64,000 bases of DNA from Croceitalea dokdonensis DOKDO 023 (GTDB taxonomy: Bacteria; Bacteroidota; Bacteroidia; Flavobacteriales; Flavobacteriaceae). The stretch's first letter is position 1. Each line of letters starts with the position of its first letter. The translations under genes were made by a program, and so were the position numbers. Below the pieces are notes generated by a model. It was not told the DNA's origin and did not search any database. It saw nothing but the letters and a program-made list of their open reading frames with translations. Below are positions 1-64,000 of this stretch, one piece after another. The DNA is taken from the NCBI RefSeq assembly GCF_001306415.1, contig NZ_LDJX01000009.1, positions 1-64,000 of the forward strand, in the 5' to 3' direction.

Positions 1-3000
1 CCCAGTATTACCTGTTATGGTTAGTACTACTTCATAAGAACCAGGTTCAACAAATACAAATTGAGGATTCTCTAAATTGGAGGTGTTACCATCACCAAAA
101 TCCCATAAATAACTTACTGCGTTCAATGAAGCATCACCGGTGAAATCTACGGTTAAAGGCGCTACACCACCTGATACATCAGTACTTGCGCTTGCTATTG
201 GCGCATTGGCAACCGAGCTTACATTAATCATCAAGGTAGCAACATCCAACTGCCCGAGTCCATCGGTAACCGTTAGGCTCGCCTCGTAGGTGCCTGGAGA
301 AGTATACGTATGTGTTGCGTCAGCATCACTGGATATGGGACTATTATCTCCAAAATTCCACTCATACAGTACAATTCCATTGTCATCGGTTGAGTTGCTT
401 CCTGTAAACTGAACAAACAAGGCTGCAGCTCCATTTGTTGGTGTAGCTTCTGCCACTGCCACTGGCGGTTGATCAGCCCCGGTAACAGTTACATTGACTG
501 TGGCGGTTGCCGTTAAACCACTCTCATCTTCCACAACGTAGTCAAAAGAATCCGAACCTATAAAGTCAAAATTAGGGGTATAGGTTACGCCGTTAGTACC
601 AATATCCAATATGGCCTCCCCATTTAATGGGTTTCCAACCGAAACAATGTTCAATTCCTCTCCATTAGGTTCAGAATCATTGGCCAATAAATCAACCAAT
701 TGAATCGCAACATTCTGTTGGGTCGTTGCGGTATCATCCGTGGCAACCGGTGGCTCATTAATGGTAATGGTCAAAGACGTTGATGCCGTTAAACCGTTTG
801 AATCAGTCCCAACAATATCAAAGGTATAATCACCTTGGGTTTCTATGGTGGGGATTCCAGATATGGTTCCTGCAATTGCATCGAATTGTGCCCAAGCTGG
901 CAATGCTCCTCCTTGATACGAAACCGTATACTCAAGTGTATTACCCGCATAACCTCTATCGAAGACACTCAAAACCTCGCTGGAGAAACTTTCTCCAATT
1001 GCTACAAAAAGGTTATCAAGAGGTGTTGCGGTAGGAACCGCTTCTGGTCGAATATTAATGAAATAGAATGTATTGTCATTCCAGTCACAGTTGGCAGAAC
1101 CAGCACCACAACCACCTCCAATGAAATCTTGTAGAACTATATATTCGTTAGGTAACACATTACCCTTATAATCAATTACTTTGTAAACCCTTAGCCCTAA
1201 TAAGTCCGGTCTGTTTCCGTTGATATTATTGCCCCCAGAATTCAAATAGTTTACGACTGCAATTCTAAAAGGTTCTGAAATAGTGGTTGCCGTATCGAAA
1301 TTAATATTGCTTCCGGCCCTTGGCAAAAGAGTTTGAAACCAAGTAGGATCATGACTAAAGTCCATTCCAGCTACGGTTCCCGTACCATTTACCTCAACTA
1401 GTCTGGCCCCGTTAGACCCTGGACCGTGTAATGCTGAAATTTGCATCCCAATAACCGGTTGATTTGGATCTGCCTGTACAAAAGCATCTGCCAAAATCAT
1501 ATCGCCCTCATACCCTGCGTTGATATTATCCTCATCAGGAAAATTAGAACTAGGCCTGAAGGTGATGTTATTAGGTGGGTCAATTGTTCCCTCATCGTTC
1601 ACGATACTCAACATACTGGACTGAAAACCAAAAGCATCAAAAACCTCTTGTGCCGTTATCTCACTGTTACCTTGACTTTGAGGTGAATAAGCCCCATGCA
1701 GTACTGCCGTGTTTTCAACAGCATTATCCGCATTGGAAACTATTTCTATACTTTCCGTGAAGGTCCGCGTACCTCCTGTTGCGGTTTGGAAGGTAAGCAC
1801 TACATCAACAAACGAACCTGCCGCAATTGTTAGCGGTAAGGTAGTAGTAGTTCCCAAATCGTCAACCAATTCGAATGTATACGCATTGGTATTTGAAATG
1901 TTTATTTCTGACACCGACAAATCTGTCGTTCCAGGATTGTTCAAACGCATCACATTCACGTCATGGACGTCTTCTGAAGGTAAATTGGTTCCTATGCGAT
2001 GGAAGGTAAAATAATCTTCTGCTGGAAATCCTCGGTCAGTACCTGGGATTTTGGTCATGTTCTCTATGGCCAATAAGGCTCCTGTTGCGGCTTCAATAGT
2101 GAAATTAAATGTCTCACTGCTAGAATTTCCGTTTCCATCCTCTGCGGATACTTCCAAAATATGAACACCCAAATCCGTAACTATTATTGGGTTGGTATAG
2201 TCAACTAAAGCAGCACCATCCAAAACAAATTGCAAGGAGGTTATACCGCTTCCGTTTTGGTCGGCCGCTGCAAGTTCTATGGCAACTGGTCCCCTAAACG
2301 TATTTGGTGCACTCTCATTACCATCAAAACTCGCAGTGATTACAGGTGAAACCAAATTTTGATCAAATGGGGCCAACCGAATATAATTGGGTTTGGCATT
2401 CTCACCACCCTCTCCGAGAGACAATCGCAATTTTCCGTCAGTTACGACAACCAACTCTGTATTTTCAAAGCTAACAGGACCATTGACGGTATTCTCTTGG
2501 TCATAATCAATAACAGTAACACCATTAACGTCCAATACGTGGTGACTATCCGAAAAGTCAGGGTCACCAACACTAATATTTGCATAATAGGTTCCATTGG
2601 GTACTTCAATCAACCAATCTCGTGTTGGATTGGAGGCCGGTGTTCTATGTCCTATGATGTTAAAGGTGGTCAGAAGCGCATCTCCTCCCCTATTTCGGGC
2701 ACTTGCAGAAGCGTCTGCAGGGGTTTCCGTACCTGGTAATACCCAACCAAATGTAATCTCTCCCTGGCTCGTTGTTTGAAGCCCATATGCGGCACCAATG
2801 TCATCTACATATCCGTCAGGAGAAACTGCAATATCATCTGGGTCTTGGAAATTAAATTGATAGATATAAACAACTTCGTTGGTAATTGTCAAATTTACTG
2901 TGACAATAGCATCCGCGTAATTTGGAGCGGAAGCTGTTATTGTGGCCGTATAATTACCAATACCCAAACCTTGTGCATCAATACCAACTGCCAGTGGTGC

Positions 3001-6000
3001 GCCTAATTCCACACTTGGCAACGTCAGCCAATCCTCTGAAGCAACCAAAGTGACCTCTTGGGATGTGATACCACCTGTACCGGTCAAGACAATATTTTGG
3101 GTTGAAACATTTTCTTGATTGATGGCTACCGTAAAGTCCAGTTGCTCTGGATTGACGCTCAATGTCAATATACCATCCTCAAAAGGTGTAACGCCGGTAA
3201 GAACAAACATATAGTCTTGATAATCACCGTTAGTGGCATCCTCAAAAGTCACCAAATAACTATTTTCAATAACATTTCCATCCCTGTCTTTGTTGGGATA
3301 TATTCTTGTTCTATGGGCAACTCCACCAGTGTTGATGGCGTCTTGGGTATAATTAATTCTATTAAAGGCATTTGAGTCCGTGTACAGACCAAAAACCGCT
3401 CCCTGAGGGTCAAAGGAATTTGTACCAGAAATAAGTGGCGGGAATAGGGTTTGAGCGTTGTCAATCCCATTGGCCAGCACCCCTATCTCATTGAGCGTAA
3501 TATCGCCCGCATTATTCACAAACCATCCAAAGGGTAGCTCCTCGGCAGGTGAATATCTGCCGACCGGGCTAATTTCAACCGGTTGATTGCCAGCCTTCAC
3601 CCAAAATTCTACTTCTACCTCATCACCTATTGGTTGGGGGTCAGTACCTATGGCCAAATTGGTCCATCCAACATCAATACCAATACCTAAGGCATCAACC
3701 ACATCTTGTAATGGCGGCTCTTGCCCTCCTTCAAATCCTGCCTTTTTCAAAGCATGAAGACCTACGGTAAATATTGGGTTTTCTACATCATCACTAGAAA
3801 CTTCAAGAACGGCTTCTTGATAACCTAAATCCGCACTGTTCAAATCAGGAGCGTAGGTAACAGTATACTCTAAACTTTCCCCAGGATTAATAGTTTGTGC
3901 CCCACCAGGGCTTACCGAATTGAATTGGCTCGCGAAAGCTCCGGATATGGTAGCATCTGTTATATTCAGAACTTCGTTACCCAAGTTTTCTATGGCCACA
4001 GTTTGCACATCCGTGTTCTCACCTTCGTTGTTGACCGTTATCTCAAAAATCAATTCTTCGGGATTAGCAGCAATCTCGGGGCCTGTAGTTGCAGGAACTG
4101 CTGCTCTTAACAAGGTCAATCTAGGGGTTCCCCCTCCTACACGATCGTATTCTGAGATATACATATTTCCTGTTAAGGGATCCTCAACTACGTCCAATGG
4201 ATCATCAAAACCACTTAATCCAGGAATACTATTATAAGCATCTTGAATATCACCGTCCAATTTAGGGTCCAGACCTAAAAGATCATCCTGTCCACTGAAT
4301 CGTGTGACGAACAACAAGCCTTGAAGTTTTCCGTCAAAAGCATCACTTTTATACTCGATAACTCCATTTGGTGACTTATTGAATGCAAAATCATATGCTG
4401 GGGAACGGTAATTTGGATCTGGGCCGAGATTATCGGGATATTTGGCTACATCGGTATCCGTGCCCACTTGGCCCGGTATTCCACTGTAAGGGACACCCCC
4501 ATGGTTCAATACAAATTCACCACGATATGGATTTGGATGACCATGATATGAACCTCCCTGGGATTTGAATAACCAGTCCTTTTGGGTTTCACCGCCGTTT
4601 AAGGCAGGAATATCACCTCCAATATCGGCCAGCGTCCTTCCATCTATTCTTCTGGCAATCTCACCTGTTGCACTTAAGTAATCCGAAGTGGCAGGCGAAT
4701 TAGGGGAAGTACTGTTGTTGCCTGCGGTACCGTTGGTGGGAATGTATAACCAACCATTGGAATGCCAGGTAAGGTCATAAGCGTTTCTTACCCCAGTGGC
4801 AAAAATAGTAACAGGTGCGTTGGTGGCATATGGATTATAGGTGCCATCTCCCATTGTTAAACTAGCGGTTGATGCACTATTGATTACATCAATGTTATCC
4901 GTAGTAAAAACACTTAATGGAGTAATACCGGTTAACTTATCAAGCTCAACTTTTAAAATCGCAGCAGCCAGCAAGCGTTCCGGCCTAAAGCCCCAAGCAC
5001 CGTCTGGTTCACCACCTGCCGAATTACTTCCTTGCGTAATGTACATATCACCCTGTGGGTCAAATGCAAGGCTATTGGTTAAGTGGTCCTTGGTAGACCT
5101 TGGTAAATGAATCACCAAATCTTCCACAGTACTCAAATCAGGCCCACTTAGTTTGGTCAAAACGCCATCCCATTCAGGGCCATTGGTAACGGAGGCCGCA
5201 CTATGGGTGATATAAGCGACCAAGTTATCGGCGGTTGAATTAGGGTCAAAATCAAAACCAATGATTAAACGATCGTTGTTTGTTCTAGGTCCGGTAACTG
5301 GATGTGGCGCTCCATTTAATTCAGGAGAAAGAATCTCTAGATTGCTTAAAGTACCATCCGCGGCCATATCCCATCGGTAAATTTGTCCGTCCGACTGAAA
5401 ATCACCTATGGTGCTCGCATAAAGTTTGCCATCTGGACCGATAGTCAGGCTTGAAAATCTTTGATTTTCAGTTCCTGGACCCAGTAAGGCATCTCCAAAC
5501 ACTTGAATGAATTCAACCCCTGTCAAATCCCTTGCCGGCACAGAGGTATCATCCAACTCCCCAGTAGTGAAGGTGGATTCAAACGGAATAAAGTTCAGTC
5601 GGTCATTGATATCGCCAATTAGATTTGCTTCTATATTTCCTGATAACCGGAAGATATAGGTGGTAAATTCTTTTAAATCGGCAATTGGAGTTAAGGTAAT
5701 GGCATCGCCTCCTCCCGTATCGTTTGCATTGGAGGGTACGAGTATTTCACCATTTGCGGTAACCTCAAAAAGACTGATGTTCCCTGCAATCGTGTTCTCA
5801 TCCAACTCATAACCTGCGGGAACCACGAGCTCCACATTGATCTGTAGCTCTTCCAATGCCACATCTACCGCATTATTGGCCGGAGTTACATTGGTAAAGA
5901 AAGGTTGGTTATTTACTGAGCCTAGGGTAACCTCCAAAGCGTTTATTTTCGTATTAAAACCACCGTTTGCATCAATGGTCAACCTACCATCAGAAACGGT

Positions 6001-9000
6001 TACCGTGGCAGTACCAGAGGTAAACCGTGTAGCTGATCCTTCTGGACCAGTGGGTACATATGAATCAATAATATTGGTTCCTTCCACATTAATGGTATGG
6101 CTTGGTGTATTATTTTCGCCATCAATTTCTGGATCACCTACCCCAACGGATACATTGTATGTACCGTTAGGCACCTCAAGCTCCCAAATTCCCTCTGTGT
6201 TGACACCATTGGTACCACTGCCATTATTGACATCGCCATACTGCATATGAACAAGGGTATTTTGCAGAATGTCGATTCCGGCAACACCTCTGTTTCTTGC
6301 ATTTTGAGAAAGGTCTAAGGACGTTTGCCCGTCAACGGTCAACCAACCATAGTTCAGTCCATTTTCCCTAAGACCATATCCCAAACCAGAATCAACTTCG
6401 TATCCAACTGGTGGAACATCACCTGGTAATGAAAAATTAATGTTTACGGGATTAAAAGCGACCATATTGTCGGATTGTATGGCAAAATCCTCAAAGGTGT
6501 ATTCAACCAAAGTACCTACGTCTTCACGTCTTTTGGTTGCAAAGATTCCTGCAAAGCTTAAATCCAAGTAATTACTATTGCCATTGATATATGCTGCGGG
6601 CAAATCCAAAGAGCCCAGTTCAACCTCGGTGCCTCCATCCAGGGCATAAAATCCTGTCAGCAAATCATTATCCAAATCCACAAACAACCTTAGACTTACC
6701 ACACTATTATTCAATCCGTTGACTACTTGTTTAATGTTATCTGTATTGTTTGCCGATACAGCATTTACTTCTGAACGAATTTCTACCTCCCCATTTTGGA
6801 CTGCAACTAACTTTACGAAGTTATCCTCATCCAAACCAAACCAGATACCAGCTTGTTCGGAATTATTATCACCATCTGTGTACGGATTCACTATGGTAGT
6901 TGAAATACTAAAATTGCCATAAGATGAAGCGTCAATTCCTACACCCAAGGTGTTTATTTGAGAATTAGTTTCAGTACTTGTACCGGGTTCTACAAAAGCA
7001 ATTCCTTTATTGGCTGTAACAATCAAATTTCCATTTGAAAACGCCAATTGATCCGGTTCAAAACCAGGAACATCCGGATTGGAAATTGTACCATCTTCGG
7101 GAATTCTTTGGGAAGGATTATCTACCATTGTGAAACCCGTATTGGCCAAACCTCCCTCTGTACCATCAAATGTCAAATTAAATGGAAGGGCAACTTCTAT
7201 TTCATTACATTCCAACGTACTAATTGGAAAGCAGCCAGCGATGGGATCTACCGCCGCAGGTCTTATATTTCTGGCGACTACAACGATGTCTTGATAATCA
7301 AAGCCCGAAATATGTTCTTCCGTAGCGATAATGTAAGCATCGTCTTCACCTGGAAGGTCGTATACACGTATATGATGGGGTATAGCATCTGCAAAAGTGT
7401 TCAATACATCTTGGCTAAAGAGTTGTCTATTGTTAAAGAAAGGCCACTCACTATAAAAACCAAACTCTTGAATACCTGGATCAAACTCCAAAACGCCGTT
7501 TGTAGGCGCATTTAAGGTTTGACCATTGGAAGCAGGAGAGTTATCAACCGTGAAAAGTTCTGTCAAGGTATTGTTATCTCCTGCGGGGTACCATCCAAAG
7601 GCAACTATTGGATTATTAGCGGTAGGTCCATAAACACTTAAAACCTCCAAAGTAATCGGTGCCTCTATTGCCCTTACAAAAGTCTGTGCATCAATCTCAT
7701 CCCCTATCAAGTCATTATAGGTAGAACCATTTGGCAAGTCAATTAGGTTAGTCGTGGCATCGGTATCTCCCACATTTACCACACCAGAACCTAAGTGAGT
7801 GTCCAAAATCCATTGTAGTGAGGGTTCATTGGAACCTCCAAGGCCTTCTTTACCCAATCCATTTAAGTCAATTATAATGGTATCAGCATTTGTACCTGAG
7901 ATTTCCAATTGGGCGAACTTTGGCCCAACACTACTGGGATCAAAACTAACTACAAATGAATCTGAGTTTTGGGGTGCGATTACACTAGGTAGACCGATCA
8001 CTTCAAAATCCCCGCTATCCGGACCTGTTATCTGAATCTGTATGTTCTCAAGGTCTGCATTTCCTAAATTTGAGATGACAATAGACTCTTGATAGGTTTC
8101 ACTTCCACTGGCCACGGCATCACCAACAATATTATCAGTACTTGCCACAATAACTGGTGATGGCGCAGCAGCATTTCTTGGTTTTAAAAGAACGATTTGG
8201 TCCCTACCAAAATCTGATACGTAGATGTTTCCGTTGGTGGTATCCTCTATTAAATCCAATGGATCTGCAAATCCTCCAAACCCAGGGATTCCCTCCTTAA
8301 AAGTACCAATATCACCATTAGGTCCATCAGGGACCAAAGCGATGATATCACTACTGCCACTGTATCTTACCACTAAAAGGGCTCCCTGAAGGTTACCATT
8401 CTCGGCATCACTCTTATATTCTATCACACCATTGGGTGATTTATTAAATTCAAAATCATAGGCCGCCCCTCTATAATTGATATCGGGAACCACTCCATTG
8501 TAGGCTGAATTTGATACGTCTGCATCCCCCCTATTCATGACAAACTCACCCCTAAACGGATTTGGATGTCCGTAATATCCAATGCTGGAATTGGGATCCA
8601 CCCTGAATAGCCAATCCCTTTGGGTATTATTTCCATTGGATGCAGGAACTATAGGATAATTGCCGCTAACATCATCATGGTCGTAAACCGTACCATCTGG
8701 CCTTGGCATATCATCAATCGATGCTGGTGTGTTACTACCGCCGGCAGTACCATTGGTTGGGACGTATAGCTGACCATTGGAATGCCAAGCCAAATCGTAT
8801 GCATTTCGTATACCCGTAGCATAAAGTGTCAAAGGCGCATCTACATAATATGGATTATATAGATTATCCAGCAATGGAGAATTAACATCCACATTCTTTA
8901 TGGCATCTATATTTTGGGTCGTTCTCACATTCAGCGGTAATGTGGCCGGTAATTTTGAAAGGTCTAATTTTAAAGTAGCAGCTGAAAGCATACGCTCTGG

Positions 9001-12000
9001 TCTGTTGCCCCAAGACCCATCGGGTGCTCCTCCCGCACTATTACTACCTTGGTTGAAATAGAGCGCATTAGGTTCTCCGGGTCTAAATGCAATACTATTG
9101 GTTAAATGATCTCGTATAGAACGGGGTAAATCAGTTACCAAAACCTCTTCTGTTTGAAGATTTGCACCTGATATTCTTGAGATCTTTCCATCCCATTCGG
9201 GAGCACCGGACAACCCGCCCGACTGATGGGAAACATATGCGACCAAATTGTTGGCCGTGGCTGATGGATCAAATACCAATCCGATAGCAGCTCTGGAAGC
9301 ATAGGCACTTTTCCAAGCACTCAAGACTTCTTCGTTTACCAAGGTACCATCTGCGGCAATATCATATCGATTGATATCACCATCAATTTTAAGCGCATAC
9401 AATTTGTTGTCCGGTCCAATGGTTAAGGTGGTATACTTACCCGCAGAACCAACGACCCCGTCATTATCAAATGCTACATTGTCCAGGTCAGTATTTCCAC
9501 CCGTGTTCCCAGATCCGGTACTAAAGGTCGATTCAAAAACTTCGAAAGGTTCTCCACTAAGGTCGGTGACCCCATCGATTCTAAAAATATATGTTGTATT
9601 GGATTCCAACGGTAAATTCGGATTCAGGTTAATGGCATCGCCACCCCCGGTTCCATTTACAGTTGAGGCAATAGGATTTTGTTCGCCTACCTTGAACAAT
9701 TGAACTGTTGAGGTGTTAATGGTGGAATTGTCCACCCCAAACACCAAAACACCATCATTATTTGGCGCCCCATTGGGCAAGAAAAGATCATTTGCCGAAA
9801 TATTGGTGTTTACCGAGATTCCTGTGGAACCATCATTAGGTATTACCCCAACCACCCGTGGGGATTGAGGTTGCCCATCTGTTGCAACGATTGTCGCATA
9901 GTTAATCTTGGTATTCGTACCACCACTGGCATCGAGAGTCAATCTACCATCATTTACCACCACAGTGGCAGCGCCCGTTGTAAATTGGGTTGGAGCACCA
10001 CCAGTCCCGGAAGGGATAAAACCATCAACTAGGTTTACTCCTTCCGCATTTATCGTATGCTCGGAATCAATACTGGTAGCATCACCTACGCCAACGGTAA
10101 CAAGGTATGTGCCATTAGGAATCGTAATTTCCCAAACACCTTCAGTTGCATTGCCAAGTGTACCTCCAGTATCACCATATTGCATGTGCATTAAGGTTTT
10201 CTGAAGAATATCCACGTTTACATCCCTATTTCTACCATTACTTGTCAAATCAAGAGGTGTAGTTCCATCCGTTTCTAACCATCCATAGCTAAAACCGTTG
10301 TTGCGATTTCCAAAAGCATCACCTGAATCTTGCAAATAATCTGCTGGTGGTACAGTTGCCGGGTCAGAAAAGTTGATGTTTGCGGCAAAATCGTTGGACT
10401 CTGGGGTAACCGTAAGGTTAATGGTGATTTCCGCATTATCATAGCCTAAATCTGGAATGTCTTGTGCAAATACAATTTCGCTATAATCTCCTGGTGGTAA
10501 CTCAGAAGCGTCAATATTAAAGGTCACCTGCCCTGTGGTACTGCTGGTAGGGGTCAACACCCAAGACTGCGCAGACTCCAAGGAATAATCAATCAGAAGA
10601 TTGGCATTTTCAGGAGTAGCAGTAAGTATTGCTGTCTGACCGGGAACGTTTCCATTTTCTTCAACAGTAAAATTGAGTTCAGGGACATCAAAAGTCAAAG
10701 TGGGTTGCACAGTCTCCTCGGTGATTGCGAAATCATCAAAACTAGCCGTAAACTGGGTTCCATTTCTATGTGTGGCATAGATTCCGGCAAAAGTTACATT
10801 GTCTTGCCCGCCTAAAGGGTCAATATCCCTTCCTGCAAAATAATCAGCAGGAATTGGCAAACTACCTAGAAGTGTTCTTGTACCCGTACCAATGGTATAA
10901 AATGCTTCTGCCTGCAATGTTAACGGATCAATCCGCAACTCCAAGACAACGTCGTTTCCAGAAGCTCCAAGTGCTTCTTGTACTTGACCTCCTTGCACTG
11001 GATCACCATCTGTTGAGAAACCATTTACCTCGGTTCGTAGTTCTATATTGTTATTGTTGACGTTTAGTTTTACAAAATTATCCTCATCATAACCAAACCA
11101 AATACCTCCTTGCGCAGAACCACCGCCGGTAACAATATTGAGTAATGTTGTTTGTATGGTAATGGGTTGGGTTACGTTTTCCAATCCAACACCTAGGGTA
11201 TTAACTTGATTGTTGTTATTTGCGCTCTCCGGAGGATTTCTGAATGCAATACCTGCTTGGGAAAGGATTTGTAGTTGACCATTGGTTAATGTTAACAAAG
11301 AGGGTTCATAACCGTTGACATCAGCGTTTGAAATTGGTAAGTCACCTGCCCTTCTGGCTTCGGAGTGTTCCAATGCAACTGTGAAACCGGTTCCTAGACC
11401 TCCAGATTCAAGCAGGGTTCCATCTACTTCTGACGAAAAATCAAAATTGACCGGAAGACTAACCACAATAGCTTCACAATCAAGTATACTTAAAGGGTTA
11501 CAGGGGACGATTTCGTTGACATCAGTTACATCAATCGTTATTTCGGCTGTTTCAGACAACTCACCGTCACTTACCGATACGGTAAGAGTATATTGGGAGG
11601 CAGTCTCAAAATCAAGTAACTGTAACGTACTCAATTCGCCAGTAGTGTCACCAATGACGAATACCCCATCTTCGTTACCATTGGTAATCACGTATGTAAG
11701 CGCTTCATCATCAGTAGCCAGAACGGTACCGACCAAAGTTCCGATTGCTACATCCTCAGAAACGTTAAATGTCTGAGCGGCCACAACCGGTGGCGAATTT
11801 TGCGGTGCCGCTTCTGTTACCGTCACCGTCCAAACTTGCTGGGTAGTACCGTCCTCAGCCGTTACCGTATAATCAAAAGGCGAACTAAAGTCCTGTGGTG
11901 TTCCCGATAGCGGAGATACCGTAGCTCCCGCCGAAAGCACTATTGTGGGCGATAGTGTGGTAAGCTCCGTTCCGTTTTCCACCTCTATCGAAACCGTATG

Positions 12001-15000
12001 TGCAGCAGTGTCTATCGTCGCCGCACCCGTCTCATCCGTTAACGTAAAGGACACAATATCGGTCTCCACATTCAGCGCAGGTGCTGGTAATACCTCAATA
12101 GCCATTATGATGGCGTTGTTTACGACACTCGTAAAATCGATGTTTAGCTCTCCATCCGTTACCGCAACAGCAATCGTTTCTATATAGGGCGTCTTCTCGC
12201 CTGCGACTGCAAAAAGATCCAAATCGTCAATGACCAAAACATCTTCCATGGTTACGTCAAAAATCCTTGCGCCAGTAGCCGTCTGGAGGTTCTCCACCAT
12301 ATGAAGTGCTACCTGATAGTTGCCATTAGCAATAGGAAACGCATAACCAAAGTCAGACTGATTATCCGCAAAACGCCTAGGATGGTATAAATCACCATTA
12401 CCACCTACCACTCCGTAATCAGAGATGCCGATATCCGAGGTGCCCACGAGGTAAGAGGTGTCCTCCGCTGTGAAAAGGTCGCCATTGAGCGAGTAGTCCG
12501 CACCGCCAACGTTGATACGGTAAGGGGCGGTAATCTCCACCAGTTGTGCCTCCGTAACTGTTAGGTCTGCGTTCAATACTGCAGGTTCAAAGCCCTTTGC
12601 TGTGGCGATGATACTATTGCTACGGGTATCTCCATCACCGAGCGACGAAGTATCCATGAAAAAATCAACTGGGCCCAGCGCTGCCGGTGGTAACGTTACC
12701 CAATCGTTGGTGCCCGTCTCATCCGTATTATCGTCTATCGTCAGTGAAATATTAGTTGCGCCAGGGCCAGAAAGGTCGCTTGTGAACGTTCCGGTAGCTC
12801 CCTCTGCCAGAGTATCACTAATGGTTGCTGGATTAAATACCAATGTTCCGTTTACAGGTAAAGCAGTACTCTCTACCACCTCTATATGGGTAATCTTGGA
12901 ATTGAAACCTCCAAGGCCTGTCATGGTCAACAGTCCGTCTGTTACTTCCACCACCATAGTCTCCACCACGGTCTGACCAGGAGTTGGAACAAAGGCGGGT
13001 ATGATGGTATAGCCCTCTAAGGTGGCACTATGCCTACTATCCACACTGGTACTTTTATCACCCAAACCTAGAGTGATTTCATAAACTCCATTGGGAACCT
13101 CTAGCTCCCAGATAACTTCATTACCTCGGGGCTGACCCACCCAACTACCGATGTTATCGCCTTGAAAATGTACCAAAGTACCTTCCAATTTTTCTTGTAG
13201 GGTCGCTGCTGAATAATTTTCTGCTATCCTATTTCTGCCCGCTCCGGCAAATGCACCGGCACCATTAGTTGGATCGTCATTTGAAATATCAATCGGAGTG
13301 CTGCCATCAGATGCTAACTTCCATCCGTAGTTGTAGTTGTTTGTGCCTACGGTAAGAACGGAATTGCCAAATTCCTTTCCATAATCCGCTACATAACCCG
13401 TTGGGGGTGTTGTTGCAGAAGGATTGTTCTGGAAATTGATGTTGGCCACAAAGGGAAAGGTCTCCACCACATCGGTAACCGTAATGGCAATATCCTGCTG
13501 GGCGGTCAACGACCCTGAATCGGTCACGGTAACCTGTATATTATAGGTGTTGTCGGAATTATCATCGCCAGGCGTTTCAAAGTCGGGGGCGGACAGAAAG
13601 CTTACCTCGCCAGTGGATGTGTCGATATCAAAGAGCGCTGCATCGTTTCCGCCACTCAATGTAAAAGTGAGGGCCAAACTAGCTGGGTCATCTTCAACAT
13701 CAGTGGCATCTACATCAATAGCCAATGTCTGGTTCTCCTGGGCATCGACAGAGGCAAGACTGTTGATCACAGGTGTCTCATTGGCCTTACCATCATTGAT
13801 AACACCGGGAGTTCCCAAATCACCTATTCCAAAGGCTGCTATTGCCGTAGACCAATTAGCACCGTCGTTATTATCATCAGTTGGATTGTTCAAGGCCATG
13901 GACGCTCCGGTCGGATTTGGAAAATTTATACCTCCATCATATTCTACCCTGTCTATTTCGTTACCGTCTGCATCAAAAAGAATAATTTCATCGGCCCCGT
14001 TTGCAAGTGCATAACCACTGTACGCATAGTCAACTAGTTTACCGCCATTGCTGTTGACCTCGGCATTGTTGCCAAGGACCAAATAGCCTCCAGTAGGTAT
14101 TACCAAAGGGGAACCGTTAGCTATGACGTGGGAATTGGTGCCGTTATCTTGAAGCGTCCAACCCTCAATATTCACATCGGTGGAACCTGCGTTGTACAGT
14201 TCTAACCACTCCCCCTCAGTATCATCAACAGCATCAGGATTTTGCATGATTTCGTTGATAACAATTTGCGGGAGGGCTGGTGCCGCTGCTGTGACCGTTA
14301 CTGTCCAATCCTGTTCGTCACCGTTCTCCGCAGTTACCGTGTACACAACGGAATTGGTAAAATCTTGTGCAGTTCCAGAACTCGGAACTATCGTAGCATT
14401 ACCTGAGATTGTAATCGTAGGGGTCAGCGCTGTTAAGACAGTGCCATTGGTAACCTCAGCAACTATTTCATGGGCCGTGGCATCAATGGTAGCCGTGCCA
14501 GTCTCATCATCCAAATTAAAAGTTAGAATATCATTTTCTGATGATCGGGGATCGGTTGCCTGAGCTATAGTGGCATAGTTGATTTTTGTACGAAATGCAT
14601 CTTCATTATCGGCATCAATTGTCAATTTACCATCCAAAACCTCAACGATGACCGTATTGGATTGAAAACGTCCAGAATCTCCTGCCGGCAAATTGGGATC
14701 AACCACAAATAGTGGAATAGCAGTTTCTCCTTCAACATTGATAAAGTGCTTAGGAGAATCATCCGGATTGTTATCTGTTGCAGGGTCACCCACACTAACG
14801 GTAACTTCGTACCAACCATTCGGGAGTTCAATTTCCCAGACCCCTTCGTTGCTTCTTCCTCCAGACCAAGAAGAAATGTCGTTCCCTTGAACGTGTACCA
14901 ATGTATTGAGCAAGAGATCTACCCCGGCTTCTCCACGATTTCGTCCAGTACCATTACTTGGAACACTAAGGTTCACAGGAAGCCCATCGGACAATTTTAT

Positions 15001-17991
15001 CCATCCATAGGTAAGGCCTCCTTCATTAACCCCGTAAGGAAGACCAAAGTCTTTAACATATCCCGTTGGGGGGGTTGTATTGGCATCTTGAAAATTGATT
15101 TGATACGGGAATGTGGCGACAAACGGCGCTTCAACGGTTATTTCTTGGGTCGTTGTATCGGTCAGTCCACCATCGTCTGTCACTGTCAAGGAGATGGTGT
15201 ATGTGCCGCCGGTAGTGTATTGATGGGAGGTCGTTTGGCCAGTTGCCGTGTTGCCATCACCAAAATTCCAAGAATAGGAAGCAATAGTGCCATCATCTTG
15301 GGAATCGGAGGCATCTAAATCCACCGTCAAATCAGAAATAGATGATGTAAAACTTGCGTTAGGCTCGCTATTCACTAATTCTGTCACTACCTGAGAATAG
15401 TCCGTACTAAGCCGGATAGGACCGATATTGCCCGTATTACCGATACTTGTGGAACCGATAAAAATACGTGCTAATTTTGGTGTACCCGTTATACTTTGTG
15501 AGGTAGTTGCCTCAATCCAATTGTTATCGCCCTCGCTTAGGGTAGGACTTAGTGTATATTCATAAGTTACGGATCCTGAACCATCCCAAACACCTTTGAC
15601 CACAAATTGTAGCAATTGGTCAGCATATACATCTTGCTCACCGGCATTGGAGCTTGGACCGCCCAGTCCAAGTCTCGCCTTAATGCTTCCGCCATAGTTT
15701 CCTATGATTTGTCTCACCCATGCCTCACCTTCTGCATTTCCGTCCACACGGACAGCAACCCTAACACGATTGGTGTTTGAGCTGCCCAATTCGGAAAATT
15801 TAAAGTAAGTGCCGTAATAAAAAGGCACTCCGGCAGACAATTCCACAGGATTATTGATAAGGGTTAGATAATCGACAGTGGTATCAACATTCTCAATCCT
15901 TACCGAATTTATAGATCCGGGAGTCAGTGCCGTGGCGACCACGGGAACATCTGGTTTTAAGCCCTCGGGAGCCCATGCCCCGCTTGAAACAACACTTAAA
16001 TCGCCGATTGGATAGTCAAAATTTTCTACAAAGGAAAAACCACTAGGTGCAGAGACGTTTACCGTTCGGGCAACCTGGGTTGCTGGATTCCCAGCAATAT
16101 CTGAAACATCATAGGTTACAGTGTACGTAGCAATGGTGTTGGTATCGACCACATCACCCCCTACCACAATATTTGCCGTGATGTCACCGTCTAGGTCATC
16201 TTCAGCGGTGGCCCCGGGATCGTTATAGGAATCGCCTTGGATCAATTCCAATGGATTGTCTCCCAATAAAGTAATTATAGGTGAAGTAATATCCCCTTCT
16301 ACCTCATCGGTCACCGTAATGGCTATGTCCTGAAGGGCGGTCAGTAACCCAGAATCGGTCACTGTTACCTGTACATTATAGGTATTGTCTGTATTGTCAT
16401 CACCCGGCGTTTCAAAATCGGGAGCGGACAAAAAGGTCAGAACACCTGTTCCCGCATCTAATGAAAAAAGTGTGTCATCCACGCCACCACTAAGGGCAAA
16501 GGACAGTCCCGAACCTTCTGAATCATTGTCATCATTGGCCTCCACATCGATTACCGCAGTTTGGTTCTCGGGAACGCTCACCGTAGCCGCGCTGGTAATC
16601 GAAGGGGCTAGGTTTACGGGCGCTGGCAACACCTCAATGGCCATCACTATGGCATTGTCAACAACACTTTCAAAATCGATGTTCAACTCGCCATCGGTTA
16701 CCGTAACATCAATCGTCTCTATATATGGGGTCTTTTCACCAGCTACAGCGAACAGGTCGAGGTCATCTATCACCAGTGAACCTTCTATATTGACATCAAA
16801 AACCCTAAGTCCGGTACCTAGGAGAAAATTCTCCACCATGTGGACCGCAACCTGGTAGTCACCATTGGCTATAGGAAAGGCATATCCAAAGTCTGCGCCA
16901 CTGTCAGCAAACCTCCTGGGAATATATAGGTCACCGTTGCCGCCGACAACCGGATAAAAATTGGTACTTGTACTCGAGGAACCAACTAAGTATGAGGTAT
17001 CCTCAGCTATGAAAAGGTCCCCGTTCAATGTATAGTCCCCACCCGCAACATTGATGCGGTAGGGGGCCGTAACTGTTGCAGGAGGCGTTGGCACATCTTC
17101 CATTACGGAAAAACTATCATAGGAAATATTCAAAGAGCCAGCTGTCGCCCTTCTAGTGCTGGTCATAATCCCCGCGAAACTCAAAGAATCGGTTGTAACG
17201 TTATTGTCATGGTCTGTGCCTTGTAAGAACGTTGAAGGAATCGCTAATGCGTTGGTTCCATTGACTACCTGTACCTCGGGAGCACCGTCTAAGGAATAAA
17301 AACCGGTAACGGTATTGGTGTTTGGGTCTACGGAAATTCTAAGGGAGATATTATTAATACCAGTTATGGAAACATTATCCACATTTATCTCGGCTATCGT
17401 TAACGTTTGTCCATTGCCACCTAGACCATTGGCTGATTGTTCCACAGCCAACTGCACTCGCTTGTCCCCATTTCTATTAACAAGAACCAGTTTGGCAAAA
17501 TTGTTTTCGTTCAATCCAAACCAAATCCCGGCCTGTTGTGAACCATTAACCGGGGTGGTGGTAGAAAAATCTGGTGTCGCAAATGTAGCTTCTATATCAA
17601 TCACGTTGGAAGATGCAATAAAACCAACACCTAGGGCATTCATTTGTGAATTGGTCTCTGTACTATTTGGCGAACCTGTAGTTTGTCTAAAATTGATACC
17701 CTTTGTTGCCTCTACATTCAATAGCCCACCTGAAATACTAAGATTGTCGGCTATTAAGCCTGGCACATCATCGTCGTTTATTGCCTCGTCAGCTGCCAAA
17801 GGCGAGGTCGGCGGGTCGACCATCGTAAATCCCGTTGCAAGAATGCCCCCTTCGGTTCCGTCAAAAGTCAGGTTTACGGGTAAAGTGACATCAACCTGAT
17901 TACAAGGTAATGTGCTAATTGGCGTACAATCTTGACCAAAGGTGACAAAAGATGTCAAAACCAAAACTGAGATGTAGATGAACTGCTTCAT
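1..17991 (-). CDS. Giant secreted multidomain lectin/malectin/beta-propeller protein (C-terminus outside window)
   Basis: One minus-strand frame is open from ATG 17991 to base 1, so at least 5,997 codons are present and the C-terminus lies to the left. The start is chosen because [15 protein letters not shown]...FGQ is a signal peptide (residues 1-20). An in-frame ATG at 18141 exists but lacks one. Domains in order, with rough residues: ConA-like lectin 25-297; malectin 308-455; cadherin 459-567; DUF5011-like 568-655; PKD 878-960; malectin-like 960-1142; DUF5018-like 1150-1238; lamin tail 1240-1375; cadherin 1395-1510; malectin-like 1511-1700; malectin 1818-1967; DUF5018-like; cadherin 2060-2155; lectin 2160-2430; malectin-like 2525-2695; Big_5; sorbosone-dehydrogenase-type propeller 2840-3275; choice-of-anchor D; lectin 3588-3840; malectin-like 3860-4040; propeller 4175-4630; anchor D; malectin-like 5040-5215; CADG 5658; PKD pair 5842-5997. 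The family suggests an extracellular glycan-binding or adhesive role. A T9SS tail is expected but not visible. Exact domain edges are estimates. Confidence 0.9.
3322..7239 (-). repeat. Intragenic module copy B (lectin, malectin-like, Big_5, propeller, anchor-D)
   Basis: Residues about 3585-4890 of the giant protein are the second copy of the module at 7252-11514. The propeller shares long runs with copy A: both read [14 protein letters not shown], then LQG, then a V-x-R-x-SG strand. The lectin here begins [11 protein letters not shown], close to the N-terminal lectin of the same protein ([12 protein letters not shown]). The protein therefore appears to have grown by repeated internal duplication. 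Confidence 0.75.
7252..11514 (-). repeat. Intragenic module copy A (lectin, malectin-like, Big_5, propeller, anchor-D)
   Basis: Residues about 2160-3580 of the giant protein repeat the domain order seen again at 3322-7239. Both copies have a lectin entry with a cysteine pair before the strand ending SLPVN/ALPFN, an INF...YGW...NRG malectin-like module, and an Ig-like Big_5 domain. Both then have a propeller carrying [24 protein letters not shown]-like and [13 protein letters not shown] motifs. The copies are diverged, so the duplication is old. Copy A has a BACON-like strand domain between lectin and malectin that copy B lacks at that point. Confidence 0.75.
12080..12545 (-). repeat. Malectin domain paralogue 2 (pairs with 16625-17075)
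   Basis: This is the second copy of the canonical malectin domain, residues about 1818-1967 of the giant protein. It follows a BACON-like domain, whereas copy 1 follows a ConA-like lectin. Direct repeats of this size could allow recombination that deletes or adds about 4.5 kb of coding sequence in frame. Confidence 0.75.
16625..17075 (-). repeat. Malectin domain paralogue 1 (pairs with 12080-12545)
   Basis: This stretch and 12080-12545 can be aligned base by base over most of their length. Both encode APYRINV, then [13 protein letters not shown], then [33 protein letters not shown] and MAIEVLPAP. The pair is about 4.5 kb apart inside the same gene and is the most recent-looking duplication within it. 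Confidence 0.8.
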
Positions 17992-18229
17992 GTTTAATAA
18001 AGAATTAGGTGATGTTGGAAATTTTCTTTTTTGCGCAGGGACATAACCGTCAAACCATATAGTATGGGAAGGCGAAAGTGAAAGTCTATTTTTCGTTGAA
18101 AGCTGTAAACGGGATGTTGGTAGAAGGTAATTTTTTCGCATAAGTAAACTTCTGGTTATGTTAAACAACCAAGCATATCGTATGCGTTACATGTAAAGAA
18201 TGGGGTGCTAGTATCACCAACCGTTCACA

Positions 18230-18238
18230 GGGGGGGGG
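18230..18238. repeat. G9 homopolymer tract
   Basis: Nine consecutive G residues lie roughly midway between the divergent starts at 17991 and 18515. Such tracts are prone to slippage, and their position here could alter promoter spacing. The tract is seen directly; phase variation is inference. Confidence 0.6.
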
Positions 18239-18470
18239 TATGTTCAAATGAAGTGATGGGTAAATGTAACTTAGCAGCAGTTGATACTAGGCTAGAAATT
18301 TCTGATTTTCGATAAAATACCTATTTAATCGTTTACCGTGAATTTTTGTCCAACTACTCGGATAAACACCTTAAACAGCAAATGGTATGCTTCTAATGCA
18401 ATCCCATTTTCAAATAATTTTTCTGTTTGTAACTTATTTAATCCCCTATTCATCGCTTTAATAATTTCCA

Positions 18471-18478
18471 TATTTTTG
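18471..18478 (+). promoter_or_regulatory. Candidate -7 promoter element for the ThuA/kelch gene
   Basis: TATTTTTG fits the Bacteroidota TAnnTTTG consensus 36 bp before the ATG at 18515. No clear TTG -33 element lies at the usual distance, so support is moderate. Confidence 0.45.
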
Positions 18479-18514
18479 GATATCCCCCTTTTTTAATGCC
18501 TTACCGAAAAAAAA

Positions 18515-21500
18515 ATGAGACGAAACCAATCCTTCTTATCCCTTGTGCTATTAGCCTGCAGTTTAACTGGCTCCTCTTTTAGTCAGGAAATTACTTCCTT
18601 GGTCCTTATCGATGCTAAACGTGATATTGAATTAAACCCACTAAATGAGAAAAACACGGTTGATTTAGAAGAATTAAACTCTGATGAGATAAGCATATCT
18701 GCCAAGATATTGGGGAAAATAGGGAGTGTTGCTTTTTTTGTAAATAACGATCTGATACAAGTTGAAAATAATCCTCCTTATGCCCTTGTTGGAAATAAAG
18801 GTGATGACTTCTACTCTTGGAAACCTAATTTAGAAACCTATAACATAACCGTTCAAATTTTTAGCGGAAGAAGTGGGAAAGGATTACTTCTGGATACCCA
18901 TTCCATAGAAATAGTCTTTACCAAGAGCCTAACACAGCCCAAAATCAACTCTTTAATACTTGTGGATGCCGAAAGTGATCAGGACATTGCTCCCATTGCT
19001 GAAGGTGCAATTTTTAATCTTAACCGTCTGAATACTTCAAAACTGAATATCAGGGCCGAAGTGTCGCCAAATACAGAAAGTGTGCAATTTGGATATCAAG
19101 ATAATCCCATTTATCATTTAGAAAATCTCCCTGTTTATGCCATCGGGGGAAATTCAGGAGATGATTATCGAGACTGGCCATTTGAACTTGGAGAAAATTT
19201 GGTTTCCGCACAGGCTTTTTCCGAAAATAAAGCAGGTGGGGAGCCAGGAGCTAAATTCGAGGTAAACTTTTCAATTATCGACGAACCAGAAACACCAAAT
19301 TTACCGGTAGTACTTAGACTAAACAGTGGAGGACAAAAAGTAACCATTGATGGGATTACGTTTGAAGAAGATGATTACCATCAAGGGGATGGAAAATCCT
19401 ACTCAAATCCAAACATTGAGGAAATTAATGGGACAGACTTAGATGAAGTCTATAAAAGCGAGCGAAGCACCACATCAAATCTCGGCTCTTTTGGGTACGA
19501 AATACCCGTGACAAACGGGACTTATCTGGTGAGGCTTCATTTCTCAGAGATTTACTGGGGGGCCACTTCCGGTGGGTCTGGTGGTAACGGTAAACGTATT
19601 TTTGATGTTACCTTGGAAGATAGAGCGGTTCTCCAAAACTTTGATATGAATGCTGAGACCTTGCCAATGACCGCAATAGTGAAAGAGTTCGAAACTTCCG
19701 TGGTTGACAATGAACTCAATATTTTTTTCCAGGCAACCGTAAACCAACCAAAAATAGCAGCCATTGAAATTTTTGGAAATGGAAACATACTGCAAGAAAA
19801 AAGCTGTGGCTTGACGAACCTGGCCAATTCTGAATTTTCGAAAGTTGAATCCCATAGTGTTAAAATTGATGGTAAACTATACGTTTTGGCGGGTTTTCTC
19901 AGTGGATTAAAAGTAACGCCCGCCACAGAAATATATGACCCACAAACAAATCGTTGGTCTTCCGGAGCACCTATGCCCTTGGCGGTGACCCATATGGGCG
20001 CGGTAGGGGTTGGAGATGAGATTTGGATTATTTCCGGTTTTGCGGGTAATCACCCGGGTGTGGCCACGGACAGGGTTCAAATTTATAACACCAAAGATGA
20101 TTTTTGGTATGAAGGACCGCCTATTCCAGAGCCTAGGGGTTCTGGAGCAGCAGTTTTCAACGAAGGTAAAATCCATTTTTTTGGGGGTTTGTTGCCCAAC
20201 CGTTTCACAGACGTTGGAGACCATTATGTATTGGATGTCAATGACCTTGAAGCTGGTTGGCAAAATGCGGCTCCATTGCCCAACCCAAGAAATCATTTAA
20301 GCGCAGCATCTGTCAATGGTTTAATCTATGCAATCGGCGGCCAATATGGTCACGACAGAGGGGTTTCTGACCAGAACCTTTTACATGAATATGACCCAAT
20401 ATCCGATACTTGGACCAGAAAAGCGGACTTACCCACCGCGCGATCTCACTTTGAACCTGGCACTATGGTCCACAATGAAAAAATAATCATTGTAGGTGGC
20501 CGAAAGGGTAATACTTTTTTTAGTGAAGTTACAGAATACGATCCTGCCAAGGATAGTTGGACAGAAAAATGTGAACTTCCCACAAAATTACTTGCACCGG
20601 CAGCGAAAGTATTTGGTGATAAATTGATAGTTGCCAATGGTGGGGAAAACGGAACATGTTGCCCAAAAAACACAACCATTGCAATGACCATAGAGCCAGA
20701 AACAAAGGGAATGCCAGACCTAAATATCCTGGTTTATCATGAAACCAACGGTTTTCGTCACGGCTCCATTGAAGCCGGCATAGCGATGATAGAAGGTTTC
20801 GCGGATGAATTTAATTGGAACATAACCGTTTCTGACCAGAGCTCCCATTTTAATCCGGAGTTCCTGAATACCATCAATACAGTAATTTGGTTAAACACAT
20901 CAGGAAACAACCTCTTAACTACATCCGAACAAATTGCTTTTGAAAATTATATCCAACGCGGTGGTGGATTTATAGGTATACATGCTGCTACGGACACCTA
21001 TAGAGATGGTTCTTGGCCATGGTACAACGATTTGGTAGGTGGGATTGTCCAGACCGCACCAAACCATACGCCTAATAATACAAATAACACCTTACAAATA
21101 GTCAATAACCATGTAACCGTTAATCATCTTGGTACAACTTGGGAAAAACTAGATGAATATTATTATTGGGATTTAAACGGAGGATATTTATCCCCTGATA
21201 ATATTGTACTGATTAAAACAGAAGCTACTGGAGCCAACTCCTACGATAGGTCAAGACCCATAACCTGGTACAAACTTTTTGATGGCGGAAAGTCTTTTTA
21301 TACTGCACTGGGTCATAATGCATCGGATTATGAAACCGATGAAAATTTTAAAAAAATGATTCTTGAAGCAATTTTCTGGACCGGAAATCATGATTTTTCT
21401 AATTTGGATGAAACTCCCCTCCAGTCCTCACTTCTTGCAGAGAGTATAAAAGTTTATCCTATCCCGGCCAATGATAACGTTTTTATCTATTCAGAATATT

Positions 21501-21679
21501 TCAACCCAGATAATCCGGCAAGTTATAAATTGTATACTATGGAAGGAAAACTAGTCCAACACGGTCAACTGATTGGGGAGAATACTAAAGTCAATTTAGC
21601 AGGAATGTTGGATGGTTATTTGCTTTTGTTAATATCTAATAAGGATGTCACCCTCACAAAATTGATTATCGTGAGGTAA
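18515..21679 (+). CDS. Exported Ig-malectin-kelch-ThuA protein with T9SS sorting domain
   Basis: A 1,054-residue exported protein. Residues 1-24 are a signal peptide. Two related Ig-like repeats follow (about 25-135 and 137-255), sharing LVLIDA/LILVDAE openings and GD-D/Y-W turns. A malectin domain spans about 262-425 (RLNSGG...GT.Y.VRLHFSEIYW). Kelch repeats span about 430-730 with GG pairs and W-S/T blades. A ThuA (glutamine-amidotransferase-like) domain spans about 735-965, with YHETNGFRH and GGGFIGIHAATD. The last 80 residues (IKVYPIPANDNVFI...LIIVR) form a type A T9SS sorting domain, so it is secreted or surface attached. ThuA proteins are linked to disaccharide (trehalose/sucrose) metabolism, but the extracellular substrate here is unknown. 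It is divergent from the giant malectin/lectin gene, suggesting a shared glycan target. Start: first ATG, A-rich leader, signal peptide. Confidence 0.9.
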   Translation: MRRNQSFLSLVLLACSLTGSSFSQEITSLVLIDAKRDIELNPLNEKNTVDLEELNSDEISISAKILGKIGSVAFFVNNDLIQVENNPPYALVGNKGDDFYSWKPNLETYNITVQIFSGRSGKGLLLDTHSIEIVFTKSLTQPKINSLILVDAESDQDIAPIAEGAIFNLNRLNTSKLNIRAEVSPNTESVQFGYQDNPIYHLENLPVYAIGGNSGDDYRDWPFELGENLVSAQAFSENKAGGEPGAKFEVNFSIIDEPETPNLPVVLRLNSGGQKVTIDGITFEEDDYHQGDGKSYSNPNIEEINGTDLDEVYKSERSTTSNLGSFGYEIPVTNGTYLVRLHFSEIYWGATSGGSGGNGKRIFDVTLEDRAVLQNFDMNAETLPMTAIVKEFETSVVDNELNIFFQATVNQPKIAAIEIFGNGNILQEKSCGLTNLANSEFSKVESHSVKIDGKLYVLAGFLSGLKVTPATEIYDPQTNRWSSGAPMPLAVTHMGAVGVGDEIWIISGFAGNHPGVATDRVQIYNTKDDFWYEGPPIPEPRGSGAAVFNEGKIHFFGGLLPNRFTDVGDHYVLDVNDLEAGWQNAAPLPNPRNHLSAASVNGLIYAIGGQYGHDRGVSDQNLLHEYDPISDTWTRKADLPTARSHFEPGTMVHNEKIIIVGGRKGNTFFSEVTEYDPAKDSWTEKCELPTKLLAPAAKVFGDKLIVANGGENGTCCPKNTTIAMTIEPETKGMPDLNILVYHETNGFRHGSIEAGIAMIEGFADEFNWNITVSDQSSHFNPEFLNTINTVIWLNTSGNNLLTTSEQIAFENYIQRGGGFIGIHAATDTYRDGSWPWYNDLVGGIVQTAPNHTPNNTNNTLQIVNNHVTVNHLGTTWEKLDEYYYWDLNGGYLSPDNIVLIKTEATGANSYDRSRPITWYKLFDGGKSFYTALGHNASDYETDENFKKMILEAIFWTGNHDFSNLDETPLQSSLLAESIKVYPIPANDNVFIYSEYFNPDNPASYKLYTMEGKLVQHGQLIGENTKVNLAGMLDGYLLLLISNKDVTLTKLIIVR

Positions 21680-21837
21680 GCTTGCATAAACCTGTAATGC
21701 ATCAACCGTTGAGTAAAACTTGATGATATCTTCTGCGAGGATGCTGGGTACTTCTTGTTTAGACCTAGTAAACAGCCTTTAAAAATATTTAAATCGACTG
21801 ATTATTTACAGTAGGGGCTTGAAAAAAGCGAGTAGAA

Positions 21838-22383
21838 TCACCCAAAACTATGCTCCGTTACCTTTCCTTTAACACCCTTAAAATGGCTGGTAATCTTATT
21901 AAAATCGGCCTGCAGGTTATCTGTGGTAAAAAAAGGTTCCGCTACGGTAACTTGTTTTTTTGAAAAATCAAAGGCAACCATTACAATGGGTACTTCTGCC
22001 TTTTTGGCAATGTAATAAAAGCCTGTTTTTAGTTCAGTTACTTTTTTTCTTGTCCCTTCTGGGGCCAGGCATAACCTAAATTTTTCGCGCTCTTTAAAAA
22101 TTTGGACGACATTGTCCACAACATTGGAGTTTTTTTTTCTGTCTACAGGGGCTCCTCCTGTCATTCTAAAAAACCATCCAAATGGGGGTTTAAAAAGACT
22201 TTTCTTACCAACATAATTAATCTGTTTCTTGGATATGGCACGCACCAACAAGCCAATAAAAAAATCCATCCAATGGGTATGTGGCACTACGATGACCACA
22301 TATTTGTCCTGATCTGGGAATGTGCCTTGTAGGTTCCAACCCAAAATGTTGAAATATATGAATCTGGCCAGGTAATGGAACAT
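21838..22383 (-). CDS. PlsC-type 1-acyl-sn-glycerol-3-phosphate acyltransferase family protein
   Basis: A 181-residue membrane-associated acyltransferase. HTHWMD is the HX4D catalytic motif, GGAPVDR is the second block, and APEGTRKK is the EGTR substrate-binding motif. The family normally transfers an acyl group to lysophosphatidate, but short members like this one (about 180 residues against 240 for classic PlsC) can act on other acceptors such as lipid A or ornithine lipids. It is the last gene of a minus-strand group, 39 bp after the KdnB-like dehydrogenase. Next to Kdo genes, an envelope lipid acceptor is plausible but not shown by sequence. Confidence 0.85.
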   Translation of the reverse strand: MFHYLARFIYFNILGWNLQGTFPDQDKYVVIVVPHTHWMDFFIGLLVRAISKKQINYVGKKSLFKPPFGWFFRMTGGAPVDRKKNSNVVDNVVQIFKEREKFRLCLAPEGTRKKVTELKTGFYYIAKKAEVPIVMVAFDFSKKQVTVAEPFFTTDNLQADFNKITSHFKGVKGKVTEHSFG

Positions 22384-22422
22384 GTCGTAAGGTTTTCCAA
22401 CTCCAATTAGAGAAGGTTTAGA

Positions 22423-23550
22423 TTAAATTTTAAGGTATATTTCCTTGAGCTCTTCCACTTTAACACGTTCTTTCCATTTGGGGCCAAGGGCATTTTCCCA
22501 TAAGGGATCCATGGCAAGGGCTATGTGGACCATTTCATCCAGTTGATCATCGGAAAGTTGAACACATATTCCGGTTGGTAGGACAATTAGATGCTTTTTC
22601 AACATCTGCTTGAACAGGGTAACCCCATCGGGATAAAAAGCATTTAAATGTTGGAACACAAGACAATTGCCCAATCCGTGTTTGATACCCAACACATGGG
22701 ATAGTCCGTAACTCATGGCGTGTGCCACGCCTACCTGGGAATAGGCAATGCTCATACCCCCATGCCAAGAGGCCATCATTAATTTTTCCTCCGCATCCTT
22801 TTTTGGCAAATCTCCCAAAAATACGTCTTGACATAAATCGAACGCTTTTTCACCGTAGCTCTGGCTAAATGCATTTAAATACGTACCCTGGAGTGATTCC
22901 ACACAGTGGATAAAACAATCCATGCCCGTATAAAACCATTGTTGTTTTGGAACGCTTCCCAAAAAATCAGGATCTAGTACCACTTGGTCAAAGGTGGTAT
23001 AATCCGAGTTGATGCCAAGCTTCTTTTGGGGACCGGAAAGCACTGCGGTCCTTGACACTTCTGCACCGGTTCCACTAATGGTAGGAACACCTACATGGTA
23101 TAAACTTGGCCTACCTACCAAATCCCAGCCTTGAAAATTTTCTGCCCTTCCTTGGTTGCCCAGCATCACGGCAACGGCCTTTGCAAGGTCCAATAAGGAA
23201 CCACCGCCTATGCCTACGACCCCTGAGGGTTGCTCATCAAAATCTTGTCGTATTTTATGGACCAAGGCATCTACTTGTTCCGTTTTGGGTTCCTCATTGG
23301 CGGAAACAAAAATAATTTGGTCGTTGAACAGCCATGGAATTCTAGTGACCAAGGTTTTATCTTGAAAAAAGTCGTCCACCAAAAAAATAAAAGGTGCATC
23401 GGAGTTTTTTCTTTTGGGCAAAAGAATATCAGCCAATTGGTCAAAACTACCGCGACCGTAGACAACGCGGGGTACCATGGGAAAATTTCTAAATTCTGTT
23501 TTATTTTTCAGTACTCTTTTTTTAGCATTAGACAACTCCTTCATACTCAT
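22423..23550 (-). CDS. Iron-containing alcohol dehydrogenase, KdnB-like (3-deoxy-manno-octulosonate 8-oxidase candidate)
   Basis: A 375-residue group III (Fe-dependent) alcohol dehydrogenase. GIGGGS (residues 114-118) binds NAD(P). Metal ligands are D211, H215, H277 and H291, with spacing 4/62/14 against 4/63/14 in E. coli FucO. The gene overlaps the HAD gene by 4 bp, and that gene overlaps kdsB. In Shewanella, KdnB oxidises C8 of Kdo so that the aminotransferase KdnA can make 8-amino-Kdo (Kdo8N), which KdsB activates as CMP-Kdo8N. The operon context is the main reason for the KdnB suggestion. No kdnA-like aminotransferase is in this window. The Fe-ADH assignment is firm; the substrate is inferred. 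Confidence 0.8.
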   Translation of the reverse strand: MSMKELSNAKKRVLKNKTEFRNFPMVPRVVYGRGSFDQLADILLPKRKNSDAPFIFLVDDFFQDKTLVTRIPWLFNDQIIFVSANEEPKTEQVDALVHKIRQDFDEQPSGVVGIGGGSLLDLAKAVAVMLGNQGRAENFQGWDLVGRPSLYHVGVPTISGTGAEVSRTAVLSGPQKKLGINSDYTTFDQVVLDPDFLGSVPKQQWFYTGMDCFIHCVESLQGTYLNAFSQSYGEKAFDLCQDVFLGDLPKKDAEEKLMMASWHGGMSIAYSQVGVAHAMSYGLSHVLGIKHGLGNCLVFQHLNAFYPDGVTLFKQMLKKHLIVLPTGICVQLSDDQLDEMVHIALAMDPLWENALGPKWKERVKVEELKEIYLKI

Positions 23551-24251
23551 TTTAAATACATCAACAGTTCCTTTATACCCCTTAACTCCAAATACGCTGT
23601 GGATTCCATGGCTTTTTTATGCACCATTTCATGGGCCCAGGTGGTATGAAAAGGGACATGCACCGCTTTAGCGCCTATATTGATTAAAGGTATAACATCT
23701 GACTTAAGGGAATTCCCTACCATCAAAAATTCATCCAACTTAATCTGTAGGTTATTTAACAAACCCCTATAATTTCCTTCTTTCTTGTCACTCAACACCT
23801 CTACATGGTTAAAAAACCGTTTTAGCCCAGATTTCTCAAGTTTGCGTTCCTGATCTAACAAATCTCCCTTGGTCAAAACAATGAGTCTATACTTGGGCAT
23901 CAATGCCGTAAGCACTTCTTCGACCCCTGGCAACACTTCTACCGGATGGGCAATCATTTGTTTGCCCATATCCAAAATTTTCATCAGGGTTGAACTAGGG
24001 ACATTTCCGTTGGATAAGTCCAAAGCGGATTCTATCATGGATAACATAAAGCCTTTGATACCATAACCATAAAGCTCCAGATTTTCTATCTCTGTTTTAA
24101 ACAACTCCTGATCGATCTTATTCTTGGTTTCATAGCCCTCTAAAAGTGCTGCAAACTTTTCCTCGGTTTCCCTGAAGTAGGTTTCGTTGACCCACAGGGT
24201 ATCATCGGCATCAAAACCTACGACTTTAATATGGCTAAAATCTACTTCCAT
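23547..24251 (-). CDS. HAD family hydrolase
   Basis: A 234-residue haloacid-dehalogenase-superfamily phosphatase. FDADDTLW (D14, D16, T18) is motif I, IVLTKGD is motif II, a conserved lysine follows in [12 protein letters not shown], and MVGNSLKSD is motif III/IV. A helical cap occupies about residues 25-110, so it is a capped HAD and not the cap-less tetrameric KdsC type. It overlaps kdsB by 10 bp and the iron dehydrogenase by 4 bp, implying translational coupling. It might supply a Kdo-pathway phosphatase step, but could equally be a general nucleotidase of the YjjG type. Confidence 0.85.
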
Positions 24252-24970
24252 GCTTTCTTGGCCCGCTCTAAATCTTCCGGGGTATCAATTTCTATACCTG
24301 TCACATGGGTTTCCACCATTTTAATCTTTTTTCCATATTCCAAAAACCTGATCGCCTCTATCTTTTCCGTCGCTTCCAACGGTCTCATTAGCAACTGTTT
24401 AAAATCTGCCAGTGCCCTTTTTCTAAAGGCATAGATTCCTTTGTGTTTGTAATAGGTTGCCCCCGCATTCTTATCCCTTGGAAATGGGATGGGCGAGCGG
24501 GAAAAGTAAAGTGCAAAATTACGGTGGTCCACGATGACCTTAACCGTATTGGGATTATTAATTTCTTCCCAGTCGGTAATGGGTGTCATTAAGGAGGCTA
24601 AATCTATTTCACCGGCCTCATCCTCATAAAAAACTTTAATAATGCGTTCCAGACTTACATGGTCTATAAAAGGCTCATCGCCCTGCACGTTAATGGCTAT
24701 GTCAACATCCAGGTCTTCAACGGCTTCTGCAATGCGATCGCTACCGCTTTCATGTTGATTTTTGCTCATCATGGCATTTCCGTTGTTCTCACGAATTAAA
24801 TCATAGATAACAGGGCTATCCGTAACAACCACAACATCATCAAAAAGACCCGTCTTCATCACGGCTTCATAAGTTCTGAGAATCACTGGTTTACCATTTA
24901 AATCCTGCATCAATTTTGCAGGAAAACGGGAAGCTTGGTACCGGGCTGGAATCATGGATATTATTTTCAC
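24242..24970 (-). CDS. kdsB: 3-deoxy-manno-octulosonate cytidylyltransferase (CMP-Kdo synthetase)
   Basis: A 242-residue cytosolic enzyme activating Kdo (or 8-amino-Kdo) with CTP for transfer to lipid A. The N-terminus [18 protein letters not shown] is the CTP-binding PAR-x-x-SSR-x-P-x-K type signature (as [12 protein letters not shown]). INVQGDEPF is the Mg-binding block, and [10 protein letters not shown] and EIDTPEDLE are the C-terminal family motifs. Length fits the family (about 245). It heads a four-gene overlapping group with a HAD hydrolase, a KdnB-like dehydrogenase and an acyltransferase, and lies 23 bp after the DUF4126 gene. Whether Kdo or Kdo8N is preferred cannot be told from sequence alone. 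Confidence 0.93.
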
Positions 24971-24993
24971 GGGAACCTGGTTTTATAGTTGGT

Positions 24994-25560
24994 TTATTTG
25001 GTTCTTGGTCTTAAGCGTCTATAAATTCTGAAAATGACCACCAAAATAATAATCACCAATATGATGGCTATTGGAGGCACAAGTATGGATGCCGTTGAAA
25101 CAGCTACGGCCGTTCCCGTCTCTACGGTAGAGACAATAGGGTTTGCCAAACCACCTGTGGTGGCACTGGAGGTTAGCCTACCCGCCGCGTTTGCCCCTTT
25201 TATGGCGGTTGCCGTGCCTCCACCGGCAATTATGGCCAACGCCCACGTAATCACCGGGTCTAAATCTGCAACGGTGGACACCATTACCGCTGTTCCCGCG
25301 ATGGCCGCCAAGGGTAGGGCAATACTGTCCAATGCATTATCCACCCATGGAATAAAATAAGCGAAAATTTCTACCAAGGTAGCGACACCAAGGGTCAAAA
25401 GTGCCGCAATACTGCCTATCCAAGTCCAACTATCATTTAGCTCCCAAACATTCAAATAGGCCGCAAGACTCAATGCAAATAACGGCAAAAACACCCTAAA
25501 ACCAGCAGAGGCTGCAAGCCCTATTCCAAGAAAAATACTGATGATCGTTTCGGCTGTCAT
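24994..25560 (-). CDS. DUF4126 domain membrane protein
   Basis: A 188-residue integral membrane protein with about five hydrophobic segments rich in Ala, Gly and Thr, and a basic C-terminus (YRRLRPRTK). The GLAASAGFRVFLPLFALSLA opening and the glycine-rich GGGTATAIKGANAAGR core match the DUF4126 family, whose function is unknown. It sits between a helicase gene (33 bp upstream) and kdsB (23 bp downstream), so it is probably cotranscribed, with no evident functional link. Confidence 0.85.
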   Translation of the reverse strand: MTAETIISIFLGIGLAASAGFRVFLPLFALSLAAYLNVWELNDSWTWIGSIAALLTLGVATLVEIFAYFIPWVDNALDSIALPLAAIAGTAVMVSTVADLDPVITWALAIIAGGGTATAIKGANAAGRLTSSATTGGLANPIVSTVETGTAVAVSTASILVPPIAIILVIIILVVIFRIYRRLRPRTK

Positions 25561-25593
25561 TATAAAATCCTTTTGTTTAAAAATACGGGATTA

Positions 25594-27027
25594 CTATTCA
25601 AGAAAAAAATCATCTTTGAACCCAATTAAATACAGCTTGTCTTTTGCCCTGGTCACAGCGGTATACAGCCATCTTAGGTAATCTTTATTGATACCGTCCC
25701 GCAAATAAGGTTGCTCCACAAAAACCGTTTGCCACTGCCCCCCTTGCGACTTATGGCAAGTTATGGCATAAGAAAACTTTACTTGCAGGGCGTTAAAGTA
25801 GGCATTGTTCTTTACTCCCATAAATTGTTTGTACTTGGACTTTTCATGCGCATAGTCTTTGGAAACTTCTTGATACAGTCTGTTTCCGTCTTCATACGGC
25901 AAAGAGGGGGTTTCTGCTTTAATGGTATCCAACAACAACACCGTTTCAAAAGGTTTTTGGTTGGGGTAGTCCACCATTTGCACTTTTACCTCTGCAAACC
26001 TAAAACCGTAGAGTTCCTTGATGGCAAAAAGTTCCAGTACTTCAATAATGTCACCGTTGGCTATAAATCCTGCTTCTGAGGTAGGTTTAAGCCAAAAATA
26101 ATTGTTTTTGACTACCATCATAAAATCGCCCACTGCTATTTCATGGTCCAAAAACAGAATTCGCTGCCGGATGTTTTCATTATAAAGGTTGGCCCTTTTA
26201 TTGGAACGCACTATAATGGCAGTTTCTTCTTTGCCATACTGGCTATAGGCTTCATCAATAGCGGCTTGGATTTCATTTCCATCGATAAGCCTTACGATAT
26301 CCTTAAAATCCTGTAACCGAAACTTGAAATCCTCAAAATAGTTTTGTTCCAATTGCTCTCGCAGATTAGTGGCATTGTACAAAATCCCGGAAGTGGCTGC
26401 TTGGCGCATTACTTCATCCAACGCTATAACGGTCACCTCCTTATTATAGGTTAAGGACAGTTTATCTTCTTCAAGGGCAGGGCTTACATCCAATTTTACT
26501 GGAGGTAATTGGGCCGTGTCCCCTATGAGCACCAATTTACAGCCATGTCCGGAATACACATAAAATATTAAATCATCCAACAATGAGCCATTCTCAAACA
26601 ATTTGGAATCCGAGGGGCTATCGGGAATCATAGAAGCCTCATCGACAATAAACAAGGTGTTCCTGTGCTTGTTTGGGGCCAAAACAAAGGTTACCCCTCC
26701 ACTACCTTGTTTTTTGGGAAAATAAATTTTCTTGTGAATGGTAAAGGCGGTAGTTCCTGCATAATTGGACATCACCTTTGCGGCCCTGCCCGTAGGGGCT
26801 AGTAATACAGCTTTCATTTTAACGTTCCACAACTGCTTCACCAACGCACCAATGATGGTGGTTTTACCCGTACCCGCGTATCCTTTTAATAGGAATAAAC
26901 GCTCTTTGGACGTGGAAAGGGAGAACGCAGCAAACTCTTGCAATGTTCTGTCCTGGAGCAACGTAGGTTCATGTGGGAACTTCGCTACCAGAAGACGGTA
27001 AAAATCATGGCTGTTCAACTGGGACAT
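25594..27027 (-). CDS. RecD-like ATP-dependent DNA helicase (UvrD_C_2 type)
   Basis: A 477-residue SF1 helicase. Walker A is GYAGTGKTT, Walker B is FIVDEASMI, a GDTAQLPPV motif III follows, and the C-terminal ITCHKSQGGQW is the RecD-type motif VI region. AVTRAKDKLYLIG closes the fold. The family remodels DNA in recombination or repair. A longer frame begins at 27105, but the ATG at 27027 (MSQLNSHDFY) is preferred. A perfect -7 element (27035-27042) lies inside the longer reading, and homologues usually begin near this point. That promoter would give a nearly leaderless mRNA. It is first in the minus-strand run towards DUF4126 and kdsB. Confidence 0.9.
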   Translation of the reverse strand: MSQLNSHDFYRLLVAKFPHEPTLLQDRTLQEFAAFSLSTSKERLFLLKGYAGTGKTTIIGALVKQLWNVKMKAVLLAPTGRAAKVMSNYAGTTAFTIHKKIYFPKKQGSGGVTFVLAPNKHRNTLFIVDEASMIPDSPSDSKLFENGSLLDDLIFYVYSGHGCKLVLIGDTAQLPPVKLDVSPALEEDKLSLTYNKEVTVIALDEVMRQAATSGILYNATNLREQLEQNYFEDFKFRLQDFKDIVRLIDGNEIQAAIDEAYSQYGKEETAIIVRSNKRANLYNENIRQRILFLDHEIAVGDFMMVVKNNYFWLKPTSEAGFIANGDIIEVLELFAIKELYGFRFAEVKVQMVDYPNQKPFETVLLLDTIKAETPSLPYEDGNRLYQEVSKDYAHEKSKYKQFMGVKNNAYFNALQVKFSYAITCHKSQGGQWQTVFVEQPYLRDGINKDYLRWLYTAVTRAKDKLYLIGFKDDFFLE

Positions 27028-27034
27028 AGACCCC

Positions 27035-27042
27035 CAAATATA
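27035..27042 (-). promoter_or_regulatory. -7 element of the helicase gene
   Basis: The minus strand reads TATATTTG, matching TAnnTTTG, with a TTTTTG block 16 bp further upstream as a possible -33. It lies 8 bp before the ATG at 27027, so the transcript should begin at or within a few bases of the start codon. This argues against the longer start at 27105. Confidence 0.5.
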
Positions 27043-27087
27043 GCTATCATTTTTAGGACAAAAACTTTCGTGATTAAAAAAAAATTG

Positions 27088-27095
27088 TAGATTTG
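27088..27095 (+). promoter_or_regulatory. -7 element for the 27131 gene group
   Basis: TAGATTTG matches TAnnTTTG, 36 bp before the ATG at 27131. It is divergent from the helicase promoter about 50 bp away. No convincing -33 TTG was seen. Confidence 0.45.
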
Positions 27096-27130
27096 TCTTA
27101 ACCACTAAAACTAATTTAACGCTGTAGAAA

Positions 27131-27778
27131 ATGAAGACCGTTATACAAATTGTACTTTGGATTGCCTGTATTTTTTTAGCTTATCTTATTTACCAATCTG
27201 TAAATGCCCCCATAGAGTTCAATAAGGTTAGAAAGGAACGTTTTTCCGAAGTAATTGCCAAATTAAAGGATATTAGGGATTCACAAGAAGCTTATAAATC
27301 CGTTAACGGAAGGTATGCCGGGAGTTTTAACTCGCTCATCAAGTTTGTGGACACCGGGAACTATACCATTACCCAACAACGGGATTCCTCTTTTATGAGA
27401 TTTGATAAGGTTTACCAAATAGAACTGCAAAAGGACACCATAATCATTGATACCTTAGGTTTTGTGAAGGTGAAGGATTCCCTGTTTAAAAACGATGACC
27501 GCTACAAGAGCATGATGGAAGTGCCTTATGCACAAAATGGGGAAACCTTTGAGTTAAAGGCGGATATTATAGAGAAAAGTGGGTATAGGGCACCGGTATT
27601 TGAAGCCAAGGTAAAGAAAAGTGTTGTTCTCTATGACCAACCTAAAGACCTTTTGGCCCGTGAGAATGCGCATGTTAGTGTAGAAGAAGTTAACGGGGAC
27701 GTTATTAAAGTAGGTTCTTTGACCGATGTTAGCACCAATGGTAATTGGCCACCGATATATGACCGAAAAAACGATTAA
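27131..27778 (+). CDS. Membrane-anchored periplasmic protein of unknown function
   Basis: A 215-residue protein with one N-terminal membrane segment (about residues 5-24, IVLWIACIFLAYLIY) and a hydrophilic, lysine-rich remainder. The motif RDSQEAYKSVNGRYAGSF (about 50-67) resembles the pilin-like pattern of a short helix followed by a G-x-Y-x-G-S-F-x-x-L segment. The rest is beta-rich. I do not recognise a named family. Its 3' end overlaps the DUF3822 gene by 20 bp and rsmD follows, a conserved flavobacterial order. This suggests coupled expression but gives no function. Confidence 0.85.
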   Translation: MKTVIQIVLWIACIFLAYLIYQSVNAPIEFNKVRKERFSEVIAKLKDIRDSQEAYKSVNGRYAGSFNSLIKFVDTGNYTITQQRDSSFMRFDKVYQIELQKDTIIIDTLGFVKVKDSLFKNDDRYKSMMEVPYAQNGETFELKADIIEKSGYRAPVFEAKVKKSVVLYDQPKDLLARENAHVSVEEVNGDVIKVGSLTDVSTNGNWPPIYDRKND

Positions 27779-28580
27779 TATTGCCGCACTAGCAAAAGAA
27801 AAACAGATTAGACTGTCCATTCAATGTAGTTTGAATGGACTTTCTTTTTTTATCATCGATACCATTCTAAACAAGGTATTGCTTACTGATGGCGAACAAT
27901 TTAAAACGTCCAAAACACCTTACCTGGTCTTAAAATCGCTACAAGCACTTTTAGCGAAGCACGGAATTGACACGTTAAAGGGTATTGAAACTACGGTCAT
28001 TCATGACAATGATATGTTCTGCCATGTGCCAAATGCCTTATTTAATGAGGATGAATTACCCAATTACCTAAAATTCAACGGTAAACTGTTGGCCAACGAT
28101 GAGGTAGTTTTTGATAGCGTATCCAATGCAGAACTGTCTACAGTTTACGTGCCCTTTACTAACATTAACAACTTTATTTTTGACCTTTTTGGAGTGTTCC
28201 AGTTTAAACATTTAAGCACTGAATTATTGGAGACATTGGCAAAACATCAGAAAGGTCATGGCACAGTCTGTTATGCCCATTTTTCCGAACGCAATTTTGA
28301 AATCGCGGTGTACCAACAAAAAAAACTGCAATTGTACAACCAGTTTCAGTATACCACCAAGGAAGATGTCCTGTATTACCTCCTTTTTGTATACGAACAA
28401 CTGCAATTGGACGTAGAAGAAGTAAAACTAAAACTCTTTGGCCTTGTAGAAGAGGACGATGTCATATTTGACATCTGTTACACCTATTTTAGGAAAGTTC
28501 AGGTCTTTGAGCCCAAAAACCTTTTATTTAGTTCAAAACCTAACGGTACAGGTAGCATTGACCTAACATTGCTCAGTTAA
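27759..28580 (+). CDS. DUF3822 family protein
   Basis: A 273-residue cytosolic protein beginning MTEKTINIAALAKEK. It has duplicated actin/ASKHA-like features: LSFFIIDT near the start and later VCYAHFSERNFEIAVYQ. It fits DUF3822, a Bacteroidota family of unknown role encoded beside rsmD. The ATG at 27759 is preferred over a frame start at 27726 because it matches the family start and leaves only a 20-bp overlap with the upstream gene. The rsmD start is 4 bp after the stop. Confidence 0.85.
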   Translation: MTEKTINIAALAKEKQIRLSIQCSLNGLSFFIIDTILNKVLLTDGEQFKTSKTPYLVLKSLQALLAKHGIDTLKGIETTVIHDNDMFCHVPNALFNEDELPNYLKFNGKLLANDEVVFDSVSNAELSTVYVPFTNINNFIFDLFGVFQFKHLSTELLETLAKHQKGHGTVCYAHFSERNFEIAVYQQKKLQLYNQFQYTTKEDVLYYLLFVYEQLQLDVEEVKLKLFGLVEEDDVIFDICYTYFRKVQVFEPKNLLFSSKPNGTGSIDLTLLS

Positions 28581-28584
28581 CCCT

Positions 28585-29127
28585 ATGCGGATTATATCAG
28601 GAAAAAATCGCGGTAAGCGAATCATTGCGCCAAAAAAATTACCGGTCCGGCCCACAACGGATATGGCCAAGGAAGGCCTTTTCAACATCCTTAACAACAG
28701 GTACCGCTTTGAAGATGTAAAGGTATTGGACATGTTCGCTGGCACGGGGAATATTAGTTATGAATTTGGGTCTAGGGGGACAAAGGACATCACAGCGGTA
28801 GACGCTAGTGCCCCTTGTGCCTCATTTATCATTAAGACTTCAAAAGCCTTGGATTTGGACATTAACGTTAAGCGGATGGATTGCTTTAAATACTTGGAGA
28901 GAACAAGGGAGCGTTTCGATATCATTTTTGCAGACCCTCCTTATCATCTTGATGTTTCCGTTTTCTCAAAAATTCCAGAACTGGTTTTTGAACACAACCG
29001 CCTCCAAAAAGATGGATTATTGATTATTGAGCATGCAGACCGTATGAACTTAGAGCATTTAAAACACTTCCACGTTCAACGTAAATATGGCAGTAGTATT
29101 TTCAGCTTTTTTCAGGAGCTAGATTAA
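28585..29127 (+). CDS. rsmD: 16S rRNA (guanine(966)-N(2))-methyltransferase
   Basis: A 180-residue SAM-dependent methyltransferase modifying G966 of 16S rRNA. MRIISGKNRGKRI is the standard N-terminus, RPTTDMAKEGLFNIL the family block, LDMFAGTGNISYE the SAM-binding motif, and FADPPYH the catalytic DPPY motif (about residues 115-120). Length is normal. It lies 4 bp after DUF3822. Confidence 0.95.
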   Translation: MRIISGKNRGKRIIAPKKLPVRPTTDMAKEGLFNILNNRYRFEDVKVLDMFAGTGNISYEFGSRGTKDITAVDASAPCASFIIKTSKALDLDINVKRMDCFKYLERTRERFDIIFADPPYHLDVSVFSKIPELVFEHNRLQKDGLLIIEHADRMNLEHLKHFHVQRKYGSSIFSFFQELD

Positions 29128-29196
29128 ACCCATATTTTAACGCTTTCGCCACACTTTTTTATCGGGTAGCACGTTATTTTACCAAACAAATATCTT

Positions 29197-29760
29197 ATGA
29201 AACCCCTAAAATACTTACTACTTACTTGCCTCATCGCTACGTTCATATCCTGTGATAACGATGAGGACACTACTGCCGCTGTTAATCCAGAGTCCATTGT
29301 TGGGACATGGTCCTTAAGTGCGCTTGAAGCGGATGTGAACCTAACGTCTAGCTTTGCCAATTTGCCAATAAGCAGTAATACTAGGAGCGTTGGTGAAAAT
29401 TTTGACTATACGGTTGTTTTTACTGAAAACACCTATACCGCTGAAGGCAGTTACGATATTGTGACAACAGGAACGGTAAACGGACTGCCCATAGACACGG
29501 ATAGACAGACCATCACCGACGCTTCGGAAACAGGAACCTACAGCCTATCCAACGGTAGCATTGAATTTGGTGGGGAATTATTTGATTTGGCATCCTCTGA
29601 GCTGGAATTAGGTGAATTTACCGGTGACCAAGCACTCAATATCGTTTTTGACAGCAACGGAAATTTGGTCATGACCCAAACCTTGGAGACTACCGTTGAG
29701 GAGGAGGGAATCACCGTAGCCACCACTATTGACGCCGAAATAGTGTTGACGCGCAACTAA
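29197..29760 (+). CDS. Lipocalin-like lipoprotein
   Basis: A 187-residue predicted lipoprotein. Residues 1-19 form a signal with an FISC lipobox, followed by an acidic DNDED linker. The domain opens with SIVGTWSLSALE, the usual lipocalin-like GxW motif, and continues as alternating beta strands (YTVVFTENTYTAEG, GTYSLSNGSIEF, NGNLVMTQTLE). These proteins sit in the outer membrane or periplasm of Bacteroidota. The ligand is unknown. It follows rsmD by 69 bp. Confidence 0.85.
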   Translation: MKPLKYLLLTCLIATFISCDNDEDTTAAVNPESIVGTWSLSALEADVNLTSSFANLPISSNTRSVGENFDYTVVFTENTYTAEGSYDIVTTGTVNGLPIDTDRQTITDASETGTYSLSNGSIEFGGELFDLASSELELGEFTGDQALNIVFDSNGNLVMTQTLETTVEEEGITVATTIDAEIVLTRN

Positions 29761-29880
29761 AGACCCAAAACAGGGAAAAACCTCCTAACAGATTTTCTGC
29801 CGTGCAATGGCATTATTTCATGGTTTCTAACCCTTGAACTTGTTAAACTACCGCAATTTATTTAAAAATAAGCAATAAGA
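29761..29880. other. Short spacer before the rnpB terminator
   Basis: About 120 bp between the lipoprotein stop and the rnpB terminator stem. No open frame or signal was recognised. Confidence 0.5.
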
Positions 29881-29908
29881 ACAAAGCCGAACCAAAGTTC
29901 GGCTTTGT
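29881..29908 (-). terminator. Rho-independent terminator after rnpB
   Basis: A perfect 12-bp inverted repeat (ACAAAGCCGAAC / GTTCGGCTTTGT) with a 4-base loop directly follows the RNase P RNA 3' end. A T-rich stretch follows on the minus strand. GTTTT on the other side means it may also stop the plus-strand lipoprotein transcript. Confidence 0.8.
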
Positions 29909-30249
29909 GTTTTATAGCAGACCATAAGCCGGATTCTGTTCCATTCACCTAAGTGAACCGTCTTATCATTTATCTGGACCATTGGTTGCCCAATGGCTCT
30001 AGCCGCCTACCCTCCAACTTGGACGTGCCGCCCTATCCTGAATCATCAGGGCATTGGTTTACATGACGTTTCACCACATAGAGTTTACCTGATTTCACTA
30101 CAGCCTAACTGTACTTGCTTTCTGTTGCACTTGTCCGCCCATACCTAAAAAAGTATGGTGACGGGAGTTACCCGCTATGCCGCACTATGGTGTCCGGACT
30201 TTCCTCTATATCCTAAACTTAAACTCAGCTTCCAATGCGTCTGAAAACC
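29909..30249 (-). ncRNA. rnpB: RNase P RNA, bacterial type A
   Basis: The catalytic RNA that trims tRNA 5' leaders. Reading the minus strand, GAGGAAAGTCCGGAC (P4/CRI region) occurs near the 5' end. GGTAACTCCCG and the ACAGAA/AACAGAATCCGGCTTA block close the 3' side, forming the P4 pseudoknot partner. P1 can form from CAGAC (minus strand at 30239-30243) with GTCTG (at 29918-29922), extended by GTTTT/AAAAC across a bulge. About 340 nt, a normal size. The exact ends are set by P1 pairing and could shift by some bases. Confidence 0.92.
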
Positions 30250-30306
30250 AGAATCAAAAAAATGCTAAAACAAGTTCAAAACATAGCGATAAGAACATCT
30301 GCTAAA

Positions 30307-30314
30307 CAAAGGTA
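30307..30314 (-). promoter_or_regulatory. Candidate -7 element for rnpB
   Basis: The minus strand reads TACCTTTG, matching TAnnTTTG. It would start transcription about 50 nt before the predicted mature 5' end. No -33 TTG was found at the usual spacing. Confidence 0.4.
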
Positions 30315-30380
30315 CTCCAATTGTTAATAACTACTCCCATGGATTGAGGCATGAGTCCACGAACGACAAACGCTCTTTTT

Positions 30381-30388
30381 TATCTTTG
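30381..30388 (+). promoter_or_regulatory. -7 element for dnaX
   Basis: TATCTTTG matches TAnnTTTG, 20 bp before the dnaX TTG start, giving a leader of about 15 nt. This supports the TTG start over any later ATG. Confidence 0.5.
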
Positions 30389-30407
30389 TACCATAAACTG
30401 GAATTGA

Positions 30408-32135
30408 TTGGAACCCTTCGTTGTATCGGCAAGAAAGTATCGCCCACAGACCTTTAAGGATGTTGTGGGGCAAAAATCCATTACGGACACCCTAGAAAAC
30501 GCGATTAGCCAAAACCATCTGGCACAAGCCTTGCTATTTTGTGGGCCCAGAGGGGTTGGTAAAACCACATGTGCAAGGATATTGGCCAAGGAAATCAATC
30601 AAGATGGACAACAAAACCAAGATGAGGACTTTGCCTTCAATATTTTTGAACTTGATGCAGCATCCAATAACTCGGTGGACGATATCAGAAACCTTACAGA
30701 CCAAGTGCGCATTCCACCGCAGGTTGGGAAATTTAAAGTATACATTATTGATGAGGTCCACATGCTTTCCCAAGCAGCCTTTAATGCATTTTTAAAAACC
30801 TTGGAAGAACCTCCAAAACATGCCATTTTTATCCTGGCCACCACGGAGAAGCACAAAATTATCCCTACCATTCTCTCCAGGTGTCAAATATTTGATTTTA
30901 AAAGAATTACTGTAACGGATGCTGCCGAATATTTAAAATATATCGCCCAGGAACAAGGCATAGAGGCAGAAGATGACGCTTTGCATATCATTGCCCAAAA
31001 AGCAGACGGCGCCATGCGGGATGCCCTGTCCATTTTTGACCGGGTGGTCAGCTTTGCGGGTAAGTCATTGACCAGGCAAGCGGTTACAGAAAACTTAAAT
31101 GTGCTTGATTATGAGGTATATTTTAAGACCACGGATTATATCCTGGAACATGATATCCCACAATTGCTGGTATTACTCAACAGCACCTTAGCACTTGGGT
31201 TTGATGGCCATCATTTTATTGCAGGACTAGCTTCCCATTTTAGGGATTTAACCGTTTGTCAATACCCACAAACCATTTCGCTATTAGAGCTTGGGGAACA
31301 AACAAAACAACAATACCTAGACCAGGCCAAGAAAGTAGATCGGGCCTTTTTGGTAAAGGCCCTGGAATTGGCCAACGATTGTGATTTAAAATACAAGACA
31401 AGTAAAAACCAACGATTGCTTGTAGAACTTACATTGATGAAACTCGCCTCCTTGGGTTTTGAAACATCGGAAAAAAAAAAGCCTGATTTCTTAATACCTG
31501 CTACCCACTTTAAGGGGCAACCCTTCCAAAGTACAACAACATACGCCATAACGGATGAAACGACCTTGAACGTTGCGCCAGAGGAACCCAAGCCACTGGA
31601 AATACCTAAAACATCTGGTGCTAACATTCAACTCCCCGCTAAACCCGTAAAAAAAATAGAACTCAAAAATAGACCTGAACGTGTTTCTGGATTATCCTTA
31701 TCTAGCTTAAGGGCAAAAAAAGAGCACGAACAGGCTAAAAAGCCGCTTGAAAACCCAAAAGAACTACCAAAGACTCCTTTTAAGGAAAACGAAATGAGGC
31801 GCTTATGGACAGATTTTGTGCAAATCTTGGAGGATAAAGGAAAAAAAATATTGGCTGCAAACCTACAGGCAGATGTTCCCAAACTTAAAGAAGACTTTGT
31901 TATTGCCATAGAACTGCCCAACACTACCATGAAAAAGGAGGTAGAACGGGAACAGAGCCTAATGCTCAACTATTTAAAAGAGCAATTAAACAACCATTCC
32001 ATTACGCTCCAGATTACGGTAAACGAAGAGGCAGCAAAAAAGTTTGCTTTTACTCCAGAGGAAAAATACCAAAAGTTAAAGGATAAAAATCCGGCCATAG
32101 AACTTTTGAGAAAAGAATTTGACTTAGATTTTTAA
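30408..32135 (+). CDS. dnaX: DNA polymerase III subunit gamma/tau
   Basis: A 575-residue clamp-loader ATPase. Walker A is GPRGVGKTT (about 46-54), Walker B IIDEVHML, sensor SRCQ, and domain III is helical. The tau-like tail after about residue 370 is Lys/Pro rich. Translation must begin at TTG 30408, because an in-frame stop lies directly upstream and the family start EPFVVSARKYRPQTF follows at once. The four-cysteine zinc module usual between Walker A and ELDAAS is absent. A short Gln/Asp-rich loop takes its place. The start codon is 20 bp after a -7 element. miaE follows after 2 bp. Confidence 0.95.
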   Translation: MEPFVVSARKYRPQTFKDVVGQKSITDTLENAISQNHLAQALLFCGPRGVGKTTCARILAKEINQDGQQNQDEDFAFNIFELDAASNNSVDDIRNLTDQVRIPPQVGKFKVYIIDEVHMLSQAAFNAFLKTLEEPPKHAIFILATTEKHKIIPTILSRCQIFDFKRITVTDAAEYLKYIAQEQGIEAEDDALHIIAQKADGAMRDALSIFDRVVSFAGKSLTRQAVTENLNVLDYEVYFKTTDYILEHDIPQLLVLLNSTLALGFDGHHFIAGLASHFRDLTVCQYPQTISLLELGEQTKQQYLDQAKKVDRAFLVKALELANDCDLKYKTSKNQRLLVELTLMKLASLGFETSEKKKPDFLIPATHFKGQPFQSTTTYAITDETTLNVAPEEPKPLEIPKTSGANIQLPAKPVKKIELKNRPERVSGLSLSSLRAKKEHEQAKKPLENPKELPKTPFKENEMRRLWTDFVQILEDKGKKILAANLQADVPKLKEDFVIAIELPNTTMKKEVEREQSLMLNYLKEQLNNHSITLQITVNEEAAKKFAFTPEEKYQKLKDKNPAIELLRKEFDLDF

Positions 32136-32137
32136 AC

Positions 32138-32722
32138 ATGATGTTAGGACTTAAACTACCTACGGATCCAAGATGGGTAAATATTGTTGAAAAAAATATT
32201 GATGAAATTTTAACAGATCATGCGTATTGCGAGCAAAAGGCGGCAAGCACAGCCATTTCATTGATTGTTTCCTTTCCTGAATATACGGAACTGATAAAGG
32301 AAATGATCGCACTTTCCAGAGAGGAAATGGGACATTTTAAAATGGTACACGATCTAATTTTAGAGCGAGGTGGTACCTTAGGAAGGGACAGAAAGGACGA
32401 ATACGTTATTGCACTGCTCAAATTTTTTCCAAAGGGAGGTAGCCGCACTACCCAGTTAGTACATCGCTTGTTGTATGCAGCATTGATAGAGGCTAGAAGT
32501 TGTGAGCGTTTTAGGTTGCTCTCAGAGCAACTGGAAGATAAAAAACTGGCAACCTTTTATCGCAAGTTGATGATCAGCGAAGCAGGGCATTATACCATGT
32601 TCCTGAAATTTGCTCGACAGTACGGGAACCGCTCGGAAGTTGACCAAAAATGGCAAAACCTTTTAACCTATGAAGCTAAAATCATGAAAGATTTGGGCCA
32701 AAAGGAAACCATTCATGGCTAA
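32138..32722 (+). CDS. miaE: tRNA-(ms[2]io[6]A)-hydroxylase
   Basis: A 194-residue ferritin-like diiron monooxygenase that hydroxylates the isopentenyl group of ms2i6A37 in tRNAs reading UNN codons. The four-helix bundle carries the ligands in HAYCEQKAA, REEMGHF, EARSCERF and SEAGHY, i.e. E and ExxH pairs in order. Length is normal. The start lies 2 bp after dnaX, so it is cotranscribed. A second ATG follows immediately and cannot be excluded as the start. Confidence 0.93.
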   Translation: MMLGLKLPTDPRWVNIVEKNIDEILTDHAYCEQKAASTAISLIVSFPEYTELIKEMIALSREEMGHFKMVHDLILERGGTLGRDRKDEYVIALLKFFPKGGSRTTQLVHRLLYAALIEARSCERFRLLSEQLEDKKLATFYRKLMISEAGHYTMFLKFARQYGNRSEVDQKWQNLLTYEAKIMKDLGQKETIHG

Positions 32723-32753
32723 AGGAAGTTTTTAAACTGGCCTCCACTTAAAT

Positions 32754-34832
32754 TTAGCCCTCTAATTTCTCTTTGTAATAATCGTAGAGTGCAAACTGGG
32801 AACGCAACTTGGGAAGGTTGTCCAATTTGTAAGCGTTGTCATGCTTGTCCGAAAAGACACGCCCCTTTACATTGTCCCGCCAAGAAATGGAAAAACCATC
32901 CAACACCTCCTGTTTGATGCCTTCGTCATAAATAGGACAACCTACTTCTACACGGTAATCAATATTACGTGTCATCCAATCTGCTGAGGAAATGTACACT
33001 TTAGGGTTGTCATTGTTACCAAAAATGAAAACACGTGGATGTTCAAGAAACTTATCCACCACACTAATGGCCTCAATATTCTCGCTCATGCCCGGAACTC
33101 CGGGCACCAAGCAACAAATGCCCCTGATAATCATTTGTATCTTCACCCCTGCCCTACTTGCCTCATAAAGCTTGTCCACCATCTTGTAAGAGGTAAAACT
33201 GTTCATCTTTATTTTGATATAGGCGGGAAGGCCATTTTTGGCATTGGCTATCTCCGTATCAATTAGTTTGGTGAAAACGGTTTTTGTATAGTGTGGAGAA
33301 ACGATAAGGTGCTTATACTTGGTTATCTGATAGGGCACCTCAAAAAAGTCGAATACCCGGTTTACATCCTTTAAAATCTCTGCATGGGCAGTGAACAGGG
33401 TATAATCCGTATAGATTTTGGCCGTAGACTCATTAAAGTTACCCGTACTTATAAAACCGTATCTTTTTAAGCCTTGGTCCTCTTCCCGTTCCACAAAGCA
33501 GACCTTGGTATGTACTTTAAGTCCGGGTATCCCAAAGATGAGCTTAATCCCTTCTTCTTGAAATTGGTTAGCGTATTTGATATTGGCCTGTTCATCAAAC
33601 CTTGCCTGCAGCTCTATTTGGACAGTAACCTCTTTTCCGTTCTTTGCCGCATTGATCAAAGCCGCAGCTACCTGGGAGTTATTGGCCAACCTGTAAACGG
33701 TCAGTTTTATTTTTCTGACTTTGGGGTCCAAGGCCGCCTCCTTTAAAAAATTAATGACATAGGAAAACGTTTGGTAGGGGGTATAAATCATATAGTCCCG
33801 CTGGGCAATCTGCTCCAAGATACTACCGTTAAGATTAAAATCCTTTACGGGCAGGGCTGTGATCTTATCATATTGCAAATCATCGCGTCCCAAACTGGGA
33901 AACCCCATATAGTCCCTGCGGTTATGGTACCTACCCCCGGGTATGACACTGTCCGTTTCCTCAATCCCCATCTTATCCTTCAAAAACCGAAGGGTATCCA
34001 TTTTAATGCTCTTATCATATACAAACCTAACCGGATCACTATGTTTACGATTGTCAACACTGGACGATATCTTTTCTATAAAACTCTTGCTCAGGTCATT
34101 ATCCATATCCAGCTCCGCGTCCCTGGTTATTTTAATCATATGGGAAGAAATCTCTGCATATTCAAACATGCTGAAAATCCGGTCCATACAAAAACGGATA
34201 ACATCATCAACCATCATAATATAGTTCTTACCATCTTCCGGTGGCAACACCACAAAACGTTTTAGTTTTTTAGGAATTTCAATCAGGGCATATTGTATTC
34301 CCTTTTCAGTGATGCCAAATTTATCCTCACCCTTTAAAACCATCCGTACGGCCAAATAGGCAGCGGTGTCCTTTAGTTTGGGAAACTTGGCTAGATTGTT
34401 AAGGATAATGGTGATTAACTGTGGGTTAACCTGTTTGTAAAAATAGTCCGATACAAATTCGGTTTGAGACTCGCTTACCTCGGTCTCATTGATCAAAAAG
34501 ATGTTCTCCTTCTCTAGTTCTTCTTCAATTTCGGTTAAAATTTTACCACTCTTGGCCTGCAGTTGAATGACATTTTTTGTGATTTCCTCCAATAAATCCT
34601 TCGCAACTTCACCCCCCAAGACGCTCTTACCAGACCTCCCTGCGTCCACGATACGCTTTACCGTGGCGTATCTCACCTTAAAGAATTCATCCAAGTTATT
34701 GCTAAAGATTCCAAGGAAACGTAAGCGCTCAATTAACGGAACCCTTTTATCCGCGCTTTCTTGCAACACCCTATCATTAAAGTGCAACCAGCTAATTTCC
34801 CTATTGATATATTCGTTTTTTGGCTTTGACAT
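32754..34832 (-). CDS. ppk1: Polyphosphate kinase 1
   Basis: A 692-residue enzyme that reversibly polymerises the ATP gamma-phosphate into polyphosphate. The N-terminal block NREISWLHFNDRVLQE is family standard. The autophosphorylated histidine is in VHTKVCFVE, followed by STGNFNESTAKIYTD. The second conserved histidine is in EHPRVFIF with SSADWMTRNIDYRVE. All catalytic blocks are intact. It is the last gene of a seven-gene minus-strand operon, 3 bp after sixA, a pairing common in flavobacteria. Confidence 0.96.
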   Translation of the reverse strand: MSKPKNEYINREISWLHFNDRVLQESADKRVPLIERLRFLGIFSNNLDEFFKVRYATVKRIVDAGRSGKSVLGGEVAKDLLEEITKNVIQLQAKSGKILTEIEEELEKENIFLINETEVSESQTEFVSDYFYKQVNPQLITIILNNLAKFPKLKDTAAYLAVRMVLKGEDKFGITEKGIQYALIEIPKKLKRFVVLPPEDGKNYIMMVDDVIRFCMDRIFSMFEYAEISSHMIKITRDAELDMDNDLSKSFIEKISSSVDNRKHSDPVRFVYDKSIKMDTLRFLKDKMGIEETDSVIPGGRYHNRRDYMGFPSLGRDDLQYDKITALPVKDFNLNGSILEQIAQRDYMIYTPYQTFSYVINFLKEAALDPKVRKIKLTVYRLANNSQVAAALINAAKNGKEVTVQIELQARFDEQANIKYANQFQEEGIKLIFGIPGLKVHTKVCFVEREEDQGLKRYGFISTGNFNESTAKIYTDYTLFTAHAEILKDVNRVFDFFEVPYQITKYKHLIVSPHYTKTVFTKLIDTEIANAKNGLPAYIKIKMNSFTSYKMVDKLYEASRAGVKIQMIIRGICCLVPGVPGMSENIEAISVVDKFLEHPRVFIFGNNDNPKVYISSADWMTRNIDYRVEVGCPIYDEGIKQEVLDGFSISWRDNVKGRVFSDKHDNAYKLDNLPKLRSQFALYDYYKEKLEG

Positions 34833-34835
34833 AAA

Positions 34836-35324
34836 CTACTTTAATTCTTTTGGAAAAATCGTTTTTAGTGTGGTTCCCTTGTTGATGGTTGACCAGTCAT
34901 CGGTTTTAAACACTATCCTAACCAACCCGGCTGTGGGCACATTGGAAATATAAGTATCTCCAAGCGTATTCACAAGTGATGTAAAGGCATGGTTATGCCC
35001 AAATAAAAGCACATGGTCCAGGCCATTATGCAAAGACCTGATAAAGCCAAGTACATCCTCTCCAGAAAAATCATAGAGGGTATTGGAAACTTGAAACTTT
35101 TTAAAATCGTACCCAACCCCTCCAAGAACAATCATTGCCGTATGCAGTGCCCTGTTAGCGGGACTGGACCATGCAAAATCTATGGTACCGCCAAGCTGAT
35201 TCAATGCTTTGGCCACTAAAATGGCATCAGAAATACCGCGTTCCTTCAATGGTCTGTTCTTATCAGAAACCTGATATTCCCAAGACGATTTTGCATGCCT
35301 TATAAATGTAATGGTCTTTGTCAT
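34836..35324 (-). CDS. SixA-type histidine phosphatase
   Basis: A 162-residue histidine-phosphatase-superfamily protein. FIRHAKSSW (R9, H10) is the phosphate-binding RH motif, NRPLKERG and SSPANRALHTA are SixA-type blocks, and the second histidine is in LLFGHNHAF. SixA dephosphorylates phosphohistidine domains, but the substrate here is unknown. It lies between pdxH (3 bp) and ppk1 (3 bp), so a link to polyphosphate metabolism is possible. Confidence 0.9.
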   Translation of the reverse strand: MTKTITFIRHAKSSWEYQVSDKNRPLKERGISDAILVAKALNQLGGTIDFAWSSPANRALHTAMIVLGGVGYDFKKFQVSNTLYDFSGEDVLGFIRSLHNGLDHVLLFGHNHAFTSLVNTLGDTYISNVPTAGLVRIVFKTDDWSTINKGTTLKTIFPKELK

Positions 35325-35327
35325 CGA

Positions 35328-35975
35328 TTACGGCTGTAAACGTTCAATTTTCCAATTATAGTCGGGCATTAAAGAATAGCGAATCCGATCATGCAATCGG
35401 TTGGGGCGTCCTTGCCAAAACTCCAGTGAAATTGGGCGCACCAAATAGCCGCCCCAATTTGCGGGACGTTGCACCGGGCCATTCCCATATTTTTTTTCTA
35501 AGGCGTGCAGACGTTCCGTTAAAACATCACGCGATGCAACCACCTTACTTTGTTGAGATACAATGGCGCCTAACTGACTCCCAACAGGCCTGGACTCAAA
35601 ATAGCCATCAGAAAGGTTTGGCGCTATTTTTTCCGCTTTCCCTTTTATAATTACCTGTCTTTCCATATTGGGCCAAAAAAAGGAGAGGCACACCTCTGGG
35701 TGTTGCGCAATGGCCTTACCCTTTTCACTTTCATAATTGGTATAAAAGACAAAGCCTTCATGGGTATATTTTTTCATAAGGACTACCCTACTCTTTGGAA
35801 ACCCGTCCAGACCAATGGTAGATACGGTCATGGCATTGGCCTCATCAATTCCACCAGCGCCCTCCACCTCATAGAACCATTTTTGAAATTGCTGCATGGG
35901 ATTTTCATCAATCACAGATTCCAACAGTTGGCTCTTGTCATAAGACTTTCTGTAGTCACTTAAATCTTTTTGCAT
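35328..35975 (-). CDS. pdxH: Pyridoxamine 5'-phosphate oxidase
   Basis: A 215-residue FMN enzyme oxidising pyridoxamine/pyridoxine 5'-phosphate to PLP. DLSDYRKSYDKSQL is the family N-terminus, SRVVLMKKY the FMN-binding block, and the C-terminus FWQGRPNRLHDRIRY...W is the PNP_phzG_C signature. Length matches E. coli PdxH. It lies 65 bp after rnz, the largest gap in the operon, so a secondary promoter there is possible. Confidence 0.95.
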   Translation of the reverse strand: MQKDLSDYRKSYDKSQLLESVIDENPMQQFQKWFYEVEGAGGIDEANAMTVSTIGLDGFPKSRVVLMKKYTHEGFVFYTNYESEKGKAIAQHPEVCLSFFWPNMERQVIIKGKAEKIAPNLSDGYFESRPVGSQLGAIVSQQSKVVASRDVLTERLHALEKKYGNGPVQRPANWGGYLVRPISLEFWQGRPNRLHDRIRYSLMPDYNWKIERLQP

Positions 35976-36040
35976 AGCATTTCTAGTATATAAACAAAGT
36001 TCTGCAAAAGAAAGAAGATATAGAAATACCTTGGGTATAA

Positions 36041-36946
36041 TTAAAGCTCAAAAACTTTACCGTCTTCTGCGAGTGAAACCTCATCAAAAATGGTTTCTGC
36101 TTCTTGTTTAAAAAGTGCCAAAGATTTGTAACGGGTAGAATAGTGGCCTAGAATCAAGTGTGATGCATTGGCCATTTTCGCTATCGTGGCAGCCTGTTTG
36201 GCAGTACTGTGCTTGGTTTTCTGGCAAAGGCCTTCCTCAGAATCCAAAAAAGTGGATTCGTGATAAAGCACGTCAACATCTTTTATCAAGGGCACCATAT
36301 CCTCTTTGAAAGCGGTATCACTGCAAAACGCATAGCTTTTAGGTTTGGGTGGGTCAAACGTAAGAAGGGTGTTATCTACTACTTCCCCGCTACTGCTTTG
36401 GGCGTCTTTCCCTTTTTTTATATTTCGCAACTGGCTTTTATCTATGCCATATGCATTTACCGCTTGGATATCCAAGTTTCTAAGTGCTTTTTTCTCACGG
36501 AACAAAAACCCATTGGTGTAAATCCTATGGGATAACGGAATGGTCTCCACGGTAACCTTGTCATCTTCATATACCATCTCTGATGAAGTTGACGTAAGTT
36601 CATGAAAGTACAGGTTATAGTTGGTCCATGAATCGCCTAGCTTTAACAATAAGGTTATGGCTTCCTTTATTCCCTTTGGCCCATAAATATGCAAATCCTG
36701 TTTTCTTCCCAATAATCTAAACGTGGAGACCAGTCCCGGGAGACCAAAAAAATGATCACCGTGAAGATGCGAGATAAAAATATGATGAATCCTGGAAAAC
36801 TTAATTTTATGTTTTCTTAATTGCAATTGCGTCCCCTCACCACAATCTATTAAAAACATATGGTTTTTAATCTCCAACACCTGGGAGGTTGGATTGGACA
36901 GTGATCTTGGCGTTGCGGCGTAACAACCGAGTATGGTTAACTTCAT
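36041..36946 (-). CDS. rnz: Ribonuclease Z
   Basis: A 301-residue metallo-beta-lactamase tRNA 3'-endonuclease. The zinc motif HLHGDH occupies residues 60-65, GEGTQ precedes it, further ligands are in the SDT block (YAFCSDTAF) and in LGHYSTRY, and the YHESTF segment is the exosite region of the family. Length matches about 305. The start overlaps the STAS-like gene by 4 bp (ATGA type), so the two are translationally coupled. Confidence 0.95.
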   Translation of the reverse strand: MKLTILGCYAATPRSLSNPTSQVLEIKNHMFLIDCGEGTQLQLRKHKIKFSRIHHIFISHLHGDHFFGLPGLVSTFRLLGRKQDLHIYGPKGIKEAITLLLKLGDSWTNYNLYFHELTSTSSEMVYEDDKVTVETIPLSHRIYTNGFLFREKKALRNLDIQAVNAYGIDKSQLRNIKKGKDAQSSSGEVVDNTLLTFDPPKPKSYAFCSDTAFKEDMVPLIKDVDVLYHESTFLDSEEGLCQKTKHSTAKQAATIAKMANASHLILGHYSTRYKSLALFKQEAETIFDEVSLAEDGKVFEL

Positions 36947-37275
36947 AAGCCTAAATCCCGCTCTATTTCTTCCATTTCAATAATGTCCTTGGCTTCTTGG
37001 ATGGTGGGTACTACACAAATTTCCTCCGGCACCTCATCATAGGTCACTTTATCCGTTACCAATACAAAAGACTTATTTGCGGACCTATGGGTGTTTGATA
37101 TCTCAAGAAATTCAAGCATATCGTTAGCAGTAAGACTATCAAAAGAAAATAAATTAACGATAATATGGTCTGCTTTTATCCGCTCATAAGATTGATTGAA
37201 ATTGGCAATGAACGCTCTAAGGTCATTGTCTTCTTGAAAAATAGTAGTGGTACTCCCTTCTTTATCAAAAATCAT
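36943..37275 (-). CDS. STAS-domain-like small protein
   Basis: A 110-residue protein with an alternating beta-alpha pattern. DHIIVNLFSFDSLTANDMLEF resembles the core strand and helix of STAS/anti-sigma-antagonist domains, without an obvious phosphorylatable Ser in a DSSG context. The C-terminus is acidic. It sits 2 bp after pyrB and overlaps rnz by 4 bp, an arrangement conserved enough that flavobacterial copies are often labelled ribonuclease-Z-associated. The function is unknown. Confidence 0.75.
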   Translation of the reverse strand: MIFDKEGSTTTIFQEDNDLRAFIANFNQSYERIKADHIIVNLFSFDSLTANDMLEFLEISNTHRSANKSFVLVTDKVTYDEVPEEICVVPTIQEAKDIIEMEEIERDLGL

Positions 37276-37277
37276 GG

Positions 37278-38204
37278 CTACTTTATTTTGGAGGCCAGCA
37301 GATAGATAACAGCCATACGGATGGCAACACCATTCTCTACTTGGTTTAAAATCACGGACTGATCGGAATCTGCAACATCCGAGGTAATCTCCACTCCACG
37401 GTTAATAGGTCCTGGATGCATAATAATGATGTCCTTATTGATGCTATCCAATAGTTTTTTATTAATTCCAAACTGTTGTGTGTATTCCCTGGTAGAGGGA
37501 AAGTAACTGATGTCCATACGCTCATTTTGCACCCGAAGCATATTGGCCACATGGCACCATTCCAGCGCCTTTACCAGATTGGTCTCCACGCCTACCCCCA
37601 AGCTTTCTATATATTTTGGAATCAAGGTTTTAGGGCCGCACACTTTAACGTTCGCTCCTTGTAATCTTAAGGCAAAGATGTTGGACAAGGCTACCCTGGA
37701 GTGTAAAATATCTCCCACAATTACCACGTTTTTACCTTTTACATCCCCCAATTTTTCACGAATGGAGTAGGAATCCAATAAGGCTTGGGTTGGATGTTCA
37801 TGTGCACCGTCTCCCGCATTGATAATGGAGGCATTCACGTGCTTGGAAAGAAAAATGCCAGCCCCGGGATTGGGATGCCTCATCACCACCATATCCACCT
37901 TCATGGAAAGGATATTGTTTACCGTATCTATTAAGGTCTCACCCTTCTTTACTGAGGACTGGCCAGCCGAAAAGTTGACCACATCTGCAGAAAGTCTTTT
38001 TTCTGCCAATTCAAAAGATAGGCGGGTACGGGTGCTGTTTTCAAAAAAAATATTGGCAATGGTAATATCACGTAAAGTGGGTACCTTCTTGATGGAACGG
38101 TTAATGACTTCTTTAAAATGGTCCGCCGTTTCAAAGATGAGGTCAATATCCTGCTTGTTTATGTACTTGATACCTAATAAATGATTGACGCTCAGTTGGC
38201 TCAT
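37278..38204 (-). CDS. pyrB: Aspartate carbamoyltransferase catalytic subunit
   Basis: A 308-residue enzyme of pyrimidine synthesis making N-carbamoyl-aspartate. FENSTRTRLSFE is the carbamoyl-phosphate loop, HPTQALLD the second signature, and MHPGPINRGVEI the C-terminal substrate loop. Length is typical. It follows pyrR by 3 bp. No pyrI regulatory subunit is nearby. Confidence 0.96.
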   Translation of the reverse strand: MSQLSVNHLLGIKYINKQDIDLIFETADHFKEVINRSIKKVPTLRDITIANIFFENSTRTRLSFELAEKRLSADVVNFSAGQSSVKKGETLIDTVNNILSMKVDMVVMRHPNPGAGIFLSKHVNASIINAGDGAHEHPTQALLDSYSIREKLGDVKGKNVVIVGDILHSRVALSNIFALRLQGANVKVCGPKTLIPKYIESLGVGVETNLVKALEWCHVANMLRVQNERMDISYFPSTREYTQQFGINKKLLDSINKDIIIMHPGPINRGVEITSDVADSDQSVILNQVENGVAIRMAVIYLLASKIK

Positions 38205-38207
38205 ATG

Positions 38208-38747
38208 CTATTCACTAATTAAATATACGGTATCCTCCCCATCATTTTCTTTCCACATCACTTTTACCCTTTCCCCATTGATGGCATCCACTTGCCTACC
38301 CCTATAATTTGGCTGGATAGGAAGATGTCTGCTAAACCTTCTGTCAATTAGGGTGAGTAGCTCTATCTCATCCGGTCTTCCAAAAGATTGTATGGCGGTA
38401 AGCGCTGCCCGTATGCTTCTTCCTGTGTACAGTACATCATCAATAAAGACAACCTTCTTGTCCTCCACCAGAAAATCTATCTTAGTTTTGTTTGCCTCTA
38501 GGGTTTTATCTCCCCGTCTAAAATCGTCCCGATAGAAGGTAATGTCCAGCAAACCCAATTTTACCTGTTTCACCCCGTAATCCTTCTGCAATATTTCCGT
38601 CAGCCGTTCGGCCAAAAAAGTACCCCTGGGTTGAATACCAATTAAAACCGTTTTGGAAAAGTCTAGGTGCCGCTCCAACAATTGGCAAGCCAAGCGATGT
38701 AAGATAATGTGAATTTCCTTGGAAGATAGTAGTACGCGTTGACCCAT
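38208..38747 (-). CDS. pyrR: Bifunctional pyr operon regulator / uracil phosphoribosyltransferase
   Basis: A 179-residue PRTase-fold protein converting uracil and PRPP to UMP. In Firmicutes it also binds pyr mRNA. The PRPP-binding loop is VVFIDDVLYTGRSIRAAL, and IGIQPRGTFLAERL and LGLLDITFYRDDF are PyrR-specific. The ATG at 38747 (MGQRVLLSS) is chosen over a frame start at 38819. The longer reading would begin inside the rpsA terminator, and the -7 element at 38773-38780 lies between them. RNA-binding attenuation in this phylum is unproven, and no attenuator was seen between pyrR and pyrB (3-bp gap). Confidence 0.93.
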   Translation of the reverse strand: MGQRVLLSSKEIHIILHRLACQLLERHLDFSKTVLIGIQPRGTFLAERLTEILQKDYGVKQVKLGLLDITFYRDDFRRGDKTLEANKTKIDFLVEDKKVVFIDDVLYTGRSIRAALTAIQSFGRPDEIELLTLIDRRFSRHLPIQPNYRGRQVDAINGERVKVMWKENDGEDTVYLISE

Positions 38748-38772
38748 AGAACCGTTTGCCGTATTCAGTGTA

Positions 38773-38780
38773 CAAAAATA
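38773..38780 (-). promoter_or_regulatory. -7 element for the pyrR-ppk1 operon
   Basis: The minus strand reads TATTTTTG (TAnnTTTG), 26 bp before the pyrR ATG and just after the rpsA terminator. No -33 TTG was found at standard spacing. Confidence 0.45.
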
Positions 38781-38792
38781 CGCAAATAGATA

Positions 38793-38824
38793 TAAAAGAA
38801 AAGCCCTTGGGGATTCCAAGGGCT
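38793..38824 (-). terminator. Rho-independent terminator of rpsA
   Basis: A perfect 9-bp stem (AGCCCTTGG / CCAAGGGCT) with a 5-base loop follows the rpsA stop by 25 bp. On the minus strand it is followed by TTTTCTTTTAT. It separates rpsA from the pyrR operon promoter. Confidence 0.88.
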
Positions 38825-38848
38825 CTCATATTCACTATGGTCAACAAA

Positions 38849-40717
38849 CTACTTTTTCTTGGCGTCTGCTTCCATTTTATCCTTCAATGCTTGTAACTGG
38901 GAATTTGCATCTCCCAAAGTTGGGGCCGCCTCATCCGCAGAGGCCGCCATTTTCTTTTTGGCGGTGCGTACGTTGCGCTCTTCTTGCTCCCTAAAAATAG
39001 CCGTATGACTGGCCACTACGCGCTTAAAGTCCTTGTTGAACTCAATGACCTTGAATTCTACCTCTTCACCTTTGGTGATTTTCTTACCATCCTCTTTTTC
39101 CATGTGTCTTGATGGAATAAAGCCAGTGATATCCTCATTGAACATTACGGTAGCACCTTTGTCCACGATATCGGAAACAGCTGCTTTGTGTATGGTACCT
39201 TCAGCAAACTCAGTTTCGTATTTATCCCAAGGATTCTCCGTGGTCTGCTTGTGTCCAAGGCTTAATTTTCTACCATCAACATCCAACTCCAGGACCTCAA
39301 CTTCCAAGGTGTCGCTCACATTTACAAACTCAGATGGATGCTTGATTTTCTTGGTCCAAGAAAGATCGGAAATATAGATAAGGCCATCAATGCCCTCTTC
39401 CATTTCAACAAAAACACCAAAGTTGGTAAAGTTCCTTACGATACCTTTATGTCTGGAACCAACAGGATACTTAGATGTAATATCTGTCCATGGGTCTGGC
39501 GTTAACTGCTTAATACCAAGGGACATTTTTCTGTCTTCCCTATCCAAGGTCAGGACAACGGCTTCAACCTCGTCACCCACTTTTACAAAATCTTGGGCAG
39601 AACGCAGATGCGTAGACCACGACATCTCGGAAACGTGGATTAGGCCTTCCACACCTTCAGCCACTTCTATAAACGCTCCATAATCTGCAATTACGACTAC
39701 TTTACCTTTTACCTTGTCCCCTATTTTAATTTCATCGCCAAGGGCATCCCATGGGTGCTTTTCTAGTTGCTTAAGACCTAGCTGTATTCTGGATTTGTTA
39801 TCATCAAAATCAAGAATTACAACGTTCATTTTTTGGTCTAGTTCCACAACCTCGTTCGGGTGGTTGATTCTGCTCCAGCTCAAATCCGTAATGTGGATAA
39901 GACCGTCTACACCACCAAGGTCTATAAACACTCCATAAGAGGTAATGTTCTTTACAACACCTTCCAGTACCTGACCTTTTTCCAATTGGCCAATGATCTC
40001 CTTTTTCTGCTCCTCAATATCCGCCTCAATAAGGGCTTTATGGGAAACCACAACGTTTTTGAACTCGTGGTTGATTTTGACTACTTTAAATTCCATGGTT
40101 TTACCCACGTACTGGTCATAATCACGTATGGGCTTCACATCAATTTGTGAACCGGGCAAGAAAGCCTCAATACCAAATACGTCTACGATCATCCCACCTT
40201 TGGTTCTGCATTTTACAAAACCGGTTACAATTTCCTCCTTGTCATGGGCCGCATTTACGCGATCCCAAGCCATGATGGTCCTTGCTTTCCTGTGCGAGAG
40301 TACCAATTGACCGGTTTTATCTTCCCTAATATCAATAAGCACCTCTACTTTATCACCAACTTTTAAATCTGGATTGTATCTAAATTCGTTCAAAGAAATT
40401 ACGCCCTCTGACTTTGCATTGATGTCAATAATGGCCTCACGGTCCGTCATGTGCACAACGTGACCTTCTACCACCTCTGCATCGGCAGTGTCTACAAAGT
40501 TTTCTTCCACCAAGGATTCAAACTCCTTCAATTTGGTATCGTCCACACGTTCAATACCCTCTTCGTACTTATCCCAATCAAAATTTTCCAAAAATTCCTT
40601 TGGATCTTGTTTAGGGGTTTCTTTTTTGGTTTCTACTACCTCTTGAAGTGTTTCGGTAGCTTCTGTTGTTGCTGTAACGGTTTCTGCCGCCTCAGCTGGT
40701 TTTTGTTCTTCAGCCAT
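38849..40717 (-). CDS. rpsA: 30S ribosomal protein S1
   Basis: A 622-residue mRNA-binding ribosomal protein. An acidic Glu/Thr-rich N-terminal extension (about 1-50) precedes six S1 domains. The central ones carry the ITSYGVFIDLGGVDGLIHITD and GLIHVSEMSW type strands, and the last (GATVMFNEDITGFIPSRHME) is divergent. The C-terminal tail is Ala/Lys rich. Flavobacterial S1 is longer than the 557-residue E. coli protein because of the N-terminal extension. It has its own promoter, a leader of about 110 nt and its own terminator, so it is monocistronic. Confidence 0.95.
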   Translation of the reverse strand: MAEEQKPAEAAETVTATTEATETLQEVVETKKETPKQDPKEFLENFDWDKYEEGIERVDDTKLKEFESLVEENFVDTADAEVVEGHVVHMTDREAIIDINAKSEGVISLNEFRYNPDLKVGDKVEVLIDIREDKTGQLVLSHRKARTIMAWDRVNAAHDKEEIVTGFVKCRTKGGMIVDVFGIEAFLPGSQIDVKPIRDYDQYVGKTMEFKVVKINHEFKNVVVSHKALIEADIEEQKKEIIGQLEKGQVLEGVVKNITSYGVFIDLGGVDGLIHITDLSWSRINHPNEVVELDQKMNVVILDFDDNKSRIQLGLKQLEKHPWDALGDEIKIGDKVKGKVVVIADYGAFIEVAEGVEGLIHVSEMSWSTHLRSAQDFVKVGDEVEAVVLTLDREDRKMSLGIKQLTPDPWTDITSKYPVGSRHKGIVRNFTNFGVFVEMEEGIDGLIYISDLSWTKKIKHPSEFVNVSDTLEVEVLELDVDGRKLSLGHKQTTENPWDKYETEFAEGTIHKAAVSDIVDKGATVMFNEDITGFIPSRHMEKEDGKKITKGEEVEFKVIEFNKDFKRVVASHTAIFREQEERNVRTAKKKMAASADEAAPTLGDANSQLQALKDKMEADAKKK

Positions 40718-40832
40718 CTGCTGATTAAAATTTGTATTTCACGGGATGCACAAGAGCCAAACGATTACCGTAAAAGTTGTTATTGTTTTCTTTTGTTCCT
40801 TTTTTTCTCTTGCCTTCGTTAAAAAAGGAGTG

Positions 40833-40863
40833 CAAAAATACAATTAAATATCTGTTTTACAAA
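40833..40863 (-). promoter_or_regulatory. Promoter of rpsA (-33 and -7)
   Basis: The minus strand reads TTTG, 19 bases, then TATTTTTG, a full match to the Bacteroidota promoter. Transcription from here gives a leader of roughly 110 nt that is A/G rich with runs of U. It could hold an autoregulatory site for S1, but no fold was established by eye. Confidence 0.65.
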
Positions 40864-40981
40864 GTATTGTTGTTTTTGCTGTCAGGACCCAAAAACAGTG
40901 CTACCATTACTTGATGTTATGTGACTTATTTACTTATCTTGTGTCCTAATTTTAACAAATAACTAATAATAAATAAGGAGT

Positions 40982-41362
40982 ATGAGTGTAAAAGCTAAAT
41001 ATCAGGCGGTGCTTGACCTTGGGCAACAGTTGGGAATCAAAAACGGAGACGTTACCGAGGATGGTGGGGTTCTTAAAATAAAAGGTGAGGCCAATACGCC
41101 TTACGTTAAAAATGTACTTTGGGATAAAATAAAGGAAATTGGTGGAGAGAGCGCTGCAGACATCAAGGCTAATATTTCCGTTTCTGATGATTCCGTCTAC
41201 CACAGACATACTGTAAAAAGCGGGGAGTCTCTAAGCAAGATTGCCAAGCACTACTATGGTGACCCTATGAAATATACCAAAATCTTTGATGCCAACACTA
41301 ATATCTTGAAGAATCCAGATGTGATTCATCCGGACCAAGAGTTGGTAATTCCCAACCTCTAA
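40982..41362 (+). CDS. BON-LysM potassium-binding-type protein (YgaU/Kbp-like)
   Basis: A 126-residue soluble protein with no signal peptide. Residues about 20-75 form a BON-like domain (GDVTEDGGVLKIKGEANTPY). Residues about 78-126 are a LysM domain (YHRHTVKSGESLSKIAKHYY ending DQELVIPNL). The domain order matches E. coli Kbp/YgaU, a cytosolic K+-binding protein. AAGGAG lies only one base before the ATG, too close to act as a normal ribosome-binding site. A strong terminator follows. Confidence 0.9.
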   Translation: MSVKAKYQAVLDLGQQLGIKNGDVTEDGGVLKIKGEANTPYVKNVLWDKIKEIGGESAADIKANISVSDDSVYHRHTVKSGESLSKIAKHYYGDPMKYTKIFDANTNILKNPDVIHPDQELVIPNL

Positions 41363-41389
41363 AACATAGGCTAAAGAAATCAAAATTAA

Positions 41390-41417
41390 AATCCGCAATA
41401 AACTGCGGATTTTTTTT
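41390..41417 (+). terminator. Rho-independent terminator
   Basis: An 8-bp stem AATCCGCA / TGCGGATT with a 6-base loop and an uninterrupted T8 run ends the LysM-protein transcript. It abuts the stop of the convergent cmk gene at 41420. Confidence 0.88.
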
Positions 41418-41419
41418 GA

Positions 41420-42112
41420 TTAAAGCTTCTCTATAATCCGTATGGCCAAATTATAAATCCGCTCAAACTGCTCTTTTAAACCCATGTCACTGTTGTCAAA
41501 CAAAATGGCGTCATCGGCTCTACGTAATGGGGACTCTTCTCTATTTGAGTCTATGTAATCCCTCTTTTGAACATTTTCCAATACTTCTCCATAAGTGATG
41601 TTATCTCCACGCTCTAACAGCTCCCTGTACCTTCTGGTGGCCCTGGCATCCGCTGAGGCGGTCATAAATAGTTTCAGCTCCGCATGGGGGAAGACCACTG
41701 TTCCTATATCACGTCCGTCCATTACAATGCCTTTGGCCTTGCCCATTTCTTGTTGTATGGCCACCAATTTTTCCCTCACTGCCTTTACTGTGGCAACTTG
41801 GCTCACAAATCTGGAAACTTGCATGGTACGGATTTCCGTTTCTACATTTTTCCCGTTCAGCAACATATCTGAGCGACCTGTTTGTTCATTAGGCAGAAAA
41901 CCAAGCTGAATGTCTTTCAACTTTAAGCATAGCTCAGATGCCTTAAATCCATCTTCTGAAATCAACCCATGATGCAGTGCATACAAAGTGACAGCCCGGT
42001 ACATAGCACCCGTATCCACATAAATATAACCTAGGGCAGCTGCCAACTGTTTTGCAATAGTACTTTTACCAGTAGAAGAAAAGCCATCAATGGCAATGGT
42101 AATCTTGTGCAT
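41420..42112 (-). CDS. cmk: (d)CMP kinase
   Basis: A 230-residue nucleotide kinase converting (d)CMP to (d)CDP. The P-loop is DGFSSTGKST, DTGAMYRAVT is the CMP-binding block, MDGRDIGTVVFP the family signature, and RRYREL the lid. The ATG at 42112 (MHKITIAIDG) is chosen. The frame is open to 42163, but residues before this point are not conserved-looking and a -7 element (42117-42124) sits right before this ATG. The mRNA may be leaderless. Confidence 0.93.
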   Translation of the reverse strand: MHKITIAIDGFSSTGKSTIAKQLAAALGYIYVDTGAMYRAVTLYALHHGLISEDGFKASELCLKLKDIQLGFLPNEQTGRSDMLLNGKNVETEIRTMQVSRFVSQVATVKAVREKLVAIQQEMGKAKGIVMDGRDIGTVVFPHAELKLFMTASADARATRRYRELLERGDNITYGEVLENVQKRDYIDSNREESPLRRADDAILFDNSDMGLKEQFERIYNLAIRIIEKL

Positions 42113-42116
42113 AGTC

Positions 42117-42124
42117 CAAAGGTA
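42117..42124 (-). promoter_or_regulatory. -7 element of cmk
   Basis: The minus strand reads TACCTTTG, matching TAnnTTTG, ending 5 bp before the ATG at 42112. The predicted start of transcription coincides with the start codon. Confidence 0.4.
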
Positions 42125-42235
42125 GCTAAATTTGCTTAGCGGTAGTCGCTGGCTTTTCATCAATACGCTTTACGCTAGGACAATTTCCATAACCTTTTCG
42201 CCCAGCAACACAACGTCCAAAATTAAGCTTCAAGG

Positions 42236-44686
42236 CTACAATTTTTTAGCGTTTTTTACTTTTTGTTTTGTGATGGCCAAATCAATAACCTCGCTCATAT
42301 CGCTGACATAATGGAATACAAGGCCTTTTAGATAATCTGCCTTGATTTCCTGAATGTCCTTAAGATTCTCTTTACAAAGGATGATTTCCTTGATTTTGGC
42401 ACGTTTTGCCGCAAGAATTTTTTCCTTGACACCGCCAACTGGAAGCACTTTGCCACGTAAGGTGATTTCCCCTGTCATAGCCACGCTCTTTTTTACCTTT
42501 CTTTGGGTAAAGAGGGATACCAGCGAGGTCAGCATGGTTATCCCTGCACTGGGGCCATCTTTAGGCGTTGCCCCCTCTGGTACATGGATATGTACATTGT
42601 ACTTCTCAAAAACCTCTGGGTTAATGTTGAACAAATCTGCATTGGATTTTATGTACTCCATGGCAATGGTTGCGGACTCTTTCATCACCTTGCCCAAATT
42701 CCCCGTGATATTTAGGCTTCCCTTGCCTTTTGATAATATGGATTCTATAAATAGGATATCACCGCCAACACTGGTCCAGGCCAATCCCGTGACCACCCCC
42801 GCAACATCATTGTTCTCATATTTGTCACGTTCCATTCTTGCAGGTCCAAGGACTTTTTCCACATGGTCATTGGTCACCTTAATGTCATACGACTCCTCCA
42901 TTGCAATATTCTTCGCAGCATAACGTACCATTTTGGCAATCTGCTTTTCCAGTCCACGTACACCGGATTCCCGTGTGTAACCCTCTACTATTTTCTCCAA
43001 TTGGAGTTTTCCAATTTTAAGATCCTTAGCGGTAAGGCCATGCTCTGTTAATTGCTTGGGCAAAAGGTGTTTTTTGGCAATTTCAACCTTTTCCTCTATG
43101 GTATAGCCAGTTACGTTAATAATTTCCATACGGTCCCGAAGCGCAGGTTGTATGGCTCCAAGATTATTGGCCGTGGCTATGAACATGACCTTCGAAAGGT
43201 CATAGCCCATTTCCAGGAAATTATCATAGAACTCACTATTTTGTTCTGGATCCAAAACCTCTAGCATGGCAGAAGAGGGATCACCCTGATGGCTATTGGA
43301 GAGTTTGTCTATTTCATCCAGAATAAAAACAGGGTTAGATGTCCCAGCCTTTTTCAGGCTTTGGATAATTCGCCCAGGCATGGCGCCAATGTAGGTTTTT
43401 CTATGCCCCCTTATTTCGGCCTCATCTCGCAACCCTCCCAATGAAATCCTTACATATTCGCGCCCCAAGGCCTCTGCAACAGATTTGCCCAATGAGGTTT
43501 TACCAACCCCTGGAGGTCCGTACAGACACAAAATGGGGGACTTCATATCATTGCGCAATTTTAGAACTGCCAAATATTCAATAATTCGTCTTTTTACCTC
43601 CTCTAAACCATAATGGTCACGGTCCAAAATGCGCTGTGCCCTTTTTAAATCAAACTTATCCTTGGAAAACAACTCCCATGGCAATTCCAAAAATAGGTCC
43701 AGATAATTACGCTGAATGGAGTATTCTGCCACCTGCGGGTTCATGCGCTGCATTTTGGCCAATTCTTTTTCAAAATGTTCCCTTACTTTTTTGGACCATT
43801 TTTTCTTTTTGGCCTTCACCCGCATTTCATCCACTTCTTCTTCATAGGACAGGCCGCCCAGCTCCTCTTGTATGGTCTTCATTTGCTGGTGAAGAAAATA
43901 CTCCCGTTGCTGCTGGTCCATATCTGAACGAACCTTGGATTGGATATCATTTTTTAGCTCCAACTTTTGGAGTTCTAAATTCATGTATTTTAAAGTGGCC
44001 AAGGCACGTTCCTGCAAATCTGGAACTTCCAATAAATGTTGTTTTTCTGTCATCCCCAAGTTTAGGTTGGATGATACGAAATTGATTAAAAACGAATTGC
44101 TTTGGATATTTTTAATGGCGAAGGTGGCCTCCGTGGGAATATTTGGATTGTCTTTTATGATTTTATAGGCCAACTCTTTGATGCTGTCTATGATGGCCAA
44201 AAATTCTTCATCATCCTTATCAGGTCGTTTTTCCTCTGCCTCCCTTATGGTAGCCGTCATATAGGGTTCCTCTGTGAGTACCTCTGCAACTTCAAATCTT
44301 TTTTTCCCTTGGATAATAACGGTGGTATTCCCATCTGGCATCTGCAATACCCTAAGAATTCTCGCCACGGTTCCCGTGGTATGGATGTCTTTAACACGGG
44401 GATTCTCTATCTCTTCATCCTTTTGGGAGACTACGCCAATGGTCTTATTGCCATTGTTGGCATCCTTTATAAGGTTAATGGATTTATCCCTCCCAGCGGT
44501 AATAGGTATGACCACCCCTGGAAATAAAACCGTATTTCTTAAGGGCAAAATCGGGATGGTCTCCGGTAAGCTTTCCTTGTTCATCTCTTCCTCATCCTCC
44601 GGTGTTAGCAATGGAATCAATTCCGCATCTTCATCAATTCCCTGTAAGGACATATTGTCAATATTTCCAAATTTTAAACTTCCCAT
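42236..44686 (-). CDS. lon: ATP-dependent protease Lon
   Basis: An 816-residue cytosolic AAA+ serine protease. The N-terminal LON domain spans about 40-240 ([16 protein letters not shown]). A coiled region follows to about 350, with a lysine-rich stretch. The ATPase has Walker [11 protein letters not shown] and Walker [11 protein letters not shown]. The protease domain has the catalytic serine in PKDGPSAG and the lysine in [13 protein letters not shown]. Full length for the family. A 7-bp inverted repeat lies 28 bp upstream of the ATG. Confidence 0.97.
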
Positions 44687-44713
44687 ATTTTTATTATTCG
44701 GTCATTCTGTCAT

Positions 44714-44733
44714 TTACGGACACACATCCGTAA
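44714..44733. promoter_or_regulatory. Inverted repeat in the lon upstream region
   Basis: TTACGGA, six bases, TCCGTAA is a perfect dyad 28-47 bp before the lon ATG. It could be an operator or a leader hairpin. No TAnnTTTG element was found next to it. The regulator is unknown. Confidence 0.4.
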
Positions 44734-44910
44734 GAATCAATTTTCACTTTAGCACCCAGTAAAACCGTCTAAACAAGCTAAAACAGCTACACTCTTACCC
44801 TGGTTGCGTTCCCATAGTGCAATAGCTGTGCCACGCCATGGATTAAATAAAAGAAGAAAAGTGTAACAAATTGTAATTTGGGTCATCTATTCCCTAAACC
44901 AAACAACTTT

Positions 44911-45468
44911 TTGAGCCAAAAAAGTGAACATACAGAATCCCTAGTGGAGGCATGCTTACAAGGAAAACCAAGTGCACAATTGGCATTGTACAATCAATAT
45001 TACAAGGCCATGTACAATACTGCATTAAGAATTGTAAAGCATACCGCAGAGGCCGAGGATATTATGCAAGAATCATTTTTAAATGCATTTACAAAACTGC
45101 ACACCTTCAAAGGAGAGGTTTCCTTTGGGGCATGGTTAAAAAAAATAGTCATCAACAACAGCATTTACCACTATAGAAAACAGCAGAAAAACAGTGCAGT
45201 TGCCATTGAAGATGTTGTATACAAGGTCAAGGACAATGACGGAATTGGGCTAGAAGACCATGGTTTTACAGAACTGAAGGCTCAAAAAGTGATGGATACC
45301 ATGAATAGTTTAAAAGACAATTACAGAATTTCTTTGACCTTACATTTAATAGAAGGGTATGATTATGAGGAAATTGGACAAATTATGGATATAAGTTATG
45401 CCAACTGTAGAACGATGATCTCTAGGGCAAAGACGAGTCTAAGAAAAAAATTAATCAACGTATTGTGA
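44911..45468 (+). CDS. ECF-type RNA polymerase sigma factor
   Basis: About 185 residues of sigma-70 ECF type. Region 2 includes YKAMYNTALRIVKHTAEAEDIMQESFLNAF, split here as YKAMYNTALR and EAEDIMQESF. Region 4 contains YDYEEIGQIMDISYANCRTM as the helix-turn-helix. There is no in-frame ATG near the start. TTG at 44911 or TTG at 44878 must be used, and 44911 is preferred because a -7-like TAATTTG lies at about 44873-44880. The TGATG overlap with the next gene, which has a membrane segment, indicates a sigma/anti-sigma pair. Confidence 0.88.
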   Translation: MSQKSEHTESLVEACLQGKPSAQLALYNQYYKAMYNTALRIVKHTAEAEDIMQESFLNAFTKLHTFKGEVSFGAWLKKIVINNSIYHYRKQQKNSAVAIEDVVYKVKDNDGIGLEDHGFTELKAQKVMDTMNSLKDNYRISLTLHLIEGYDYEEIGQIMDISYANCRTMISRAKTSLRKKLINVL

Positions 45469-46031
45469 TGAAGCAAAAGGATACCATAACAACACTTTTT
45501 GAGAGGCTTAAGGGCGAATTTGACCTGGGGCATCCAGCCGATGGCCATCAACAACGCTTCTTAGAAAAGCTGAACAAGTCCGCAGGTACAGTGGCTTTGG
45601 GTAAAAAAAACAAAAGCTGGTGGAAACCGCTTACCGTAGCGGCAAGTATAGTAGTAATGGCCGTTTTGGGCTTTACATTTATAGCTATACCTACCAACCG
45701 CGAGCAACGTATGGTAGATATATCACCTGAAGCTTCAAAAACACAGTTTTATTTTGCGGGCCTTATTGAGGAACAAGTACAATTGTTGAAGAATGAAAAG
45801 TCTCCAGAAACTGAAAAATTGGTGCTCGATGCGCTCAACCAATTAGGACAATTAAAAAAGGATTATGAAAAGTTAGAAAAAGATTTGATTGGCGGTGGAG
45901 ACAGTAAACTTATTCTAAATGCCATGATCATCAATTACCAAACAAGAATTGATCTTTTACAGGAGGTGTTGCAAACCATAGACAGAATAAAAAATTATAA
46001 AAAGAAAAACAATGAGAATGATATTATCTAA
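45468..46031 (+). CDS. Membrane anti-sigma factor candidate
   Basis: A 187-residue protein. The cytosolic N-terminus (about 1-48) has the short FERLKGEFD...GHQQRFLEKL pattern. One membrane segment lies at about 52-72 (LTVAASIVVMAVLGFTFIA). The periplasmic part is helical and coiled-coil-like (EKSPETEKLVLDALNQLGQL). It lacks a zinc HxxxCxxC motif. ATG 45468 overlaps the sigma stop by one base, so coupling is strong. Its 3' end overlaps the next gene by 20 bp. Anti-sigma function is inferred from position and topology. Confidence 0.75.
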   Translation: MKQKDTITTLFERLKGEFDLGHPADGHQQRFLEKLNKSAGTVALGKKNKSWWKPLTVAASIVVMAVLGFTFIAIPTNREQRMVDISPEASKTQFYFAGLIEEQVQLLKNEKSPETEKLVLDALNQLGQLKKDYEKLEKDLIGGGDSKLILNAMIINYQTRIDLLQEVLQTIDRIKNYKKKNNENDII

Positions 46032-47112
46032 AAGCATTACCCTATGCCTCACTTTAATGACCATGGTGGCTTCTGCCATGCCCAATGAAGGAGAATTTAA
46101 AGGAAAACATACCAAAGAGAAAACAATTAAGAAGGAATTTAACAGCTCCGCGACAGGACTGTTGAAAGTAAAAAACAGTTATGGTAATTTGAACATCACC
46201 TCTTGGAACCAAGATAAAATATCCATAGAAGTACATATTAAAGCAAACGGAAACAATGAAGACAAGGTAATTGATCGCCTATCCGAAATTGATGTAGATT
46301 TTGAGAATAGCGCCACTATGGTCTCGGCCATAACCAGATTTGGGCAACGCAACAGAAGTTGGAACTGGGGATGGGGCAAAAACAACAATGTAAACGTCCA
46401 AGTAAACTATACCATTAAACTACCTATAAAAGGCAGTGTAGATTTAAGTAATGATTATGGCAGTATTTTTTTGGACCGAATAGACGGACACGCCAAAATA
46501 AGTTGTGACTATGGAAAAATGGATATTGGAGAGCTTCGCGGACGTAACAATGAACTGCGTTTTGACTATACTTCGCGCTCTACATTTGACTATATTGAAA
46601 GTGCCAGCATCATAGCAGACTATTCCAGTTTCACCATAGAAAAATCAGGAGACCTAAAAGTAACTGCAGATTATAGCAATGGAACAGTTAAGGAAATGGC
46701 AGACCTCAGCTTTACATCGGATTACGGGTCCATGACCATTGAAAGTGTCCAAAACGTATCTGGCAATGGGGACTATTTTGGTCTAAAATTGGGAAAGGTT
46801 TATGGCGATATAAGCCTTACGGCGGATTATGGTTCCATAAAAATTGCTGAGCTTACGGAACAGGCGGGTGATGTAAGCATAAGATCAGATTACACGGGCA
46901 TCCGGATTGGTTACCAAAGCAACCACAATTTTGATTTCGAAATTACAACGGAATATGCCGGGGTAAAAGGAAAAGAAGAGTTTACAGTTAATATCAGTAA
47001 AGAAAAGTCAGGAGATAAGTACTACAAAGGATTCTACGGGAAAGAGGGTTCTGGAAACAGCATTACCATTACAAGCGAGTACGGCGGAATTACATTTGAA
47101 CGCGTTGAATAG
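46012..47112 (+). CDS. Exported beta-helix protein with DYG repeats (DUF4097-like)
   Basis: A 366-residue exported protein. Residues 1-22 are a signal peptide ending SAMP. The mature part (from about 40) begins LLKVKNSYGNLNITSW, typical of DUF4097-like right-handed beta-helices. A motif of acidic residue-Tyr-small residue (NDYGSI, CDYGKM, ADYSSF, SDYGSM, ADYGSI, TEYAGV, SEYGGI and others) recurs about twelve times at roughly 20-residue steps. It is cotranscribed with the sigma factor pair and the GIN-domain protein, and is a likely target or signal of the envelope response. Confidence 0.85.
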   Translation: MRMILSKSITLCLTLMTMVASAMPNEGEFKGKHTKEKTIKKEFNSSATGLLKVKNSYGNLNITSWNQDKISIEVHIKANGNNEDKVIDRLSEIDVDFENSATMVSAITRFGQRNRSWNWGWGKNNNVNVQVNYTIKLPIKGSVDLSNDYGSIFLDRIDGHAKISCDYGKMDIGELRGRNNELRFDYTSRSTFDYIESASIIADYSSFTIEKSGDLKVTADYSNGTVKEMADLSFTSDYGSMTIESVQNVSGNGDYFGLKLGKVYGDISLTADYGSIKIAELTEQAGDVSIRSDYTGIRIGYQSNHNFDFEITTEYAGVKGKEEFTVNISKEKSGDKYYKGFYGKEGSGNSITITSEYGGITFERVE

Positions 47113-47191
47113 TAATGCATGTCCGCCTGAAACGCAAAACTACACCCATGCTTTCTATTGCAAATTAATAATAAACTTTAATCTAAAAAAA

Positions 47192-47926
47192 ATGAACATT
47201 ATGAGAACAAAACTAACGATTACGATAGCCCTCTTATTTTTGGTAGCTACCAATGCACAATGGGGCAAGCGTATTAAAGGAAATGGCAAAACGGTTACCA
47301 TAGAACGTACCGTGGGGGAATATGATGCTATAGCTGTCTCCGGATGGTTTGATGTTGAATTGGTTTCTGGACCAGAGGGCGACATTAGCATCAAAGGGGA
47401 AGAAAACTTGCTGGAATATATTAAAACCGAAGTAAAAGATGGCAAATTGACCATTAAAACCTCCAAGGGTGTAAATTTGAAGCCCTCCAATTGGAATTCA
47501 GGAATTTACGTGACCGTACCCATTGAATCTGTGCGTATGGTTTCCCTCTCTGGCTCTGGTGATGTGACCACCAATACCGTTATTAAAGCAAACAATTTTG
47601 AAACCAGTATTTCTGGCTCTGGGGATATATCCCTAGCCATTGAGGCCACTAATGTAGCGGCGTCCCTATCTGGCTCAGGTGACATTAATCTTTCAGGCAC
47701 AGCAGTTAATTTTGACGTATCTGTCTCTGGTTCTGGCGACATCAATGCCTATGCATTGGAAGCGGAAAATGTAAACGCCCAGGTTTCTGGCTCCGCCGAT
47801 ATTAAGGTAACGGCCAAAGACATGCTTAAGGCGCGGGTTTCCGGTTCTGGGGATATCACCTATAAAGGCTCCCCAAGAAAAGTAGATTCCAAAACCGCAG
47901 GATCTGGGGATATAGAGGCCTATTAA
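47192..47926 (+). CDS. Head GIN domain protein (DUF2807)
   Basis: A 244-residue exported protein. The signal peptide is at 1-22 (MNIMRTKLTITIALLFL). The GIN domain opens GEYDAIAVSGWFDVELVSG. The second half is a ladder of seven SGSGD(I/V)-type turns at about 20-residue steps. The ATG at 47192 is preferred over the open frame from 47096 because of the signal peptide and the A-rich leader. Such proteins follow ECF sigma genes in many flavobacteria. The function is unknown; a surface beta-solenoid is expected. Confidence 0.88.
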   Translation: MNIMRTKLTITIALLFLVATNAQWGKRIKGNGKTVTIERTVGEYDAIAVSGWFDVELVSGPEGDISIKGEENLLEYIKTEVKDGKLTIKTSKGVNLKPSNWNSGIYVTVPIESVRMVSLSGSGDVTTNTVIKANNFETSISGSGDISLAIEATNVAASLSGSGDINLSGTAVNFDVSVSGSGDINAYALEAENVNAQVSGSADIKVTAKDMLKARVSGSGDITYKGSPRKVDSKTAGSGDIEAY

Positions 47927-47944
47927 AAATGATGCCTATTCCAA

Positions 47945-47977
47945 TAAAAAACAGCTCCTAGTTGGAGCTGTTTTTTA
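47945..47977. terminator. Bidirectional terminator between convergent genes
   Basis: ACAGCTCC / GGAGCTGT with a 5-base loop, A6 on one side and T6 on the other. It can end both the ECF operon (+) and the galactose oxidase gene (-). Confidence 0.88.
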
Positions 47978-50602
47978 TTATTCCAAAATCAAGGATGCTG
48001 TGTGCACCTTACCATCCATCGTTTCTATATGCACACTATATAAACCAGAACTAAGATGTTGGGCGTCCACGGTGTGCAGCGTGCCATGGGATTTACCAAT
48101 GTCTTCCTGATATACTTTACTGCCCACAGCATTAAATATATTCAAGCTAAATTTTTGATTGGAAAGTGGTTCTAAATAAATTTCAAATATACCGTTACTT
48201 GGGTTTGGCAATATGGTTATGGCGTCGCTAGGCAATGGAATGCCATTTTCCATAAGTTTAGCTTGCAGGCCAATACCTTGAACGTTGATATCCAGTTCTT
48301 GCTCACATCCTTCGGCATCTACATACCTATAGGTACCCTTCTTCTCCGGAGTTACGGTTCCTAAAAAGTAGCCATCTACGGAGTTCCCTGCCAATGCTGT
48401 TCCATTAGGACCACTAATGGAGTAATTGGTGGGTGGCCAAATGGCAAGCCACATCACATCTCCCGTTTCCACGGTAACTGGTTCCTTGCCCAAAAACCAC
48501 TCTCCGTTTATACTGTAAGAGGGTAGGGAACCACAGGCATCCCCCTGAACGGTAATCTGTAGGGTACGGGTACAAGTATTACCAATACTAAAAGTGTATA
48601 AACCAGATTGTTTGGGAGTTACAAATCCCAGCGTGTAACCATTTTGGGAGTTTCCAGGAACCAGACCATTTGGACCCGTAACGGAAAACGCATCAGGAAC
48701 TGGAAACATACTCATCCAAATCTCATCCCCTGCATTAACGGTAATCCCTTCTGCCCCAAAACTCCATATCCCATTGACGGAGTAGGTATGGAAATTTGAA
48801 CATTCCCCGCTAGGCTCCACGTTAATTTCCAATGTTTGTACGCAACCGTCACCCGTTCTATAGGTGTACAATCCGGCTTCATCCAAGGAAATTTCCCCAA
48901 GGGTATAGCCTATTTCGGAGTTTCCCTGAACCAATGTACCATCTGGGGCAATAACCTCATAAAATGAAGGGAGCGGAAACATGCTCATCCACATCACGTC
49001 TCCTTCGTTGACCGTAATTTCATCGGCACCTGACTCCCAATTTCCGTTAATGGAATAGTCATGAACAAATGCACAATTTACTTTTTCTTTGACCTGAACG
49101 GACTCTGCTACACTTGGAACCCCATTGGCATCCATAGCAAACAACATATAATACCCTGGCGGCATAATTTCCGCTTTTGGAATATTTAATTGATATTCAC
49201 CATCCACTACAGTAAAAGGTACAGGAATACGGCGTTGCTCGTTGTTGGTGCTATGCGTGGCGGAGGACATCCGCACAAAGGAAAAGGCCTCCACATTATT
49301 GGAAGCGTTTACGGTAAAACGCTCTTCATAAAAGGCTACCTCAGGTGCAAGCAATTCTGGGCGTTGGGCTAAACTGCCATTAGCATCAAATAAGTAAGGA
49401 GGACTGTATATCTCAGCATTTAAGTGATTATCGCAACTTCCACATAGTCCACCACCACCAACAAAAACCCTGGCATCGTTCATTAAAATGGCAACGCTAT
49501 GATAGGTTCTGGGGACCTGCATGCCTGCCACCGTCCTCCATTGGTTGGTTTCAGGATCAAATAATTCCGCATTTAACCTTGCGCCAACATCTGTAAATAC
49601 CCTAGCCCTATCCAAACCTCCAGTGACCAAGACCGTTCCGTCCGGTAGCACGGTGCTATTGTGCATGGTGCGGGAAAATGTTAAATTATTGGCTGTTTTG
49701 GTCACCTTTAAATCGGTTTCACTGGTAATGTCAATGACATAGGAACTCGCTTTTGCTGCATCGCCAGAGGCATAGGATCGTGCTCCCCCAACTGTCAACA
49801 ATTTTCCCGTATCAAACATGACCGATGTCCCTTTCATGGAATAATCATCATCACCCCTTTTTCCAGCACTGGTCCATGATCCGTTACCCGTAGTGTCCAA
49901 CCAATGCATCTCCTCACTGGGCCCGGCATGAAATACCTTCCCGTTGGGGGCTGTCCAAAGCCAAGCATGATTGTCCAATCTGTATACCCCTCGGTTTTCC
50001 AGCCTGGCATCGTTCTGGTTCCATAAAATATCGCTTCTTATCCCTGGGAGAATGGTCCAACCATTTTCTGGGGTCCAATACTCCGCTACCTTTTCCCCGT
50101 TTGGTCCAAGACCGCCGCTCCATGAACCCCCAAAAGTTAGGGCTGCGCCGTTGGCCAAAGTGACGTTAGCTTGGTAACCGCGACCAATGTTCATATTGGC
50201 CTCTGGAAGCCAAGTATCGTTTCGGTAATCATAAATAGTGGTTTTAGGATTGGAAGATCCACCACTGACCAGTAGCCTGCCATCTGGTAAATTGTTAATT
50301 CCAGGACAGAACATATCATGTGTGGTGTTGGTCTGCTGCAATCCAAGGGGAGTCCCCTGGGCACCCATAAAGGGATTGAACAGTTCGTAATACGTAAAAC
50401 CATCCGCCCCACCAAAATTATCCCTAAACTTAGATGACCATACGATTAAATTACCATCCGGAAGATTGGCTACGGAAACCGGTACAAGGTTAAAAGGTAT
50501 GGGATCACTCCAAGACCCTATTTCATTAGCGGATTGGGAATTTGAACTAAAATGGCTAAAAAAGACGGCCGTTAATGTAAAAATAAAAGGGTGAATTTTC
50601 AT
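47978..50602 (-). CDS. Galactose-oxidase-type copper radical oxidase with T9SS sorting domain
   Basis: An 874-residue exported protein. The signal peptide is at 1-23. A seven-blade kelch-type propeller spans about 30-415, and the early-set domain (DUF1929) about 415-515. The galactose oxidase active site is complete: C99 (DMFCPG), Y143 (RGYQ), W161 (GGSWSGG), R311, Y367-H368 (RTYHS) and H450 (ATHSTN). The C-Y-W spacing (44, 18) equals the fungal enzyme (C228, Y272, W290), so a Cys-Tyr cofactor and copper site are expected, oxidising a primary alcohol to aldehyde with H2O2. Three Ig-like repeats of about 85 residues follow (about 525-790), then a T9SS tail (ITILPNPSNGIFEIY...). The ATG at 50602 is chosen for its signal peptide. 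The frame is open to 50638. Confidence 0.93.
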   Translation of the reverse strand: MKIHPFIFTLTAVFFSHFSSNSQSANEIGSWSDPIPFNLVPVSVANLPDGNLIVWSSKFRDNFGGADGFTYYELFNPFMGAQGTPLGLQQTNTTHDMFCPGINNLPDGRLLVSGGSSNPKTTIYDYRNDTWLPEANMNIGRGYQANVTLANGAALTFGGSWSGGLGPNGEKVAEYWTPENGWTILPGIRSDILWNQNDARLENRGVYRLDNHAWLWTAPNGKVFHAGPSEEMHWLDTTGNGSWTSAGKRGDDDYSMKGTSVMFDTGKLLTVGGARSYASGDAAKASSYVIDITSETDLKVTKTANNLTFSRTMHNSTVLPDGTVLVTGGLDRARVFTDVGARLNAELFDPETNQWRTVAGMQVPRTYHSVAILMNDARVFVGGGGLCGSCDNHLNAEIYSPPYLFDANGSLAQRPELLAPEVAFYEERFTVNASNNVEAFSFVRMSSATHSTNNEQRRIPVPFTVVDGEYQLNIPKAEIMPPGYYMLFAMDANGVPSVAESVQVKEKVNCAFVHDYSINGNWESGADEITVNEGDVMWMSMFPLPSFYEVIAPDGTLVQGNSEIGYTLGEISLDEAGLYTYRTGDGCVQTLEINVEPSGECSNFHTYSVNGIWSFGAEGITVNAGDEIWMSMFPVPDAFSVTGPNGLVPGNSQNGYTLGFVTPKQSGLYTFSIGNTCTRTLQITVQGDACGSLPSYSINGEWFLGKEPVTVETGDVMWLAIWPPTNYSISGPNGTALAGNSVDGYFLGTVTPEKKGTYRYVDAEGCEQELDINVQGIGLQAKLMENGIPLPSDAITILPNPSNGIFEIYLEPLSNQKFSLNIFNAVGSKVYQEDIGKSHGTLHTVDAQHLSSGLYSVHIETMDGKVHTASLILE

Positions 50603-50696
50603 CGTATTCTCTAGTGTTAGCTTCCACAAAGAAAACACCTCAGCAGTTTTAACCGCTTAATGTCGATGAAGTGAACACAATAACCGACCAAGCTAT

Positions 50697-50727
50697 CAAA
50701 CGTAATATAAAGATGAATGGGATACAA
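50697..50727 (-). promoter_or_regulatory. Promoter of the galactose oxidase gene
   Basis: The minus strand reads TTG, 20 bases, TACGTTTG, a full Bacteroidota promoter match, about 95 bp before the ATG at 50602. Confidence 0.6.
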
Positions 50728-50758
50728 GCAATGATATACAAGCCATGAAAGGAACAAC

Positions 50759-52090
50759 TTACATTTGGGTAGGCTGCTTTGGCACACGTGTCAATAAATA
50801 CGCCCCAACCAAAAAGAATAGTCCCAAAAAAATGGTGCTGCTGCGCATACTTCCGGTGAGCTGCGCAATAAGTCCATACATTAGCGTACCAATGACGATA
50901 CCTATTTTTTCGGATACATCATAAAAGCTAAAAAAAGATGTGGTGTCCGTAGTGTCCGGTAAAAATTTGGAGTAAGTAGAGCGGGATAATGCCTGTATGC
51001 CCCCCATGACCAATCCAACCAAACCGGCAGCGATATAAAAATCGGTCGGTGTGATGACAAAGTATGCATAAATACATAACAACACCCAAAAGACGTTTAC
51101 AACAATCAATGTTTTAATGTTCCCAAAGCGTTCTGACGCCTTGGCGGTCACCGTGGCCCCTAATATGGCAACCACTTGTATGACCAAAATACTGACGATG
51201 AGGCCGGTGGTCCGCTCATTATCCGTTCCCCAATCTATTTCTTCCTCACCAAAATAAGTGGCAATCAACATAATGGTCTGTACAGCCATACTGTAGACAA
51301 AAAAAGCACCCAAATACCGTTTGAGCTGAATTTGGTTCCCGAGTTCTTTCCACACCCCCTGCAATTCTTTAAAACCGTTAAGTACAACGTTTTTTCGTTC
51401 TCCTTTACGCTTGTTGCCTTGGGGTAAATGTGCAAAGGTGTATTGGCTAAAAACCACCCACCAAATGCCAACGGTAACAAAGGAATACTTCATGGCTTTA
51501 ATTTCTGCGGCCTCTCCCCCGGCGTCAGTTATTCCAAATACCTCTGGTTTCATGACCATGGCCAAATTAAAAACCAATAAGATTACACTCCCAATATAGC
51601 CTAAAGAAAATCCTTTTGCACTTACAGCATCTTGCTGTTCTGGGTACGCTATATCTGGCAAATAGGAGTTATTGATGGCGAAGCTTACCCAAAAACCTAC
51701 CAGTCCAAAAAAATAACACGCCAGACCCAAGTAAATATGTTCCAGTGAAAACCAATAAAGTCCAATGCATGAGACTGCCCCTAGATAGCAGAAAAATTTT
51801 AAAAAAATCTTTTTATTGCCCAAATAATCGGCCACACCAGAAACCAAAGGGGTAACAACGGCAATACATACAAATGCGGCCGAGGTGGTATAACTGATCA
51901 AAGGTGCCCTGGCTATTTCGCCTCCAAAAACAGACACTTTTTCAATACCCGCCACCCTAAACAAAGCCCCATAAAAAATTGGGAACACGGCAGATGAAAT
52001 TACCAGGCTGTACACAGAATTTGCCCAATCATAAAAGGCCCAGGCGTTTAATAATTTCTTGCTTCCCTTAAGGGCGATTGTCTTTACCAT
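50759..52090 (-). CDS. MFS transporter, UMF1 (Atg22-like) family
   Basis: A 443-residue inner-membrane protein with 11-12 hydrophobic segments. The N-terminus KKLLNAWAFYDWANSVYSLV and the GLVMGGIQALSRSTYSKFLP motif are typical of the UMF1/Atg22-like MFS branch. The substrate is not known. It is isolated from its neighbours by a terminator upstream (52096-52131), so it should have its own promoter close to 52090. No consensus element was identified there. Confidence 0.88.
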   Translation of the reverse strand: MVKTIALKGSKKLLNAWAFYDWANSVYSLVISSAVFPIFYGALFRVAGIEKVSVFGGEIARAPLISYTTSAAFVCIAVVTPLVSGVADYLGNKKIFLKFFCYLGAVSCIGLYWFSLEHIYLGLACYFFGLVGFWVSFAINNSYLPDIAYPEQQDAVSAKGFSLGYIGSVILLVFNLAMVMKPEVFGITDAGGEAAEIKAMKYSFVTVGIWWVVFSQYTFAHLPQGNKRKGERKNVVLNGFKELQGVWKELGNQIQLKRYLGAFFVYSMAVQTIMLIATYFGEEEIDWGTDNERTTGLIVSILVIQVVAILGATVTAKASERFGNIKTLIVVNVFWVLLCIYAYFVITPTDFYIAAGLVGLVMGGIQALSRSTYSKFLPDTTDTTSFFSFYDVSEKIGIVIGTLMYGLIAQLTGSMRSSTIFLGLFFLVGAYLLTRVPKQPTQM

Positions 52091-52095
52091 GTCCT

Positions 52096-52131
52096 AAAAA
52101 TAGAAAAGCTGCCTTGATAAGCGCAGCTTTT
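52096..52131 (-). terminator. Rho-independent terminator after the M48 gene
   Basis: A perfect 9-bp stem AAAAGCTGC / GCAGCTTTT with a 10-base loop, 23 bp after the protease stop, followed on the minus strand by a T-rich run. Confidence 0.75.
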
Positions 52132-52153
52132 CCCAATTTTAATGCTTGTATCG

Positions 52154-52963
52154 CTATTTAAAACTTGTTACCCCAAATTTGGCGGCTTCCTCTTTGGCCA
52201 AAGGCGCCCATTTGGTCAAGTTACTTATTCTAGTATCATTGGATGGGTGTGTGCTCATAAACTCTGGTGGTGCCTGACCTCCACTTTTGGCTTTCATACG
52301 TCTCCACAAATTGGCCGCCTCATCCGGATTGTATCCGGCAATAGCCATAATTTGTAATCCTATGCGGTCAGCTTCGGTTTCATGACTCCTACTAAAAGGC
52401 AGCATAACCCCTAATTGAGAACCAACGCCATAGGCCTGATTGAACATATTTCGGGTCCTGTCGTCTTGTATTGCTATATTTCCCGCAACGGCACCCAATT
52501 GCTGCAAGGTCCCAGCACTCATCCGTTGTGCACCATGGTCTGCCAACGCATGGGCCACCTCATGCCCCATGACCACGGCAACGCCAGTCTCATCTTGGCA
52601 AATAGGTAATATGCCTGTGTAAAAGACAATTTTACCACCCGGCATGCACCAAGCGTTCACAGTTTCATCATTAACCAATTTATACTCCCATTGGTAGTCC
52701 TTTAGATAGCCTGGAAAGCCGTTTGCATTTAACCAGGTTTCAGCCGCGGTTGCAATACGTTGCCCAACATTGGTTATCATACGTGCCTCATCTGTATCCG
52801 TAACTACATTGTTTTCATTCAAAAACTGATTGTACTGGGCAAAGGCGGTAGGGAACAATTGGGAATTCCCATAAAAGTTCAACATTTTTTTTCCAGTAAA
52901 GGGATTTGTCTTACAAGCGGCAATCGATAAAAAAAAGGCCACCGTTAAAATTATTCTTCTCAT
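52154..52963 (-). CDS. M48 family metalloprotease lipoprotein
   Basis: A 269-residue predicted lipoprotein. The signal ends with the IAAC lipobox (C17). HEVAH at 134-138 is the zinc motif, and a third ligand lies in HETEADRIG. The domain fits the M48C/Oma1-BepA-like peptidases that act on envelope proteins in quality control. Length is typical for a TPR-less form. It follows the GH31 gene by 37 bp on the same strand and ends at a terminator. Confidence 0.92.
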   Translation of the reverse strand: MRRIILTVAFFLSIAACKTNPFTGKKMLNFYGNSQLFPTAFAQYNQFLNENNVVTDTDEARMITNVGQRIATAAETWLNANGFPGYLKDYQWEYKLVNDETVNAWCMPGGKIVFYTGILPICQDETGVAVVMGHEVAHALADHGAQRMSAGTLQQLGAVAGNIAIQDDRTRNMFNQAYGVGSQLGVMLPFSRSHETEADRIGLQIMAIAGYNPDEAANLWRRMKAKSGGQAPPEFMSTHPSNDTRISNLTKWAPLAKEEAAKFGVTSFK

Positions 52964-53000
52964 TTTTTTTAGTGTTTAGTACTTCAAAATACGAAAAATA

Positions 53001-55400
53001 TTATTCTCCAAAAATATGTATCTCCGTAAAGTCCTTGCTCACTGTGATACTGTTCTTACCATCAAACTGCACATGATCTAAATCAACAAATTCATTATTG
53101 AATTCTATCTTGTTGATTTTAAACGGAAGACCATGAAATTGCATTTTGATGTTTTCATAGGGAGTTGTATAAGATCCATCCTTAAACTGTTGCATAATGA
53201 GCTCGGTATCCTTACCTCTTAAGCGAAACCTGCGCAGGCTAAACCTTCCTTTTTTATAGTCATACCCTTCTTGTTGGTCTTCGTAGACCACGGAAGTTTC
53301 CACACCTTCCTTAAAGTATACATCAATTTTGAGTTCTTCAATCTTTTTCTCCCCAACATACTGTTGGACGGGGTACTTAGGAATCATGGCACCCTCTTTT
53401 ACAAATAGCGGAATTTTATCAATATCTGCGGACACCCATTTTTCTATGCCACCATCTACAACTTCCTCCGTCCAATAGTTATACCATTTTCCCCTGGGAA
53501 TATACATACGCCTACCCTTAGCATTTGGCTCTTGAACCGGACACACCAAAATCTGTTCCCCAAATAAAAACTCATCTGTCCTAAAATGGGTCTGTGAATC
53601 TTCTTGGTCATAATATACCAAAGATTGTAACATGGGTAACCCGTCCTTGACATACCTGTAGAACATGGTATACAAATAGGGCAATAGCTGATATCTTAGT
53701 TCTATGTACTTTCTAACGATATTTGTGACTTCATCACCAAATGACCAAGGCTCCTGGTCACCGTGGTCACCACTGGAATGTACCCTACAGAACGGATGAA
53801 AAATCCCTAATTGAATCCAACGGGCAAACAATTCTCCATTGGGCTGTTCTGCAAACCCTCCAATATCCGACCCTACAAAAGAGTAGCCACTCATGCACAT
53901 ACGCTGCATTTGTACATTTGCAATCCAAAGATGCTCCCAAGTCGCTACGTTGTCACCTGTCCAAGTAGAGGCATACCGCTGGGTTCCGGAGTAGGCGGCC
54001 CTAGTTAGCACAAATGGACGTTTTGGAAAACTGAATTTTTTAATCCCATCATAGGTGGCGCGTACCATTTGCATCCCATAAATATTATGGGCCTTTCTAT
54101 GACTGCATGGATTGCCGTCATAATCATGCCTTACGTCCAAGTTGGCCGTTTTGGTGGGTACTTCCATAATGGCAGGTTCGTTCATATCGTTCCAAACACC
54201 GTGCACCCCCATTTCTGCAATCATTTCTTTGTAGAGCCCGCCCCACCATTCCCGTACCTCAGGATTGGTAAAATCCGGAAACTTACATTCTCCTGGCCAA
54301 ACCTTGCCCTTAAAATGGGGGCCATCTGCCCTTCTACAGAAATATCCCTTCTCCATGGCTTCCTGGTATACCCAATAATCCCTATCAATTTTAATTCCAG
54401 GGTCTATCATGGTTACGGTTTTAAACCCGTCCTCATAAAGCTCATCAATCATTTTCTTGGGGTCTGGAAAACGCCTATTGTTCCAAGTAAAACAACGAAA
54501 ACCTTCCATGTAGTCTATATCCAAGTAAATGGCGTCACATGGAATTTTGAGTTCCCTAAAGGTATTGGCGATCTTCTTCACCTTTTTTTCGGGATAGTAG
54601 CTCCATTTGGATTGATGAAAGCCCAATGCCCATAAGGGGGGAAGTTCTGGAACACCGGTAAGATTGGTGTATGCTTCGACCACCTGCGATATTTTTGGGC
54701 CGTAAAAGAAATAATAGTTCATTTCGCCCCCATCTGCCCAAAAACTCGTCACATTTCTTTTTTCATGGGCAAAATCAAAATACGTGCTAAAGGAATTATC
54801 AAAAAAGATACCATAGGCCATATCATTCTGTAGGCCGATATAAAAAGGAATTGACTTATACAGTGGTTCCTGGTCTTTACCGTAGGCATAAGAATCCGTA
54901 GCCCAATTGTTCACCCTTTTTCCCTTTAAGTTGGAGTGGGAAGATTTGTCCCCCATACCGTAGTAGCTCTCGCCAGATTGGGTAACCTTACTCATTTTTA
55001 CGATATTACCACCGTAATCAAAATTCTCCTCCCAATGAAAACCGGATTCGTCCTCAATAATCACCATATCCTCTAGAGTGGTGATATATGTTTTTAAATT
55101 CACTTTGCTGATATGCACCCTTACCTTAGAGGTCTGCACAACATATTTGGACTTCTCATCCAACACTTCCAGTTCATTGTAACCCGTATTGACGTCCTCA
55201 CTAATGGCATATGAAAAATCTGGTTCAAAAGCATGTTCCGTAGCGTACCTAAACCTTATGGCGCTATCCCTTAAAACGGTAATCTGAAGAATTACCCCAT
55301 TTTGGGTGGTAAAATATATCTTGTCATTATCCTGCTTAAATTCTATGATTTGGTTAGGATACTGGTTACCGTATTTTGATAGTTCTGTATTGGTGATCAT
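53001..55400 (-). CDS. GH31 alpha-glucosidase
   Basis: A 799-residue glycoside hydrolase releasing alpha-linked glucose (or related sugars) from non-reducing ends. The N-terminal beta-sandwich spans about 1-235. The catalytic barrel has IPCDAIYLDIDYMEG, the nucleophile in GVWNDMNEPA, the acid/base Asp in TWTGDN, and SDIGGF. C-terminal beta domains follow. No signal peptide is seen, so it acts in the cytosol. It lies 96 bp after glgB, suggesting glycogen or maltooligosaccharide turnover. Substrate linkage cannot be read from the sequence. Confidence 0.94.
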   Translation of the reverse strand: MITNTELSKYGNQYPNQIIEFKQDNDKIYFTTQNGVILQITVLRDSAIRFRYATEHAFEPDFSYAISEDVNTGYNELEVLDEKSKYVVQTSKVRVHISKVNLKTYITTLEDMVIIEDESGFHWEENFDYGGNIVKMSKVTQSGESYYGMGDKSSHSNLKGKRVNNWATDSYAYGKDQEPLYKSIPFYIGLQNDMAYGIFFDNSFSTYFDFAHEKRNVTSFWADGGEMNYYFFYGPKISQVVEAYTNLTGVPELPPLWALGFHQSKWSYYPEKKVKKIANTFRELKIPCDAIYLDIDYMEGFRCFTWNNRRFPDPKKMIDELYEDGFKTVTMIDPGIKIDRDYWVYQEAMEKGYFCRRADGPHFKGKVWPGECKFPDFTNPEVREWWGGLYKEMIAEMGVHGVWNDMNEPAIMEVPTKTANLDVRHDYDGNPCSHRKAHNIYGMQMVRATYDGIKKFSFPKRPFVLTRAAYSGTQRYASTWTGDNVATWEHLWIANVQMQRMCMSGYSFVGSDIGGFAEQPNGELFARWIQLGIFHPFCRVHSSGDHGDQEPWSFGDEVTNIVRKYIELRYQLLPYLYTMFYRYVKDGLPMLQSLVYYDQEDSQTHFRTDEFLFGEQILVCPVQEPNAKGRRMYIPRGKWYNYWTEEVVDGGIEKWVSADIDKIPLFVKEGAMIPKYPVQQYVGEKKIEELKIDVYFKEGVETSVVYEDQQEGYDYKKGRFSLRRFRLRGKDTELIMQQFKDGSYTTPYENIKMQFHGLPFKINKIEFNNEFVDLDHVQFDGKNSITVSKDFTEIHIFGE

Positions 55401-55496
55401 AGCTGAAAATTTTGGTCAAACAAAAAAAGCATATTAAACCGAGACTAAAAAGCTTGGTACTGCATCAAAAGGAACTATAACGTTTTAGGCCCAATT

Positions 55497-57392
55497 TTAT
55501 TTATAAATAAGTACGGAAAGTGGTGGAATGGTGAGCTCAATGGACCGTTCCCTCCCGTTCCATGGCTTATCTGAAGGTTTTACCGTTTTTTTACCAATAC
55601 CACTACCGGCATATTTTTTGTCATCACTGTTAAAAATACACCTTAACTGTTTTGATGTTGGGACACCAATGCGATACTTTTCCCGAGGTACTGGGGTAAA
55701 ATTGCCGATAACGATAAGGTCATCCTTAGGGTCATTTCCTTTTCTAATGTAGGTCATCACGGAATTTTCATGGTCGTTGTAGGAAATCCACTCAAAACCT
55801 TCTGGACTAAATTGCTTTTGGTAGAGCGCCGGCTCTCCCTTATATATGGCATTTAAATCTTGGATGGTCTTCTGTATACCAGAGTGGAAATCATAGTTGG
55901 TTAAATGCCAATCCAGACTTTGTTCAAAGTTCCACTCTGACGTCTGCCCAAATTCCCCTCCCATAAAAACAAGGTTTGCTCCGGGATGTGTGAACATATA
56001 ACCAAATAGAACCCGCAAATTGGCAAAGCGCTGCCATTCATCACCCGGCATTCGGTATACCAGGGATTTTTTGCCATAGACTACTTCATCATGCGAAAAA
56101 GGCAGCATAAAGTTTTCAGTAAAGGCGTAGGTCATGCTAAAGGTAAGGTCGTTTTGATGGTGCTTACGGTAGATAGGTTCTTTTTTAAAGTATTCCAAGG
56201 TGTCATGCATCCATCCCATCATCCACTTCATCCCAAATCCGAGTCCTCCAAAATGTACGGGCTTAGAAACCCCTGTAAAGGCGGTAGATTCTTCGGCTAT
56301 GGTTTGTACGCCACTAAAACTGGCATACACCTCTTGGTTCATCTCCCTAATAAAGGACATGGCTTCCAAATTCTCATTATTTCCGTACATGTTGGGCTCC
56401 CATTCGCCATCTTCCCTGGAATAATCCAAATAAAGCATGGAAGCAACAGCATCTACCCGCAGACCATCTACGTGAAATTGGTCTAACCAAAAAATGGCAT
56501 TACTGATGAGAAATGCCCTGACCTCGTTCCTACCGTAATTAAAAATTAGGCTTTTCCAGTCTGGGTGATACCCCTTGCGCCTGTCCGGATGCTCATATAG
56601 ATGGGAGCCATCAAAATAACCAAGGCCATGGGCATCTTCTGGAAAGTGGGAAGGAACCCAATCCAAAATAATACCTATACCCGCCTGATGGAATTTATCT
56701 ACCAATAGCTTAAAATCCTCTGGTTTTCCAAATCTTGAAGTTGGGGCAAAATACCCCGTAAGTTGGTACCCCCAAGAAGGATCGTAGGGAAATTCCATTA
56801 TTGGCATTAATTCAATATGCGTAAAACCCATTTTTTTGACATAGGCCACTAAATCCTCCGCAAGTTCCGCGTAGGATAAAAATTCATTGGCCGCATTCCT
56901 TTTCCATGATCCAAGATGCACCTCATAAACGGAATAAGGTTGGTCCAAGGCGTTATGTTTCTCACGTGTTTCCATCCAATCCCTGTCCTTCCAATCATAG
57001 GCGGCCTCCCAAACCACAGAAGCGGTTTTAGGTGGATGTTCGCAATAGCGCGCAAATGGATCCGCCTTCTCCGTGACTATATCGTTGTTGTTGGAAACAA
57101 TTTTGTACTTATAAATTTCACCTTGCCCCACAGCAGGTATAAAACCTTCCCAGATTCCAGAACTGTCCCACCGTACGTTAAGTTTGTGGGCAATATCATC
57201 CCACCCATTAAAATTACCGACCACTGCAACAGATTTGGCCGTAGGTGCCCATACCGCAAAATAGGTGCCTGCTACACCATTGACCTCCGTTGGGTGGGAT
57301 CCCAACTTATCGTACAAACGAAAATGCTTTCCAGATTTGAATAGATTGATATCAAACTCTGAAAAAAAACTGTGCGGAATTACTGAAGACAT
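55497..57392 (-). CDS. glgB: 1,4-alpha-glucan branching enzyme (GH13)
   Basis: A 631-residue glycogen branching enzyme. CBM48 is at about 20-110 (YFAVWAPTAKSVAVVGNFNGW). The GH13 barrel has ILDWVPSHFPEDAHGL, the nucleophile in GLRVDAVASMLYLDY, the acid in IAEEST, and the transition-state Asp in FSHDEV. A C-terminal beta domain ends PPLSVLIYK. Length fits group-1 enzymes lacking a long N-terminal extension. GH31 lies downstream on the same strand. glgA, glgC and glgP are not in this window. Confidence 0.96.
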   Translation of the reverse strand: MSSVIPHSFFSEFDINLFKSGKHFRLYDKLGSHPTEVNGVAGTYFAVWAPTAKSVAVVGNFNGWDDIAHKLNVRWDSSGIWEGFIPAVGQGEIYKYKIVSNNNDIVTEKADPFARYCEHPPKTASVVWEAAYDWKDRDWMETREKHNALDQPYSVYEVHLGSWKRNAANEFLSYAELAEDLVAYVKKMGFTHIELMPIMEFPYDPSWGYQLTGYFAPTSRFGKPEDFKLLVDKFHQAGIGIILDWVPSHFPEDAHGLGYFDGSHLYEHPDRRKGYHPDWKSLIFNYGRNEVRAFLISNAIFWLDQFHVDGLRVDAVASMLYLDYSREDGEWEPNMYGNNENLEAMSFIREMNQEVYASFSGVQTIAEESTAFTGVSKPVHFGGLGFGMKWMMGWMHDTLEYFKKEPIYRKHHQNDLTFSMTYAFTENFMLPFSHDEVVYGKKSLVYRMPGDEWQRFANLRVLFGYMFTHPGANLVFMGGEFGQTSEWNFEQSLDWHLTNYDFHSGIQKTIQDLNAIYKGEPALYQKQFSPEGFEWISYNDHENSVMTYIRKGNDPKDDLIVIGNFTPVPREKYRIGVPTSKQLRCIFNSDDKKYAGSGIGKKTVKPSDKPWNGRERSIELTIPPLSVLIYK

Positions 57393-57507
57393 AGCTTTAA
57401 AATTATGTAAGGTGCAATATTACCATTCTTTGCACAAGTTATAGAAAATGTGATGTTTCTTTTAAAAAAATCTCCGAAACAAAATAAATGGAACGCTTTT
57501 TGGTTGA

Positions 57508-57521
57508 TGTATGAACATACA
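57508..57521. promoter_or_regulatory. Palindrome upstream of the collagen-like lipoprotein gene
   Basis: TGTATG-AA-CATACA is a perfect 14-bp dyad, 27 bp before the ATG at 57548 and in the divergent gap with glgB. It could be an operator for either gene. No regulator gene is adjacent. Confidence 0.35.
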
Positions 57522-57547
57522 ACGATAAATCACTAAATCTGTATACT

Positions 57548-58117
57548 ATGAAAACCATAAAATTAATTTCTAGCTTATTTTCAATTGTACTACTGTTCTC
57601 TTGCACAGGTCCCCAAGGCCCTCCTGGATTTGATGGATTGGATGGAAGAGATGGATTAAATGGCCTTGATGGCGTTAACATACTTGGCCAAGTGGTAGAG
57701 GTGGAAGGAACCTTTAGCGATGCCAACGATTATTCCATCTTCTTTGAATTCCCTGAGAGTATAGAAGTGTTTGAATCAGACCTGGTATTGGTTTACCTCC
57801 TTTTTGAGTCGGTTGATGATCCTGAAGGTGGTGCACCAATAGACGTATGGCGTTTATTGCCGCAGACCCGAATTTTAGATCAGGGCTTGTTGCAGTACAA
57901 CTATGACCACACCTTTTTAGACGTCAATATTTTTTTGGAATCCGATTTTGATCTCAGTACACTGCCAGCAGGGGATACGGACAACCAAGTATTTAGAATT
58001 GCAGTGGTACCCGCAGATTTTGGTACCAATGGAACTATTGACGTTAACAATTTAGATGAGGTGATGGGAGCCCTAAAACTAGATTTCAATAGTGTAGAAA
58101 AAATAGGTTTGGATTAA
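57548..58117 (+). CDS. Collagen-like lipoprotein
   Basis: A 189-residue predicted lipoprotein. The signal ends LLFSC (C19). It is followed directly by about eight Gly-x-y triplets (GPQGPPGFDGLDGRDG and on). The remaining 140 residues are acidic and beta-rich (FFEFPESIEVFESDLVLVYLL). Flavobacterial proteins of this layout are annotated as collagen-like, and the C-terminal domain has no name I recognise. The short Gly-x-y run could trimerise or simply be a linker. A strong terminator follows. Confidence 0.85.
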   Translation: MKTIKLISSLFSIVLLFSCTGPQGPPGFDGLDGRDGLNGLDGVNILGQVVEVEGTFSDANDYSIFFEFPESIEVFESDLVLVYLLFESVDDPEGGAPIDVWRLLPQTRILDQGLLQYNYDHTFLDVNIFLESDFDLSTLPAGDTDNQVFRIAVVPADFGTNGTIDVNNLDEVMGALKLDFNSVEKIGLD

Positions 58118-58174
58118 CATATTGGTTCATACTTCCAATGGCGGTTGTTGAATCAAATCTTATAAGTACGTTAA

Positions 58175-58205
58175 AAACCCATTTCTCACCGAAATGGGTT
58201 TTTAT
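58175..58205 (+). terminator. Rho-independent terminator
   Basis: An 11-bp stem AAACCCATTTC / GAAATGGGTTT with a 5-base loop and a T-rich tail, ending the collagen-like lipoprotein transcript. Confidence 0.88.
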
Positions 58206-58212
58206 TTTACAC

Positions 58213-58220
58213 TAATTTTG
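58213..58220 (+). promoter_or_regulatory. -7 element for the msrB pair
   Basis: TAATTTTG matches TAnnTTTG, 33 bp before the ATG at 58254 and just after the preceding terminator. Confidence 0.5.
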
Positions 58221-58253
58221 AAAGGAATCTAAAAACTTACAGACCATACGGCT

Positions 58254-58754
58254 ATGAAAAAGTACGGATTATTATTGACCCTTGTGACCTTGGTAGCTTG
58301 CCAGGGCACCTCTCAAAAGAACAATACCGCCCAGGCCAGCAATACGGAGGATAACGTGTTCTCAGTGACCAAGACAGATGAAGAATGGCGGAAGGAACTA
58401 ACCGAAATGGAATACTATGTACTAAGAAAGGCAGCAACAGAAAACGCCTTTAGCAGTGACTTACTCAACAATAAGGAAAAGGGGACCTACGTCTGCGCGG
58501 GTTGTGCAACCCCACTGTTTAGAAGTGAGAACAAATTTAAATCTGGCACAGGTTGGCCATCCTTTGACCAAGAAATTGAAGGTAACGTTGCCTATGATGT
58601 AGATTATAAGATAGGTTATGCCAGAACGGAAGAGCACTGCGCTACTTGTGGCGGGCATTTGGGACATGTTTTTAATGATGGGCCTAGCGAAACCACGGGA
58701 AAAAGACACTGCATCAATGGGGTTGCCCTGGATTTTGTTCCAGATGAACAATAA
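58254..58754 (+). CDS. msrB: Lipoprotein methionine-R-sulfoxide reductase
   Basis: A 166-residue MsrB reducing R-methionine sulfoxide, here exported. The signal ends with a VAC lipobox (C16), then a Ser/Asn-rich linker. The MsrB domain has zinc cysteines in CAGC and [23 protein letters not shown], and the catalytic Cys in RHCINGVALDF. It stands 93 bp before a second, signal-less msrB. The pair gives one envelope and one cytosolic enzyme. The electron donor for the envelope form is not encoded nearby. Confidence 0.93.
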   Translation: MKKYGLLLTLVTLVACQGTSQKNNTAQASNTEDNVFSVTKTDEEWRKELTEMEYYVLRKAATENAFSSDLLNNKEKGTYVCAGCATPLFRSENKFKSGTGWPSFDQEIEGNVAYDVDYKIGYARTEEHCATCGGHLGHVFNDGPSETTGKRHCINGVALDFVPDEQ

Positions 58755-58847
58755 ATAAAATAGAAAGTTGGCGATAATACGTGTTGGGCAAGATAGGCCA
58801 ACAAGGTATCACCGCGATACTTCAAAAACCAAACACAGAGCTAGAAA

Positions 58848-59255
58848 ATGAGTACCTACGGAGTTGAAAAAAGCGAAGAAACCTGGAAAAAAGAGCTTTC
58901 CGCAGAAGAATACTATGTTTTGCGCCAAAAAGGCACGGAAAGGCCCCATACGGGAAAATTCAACCTTCATTTTGAGAAGGGTGATTACCATTGTAAAGCC
59001 TGCAACGCCAAACTATTTGAAAGTGAGCATAAATTTGAAAGTGGCTGTGGTTGGCCTTCCTTTGATGAGGCGGTGCCCGGTGCCATTGAGTATATCAAGG
59101 ACACTAGCCATGGTATGATACGGACAGAAACCGTCTGTGCCAATTGTGGAAGCCATTTAGGCCATGTTTTCAATGATGGACCACGGGAAACCACCGGGCA
59201 ACGCTACTGCATCAACTCTGTAAGCATCGATTTTGATGCCAAGACCAGTGGATAG
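58848..59255 (+). CDS. msrB: Cytosolic peptide-methionine (R)-S-oxide reductase
   Basis: A 135-residue MsrB without a signal peptide. Zinc cysteines are in CKAC and [14 protein letters not shown] is the substrate block, [12 protein letters not shown] follows, and the catalytic Cys is in [12 protein letters not shown]. Length equals E. coli MsrB. It is a tandem paralogue of the lipoprotein form upstream and is probably cotranscribed with it. Confidence 0.95.
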
Positions 59256-59352
59256 TATTAAAGCCGCGTCGTACTTTTTTAAGTAAAAACAGCGTCACAA
59301 GTGTAGGTTAAATTGTGATATGTCTGGTAACAAGTTCTACCCCTAGGTTCTA

Positions 59353-59385
59353 TTTGTTTATTGCTGATAGAATTTCGTATTTTTG
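59353..59385 (+). promoter_or_regulatory. Promoter of lpdA (-33 and -7)
   Basis: TTTG, 21 bases, TATTTTTG is a full Bacteroidota promoter match. The -7 element ends 32 bp before the ATG at 59418. Confidence 0.65.
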
Positions 59386-59417
59386 CACCTCGTTTTACGC
59401 AACTAAAATCTAGATAA

Positions 59418-60806
59418 ATGAGCAAGTTTGATATTATTGTTTTAGGTAGTGGCCCAGGCGGATATGTAACCGCAATCAGAGCATCACAATTGGGCTTTAA
59501 AACTGCTATTGTGGAAAAGGAAAGTCTAGGTGGCGTTTGTTTAAACTGGGGTTGTATCCCTACAAAAGCCCTATTAAAATCCGCACAGGTATTTGAATAT
59601 TTAAAACATGCTGAGGATTACGGACTTAGTGCCAAAAAAGTAGAACATGATTTTGATGCGGTGGTAAAAAGAAGCCGTGGTGTGGCAGACGGTATGAGTA
59701 AGGGAGTACAGTTCTTAATGAAAAAGAACAAAATTGAGGTACTCAATGGTTACGGTAGGCTTTTACCAGGCAAAAAAGTGATGGTAAAAGGGGAACACGG
59801 ACAAGCAGAATACAGTGCGGACCATATTATTATTGCCACTGGTGCCCGCAGCAGGGAATTGCCCAGTTTACCCCAAGACGGTAAAAAGGTTATAGGTTAC
59901 CGCGATGCCATGACCTTAAAAAAACAACCCAAGAAAATGATTGTTGTGGGCAGTGGGGCCATTGGTATTGAGTTTGCATATTTCTACAATAGTATGGGTA
60001 CGGAAGTTACCGTGGTGGAGTATTTGCCCAACATTGTTCCGGTAGAGGATGAGGAGGTGTCCAAACAGTTGGAACGTACCTTTAAAAAGAACGGCATAAA
60101 AATTAAAACCTCGGCTGAAGTTACCAAGGTAGACACTTCTGGTGATGGTGTAAAAGCTACCGTTAAAACCAGTAAAGGGGAGGAAGTACTGGAGGCAGAT
60201 ATTGTGCTCTCTGCCGTAGGAATTAAAACCAATATTGAAAACATAGGATTGGAAGATGTTGGCATTGCGGTGGACAGGGATAAGATTTTGGTCAATGATT
60301 ACTACCAAACCAATATTCCGGGCTATTACGCCATTGGGGACGTAACCCCTGGCCAAGCCTTGGCGCACGTTGCCTCTGCGGAAGGAATTCTATGTGTGGA
60401 GAAGCTGGCAGGTATGCACGTAGAACCTTTGGATTATGGCAATATTCCCGGGTGTACGTATTGCCATCCAGAGATAGCATCTGTGGGACTTACCGAAAAA
60501 CAAGCCCGGGAAAAAGGGCTTGATATTAAAGTTGGGAAATTTCCATTTTCGGCAAGCGGGAAGGCAAAAGCTTCTGGCACCTCCGACGGATTTGTAAAGG
60601 TGATTTTTGATGCTAAGTATGGAGAATGGTTGGGCTGCCATATGATCGGTGCCGGCGTAACCGATATGATTGCCGAAGCAGTGGTGGCCAGAAAACTGGA
60701 AACCACTGGCCATGAAGTCTTAAAGGCCGTTCACCCACACCCAACCATGAGTGAAGCTGTGATGGAGGCCGTTGCGGCCGCCTATGATGAGGTGATTCAT
60801 TTATAA
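59418..60806 (+). CDS. lpdA: Dihydrolipoyl dehydrogenase (E3)
   Basis: A 462-residue FAD flavoprotein reoxidising dihydrolipoamide of the 2-oxoacid dehydrogenase complexes. GSGPGGYVTAIRA binds FAD, the redox disulfide is in GGVCLNWGCIPTK, VVGSGAIGIEFAY binds NAD, and AIGDVTPG closes the FAD site. HPHPTMSEAVMEA carries the catalytic His-Glu pair. Full length. It has its own promoter, and no E1/E2 genes are adjacent. Confidence 0.96.
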   Translation: MSKFDIIVLGSGPGGYVTAIRASQLGFKTAIVEKESLGGVCLNWGCIPTKALLKSAQVFEYLKHAEDYGLSAKKVEHDFDAVVKRSRGVADGMSKGVQFLMKKNKIEVLNGYGRLLPGKKVMVKGEHGQAEYSADHIIIATGARSRELPSLPQDGKKVIGYRDAMTLKKQPKKMIVVGSGAIGIEFAYFYNSMGTEVTVVEYLPNIVPVEDEEVSKQLERTFKKNGIKIKTSAEVTKVDTSGDGVKATVKTSKGEEVLEADIVLSAVGIKTNIENIGLEDVGIAVDRDKILVNDYYQTNIPGYYAIGDVTPGQALAHVASAEGILCVEKLAGMHVEPLDYGNIPGCTYCHPEIASVGLTEKQAREKGLDIKVGKFPFSASGKAKASGTSDGFVKVIFDAKYGEWLGCHMIGAGVTDMIAEAVVARKLETTGHEVLKAVHPHPTMSEAVMEAVAAAYDEVIHL

Positions 60807-60921
60807 TCCGTGTACCCTTTGGCGACCATAGGCATTTAACAGCCTACAAGGGGTATTGCAGTTGCCGCCAAAAGTGTATTGCGGTGTAAAATGTAGACAG
60901 AAAACGAAAACAGAATGCCCT

Positions 60922-61203
60922 ATGTTAAAGCTATTTAAGAGTGTAGCCATTCTAGAAGGTATTTCCTATTTACTCCTTTTTGGACTCACCATGCCTTTAA
61001 AATATTGGGCGGATATGGGTGGGCCCAACAAAATTGTGGGGTATGCACACGGGATTCTATTTATCGCATATGTCGTGGTTGCTTTTCTGTTTTGGTACGA
61101 TAGGAAGTGGAGCATTAAAAGGCTGTTTATTTTGATGGCAGCCTCCCTACTGCCTTTTGCCACTTTTTATGTGGACAAGAAATATTTGTCAGGATTACAG
61201 TAG
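60922..61203 (+). CDS. DUF3817 domain membrane protein
   Basis: A 93-residue inner-membrane protein with three hydrophobic segments. FKSVAILEGISYLLLFG and PLKYWADMG...VGYAHGILFIAY are the DUF3817 signature. The ATG at 60922 is preferred over the frame start at 60856 because DUF3817 proteins begin a few residues before this block. The stop overlaps the convergent aroQ stop by 9 bp. The function is unknown. Confidence 0.88.
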   Translation: MLKLFKSVAILEGISYLLLFGLTMPLKYWADMGGPNKIVGYAHGILFIAYVVVAFLFWYDRKWSIKRLFILMAASLLPFATFYVDKKYLSGLQ

Positions 61204-61611
61204 GAAGCTTTGTATGGCCAAATCATAACTTTGCATTCCAAAACCCAGAATAACCCCTTTGGCCACGGGCGCAATATAGCTCACCTGCCTAAATTCTTCG
61301 CGTTGGTGGGTATTGGAGATATGTACCTCAACCACAGGAGTTGCAATGGCCTTTACGGCATCTCCTAAACCTACAGAGGTGTGGGTGTACGCCGCGGCAT
61401 TTAGGATAACACCATCAAACGTGAAACCTACTTCATGCAACTTATCAATCAGTTCGCCCTCTATGTTGGACTGGAAATAAGTTAGGTCCACTTGCGGAAA
61501 TCTTGGTTTAAGAAGATTAAAATAATCCTCAAAAGATTCACTACCATATATCTGTGGCTCTCTCTTGCCCAAGAGATTTAAATTGGGACCGTTGATGATG
61601 ATGATTTTCAT
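61195..61611 (-). CDS. aroQ: Type II 3-dehydroquinate dehydratase
   Basis: A 138-residue dodecameric enzyme of the shikimate pathway. NGPNLNLLGKREPQIYG is the family N-terminus with the active-site Arg and Tyr. LNAAAYTHTS and EVHISNTHQREEFR carry the conserved Asn and His. Length is normal. The xerD gene is nearby in divergent orientation, a common flavobacterial order, but here two envelope genes lie between. Confidence 0.95.
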   Translation of the reverse strand: MKIIIINGPNLNLLGKREPQIYGSESFEDYFNLLKPRFPQVDLTYFQSNIEGELIDKLHEVGFTFDGVILNAAAYTHTSVGLGDAVKAIATPVVEVHISNTHQREEFRQVSYIAPVAKGVILGFGMQSYDLAIQSFLL

Positions 61612-61641
61612 AGGTTAAAAATAACGAATATTCAGAAGCAT

Positions 61642-61668
61642 AAAAAAAGCGACATGTTCTGTCGCTTT
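61642..61668 (-). terminator. Rho-independent terminator of the 61694 gene
   Basis: A 9-bp stem AAAGCGACA / TGTCGCTTT with a 5-base loop, followed on the minus strand by a T-run (A7 on plus). Confidence 0.82.
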
Positions 61669-61693
61669 AATTTACGTAATATCTTGCCTCAAT

Positions 61694-62176
61694 TTACCAA
61701 GCGTATCCTAAAGACACTCCTAGCCCTACGGCGGTAGAATTGATGGAAACCGCCAAACTGTCAGAATCCCCCGTTACAAAGGACAGACCTGCGAATACAT
61801 CCAATAAAAAATGCTCACCAAAAATCCATTGGTGCCCTGCCTGACCACCTACAGATAGAAAACCTGCAGAATTATCAAAATCATCGGAAAGGGACACATA
61901 ACCAGCAGTAGGTCCCGCGTGCCAGCCGTTTAACGCATCTTTACTAGAAAAGTAAAAACGATATTCAGCTCCTATTCCAAATCCGTTGGCATCTCCAATA
62001 TTATAGAATAGTCCTGAAACTGTTGCGGACTGGCTTTCATTGACCTCGAACTCATAACCCGCGTTCGCAATGCCAAAGGCTAATCCTATAGGGTTTGCTT
62101 TTATGGCATGTTCCTGAGCATGTCCGGTCATAAAACTACCTAATCCTAATACTGCTACAATAAATAATTTTTTCAT
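61694..62176 (-). CDS. Small exported beta-rich protein, probable outer-membrane barrel
   Basis: A 160-residue protein. Residues 1-20 are a signal peptide (MKKLFIVAVLGLGSFMTGHAQ). The mature part alternates short amphipathic strands, including NAGYEFEVNES, GIGAEYRFYFSS, TAGYVSLSD and LLDVFAGLSFVTGD. It ends in the aromatic LGVSLGYAW, typical of outer-membrane barrels. The size suits an eight-stranded barrel. No specific family was recognised. It lies 60 bp after the similar gene at 62237-62752. Confidence 0.82.
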   Translation of the reverse strand: MKKLFIVAVLGLGSFMTGHAQEHAIKANPIGLAFGIANAGYEFEVNESQSATVSGLFYNIGDANGFGIGAEYRFYFSSKDALNGWHAGPTAGYVSLSDDFDNSAGFLSVGGQAGHQWIFGEHFLLDVFAGLSFVTGDSDSLAVSINSTAVGLGVSLGYAW

Positions 62177-62236
62177 AAAGGAAATTTTGGTTGAATTAAA
62201 TATAAAAATAAAGTATATAACTTTTAAAACTAAGAG

Positions 62237-62752
62237 TCAAAATAAGAACAATATCCCTACCAACGCAGTTGAAAACGTGGATTCCCTGCCAAAACTGGCA
62301 TAGGAAACATTCAGTTCCGTCACCCCATTGATATCCACACCCACCACAGGTCTAAAATAAAGTCCGCCCTCATTTCCTTCGTTAATGCCTACGGCATACC
62401 CCAAATCCCCGCCAAGCTTAAAACCACTGGTGGGGTACACCCTTAAGGCTGCGGCAATGGGTATGTACTGAAAGTTATCAAACTCCGTTTCTATGGTGAC
62501 CCCCGCGTTGGAGATGGTTTCCTTCTCTCCAAAAGCGTTAAAAAAACCCGTACTAAAACCCAAATCTATTTCCCTGGACACGCCCCAAAGTTGCTGCACC
62601 TCCAGGCCTAGATTTAAACTATAGGCTTCGGACAAATCCCCTAAAACAATACCTCCTGTAAGGCCCGCCCTAAAATTAGTTCGGTCTACCTGGGCATTCA
62701 GGGTAATAACGGAAAGGAACAAAAAAATTGAGCTTAGGGTAAAAAGCTTCAT
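62237..62752 (-). CDS. Outer-membrane beta-barrel family protein
   Basis: A 171-residue protein. Signal peptide at 1-20 (MKLFTLSSIFLFLSV...NAQ). Strands FRAGLTGGIVLGD, SLNLGLEVQQLW, IDLGFSTGFFNAFG, FKLGGDLGYAVG and LYFRPVVGVDI follow. It ends with hydrophobic ALVGILFLF. The ATG at 62752 is chosen over the open frame from 62848 because of the signal peptide. The pattern suits a small porin-fold barrel. The function is unknown. Confidence 0.83.
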   Translation of the reverse strand: MKLFTLSSIFLFLSVITLNAQVDRTNFRAGLTGGIVLGDLSEAYSLNLGLEVQQLWGVSREIDLGFSTGFFNAFGEKETISNAGVTIETEFDNFQYIPIAAALRVYPTSGFKLGGDLGYAVGINEGNEGGLYFRPVVGVDINGVTELNVSYASFGRESTFSTALVGILFLF

Positions 62753-62876
62753 AATATTGACTGGTTTTGATTGGTAACATAAAAACGCAGTCTGGAACAT
62801 TTTATTTCCATATGGTGATAAAAACCAATCAGTCAGACACCACATCAAATTAACTCCATGTAGTATCTTTAGGCCT

Positions 62877-63779
62877 ATGACTTGGCAAAATGCGTTACTG
62901 GATTATAAAAACTACCTTAAAATTGAGCGTGGACTTGCAGATAATTCCATACAGAACTACAACTACGATTTGGTAAAGCTTGTCCATTTTCTTGAGGCCA
63001 ATGATAGTAAGTCCACTCCTACCAATATTACAAAAGAAGTGGTTCAACGTTTTGTGTACGAATTGCCCAACCTAGTGAATGCACGGTCCCAAGCCCGCAT
63101 TATTTCTGGACTAAAAGGTTTTTTTAATTATTTGGTCTTTGAAGATTACCGGGAGGACAACCCTATGGATCTTATTGAATCCCCAAAAATTGGACGTAAG
63201 CTCCCAGACACCTTAAGCAAGGAAGAAATTGATGCCCTCATTGCGGCGATAGACCTTTCCAAGCCAGAAGGGGAAAGAAACCGCGCGATGATTGAAACCC
63301 TATACAGTTGTGGGTTGCGGGTTTCGGAATTGATTCATTTAAAAATTTCCGACCTCTATTTTGATGAAGGTTTTATCAAAGTCACCGGGAAGGGAAACAA
63401 ACAGCGGTTGGTTCCCATATCAGAAATCAATAAAAAATATATTAACCTGTACAAGAGTTTGGTACGGGTCCATGTAAACATAATGAAGGGCCATGAGGAT
63501 TTTTTATTTTTGAACAGAAGGGGCAAACAACTTTCCCGCGCCATGATTTTTACCATTGTAAAGAATTTGGCAACGACTATCGGCTTAAAAAAAACGATTA
63601 GCCCCCATACCTTTAGACACTCCTTTGCCACCCATTTATTGGAAAATGGGGCAGACCTCAGGGCAATTCAACAAATGCTGGGACATGAAAGCATTACCAC
63701 AACAGAGGTTTATGTGCATGTTGGGCGCAAACATTTGGCAGAGGTATTGCAAAAATTCCACCCAAGAGAGGCTTTCTAG
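62877..63779 (+). CDS. xerD: Site-specific tyrosine recombinase XerD
   Basis: A 300-residue chromosome-dimer recombinase. The N-terminal SAM-like domain spans about 1-95. The catalytic domain has the Arg in YSCGLRVSEL, the Lys in GKGNKQR, HTFRHSFATH with His and Arg, LGHESITTTEVYVHV, and Tyr279 as nucleophile. Length matches XerC/XerD. It lacks the features of integrases in mobile elements, and no attachment site or cargo is nearby. Confidence 0.93.
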   Translation: MTWQNALLDYKNYLKIERGLADNSIQNYNYDLVKLVHFLEANDSKSTPTNITKEVVQRFVYELPNLVNARSQARIISGLKGFFNYLVFEDYREDNPMDLIESPKIGRKLPDTLSKEEIDALIAAIDLSKPEGERNRAMIETLYSCGLRVSELIHLKISDLYFDEGFIKVTGKGNKQRLVPISEINKKYINLYKSLVRVHVNIMKGHEDFLFLNRRGKQLSRAMIFTIVKNLATTIGLKKTISPHTFRHSFATHLLENGADLRAIQQMLGHESITTTEVYVHVGRKHLAEVLQKFHPREAF

Positions 63780-63930
63780 GCCGCACCCCAAACTATCCCA
63801 AATGTAAAAGCTATGACAGGATATTGCTTATGTTTGGCTGCCACAAACCTTAAATTACATACATGAATTGAATCCTAGGAAGTAAGAACGGTCTAATTGA
63901 AATATATTTGCCACTTTAATTTTACGTAAA
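63780..63930. other. Spacer before the GH13 gene
   Basis: About 150 bp with no open frame. It contains the -7 element for the next gene at 63904-63911. No terminator stem after xerD was recognised. Confidence 0.5.
63904..63911 (+). promoter_or_regulatory. -7 element of the GH13 gene
   Basis: TATATTTG matches TAnnTTTG, 19 bp before the ATG at 63931, giving a leader of about 15 nt. Confidence 0.5.
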
Positions 63931-64000
63931 TGAAGCTAACGGACCGTCAGTGGTGGAAAGAGGGTATAGTATACCAAATCTATCCTAGAAGTTTTCAAGA
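63931..64000 (+). CDS. GH13 alpha-glucosidase (first 23 codons, truncated by window edge)
   Basis: Only the N-terminus is visible: MKLTDRQWWKEGIVYQIYPR followed by SFQ. The WWKE-x-VVYQIYPRSFQ opening is characteristic of GH13 oligo-1,6-glucosidases, alpha-glucosidases and trehalose-related hydrolases. No signal peptide is present, so it is probably cytosolic. With glgB and GH31 nearby it would extend an alpha-glucan utilisation set. The exact activity cannot be judged from this fragment. Confidence 0.85.

Follow-up and report, generated by a model that had tools for sequence, protein, structure and literature searches.

The gene at the left end of the window, i.e., of the whole 64,000-nt stretch of Croceitalea dokdonensis DOKDO 023 DNA that was analyzed here, encodes a giant multidomain protein. 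In the explanation that we hold with moderate confidence, this giant belongs to an undescribed secreted family that acts on the exopolysaccharide (EPS) of its own cell, and a malectin-kelch protein works together with it. In the window, a malectin-kelch protein with an additional ThuA domain is encoded by the divergently oriented neighbor of the giant, and the initial annotation had proposed that both proteins constitute a shared extracellular sugar system.

Both ORFs of this divergent pair are present: the giant is encoded on the minus strand (complement 1..17991) and its partner, P0001, on the plus strand (18515..21679). They are separated by a spacer of 523 bp, in which no Bacteroidota -33/-7 promoter pattern was found. 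The span 17992-21679 that had been assigned to the pair covers this spacer and the smaller gene, whereas the giant lies outside of it. The giant starts with an ATG at 17991, and its reading frame extends over at least 5,997 aa to base 1 of the window, which is also base 1 of its contig (C16). Because the ORF runs into the contig start, the gene is truncated, with its C-terminus missing. In the search for this C-terminus in the other contigs, only PKD repeats were matched, including those of ORFs located at either end of contig C6. Sec-type signal sequences, recognized by eye, are located at the start of both proteins, in agreement with the initial view that both are exported. The partner is the product of the smaller gene and comprises 1,054 aa. 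The malectin domains that had been noted in both proteins were recovered by Pfam, two in the giant and one in the partner. These and the other domain assignments in the pair are scores against curated families and not chance matches.

In addition to the two malectins, Pfam identified cadherin, Ig, PKD and LTD domains in the giant, together with a borderline match to a GSDH-type propeller, and the plan of the protein was derived by comparing its sequence with itself. All of the following features are located on the minus strand. The unnamed domain A, considered lectin-like by its position, spans residues 20-300 (17092..17934) and recurs at 10714-11502 and 6469-7233, with 32-43% mutual identity between the three copies. 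The malectin domains (16612..17070 and 12079..12531) were found both by Pfam and by self-comparison and are 78% identical. Five galactose-binding-like domains (GBDs) share 33-48% internal identity: the first (14542..15129) also shows a weak Pfam match to AGA-YXIM_GBD, and the others are found at 12865-13467, within 7237-10383, within 3157-6447 and at 2371-2862. A core of about 1,050 aa is present twice (unit 1, 7237..10383; unit 2, 3157..6447), with 42% identity between the units and the same order of domains in both: a GBD, an Ig-like domain, a propeller (8170-9489 in unit 1, model A3; 4087-5529 in unit 2), a choice-of-anchor D domain and an unnamed beta domain (the latter two at 3157-4086 in unit 2). 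When the unnamed domain was compared by fold, only its Ig-like half matched, and RbmA, which was among these matches, was discarded as evidence. Two PKD domains, identified by Pfam and by the contig comparison, are situated at the contig break (1..462). Homologues of the giant with 6,201-7,099 aa carry a T9SS type A-like tail at their end, as judged by eye.

The assignment of a sugar-dehydrogenase-like propeller to the giant, already made in the initial annotation, lies right at the cut-off of the family when judged by sequence (25.4 bits vs. 25) and is clear by structure. The AF2 model of propeller 2 reached a pLDDT of 95.4, and its top 16 matches in the PDB are PQQ sugar dehydrogenases or homologues thereof; the PQQ sugar dehydrogenases are the best matches (TM-score 0.53-0.77, depending on normalization), and HHIP follows them. 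HHIP is a non-enzymatic relative that has the same fold without catalysis. His149, Arg248 and Asn249 are invariant in 69 of 69 aligned family members from both phyla that hold the family, and E. coli YliI has its His and Arg-Asn motifs at the aligned positions. In sGDH, the His serves as general base and the Arg-Asn motif as the PQQ-ketone pair (PMC6881810). The propellers might be active secreted PQQ sugar dehydrogenases that oxidize EPS or free sugars, the product of which would be processed by the kelch and ThuA domains. The fold and the invariant residues fit this reading, as do proteins of the same family (Flavobacteriaceae) in which ThuA, GSDH and cytochrome c are fused, and the precedent of GlxA-CslA, in which a secreted oxidase works with a polysaccharide synthase (PMC11022532). 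However, the acidic residue of the catalytic site is Ser in 68 of the 69 family members, and the PQQ-contact Lys/Arg residues of the classical enzyme are not recognizable; the alignment with YliI, weak in this part, places DPLDVVED opposite the arginine stretch of that enzyme. Moreover, no cytochrome c domain was detected by Pfam in the present part of the giant, and the fold is non-catalytic in HHIP. Active dehydrogenases are accordingly a possible but rather doubtful reading, and the propeller is possibly either a sugar oxidase or a binding domain, both of which fit. It is decidedly unlikely, in our estimation, that a class of giants encoded in EPS operons of both phyla oxidizes the exported polysaccharide within the matrix via duplicated PQQ-type propellers and that malectin-kelch(-ThuA) proteins act on the oxidized sugar. 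If oxidation did occur, it would represent a post-export chemical remodeling of the bacterium's own EPS.

The partner contains, in this order, a malectin domain (19307..19762, residues 265-416, 97 bits), a kelch propeller (19814..20677) and a ThuA domain (20723..21382, residues 737-956, 161 bits), followed by a putative sorting domain of T9SS type A (21452..21670, residues 980-1052), all on the plus strand. The first three were assigned by Pfam, so that the ThuA domain of the initial annotation was recovered. Its description as a T9SS protein corresponds to this candidate tail, the scores of which fall just below the curated cut-offs (25.4 vs. 27 bits for Pfam, 20.4 vs. 23 for NCBIfam). Malectin and kelch form one conserved two-domain block. 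The kelch part was ruled out as a galactose oxidase, as it shows a generic kelch match and no galactose-oxidase set domain. The true galactose-oxidase homologue of the window is a separate gene at 47978-50638.

A single-protein genome scan with the partner revealed no relatives. Among 151 Flavobacteriaceae genera, the malectin-kelch part was found in only two genera outside of the genus itself, in G051 with 60% identity over residues 21-730 and without ThuA, and in G026 with 61% identity over residues 258-729. Separate ThuA proteins that are 44-58% identical to the C-terminal third of the partner exist in several genera, and the one in G036 carries a T9SS tail. As malectin-kelch and ThuA(-T9SS) occur as separate proteins in other genera, the partner seems to have arisen by fusion of two secreted proteins that are encoded apart elsewhere. 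In addition, two members of the Flavobacteriaceae possess ThuA-GSDH-PKD-cytochrome c fusions. Combinations of ThuA with such a propeller thus exist elsewhere, and they lend the strongest support to the earlier idea of linking the ThuA domain of one protein to the propellers of the other.

A lack of conservation of the pair in relatives had been named in the initial annotation as an outcome that would speak against the shared system, and at close range this outcome was obtained. The full-length partner is absent from all seven other species of the genus, one of which shows a match of 55% that is confined to the kelch part, and from 150 other genera of the family. The giant, for its part, is kept in four other genera with 57-66% identity over about 1,900-2,400 aa, in homologues of 2,982 to 7,099 aa. 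In G081, a genome of another genus, a giant is located at the same chromosomal site, where nine flanking genes are found in the same order (46-81% identical) and where both the partner gene and a small acyltransferase gene are missing. The exact gene pair is no fixed unit in close relatives. All of this, including the resemblance of the partner to a fusion, would be expected if a malectin-kelch-ThuA gene had been inserted beside an unrelated giant with which it has no common function. Such an accidental adjacency is a real possibility, somewhat less probable than a working connection of both proteins, and it is opposed by the arrangement of malectin-kelch and core genes in Actinomycetota described further below.

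The core of about 1,050 aa, composed of a sugar-binding domain, the PQQ-dehydrogenase-like propeller and two more beta domains, appears from sequence comparison to be an undescribed protein family that extends across Bacteroidota and Actinomycetota. A core-unit profile built from five genera identified 72 loci in named genomes. In Bacteroidota, these belong to Flavobacteriaceae, Cyclobacterium, Algoriphagus, Neolewinella, Dyadobacter and Rhodocytophaga, and in Actinomycetota, at about 37-43% identity, to Georgenia, Arthrobacter, Demequina, Microbacterium and Serinibacter, among others. Neither the core profile nor the propeller profile matched any chain among the PDB sequences.

This distribution also bears on the question of whether the giant could be an adhesin of the SprB/RemA type, with a role in gliding or at the cell surface. 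SprB and RemA are giant secreted surface proteins of Flavobacteriaceae, and the giant resembles such adhesins in being very large and secreted and in combining lectin domains with a repeated cadherin/Ig/PKD scaffold. It differs from them, however, in the type A-like T9SS tail of its homologues and in the reach of its core family into actinobacteria, which to our knowledge have neither gliding machinery nor T9SS. A scan of ten neighboring genes in the window revealed no PorP/SprF gene, and an adhesin of this type is considered very unlikely.

The genomic context of the core loci points to EPS. Genes found in their proximity encode Wzz/Wzc, Wza, Wzx, WcaJ-type sugar transferases, UDP-sugar dehydrogenases and glycosyltransferases, and most of the EPS reference families used were confirmed by Pfam. 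When loci with a flank of at least 3 kb were counted, EPS genes were present near 20 of 51 core loci, which represent about 13 genera with related genera over-represented, compared to one of 39 control regions (Fisher p 2e-5 to 4e-5). The controls, regions of 20 kb from genomes holding the core, replaced a short-flank control of ThuA/malectin loci. Leaving out each locus's own reference genes reduced the count to 19 of 51. In two genomes of an independent phylum sample (G687 and G832), the core, a secreted protein of 1,271-1,274 aa, Wza and Wzc are encoded in this order on one strand, resembling an operon, and in G652, Wza/Wzc/Wzx genes are divergent from the core gene. Around the giant itself, no EPS genes were found, either in the window or in G081, G001 and G105; consequently, the EPS link of the window species rests on homology.

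Alternatively, as implied by the tests that the initial annotation proposed, both proteins could serve the breakdown of external, e.g., algal, polysaccharides. Malectin, kelch and ThuA domains are found in secreted sugar-active proteins, and a galactose oxidase, a GH31 protein and an alpha-amylase-family/CBM48 protein are encoded 26-36 kb away in the window. However, the hallmarks of a polysaccharide utilization locus, namely a SusC/SusD pair and glycoside hydrolases, were not detected by Pfam in any of the ten genes flanking the pair. As relatives of the core, those of actinobacteria included, sit with genes for EPS synthesis and export, the cell's own EPS is more likely to be the target than an algal glycan, and a role in algal breakdown is regarded as unlikely.

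Several arrangements connect malectin-kelch to the core. The core proteins of Microbacterium (L160) and Demequina (L163) carry malectin-kelch as a C-terminal fusion. In Arthrobacter (L148), it is encoded inside the EPS cluster at a distance of 4.5 kb from the core gene, and in Georgenia satyanarayanai it adjoins Wzz/Wzc, apart from the core. Among 300 Microbacteriaceae, malectin-kelch was present in exactly three genomes and the core in exactly the same three, two of which look like close relatives (hypergeometric p 2e-7, or 2e-5 without the center genome). Among 396 Bacteroidota, three genomes gave a strong kelch match and two of these hold the core (p 0.02 when the window genome is left out). 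In G687, about 5 kb separate the core from a kelch-only gene. In the Flavobacteriaceae sample, core and malectin-kelch were shared in one genome, which is not significant (p ~0.10). Taken together, fusion, adjacency and co-occurrence favor a functional link of malectin-kelch to the core that does not require a fixed gene pair. With malectin-kelch tied to the core in another phylum and ThuA fused to GSDH propellers in separate proteins of Flavobacteriaceae, the shared extracellular sugar system of the initial annotation seems plausible, although conservation of the pair at close range was not observed.

The preferred explanation, in which the family acts on the cell's own EPS, can be outlined as follows. 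In Bacteroidota, the giants would be secreted by means of a signal peptide and T9SS, as suggested by the near-threshold tail, and in actinobacteria probably via Sec. Their malectin, galactose-binding-like and lectin-like domains, displayed on a scaffold of Ig, cadherin and PKD domains, are predicted from domain content and gene context to bind EPS, while the duplicated propeller may bind or oxidize an EPS sugar, a possibility raised by its invariant residues. Malectin-kelch would be a co-working secreted factor, which other lineages encode beside the core gene or as part of the core protein, as fusion and co-occurrence indicate. In the window species, this protein would have additionally gained ThuA, and the two proteins of the window presumably work together. 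The usual reading of EPS gene clusters is confined to synthesis and export. If the explanation is true, the core family in these clusters would be a likely matrix organizer, and perhaps a polymer-modifying enzyme, in two phyla, in bacteria for which hardly any biofilm proteins are known.

The single domains are known, and no description of a bacterial malectin in connection with T9SS, EPS, kelch or a PQQ dehydrogenase was found in the open-licence literature. The family appears to be undescribed, as do its occurrence in EPS clusters of two phyla and its connection to malectin-kelch. With sGDH, Asd/YliI and AA12, the core propeller shares the nearest fold in the PDB as well as the His and Arg-Asn residues, but identity is about 12-16%, the acidic residue and the PQQ-contact arginines are not kept, and it is situated inside a giant protein. 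The ThuA-GSDH-PKD-cytochrome c proteins of Flavobacteriaceae likewise combine ThuA, a sugar dehydrogenase propeller and PKD, though in one polypeptide of 1,143 aa instead of the two proteins of the window. In the GlxA-CslA system of Streptomyces, a secreted kelch-type oxidase works with polysaccharide synthesis (PMC11022532); the kelch propeller of the partner differs by its missing galactose-oxidase set domain.

CdrA and LecB of Pseudomonas aeruginosa are secreted like the giant and comparable to it in predicted function. Both bind the EPS of the cell that produces them and keep the matrix together (PMC7484184, PMC6522473). Their domains are unrelated to those of the giant, and their secretion is different. 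RbmC and Bap1 of Vibrio cholerae are similar in being secreted matrix proteins that combine a propeller with lectin domains, and RbmC is encoded in a cluster adjoining the EPS (vps) synthesis genes. A comparable neighborhood was found for relatives of the core and not for the window's own locus. RbmC and Bap1 are far smaller than the giant and have another type of propeller, and the core and propeller profiles matched no PDB chain. By the sequence tests made, the giant is no member of these groups, and by analogy it probably works most like RbmC/Bap1 or CdrA. In the best reading, it would be an EPS-associated matrix or surface lectin, and possibly a sugar oxidase, analogous to RbmC/Bap1.

In the giant secreted protein, the choice-of-anchor D domain is followed by an unnamed domain (residues about 4755-4940; 3157-4086, minus strand), which is closed by a conserved FED..NGDYQDY motif. 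Its structure model reached a pLDDT of 95.8, and fold comparison with the PDB yielded no clear match of its own. The assembly has probably truncated further giant proteins encoded in this genome as well, since both ends of contig C6 (locus L097, G000:C6:1-15207) interrupt PKD-rich ORFs, with frames of 1,035 aa and 1,574 aa.

ThuA domains occur in two further Flavobacteriaceae members within 1,143-aa ThuA-GSDH-PKD-cytochrome c proteins, GSDH denoting a sugar-dehydrogenase-type propeller (L233, 1642-5073; L234, 4266-7697). In many genomes of the Flavobacteriaceae sample, ThuA matches were again found in frames of about this length.

Consecutive minus-strand genes at 22423-24970 code for an iron-containing alcohol dehydrogenase, a HAD hydrolase and a KdsB-type cytidylyltransferase. 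This row, whose order is kept in G081, a genome of another genus, could be a Kdo/8-amino-Kdo (LPS) set. A GH31 alpha-glucosidase and an alpha-amylase-family/CBM48 protein are encoded at 50759-57392 (minus strand), with an Atg22-like transporter located nearby. The minus-strand gene at 47978-50638 codes for a galactose oxidase family protein with a T9SS tail, whose residues 41-516 score 446 bits against the bacterial galactose oxidase 9g8h. Judged by eye, this protein retains the Cys, Tyr, Trp, Tyr-His and His motifs that hold the copper-radical residues.

Follow-up and report, generated by a model that had tools for sequence, protein, structure and literature searches.

Little is known of what galactose oxidases do in bacteria. 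GlxA, the bacterial relative studied best, helps to build its producer's own surface glycan, and copper uptake and a self-made Cys-Tyr cofactor are common knowledge for the family. That bacterial copper-radical oxidases serve their producers' own glycans is already a known idea, for which GlxA-CslA provides the precedent in the excerpts of PMC4736821 and PMC11022532 used here; the former excerpt also has GlxA acting together with a peroxidase. In Stigmatella, the gene of the copper-radical oxidase FbfB adjoins a glycosyltransferase gene (PMC3543389, excerpt). Subfamily 2 of the CAZy family AA5 is described for fungal sequences (PMC13094651).

The gene analysed here lies in 64,000 nucleotides of Croceitalea dokdonensis DOKDO 023 DNA (contig NZ_LDJX01000009.1), hereafter called the window. 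Its product is an enzyme of a known kind, and the new part is the genomic context of its clade. In open-licence PubMed Central, neither the type IX secretion (T9SS) form of galactose oxidases, nor their linkage to Wzc, nor their swap with glucose/sorbosone dehydrogenase-like (GSDH) proteins was found, and no papers were retrieved for galactose oxidase with type IX secretion, Wzc, Flavobacteriaceae or Flavobacteria exopolysaccharide, absences that carry little weight.

The gene and its predicted product

The gene (Table 1) is a single open frame of 874 codons plus stop, free of internal stops, and the sequence-only reading had its limits, start and strand right. A coding artefact is excluded by this frame, and chance resemblance by the match score, the residue set and the tail. 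The protein has the AA5 domain order, a kelch propeller followed by a GO-like E-set (PF13964, 60 bits, above cut-off; PF09118, 66.8 bits, cut-off 25). Its best match among solved structures is "Galactose oxidase" 9g8h/9g43 (446 bits over residues 29-504, E 1.8e-132), the fungal enzymes scoring about 336 bits. Three Ig-like repeats of about 90 residues each come next, with 51% (second) and 44% (third) identity to the first. A lone repeat was modelled with a pLDDT of 89.6 and its Foldseek matches were Ig domains (NCAM2, E 9.4e-4; Aureispira GhpA fragments); on this model the repeats appear to be an ordinary spacer fold. A model of the full-length protein, built with a single homologue row, had a mean pLDDT of 48.7 and was set aside.

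Table 1. Features of the oxidase gene and its surroundings (window coordinates)
Feature	Position	Strand	Basis
Galactose-oxidase-type gene, complete, 874 aa	47978..50602	-	ATG at 50602; ORF, Pfam and structure-database match
Sec-type signal peptide, residues 1-24	50531..50602	-	Short, basic N-terminus followed by a hydrophobic core, judged by eye
Catalytic module, residues 29-504 (kelch propeller and E-set), homologous to PDB 9g8h/fungal galactose oxidase	49091..50518	-	Match to solved structures
GO-like_E_set domain, residues 414-504, contains His450 (=His581)	49091..49363	-	Pfam and alignment
Cys99 codon (=Cys228), predicted Cys-Tyr cofactor partner of Tyr143 (=Tyr272)	50306..50308	-	Alignment
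Arg208 codon (=substrate Arg330)	49979..49981	-	Alignment
Ig-like repeat 1, residues 509-600	48803..49078	-	Repeat comparison and model/Foldseek
Ig-like repeat 2, residues 601-689	48536..48802	-	Repeat comparison and model/Foldseek
Ig-like repeat 3, residues 690-778	48269..48535	-	Repeat comparison and model/Foldseek
T9SS type-A sorting tail, residues 798-867 of 874	48002..48211	-	Pfam and TIGRFAM
Perfect 16-nt hairpin with T run between convergent genes	47943..47979	.	Sequence
Conserved neighbourhood: Lon (-), ECF sigma, anti-sigma-like, unnamed, DUF2807 (+), GalOx (-), Atg22-like MFS, M48, GH31, glycogen-branching-enzyme-like (-)	42236..57392	.	Annotation and genome comparison

The G+C content of the gene is 0.453 against 0.424 for the window. 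At third positions it is 0.423, within the range of five neighbours (0.395-0.466), so that composition gives no sign of recent foreign origin. Flanking repeats that would mark a transposition were sought around the gene, and none was found. The hairpin between this gene and its convergent neighbour is likely, judging from its letters, to be a bidirectional terminator; that neighbour (47096-47926) encodes a DUF2807 protein with recurrent SGSGD motifs.

Active-site residues were mapped by a HMMER alignment with the fungal enzyme 6xlt, whose index minus one gives the usual numbering; the names of the fungal positions are in part the customary ones. W290, F194, Q326, Y329, R330, Q406 and F464 are given in Table 2 of PMC11267884 (excerpt). 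The Cys-Tyr pair, axial tyrosine and two histidine copper ligands that mark AA5 are all present (Cys228=C99, Tyr272=Y143, Tyr495=Y367, His496=H368, His581=H450), as are Trp290 (W161) and the substrate arginine Arg330 (R208), which mark AA5_2. Phe194 (F63), His334 (H212), Tyr405 (Y277) and Phe464 (F336) are further kept. The sequence-only reading had named C99/Y143, W161, Y367, H368 and H450, and the alignment bears out each of them; it was mistaken in taking R311 for the active-site arginine, since R311 falls on Arg439. Its statement that the spacing equals that of the fungal enzyme holds from Cys to Tyr (44) and from Tyr to Trp (18), and fails further on, where distances are off by 1-3 residues. 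Three positions are not conserved: Phe441, which is M313, and the two glutamines of the AA5_2 archetype, Gln326 (R205) and Gln406 (A278), whose columns lie near gaps, the second being one residue from one.

The same residues were followed through the family clade. Cys228, Tyr272, Trp290, Arg330 and His334 are kept in 24 of 24 catalytic modules, and Tyr405, Phe464, Tyr495, His496 and His581 in 23 of 23, the contig-cut module of genome G075 being without that half. Gln at 406 is found in no module of the clade, and Met occupies position 441 in 23/23. Four modules of other Bacteroidota (two of G403, one each of G332 and G316) have lost Trp290 in every case and Arg330 in three. An intact copper-radical oxidase with all first-shell residues is thus well supported as a prediction, and the window protein would presumably bind the metal and form the Cys-Tyr cofactor.

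The substrate is less firmly indicated. The sequence-only reading proposed galactose-rich glycans, which is plausible in that Arg330 and Phe464 are kept and is weakened by the loss of both glutamines. Galactose specificity is likely but not certain, because Gln326 and Gln406 are replaced by Arg and Ala. The protein could instead oxidize other primary alcohols or non-galactose sugar residues, as the three substitutions, that of Phe441 included, would allow. According to the excerpt of PMC11267884, loss of the two glutamines generally, not always, goes with lost galactose-oxidase activity; yet the same excerpt describes EfeGalOx, whose residues 326 and 406 are Arg and Asp, as a galactose oxidase. 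With Trp290, Arg330, Phe194 and Phe464 also kept here, a substrate other than galactose is a serious contender, though an unlikely one.

The prediction that type IX secretion exports the protein has good support, because the tail at the extreme C-terminus passes both cut-offs for type-A cargo (PF18962, 41.4 bits, cut-off 27; TIGR04183, 28.4 bits, cut-off 23) and because the genome encodes the T9SS component SprA (TIGR04189, contig C12, 2858 bits). A tail of the same type is present in 12 of the 12 homologues with an intact 3' end, 4 of which were checked by Pfam; the model used for the others was built from the four Pfam-confirmed tails, and on it the two weakest of the 12 homologues score 25 and 16 bits. 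The T9SS tail had been proposed by the sequence-only reading, as had an exported copper radical oxidase, which the active-site residues, the tail and SprA together support well. That the protein belongs to the copper-radical oxidases and is exported is very probable.

Two conserved sites in the family

Of 397 genomes of the family Flavobacteriaceae, 15 have full homologues (a per-genome tally has 16 rows when the weak G721 is included). The own genome has three galactose-oxidase-type genes and is the only one of the eight genomes of its genus with any. In a phylum-wide draw, 4 of 395 genomes had such a gene, the own genome included, and the other three were at 38-42% identity. When genome contigs were scanned with the window protein, the sole relative to emerge was one at 46% in a Mycetocola bin; in the 17 kb there, no gene besides the oxidase resembled any export or neighbour gene of the reference set.

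The 24 homologues of the 15 genomes fall into 13 genes within 10 kb of Wzc, 10 genes near lon, the window copy among them, and one (G044) at neither. Two proteins with an alignment gap at Cys228 (G721, 75.5 bits; G120, 46.5 bits) were excluded. So were the two N-terminal fragments of G104, at contig ends, although G104 enters the tally of Wzc loci given below. The Wzc-linked copy of G075, cut by a contig end, is among the 24 and was omitted from the tree, and a second stub of the same genome at the lon site, a frame of 50 aa, was left uncounted.

Site A is the gap between lon and a four-gene operon with a sigma factor or, at contig ends, a place next to either of the two; nine genomes have one oxidase gene each there. 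The window copy occupies the far end of the sigma operon instead, between the DUF2807 gene and the MFS gene, and the congeners G155, G154, G153 and G149 have no oxidase gene in either gap. In the tree, the window protein joins the proteins that G577, G011, G769, G763 and G613 have at site A (99/98), so it belongs to the site-A lineage despite its different exact place. Local relocation and separate insertion could each account for the switch of placement at the sigma operon (window 44686-50759; L076, L078, L079, L098-L101). Site B, next to Wzc, accounts for 13 genes from nine genomes. Each site label needs three changes along the tree, whereas shuffled labels need about 7.5.

The Wzc export locus

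The other two oxidase genes of the genome lie on contig C6 (15,207 bases; L004 1-15207), in the order GalOx (-), Wzc (-), Wza-type (-), CapD-like (-), Bac_transf (+), GalOx (+). Pfam gives GNVR/Wzz/AAA_31, Poly_export/SLBB, Polysacc_synt_2 and Bac_transf for the genes between them, and the loci of relatives additionally hold DegT aminotransferase and CpsB/CapC. Both oxidases run off the contig ends, with LamG and PKD domains before the cut, and the Wzc is the only one in the genome at E 1e-10. In genome G777, two tandem galactose-oxidase genes come after Wzc (L084 11064-19999).

Thirteen of the 24 oxidase genes lie at most 10 kb from Wzc against 0.29 expected, a figure derived from the numbers of Wzc genes and from genome sizes, which were rounded. 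Counted by genome the linkage is 9/15, and by genus 7/12. This type of Wzc (E 1e-200) occurs in 78 of 397 genomes, and all 15 with full homologues belong to these; the corresponding p of 7.8e-12 assumes independent genomes, and since related genomes are not independent and many loci are inherited, shared descent inflates such counts and the p-values overstate the association. Five of seven congeners carry this type of Wzc, all without an oxidase gene, so that the latter is an optional extra of Wzc-type genomes.

What else occupies the position beside Wzc was determined at 36 loci, from 35 of the 78 genomes plus the congener G154. The set takes in every genome with an oxidase gene and otherwise favours the best Wzc scores, and is not a random draw of the 78. 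The occupant was an oxidase at 10 loci (one of them the G104 fragment), a GSDH protein at 11, a giant kelch protein with Malectin/PKD domains at 4 (three named from Pfam, one from a 26% BLASTP match), and none of these at 11. Oxidase and GSDH protein were found together beside Wzc at 0 of the 36. The GSDH occupant is a T9SS-exported, glucose/sorbosone dehydrogenase-like protein with CBM6/malectin domains (for example L103 12417-18536). Four were called by Pfam, and seven from BLASTP matches of 56-72% with one of these; the Pfam-called four bring with them CBM6, Malectin and PKD domains as well as a T9SS tail, which scores below cut-off in three. Their best solved relative has H-S-G-G and R-N-P stretches in common with them, and in quinoprotein glucose dehydrogenase such stretches belong to the active site. 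Dehydrogenase activity of these proteins is suggested by the family name and this one alignment. A 1473-aa protein of G577 was rejected as a GSDH-like candidate, Pfam giving no GSDH on the part of the protein examined.

Another GSDH protein with a T9SS tail (1227 aa) is encoded on contig C2 of the own genome (L039 7777-17557), and contains one copy of a domain related to the Ig-like repeat of the window protein (32% over residues 512-599). Its gene ends a run of four glycosyltransferase genes and a carbamoyltransferase gene, beyond which are CusB/HlyD-like and AcrB-type efflux genes; gene sizes in L043 are similar.

Role of the enzyme

Since paralogues and relatives are tied to polysaccharide-export loci, a link missed by the sequence-only picture of an isolated surface enzyme, the producer's own polysaccharide suggests itself as the natural candidate substrate for the site-B paralogues. 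In the proposed mechanism, the protein would leave the cell via Sec and then type IX secretion, and would either stay attached to the cell surface or be set free from it. The propeller would bind copper through Tyr367, His368 and His450 together with the Cys99-Tyr143 cofactor, and would turn the C6 hydroxyl of galactose-type residues into an aldehyde while O2 is converted to H2O2. The main natural substrate of the clade would be the polysaccharide exported by the producer itself. Accessory lectin-like and Ig-like domains would retain the enzyme in the matrix, and the aldehydes could permit its cross-linking or the tuning of the surface matrix.

This reading is supported by the intact active site of the clade, the Wzc linkage, the swapping of slot occupants, the glycan-binding-type domains of relatives (LamG, F5/8C) and the GlxA-CslA precedent, and is weakened because the window copy is outside an export locus, being without polysaccharide-export genes beside it, because Gln326 and Gln406 are lost and because 11 of the 36 slots are empty. 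Moreover, adjacency is not function, and the host polysaccharide itself is a postulated one. That the protein is a primary-alcohol oxidase of the galactose-oxidase type acting mainly on its producer's own exported polysaccharide is a proposition as open to acceptance as to doubt, and the own-glycan role of the clade is about equally balanced. For the window copy itself, to which the role extends by kinship with the paralogues, it is a little more doubtful. A broader proposal is more tentative again: that the Bacteroidota practise oxidation of their own glycans, T9SS copper-radical oxidases, interchangeable in the slot with T9SS GSDH proteins, adding carbonyls that cross-link polysaccharide exported by Wzc/Wza, with the window gene as a dispersed member.

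A foraging enzyme acting on external algal or plant galactans and aiding their breakdown or uptake, which is close to what the sequence-only reading had in mind, would also be secreted by T9SS. Two lon-site relatives (G577, G613) carry four F5/8C "galactose-binding" domains each, and a GH31 gene lies two genes from the window copy. However, no SusC/SusD or galactanase is found among the nine scanned window neighbours, and the paralogues stand with export genes. The congeners without the oxidase keep the same neighbours (Lon, sigma factor, MFS, GH31, GlgB-like), and the neighbours are therefore uninformative on its role. A foraging role is improbable.

Alternatively, the peroxide itself could matter, as an antimicrobial, a signal or a supply for a surface peroxidase. 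The chemistry of the family and the partnership of GlxA with a peroxidase, cited above, are in favour of such a generator, but the scanned neighbours of the window copy and of both C6 copies include no peroxidase family, and the accessory domains point to glycan binding, which makes it still more improbable. A structural or adhesive propeller devoid of catalysis, suggested by the long adhesin-like architectures of relatives, is very hard to reconcile with catalytic residues that are invariant in the clade when the four outgroup modules, in the same alignment, lost Trp290.

With regard to the preferred reading, action on the producer's own glycan, the GSDH swap offers an independent handle. The clade might also be a possible supply of surface-exported galactose oxidases for glycan labelling.

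Comparison with known oxidases

The closest solved enzyme, 9g8h/9g43, presumably from Pseudoarthrobacter, has the same copper ligands, Cys-Tyr pair, Trp290 and Arg330 as the window protein. It differs in having Phe441 in place of Met, and its match to the window protein does not extend to the Ig-like repeats or the T9SS tail. The fungal galactose 6-oxidase (AA5_2; 1gof, 6xlt) shares Cys228, Tyr272, Trp290, Arg330, Phe194, Phe464, Tyr495, His496 and His581, whereas the window protein has Gln326, Gln406 and Phe441 changed, is without the N-terminal extra domain, has T9SS export and belongs to a separate clade (100/100). On the tree this clade is sister to 9g8h plus the fungal enzymes (branch 98/96), and outside their clade.

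The window protein scores 136.8 bits on the GlxA model (NF052501), for which the curated cut-off is 800, and its Trp stands, unlike that of GlxA, at the place of Trp290. The likeness to GlxA of Streptomyces, with CslA, is that of a copper-radical oxidase tied to the making of its producer's own surface glycan (PMC4736821, excerpt); in contrast to GlxA and FbfB, the partner of the paralogues here is a Wzc/Wza export locus, in a T9SS bacterium. If the linkage reflects function, a canonical galactose-oxidase-type enzyme would do the same kind of job as GlxA in an unrelated phylum and with another export machine.
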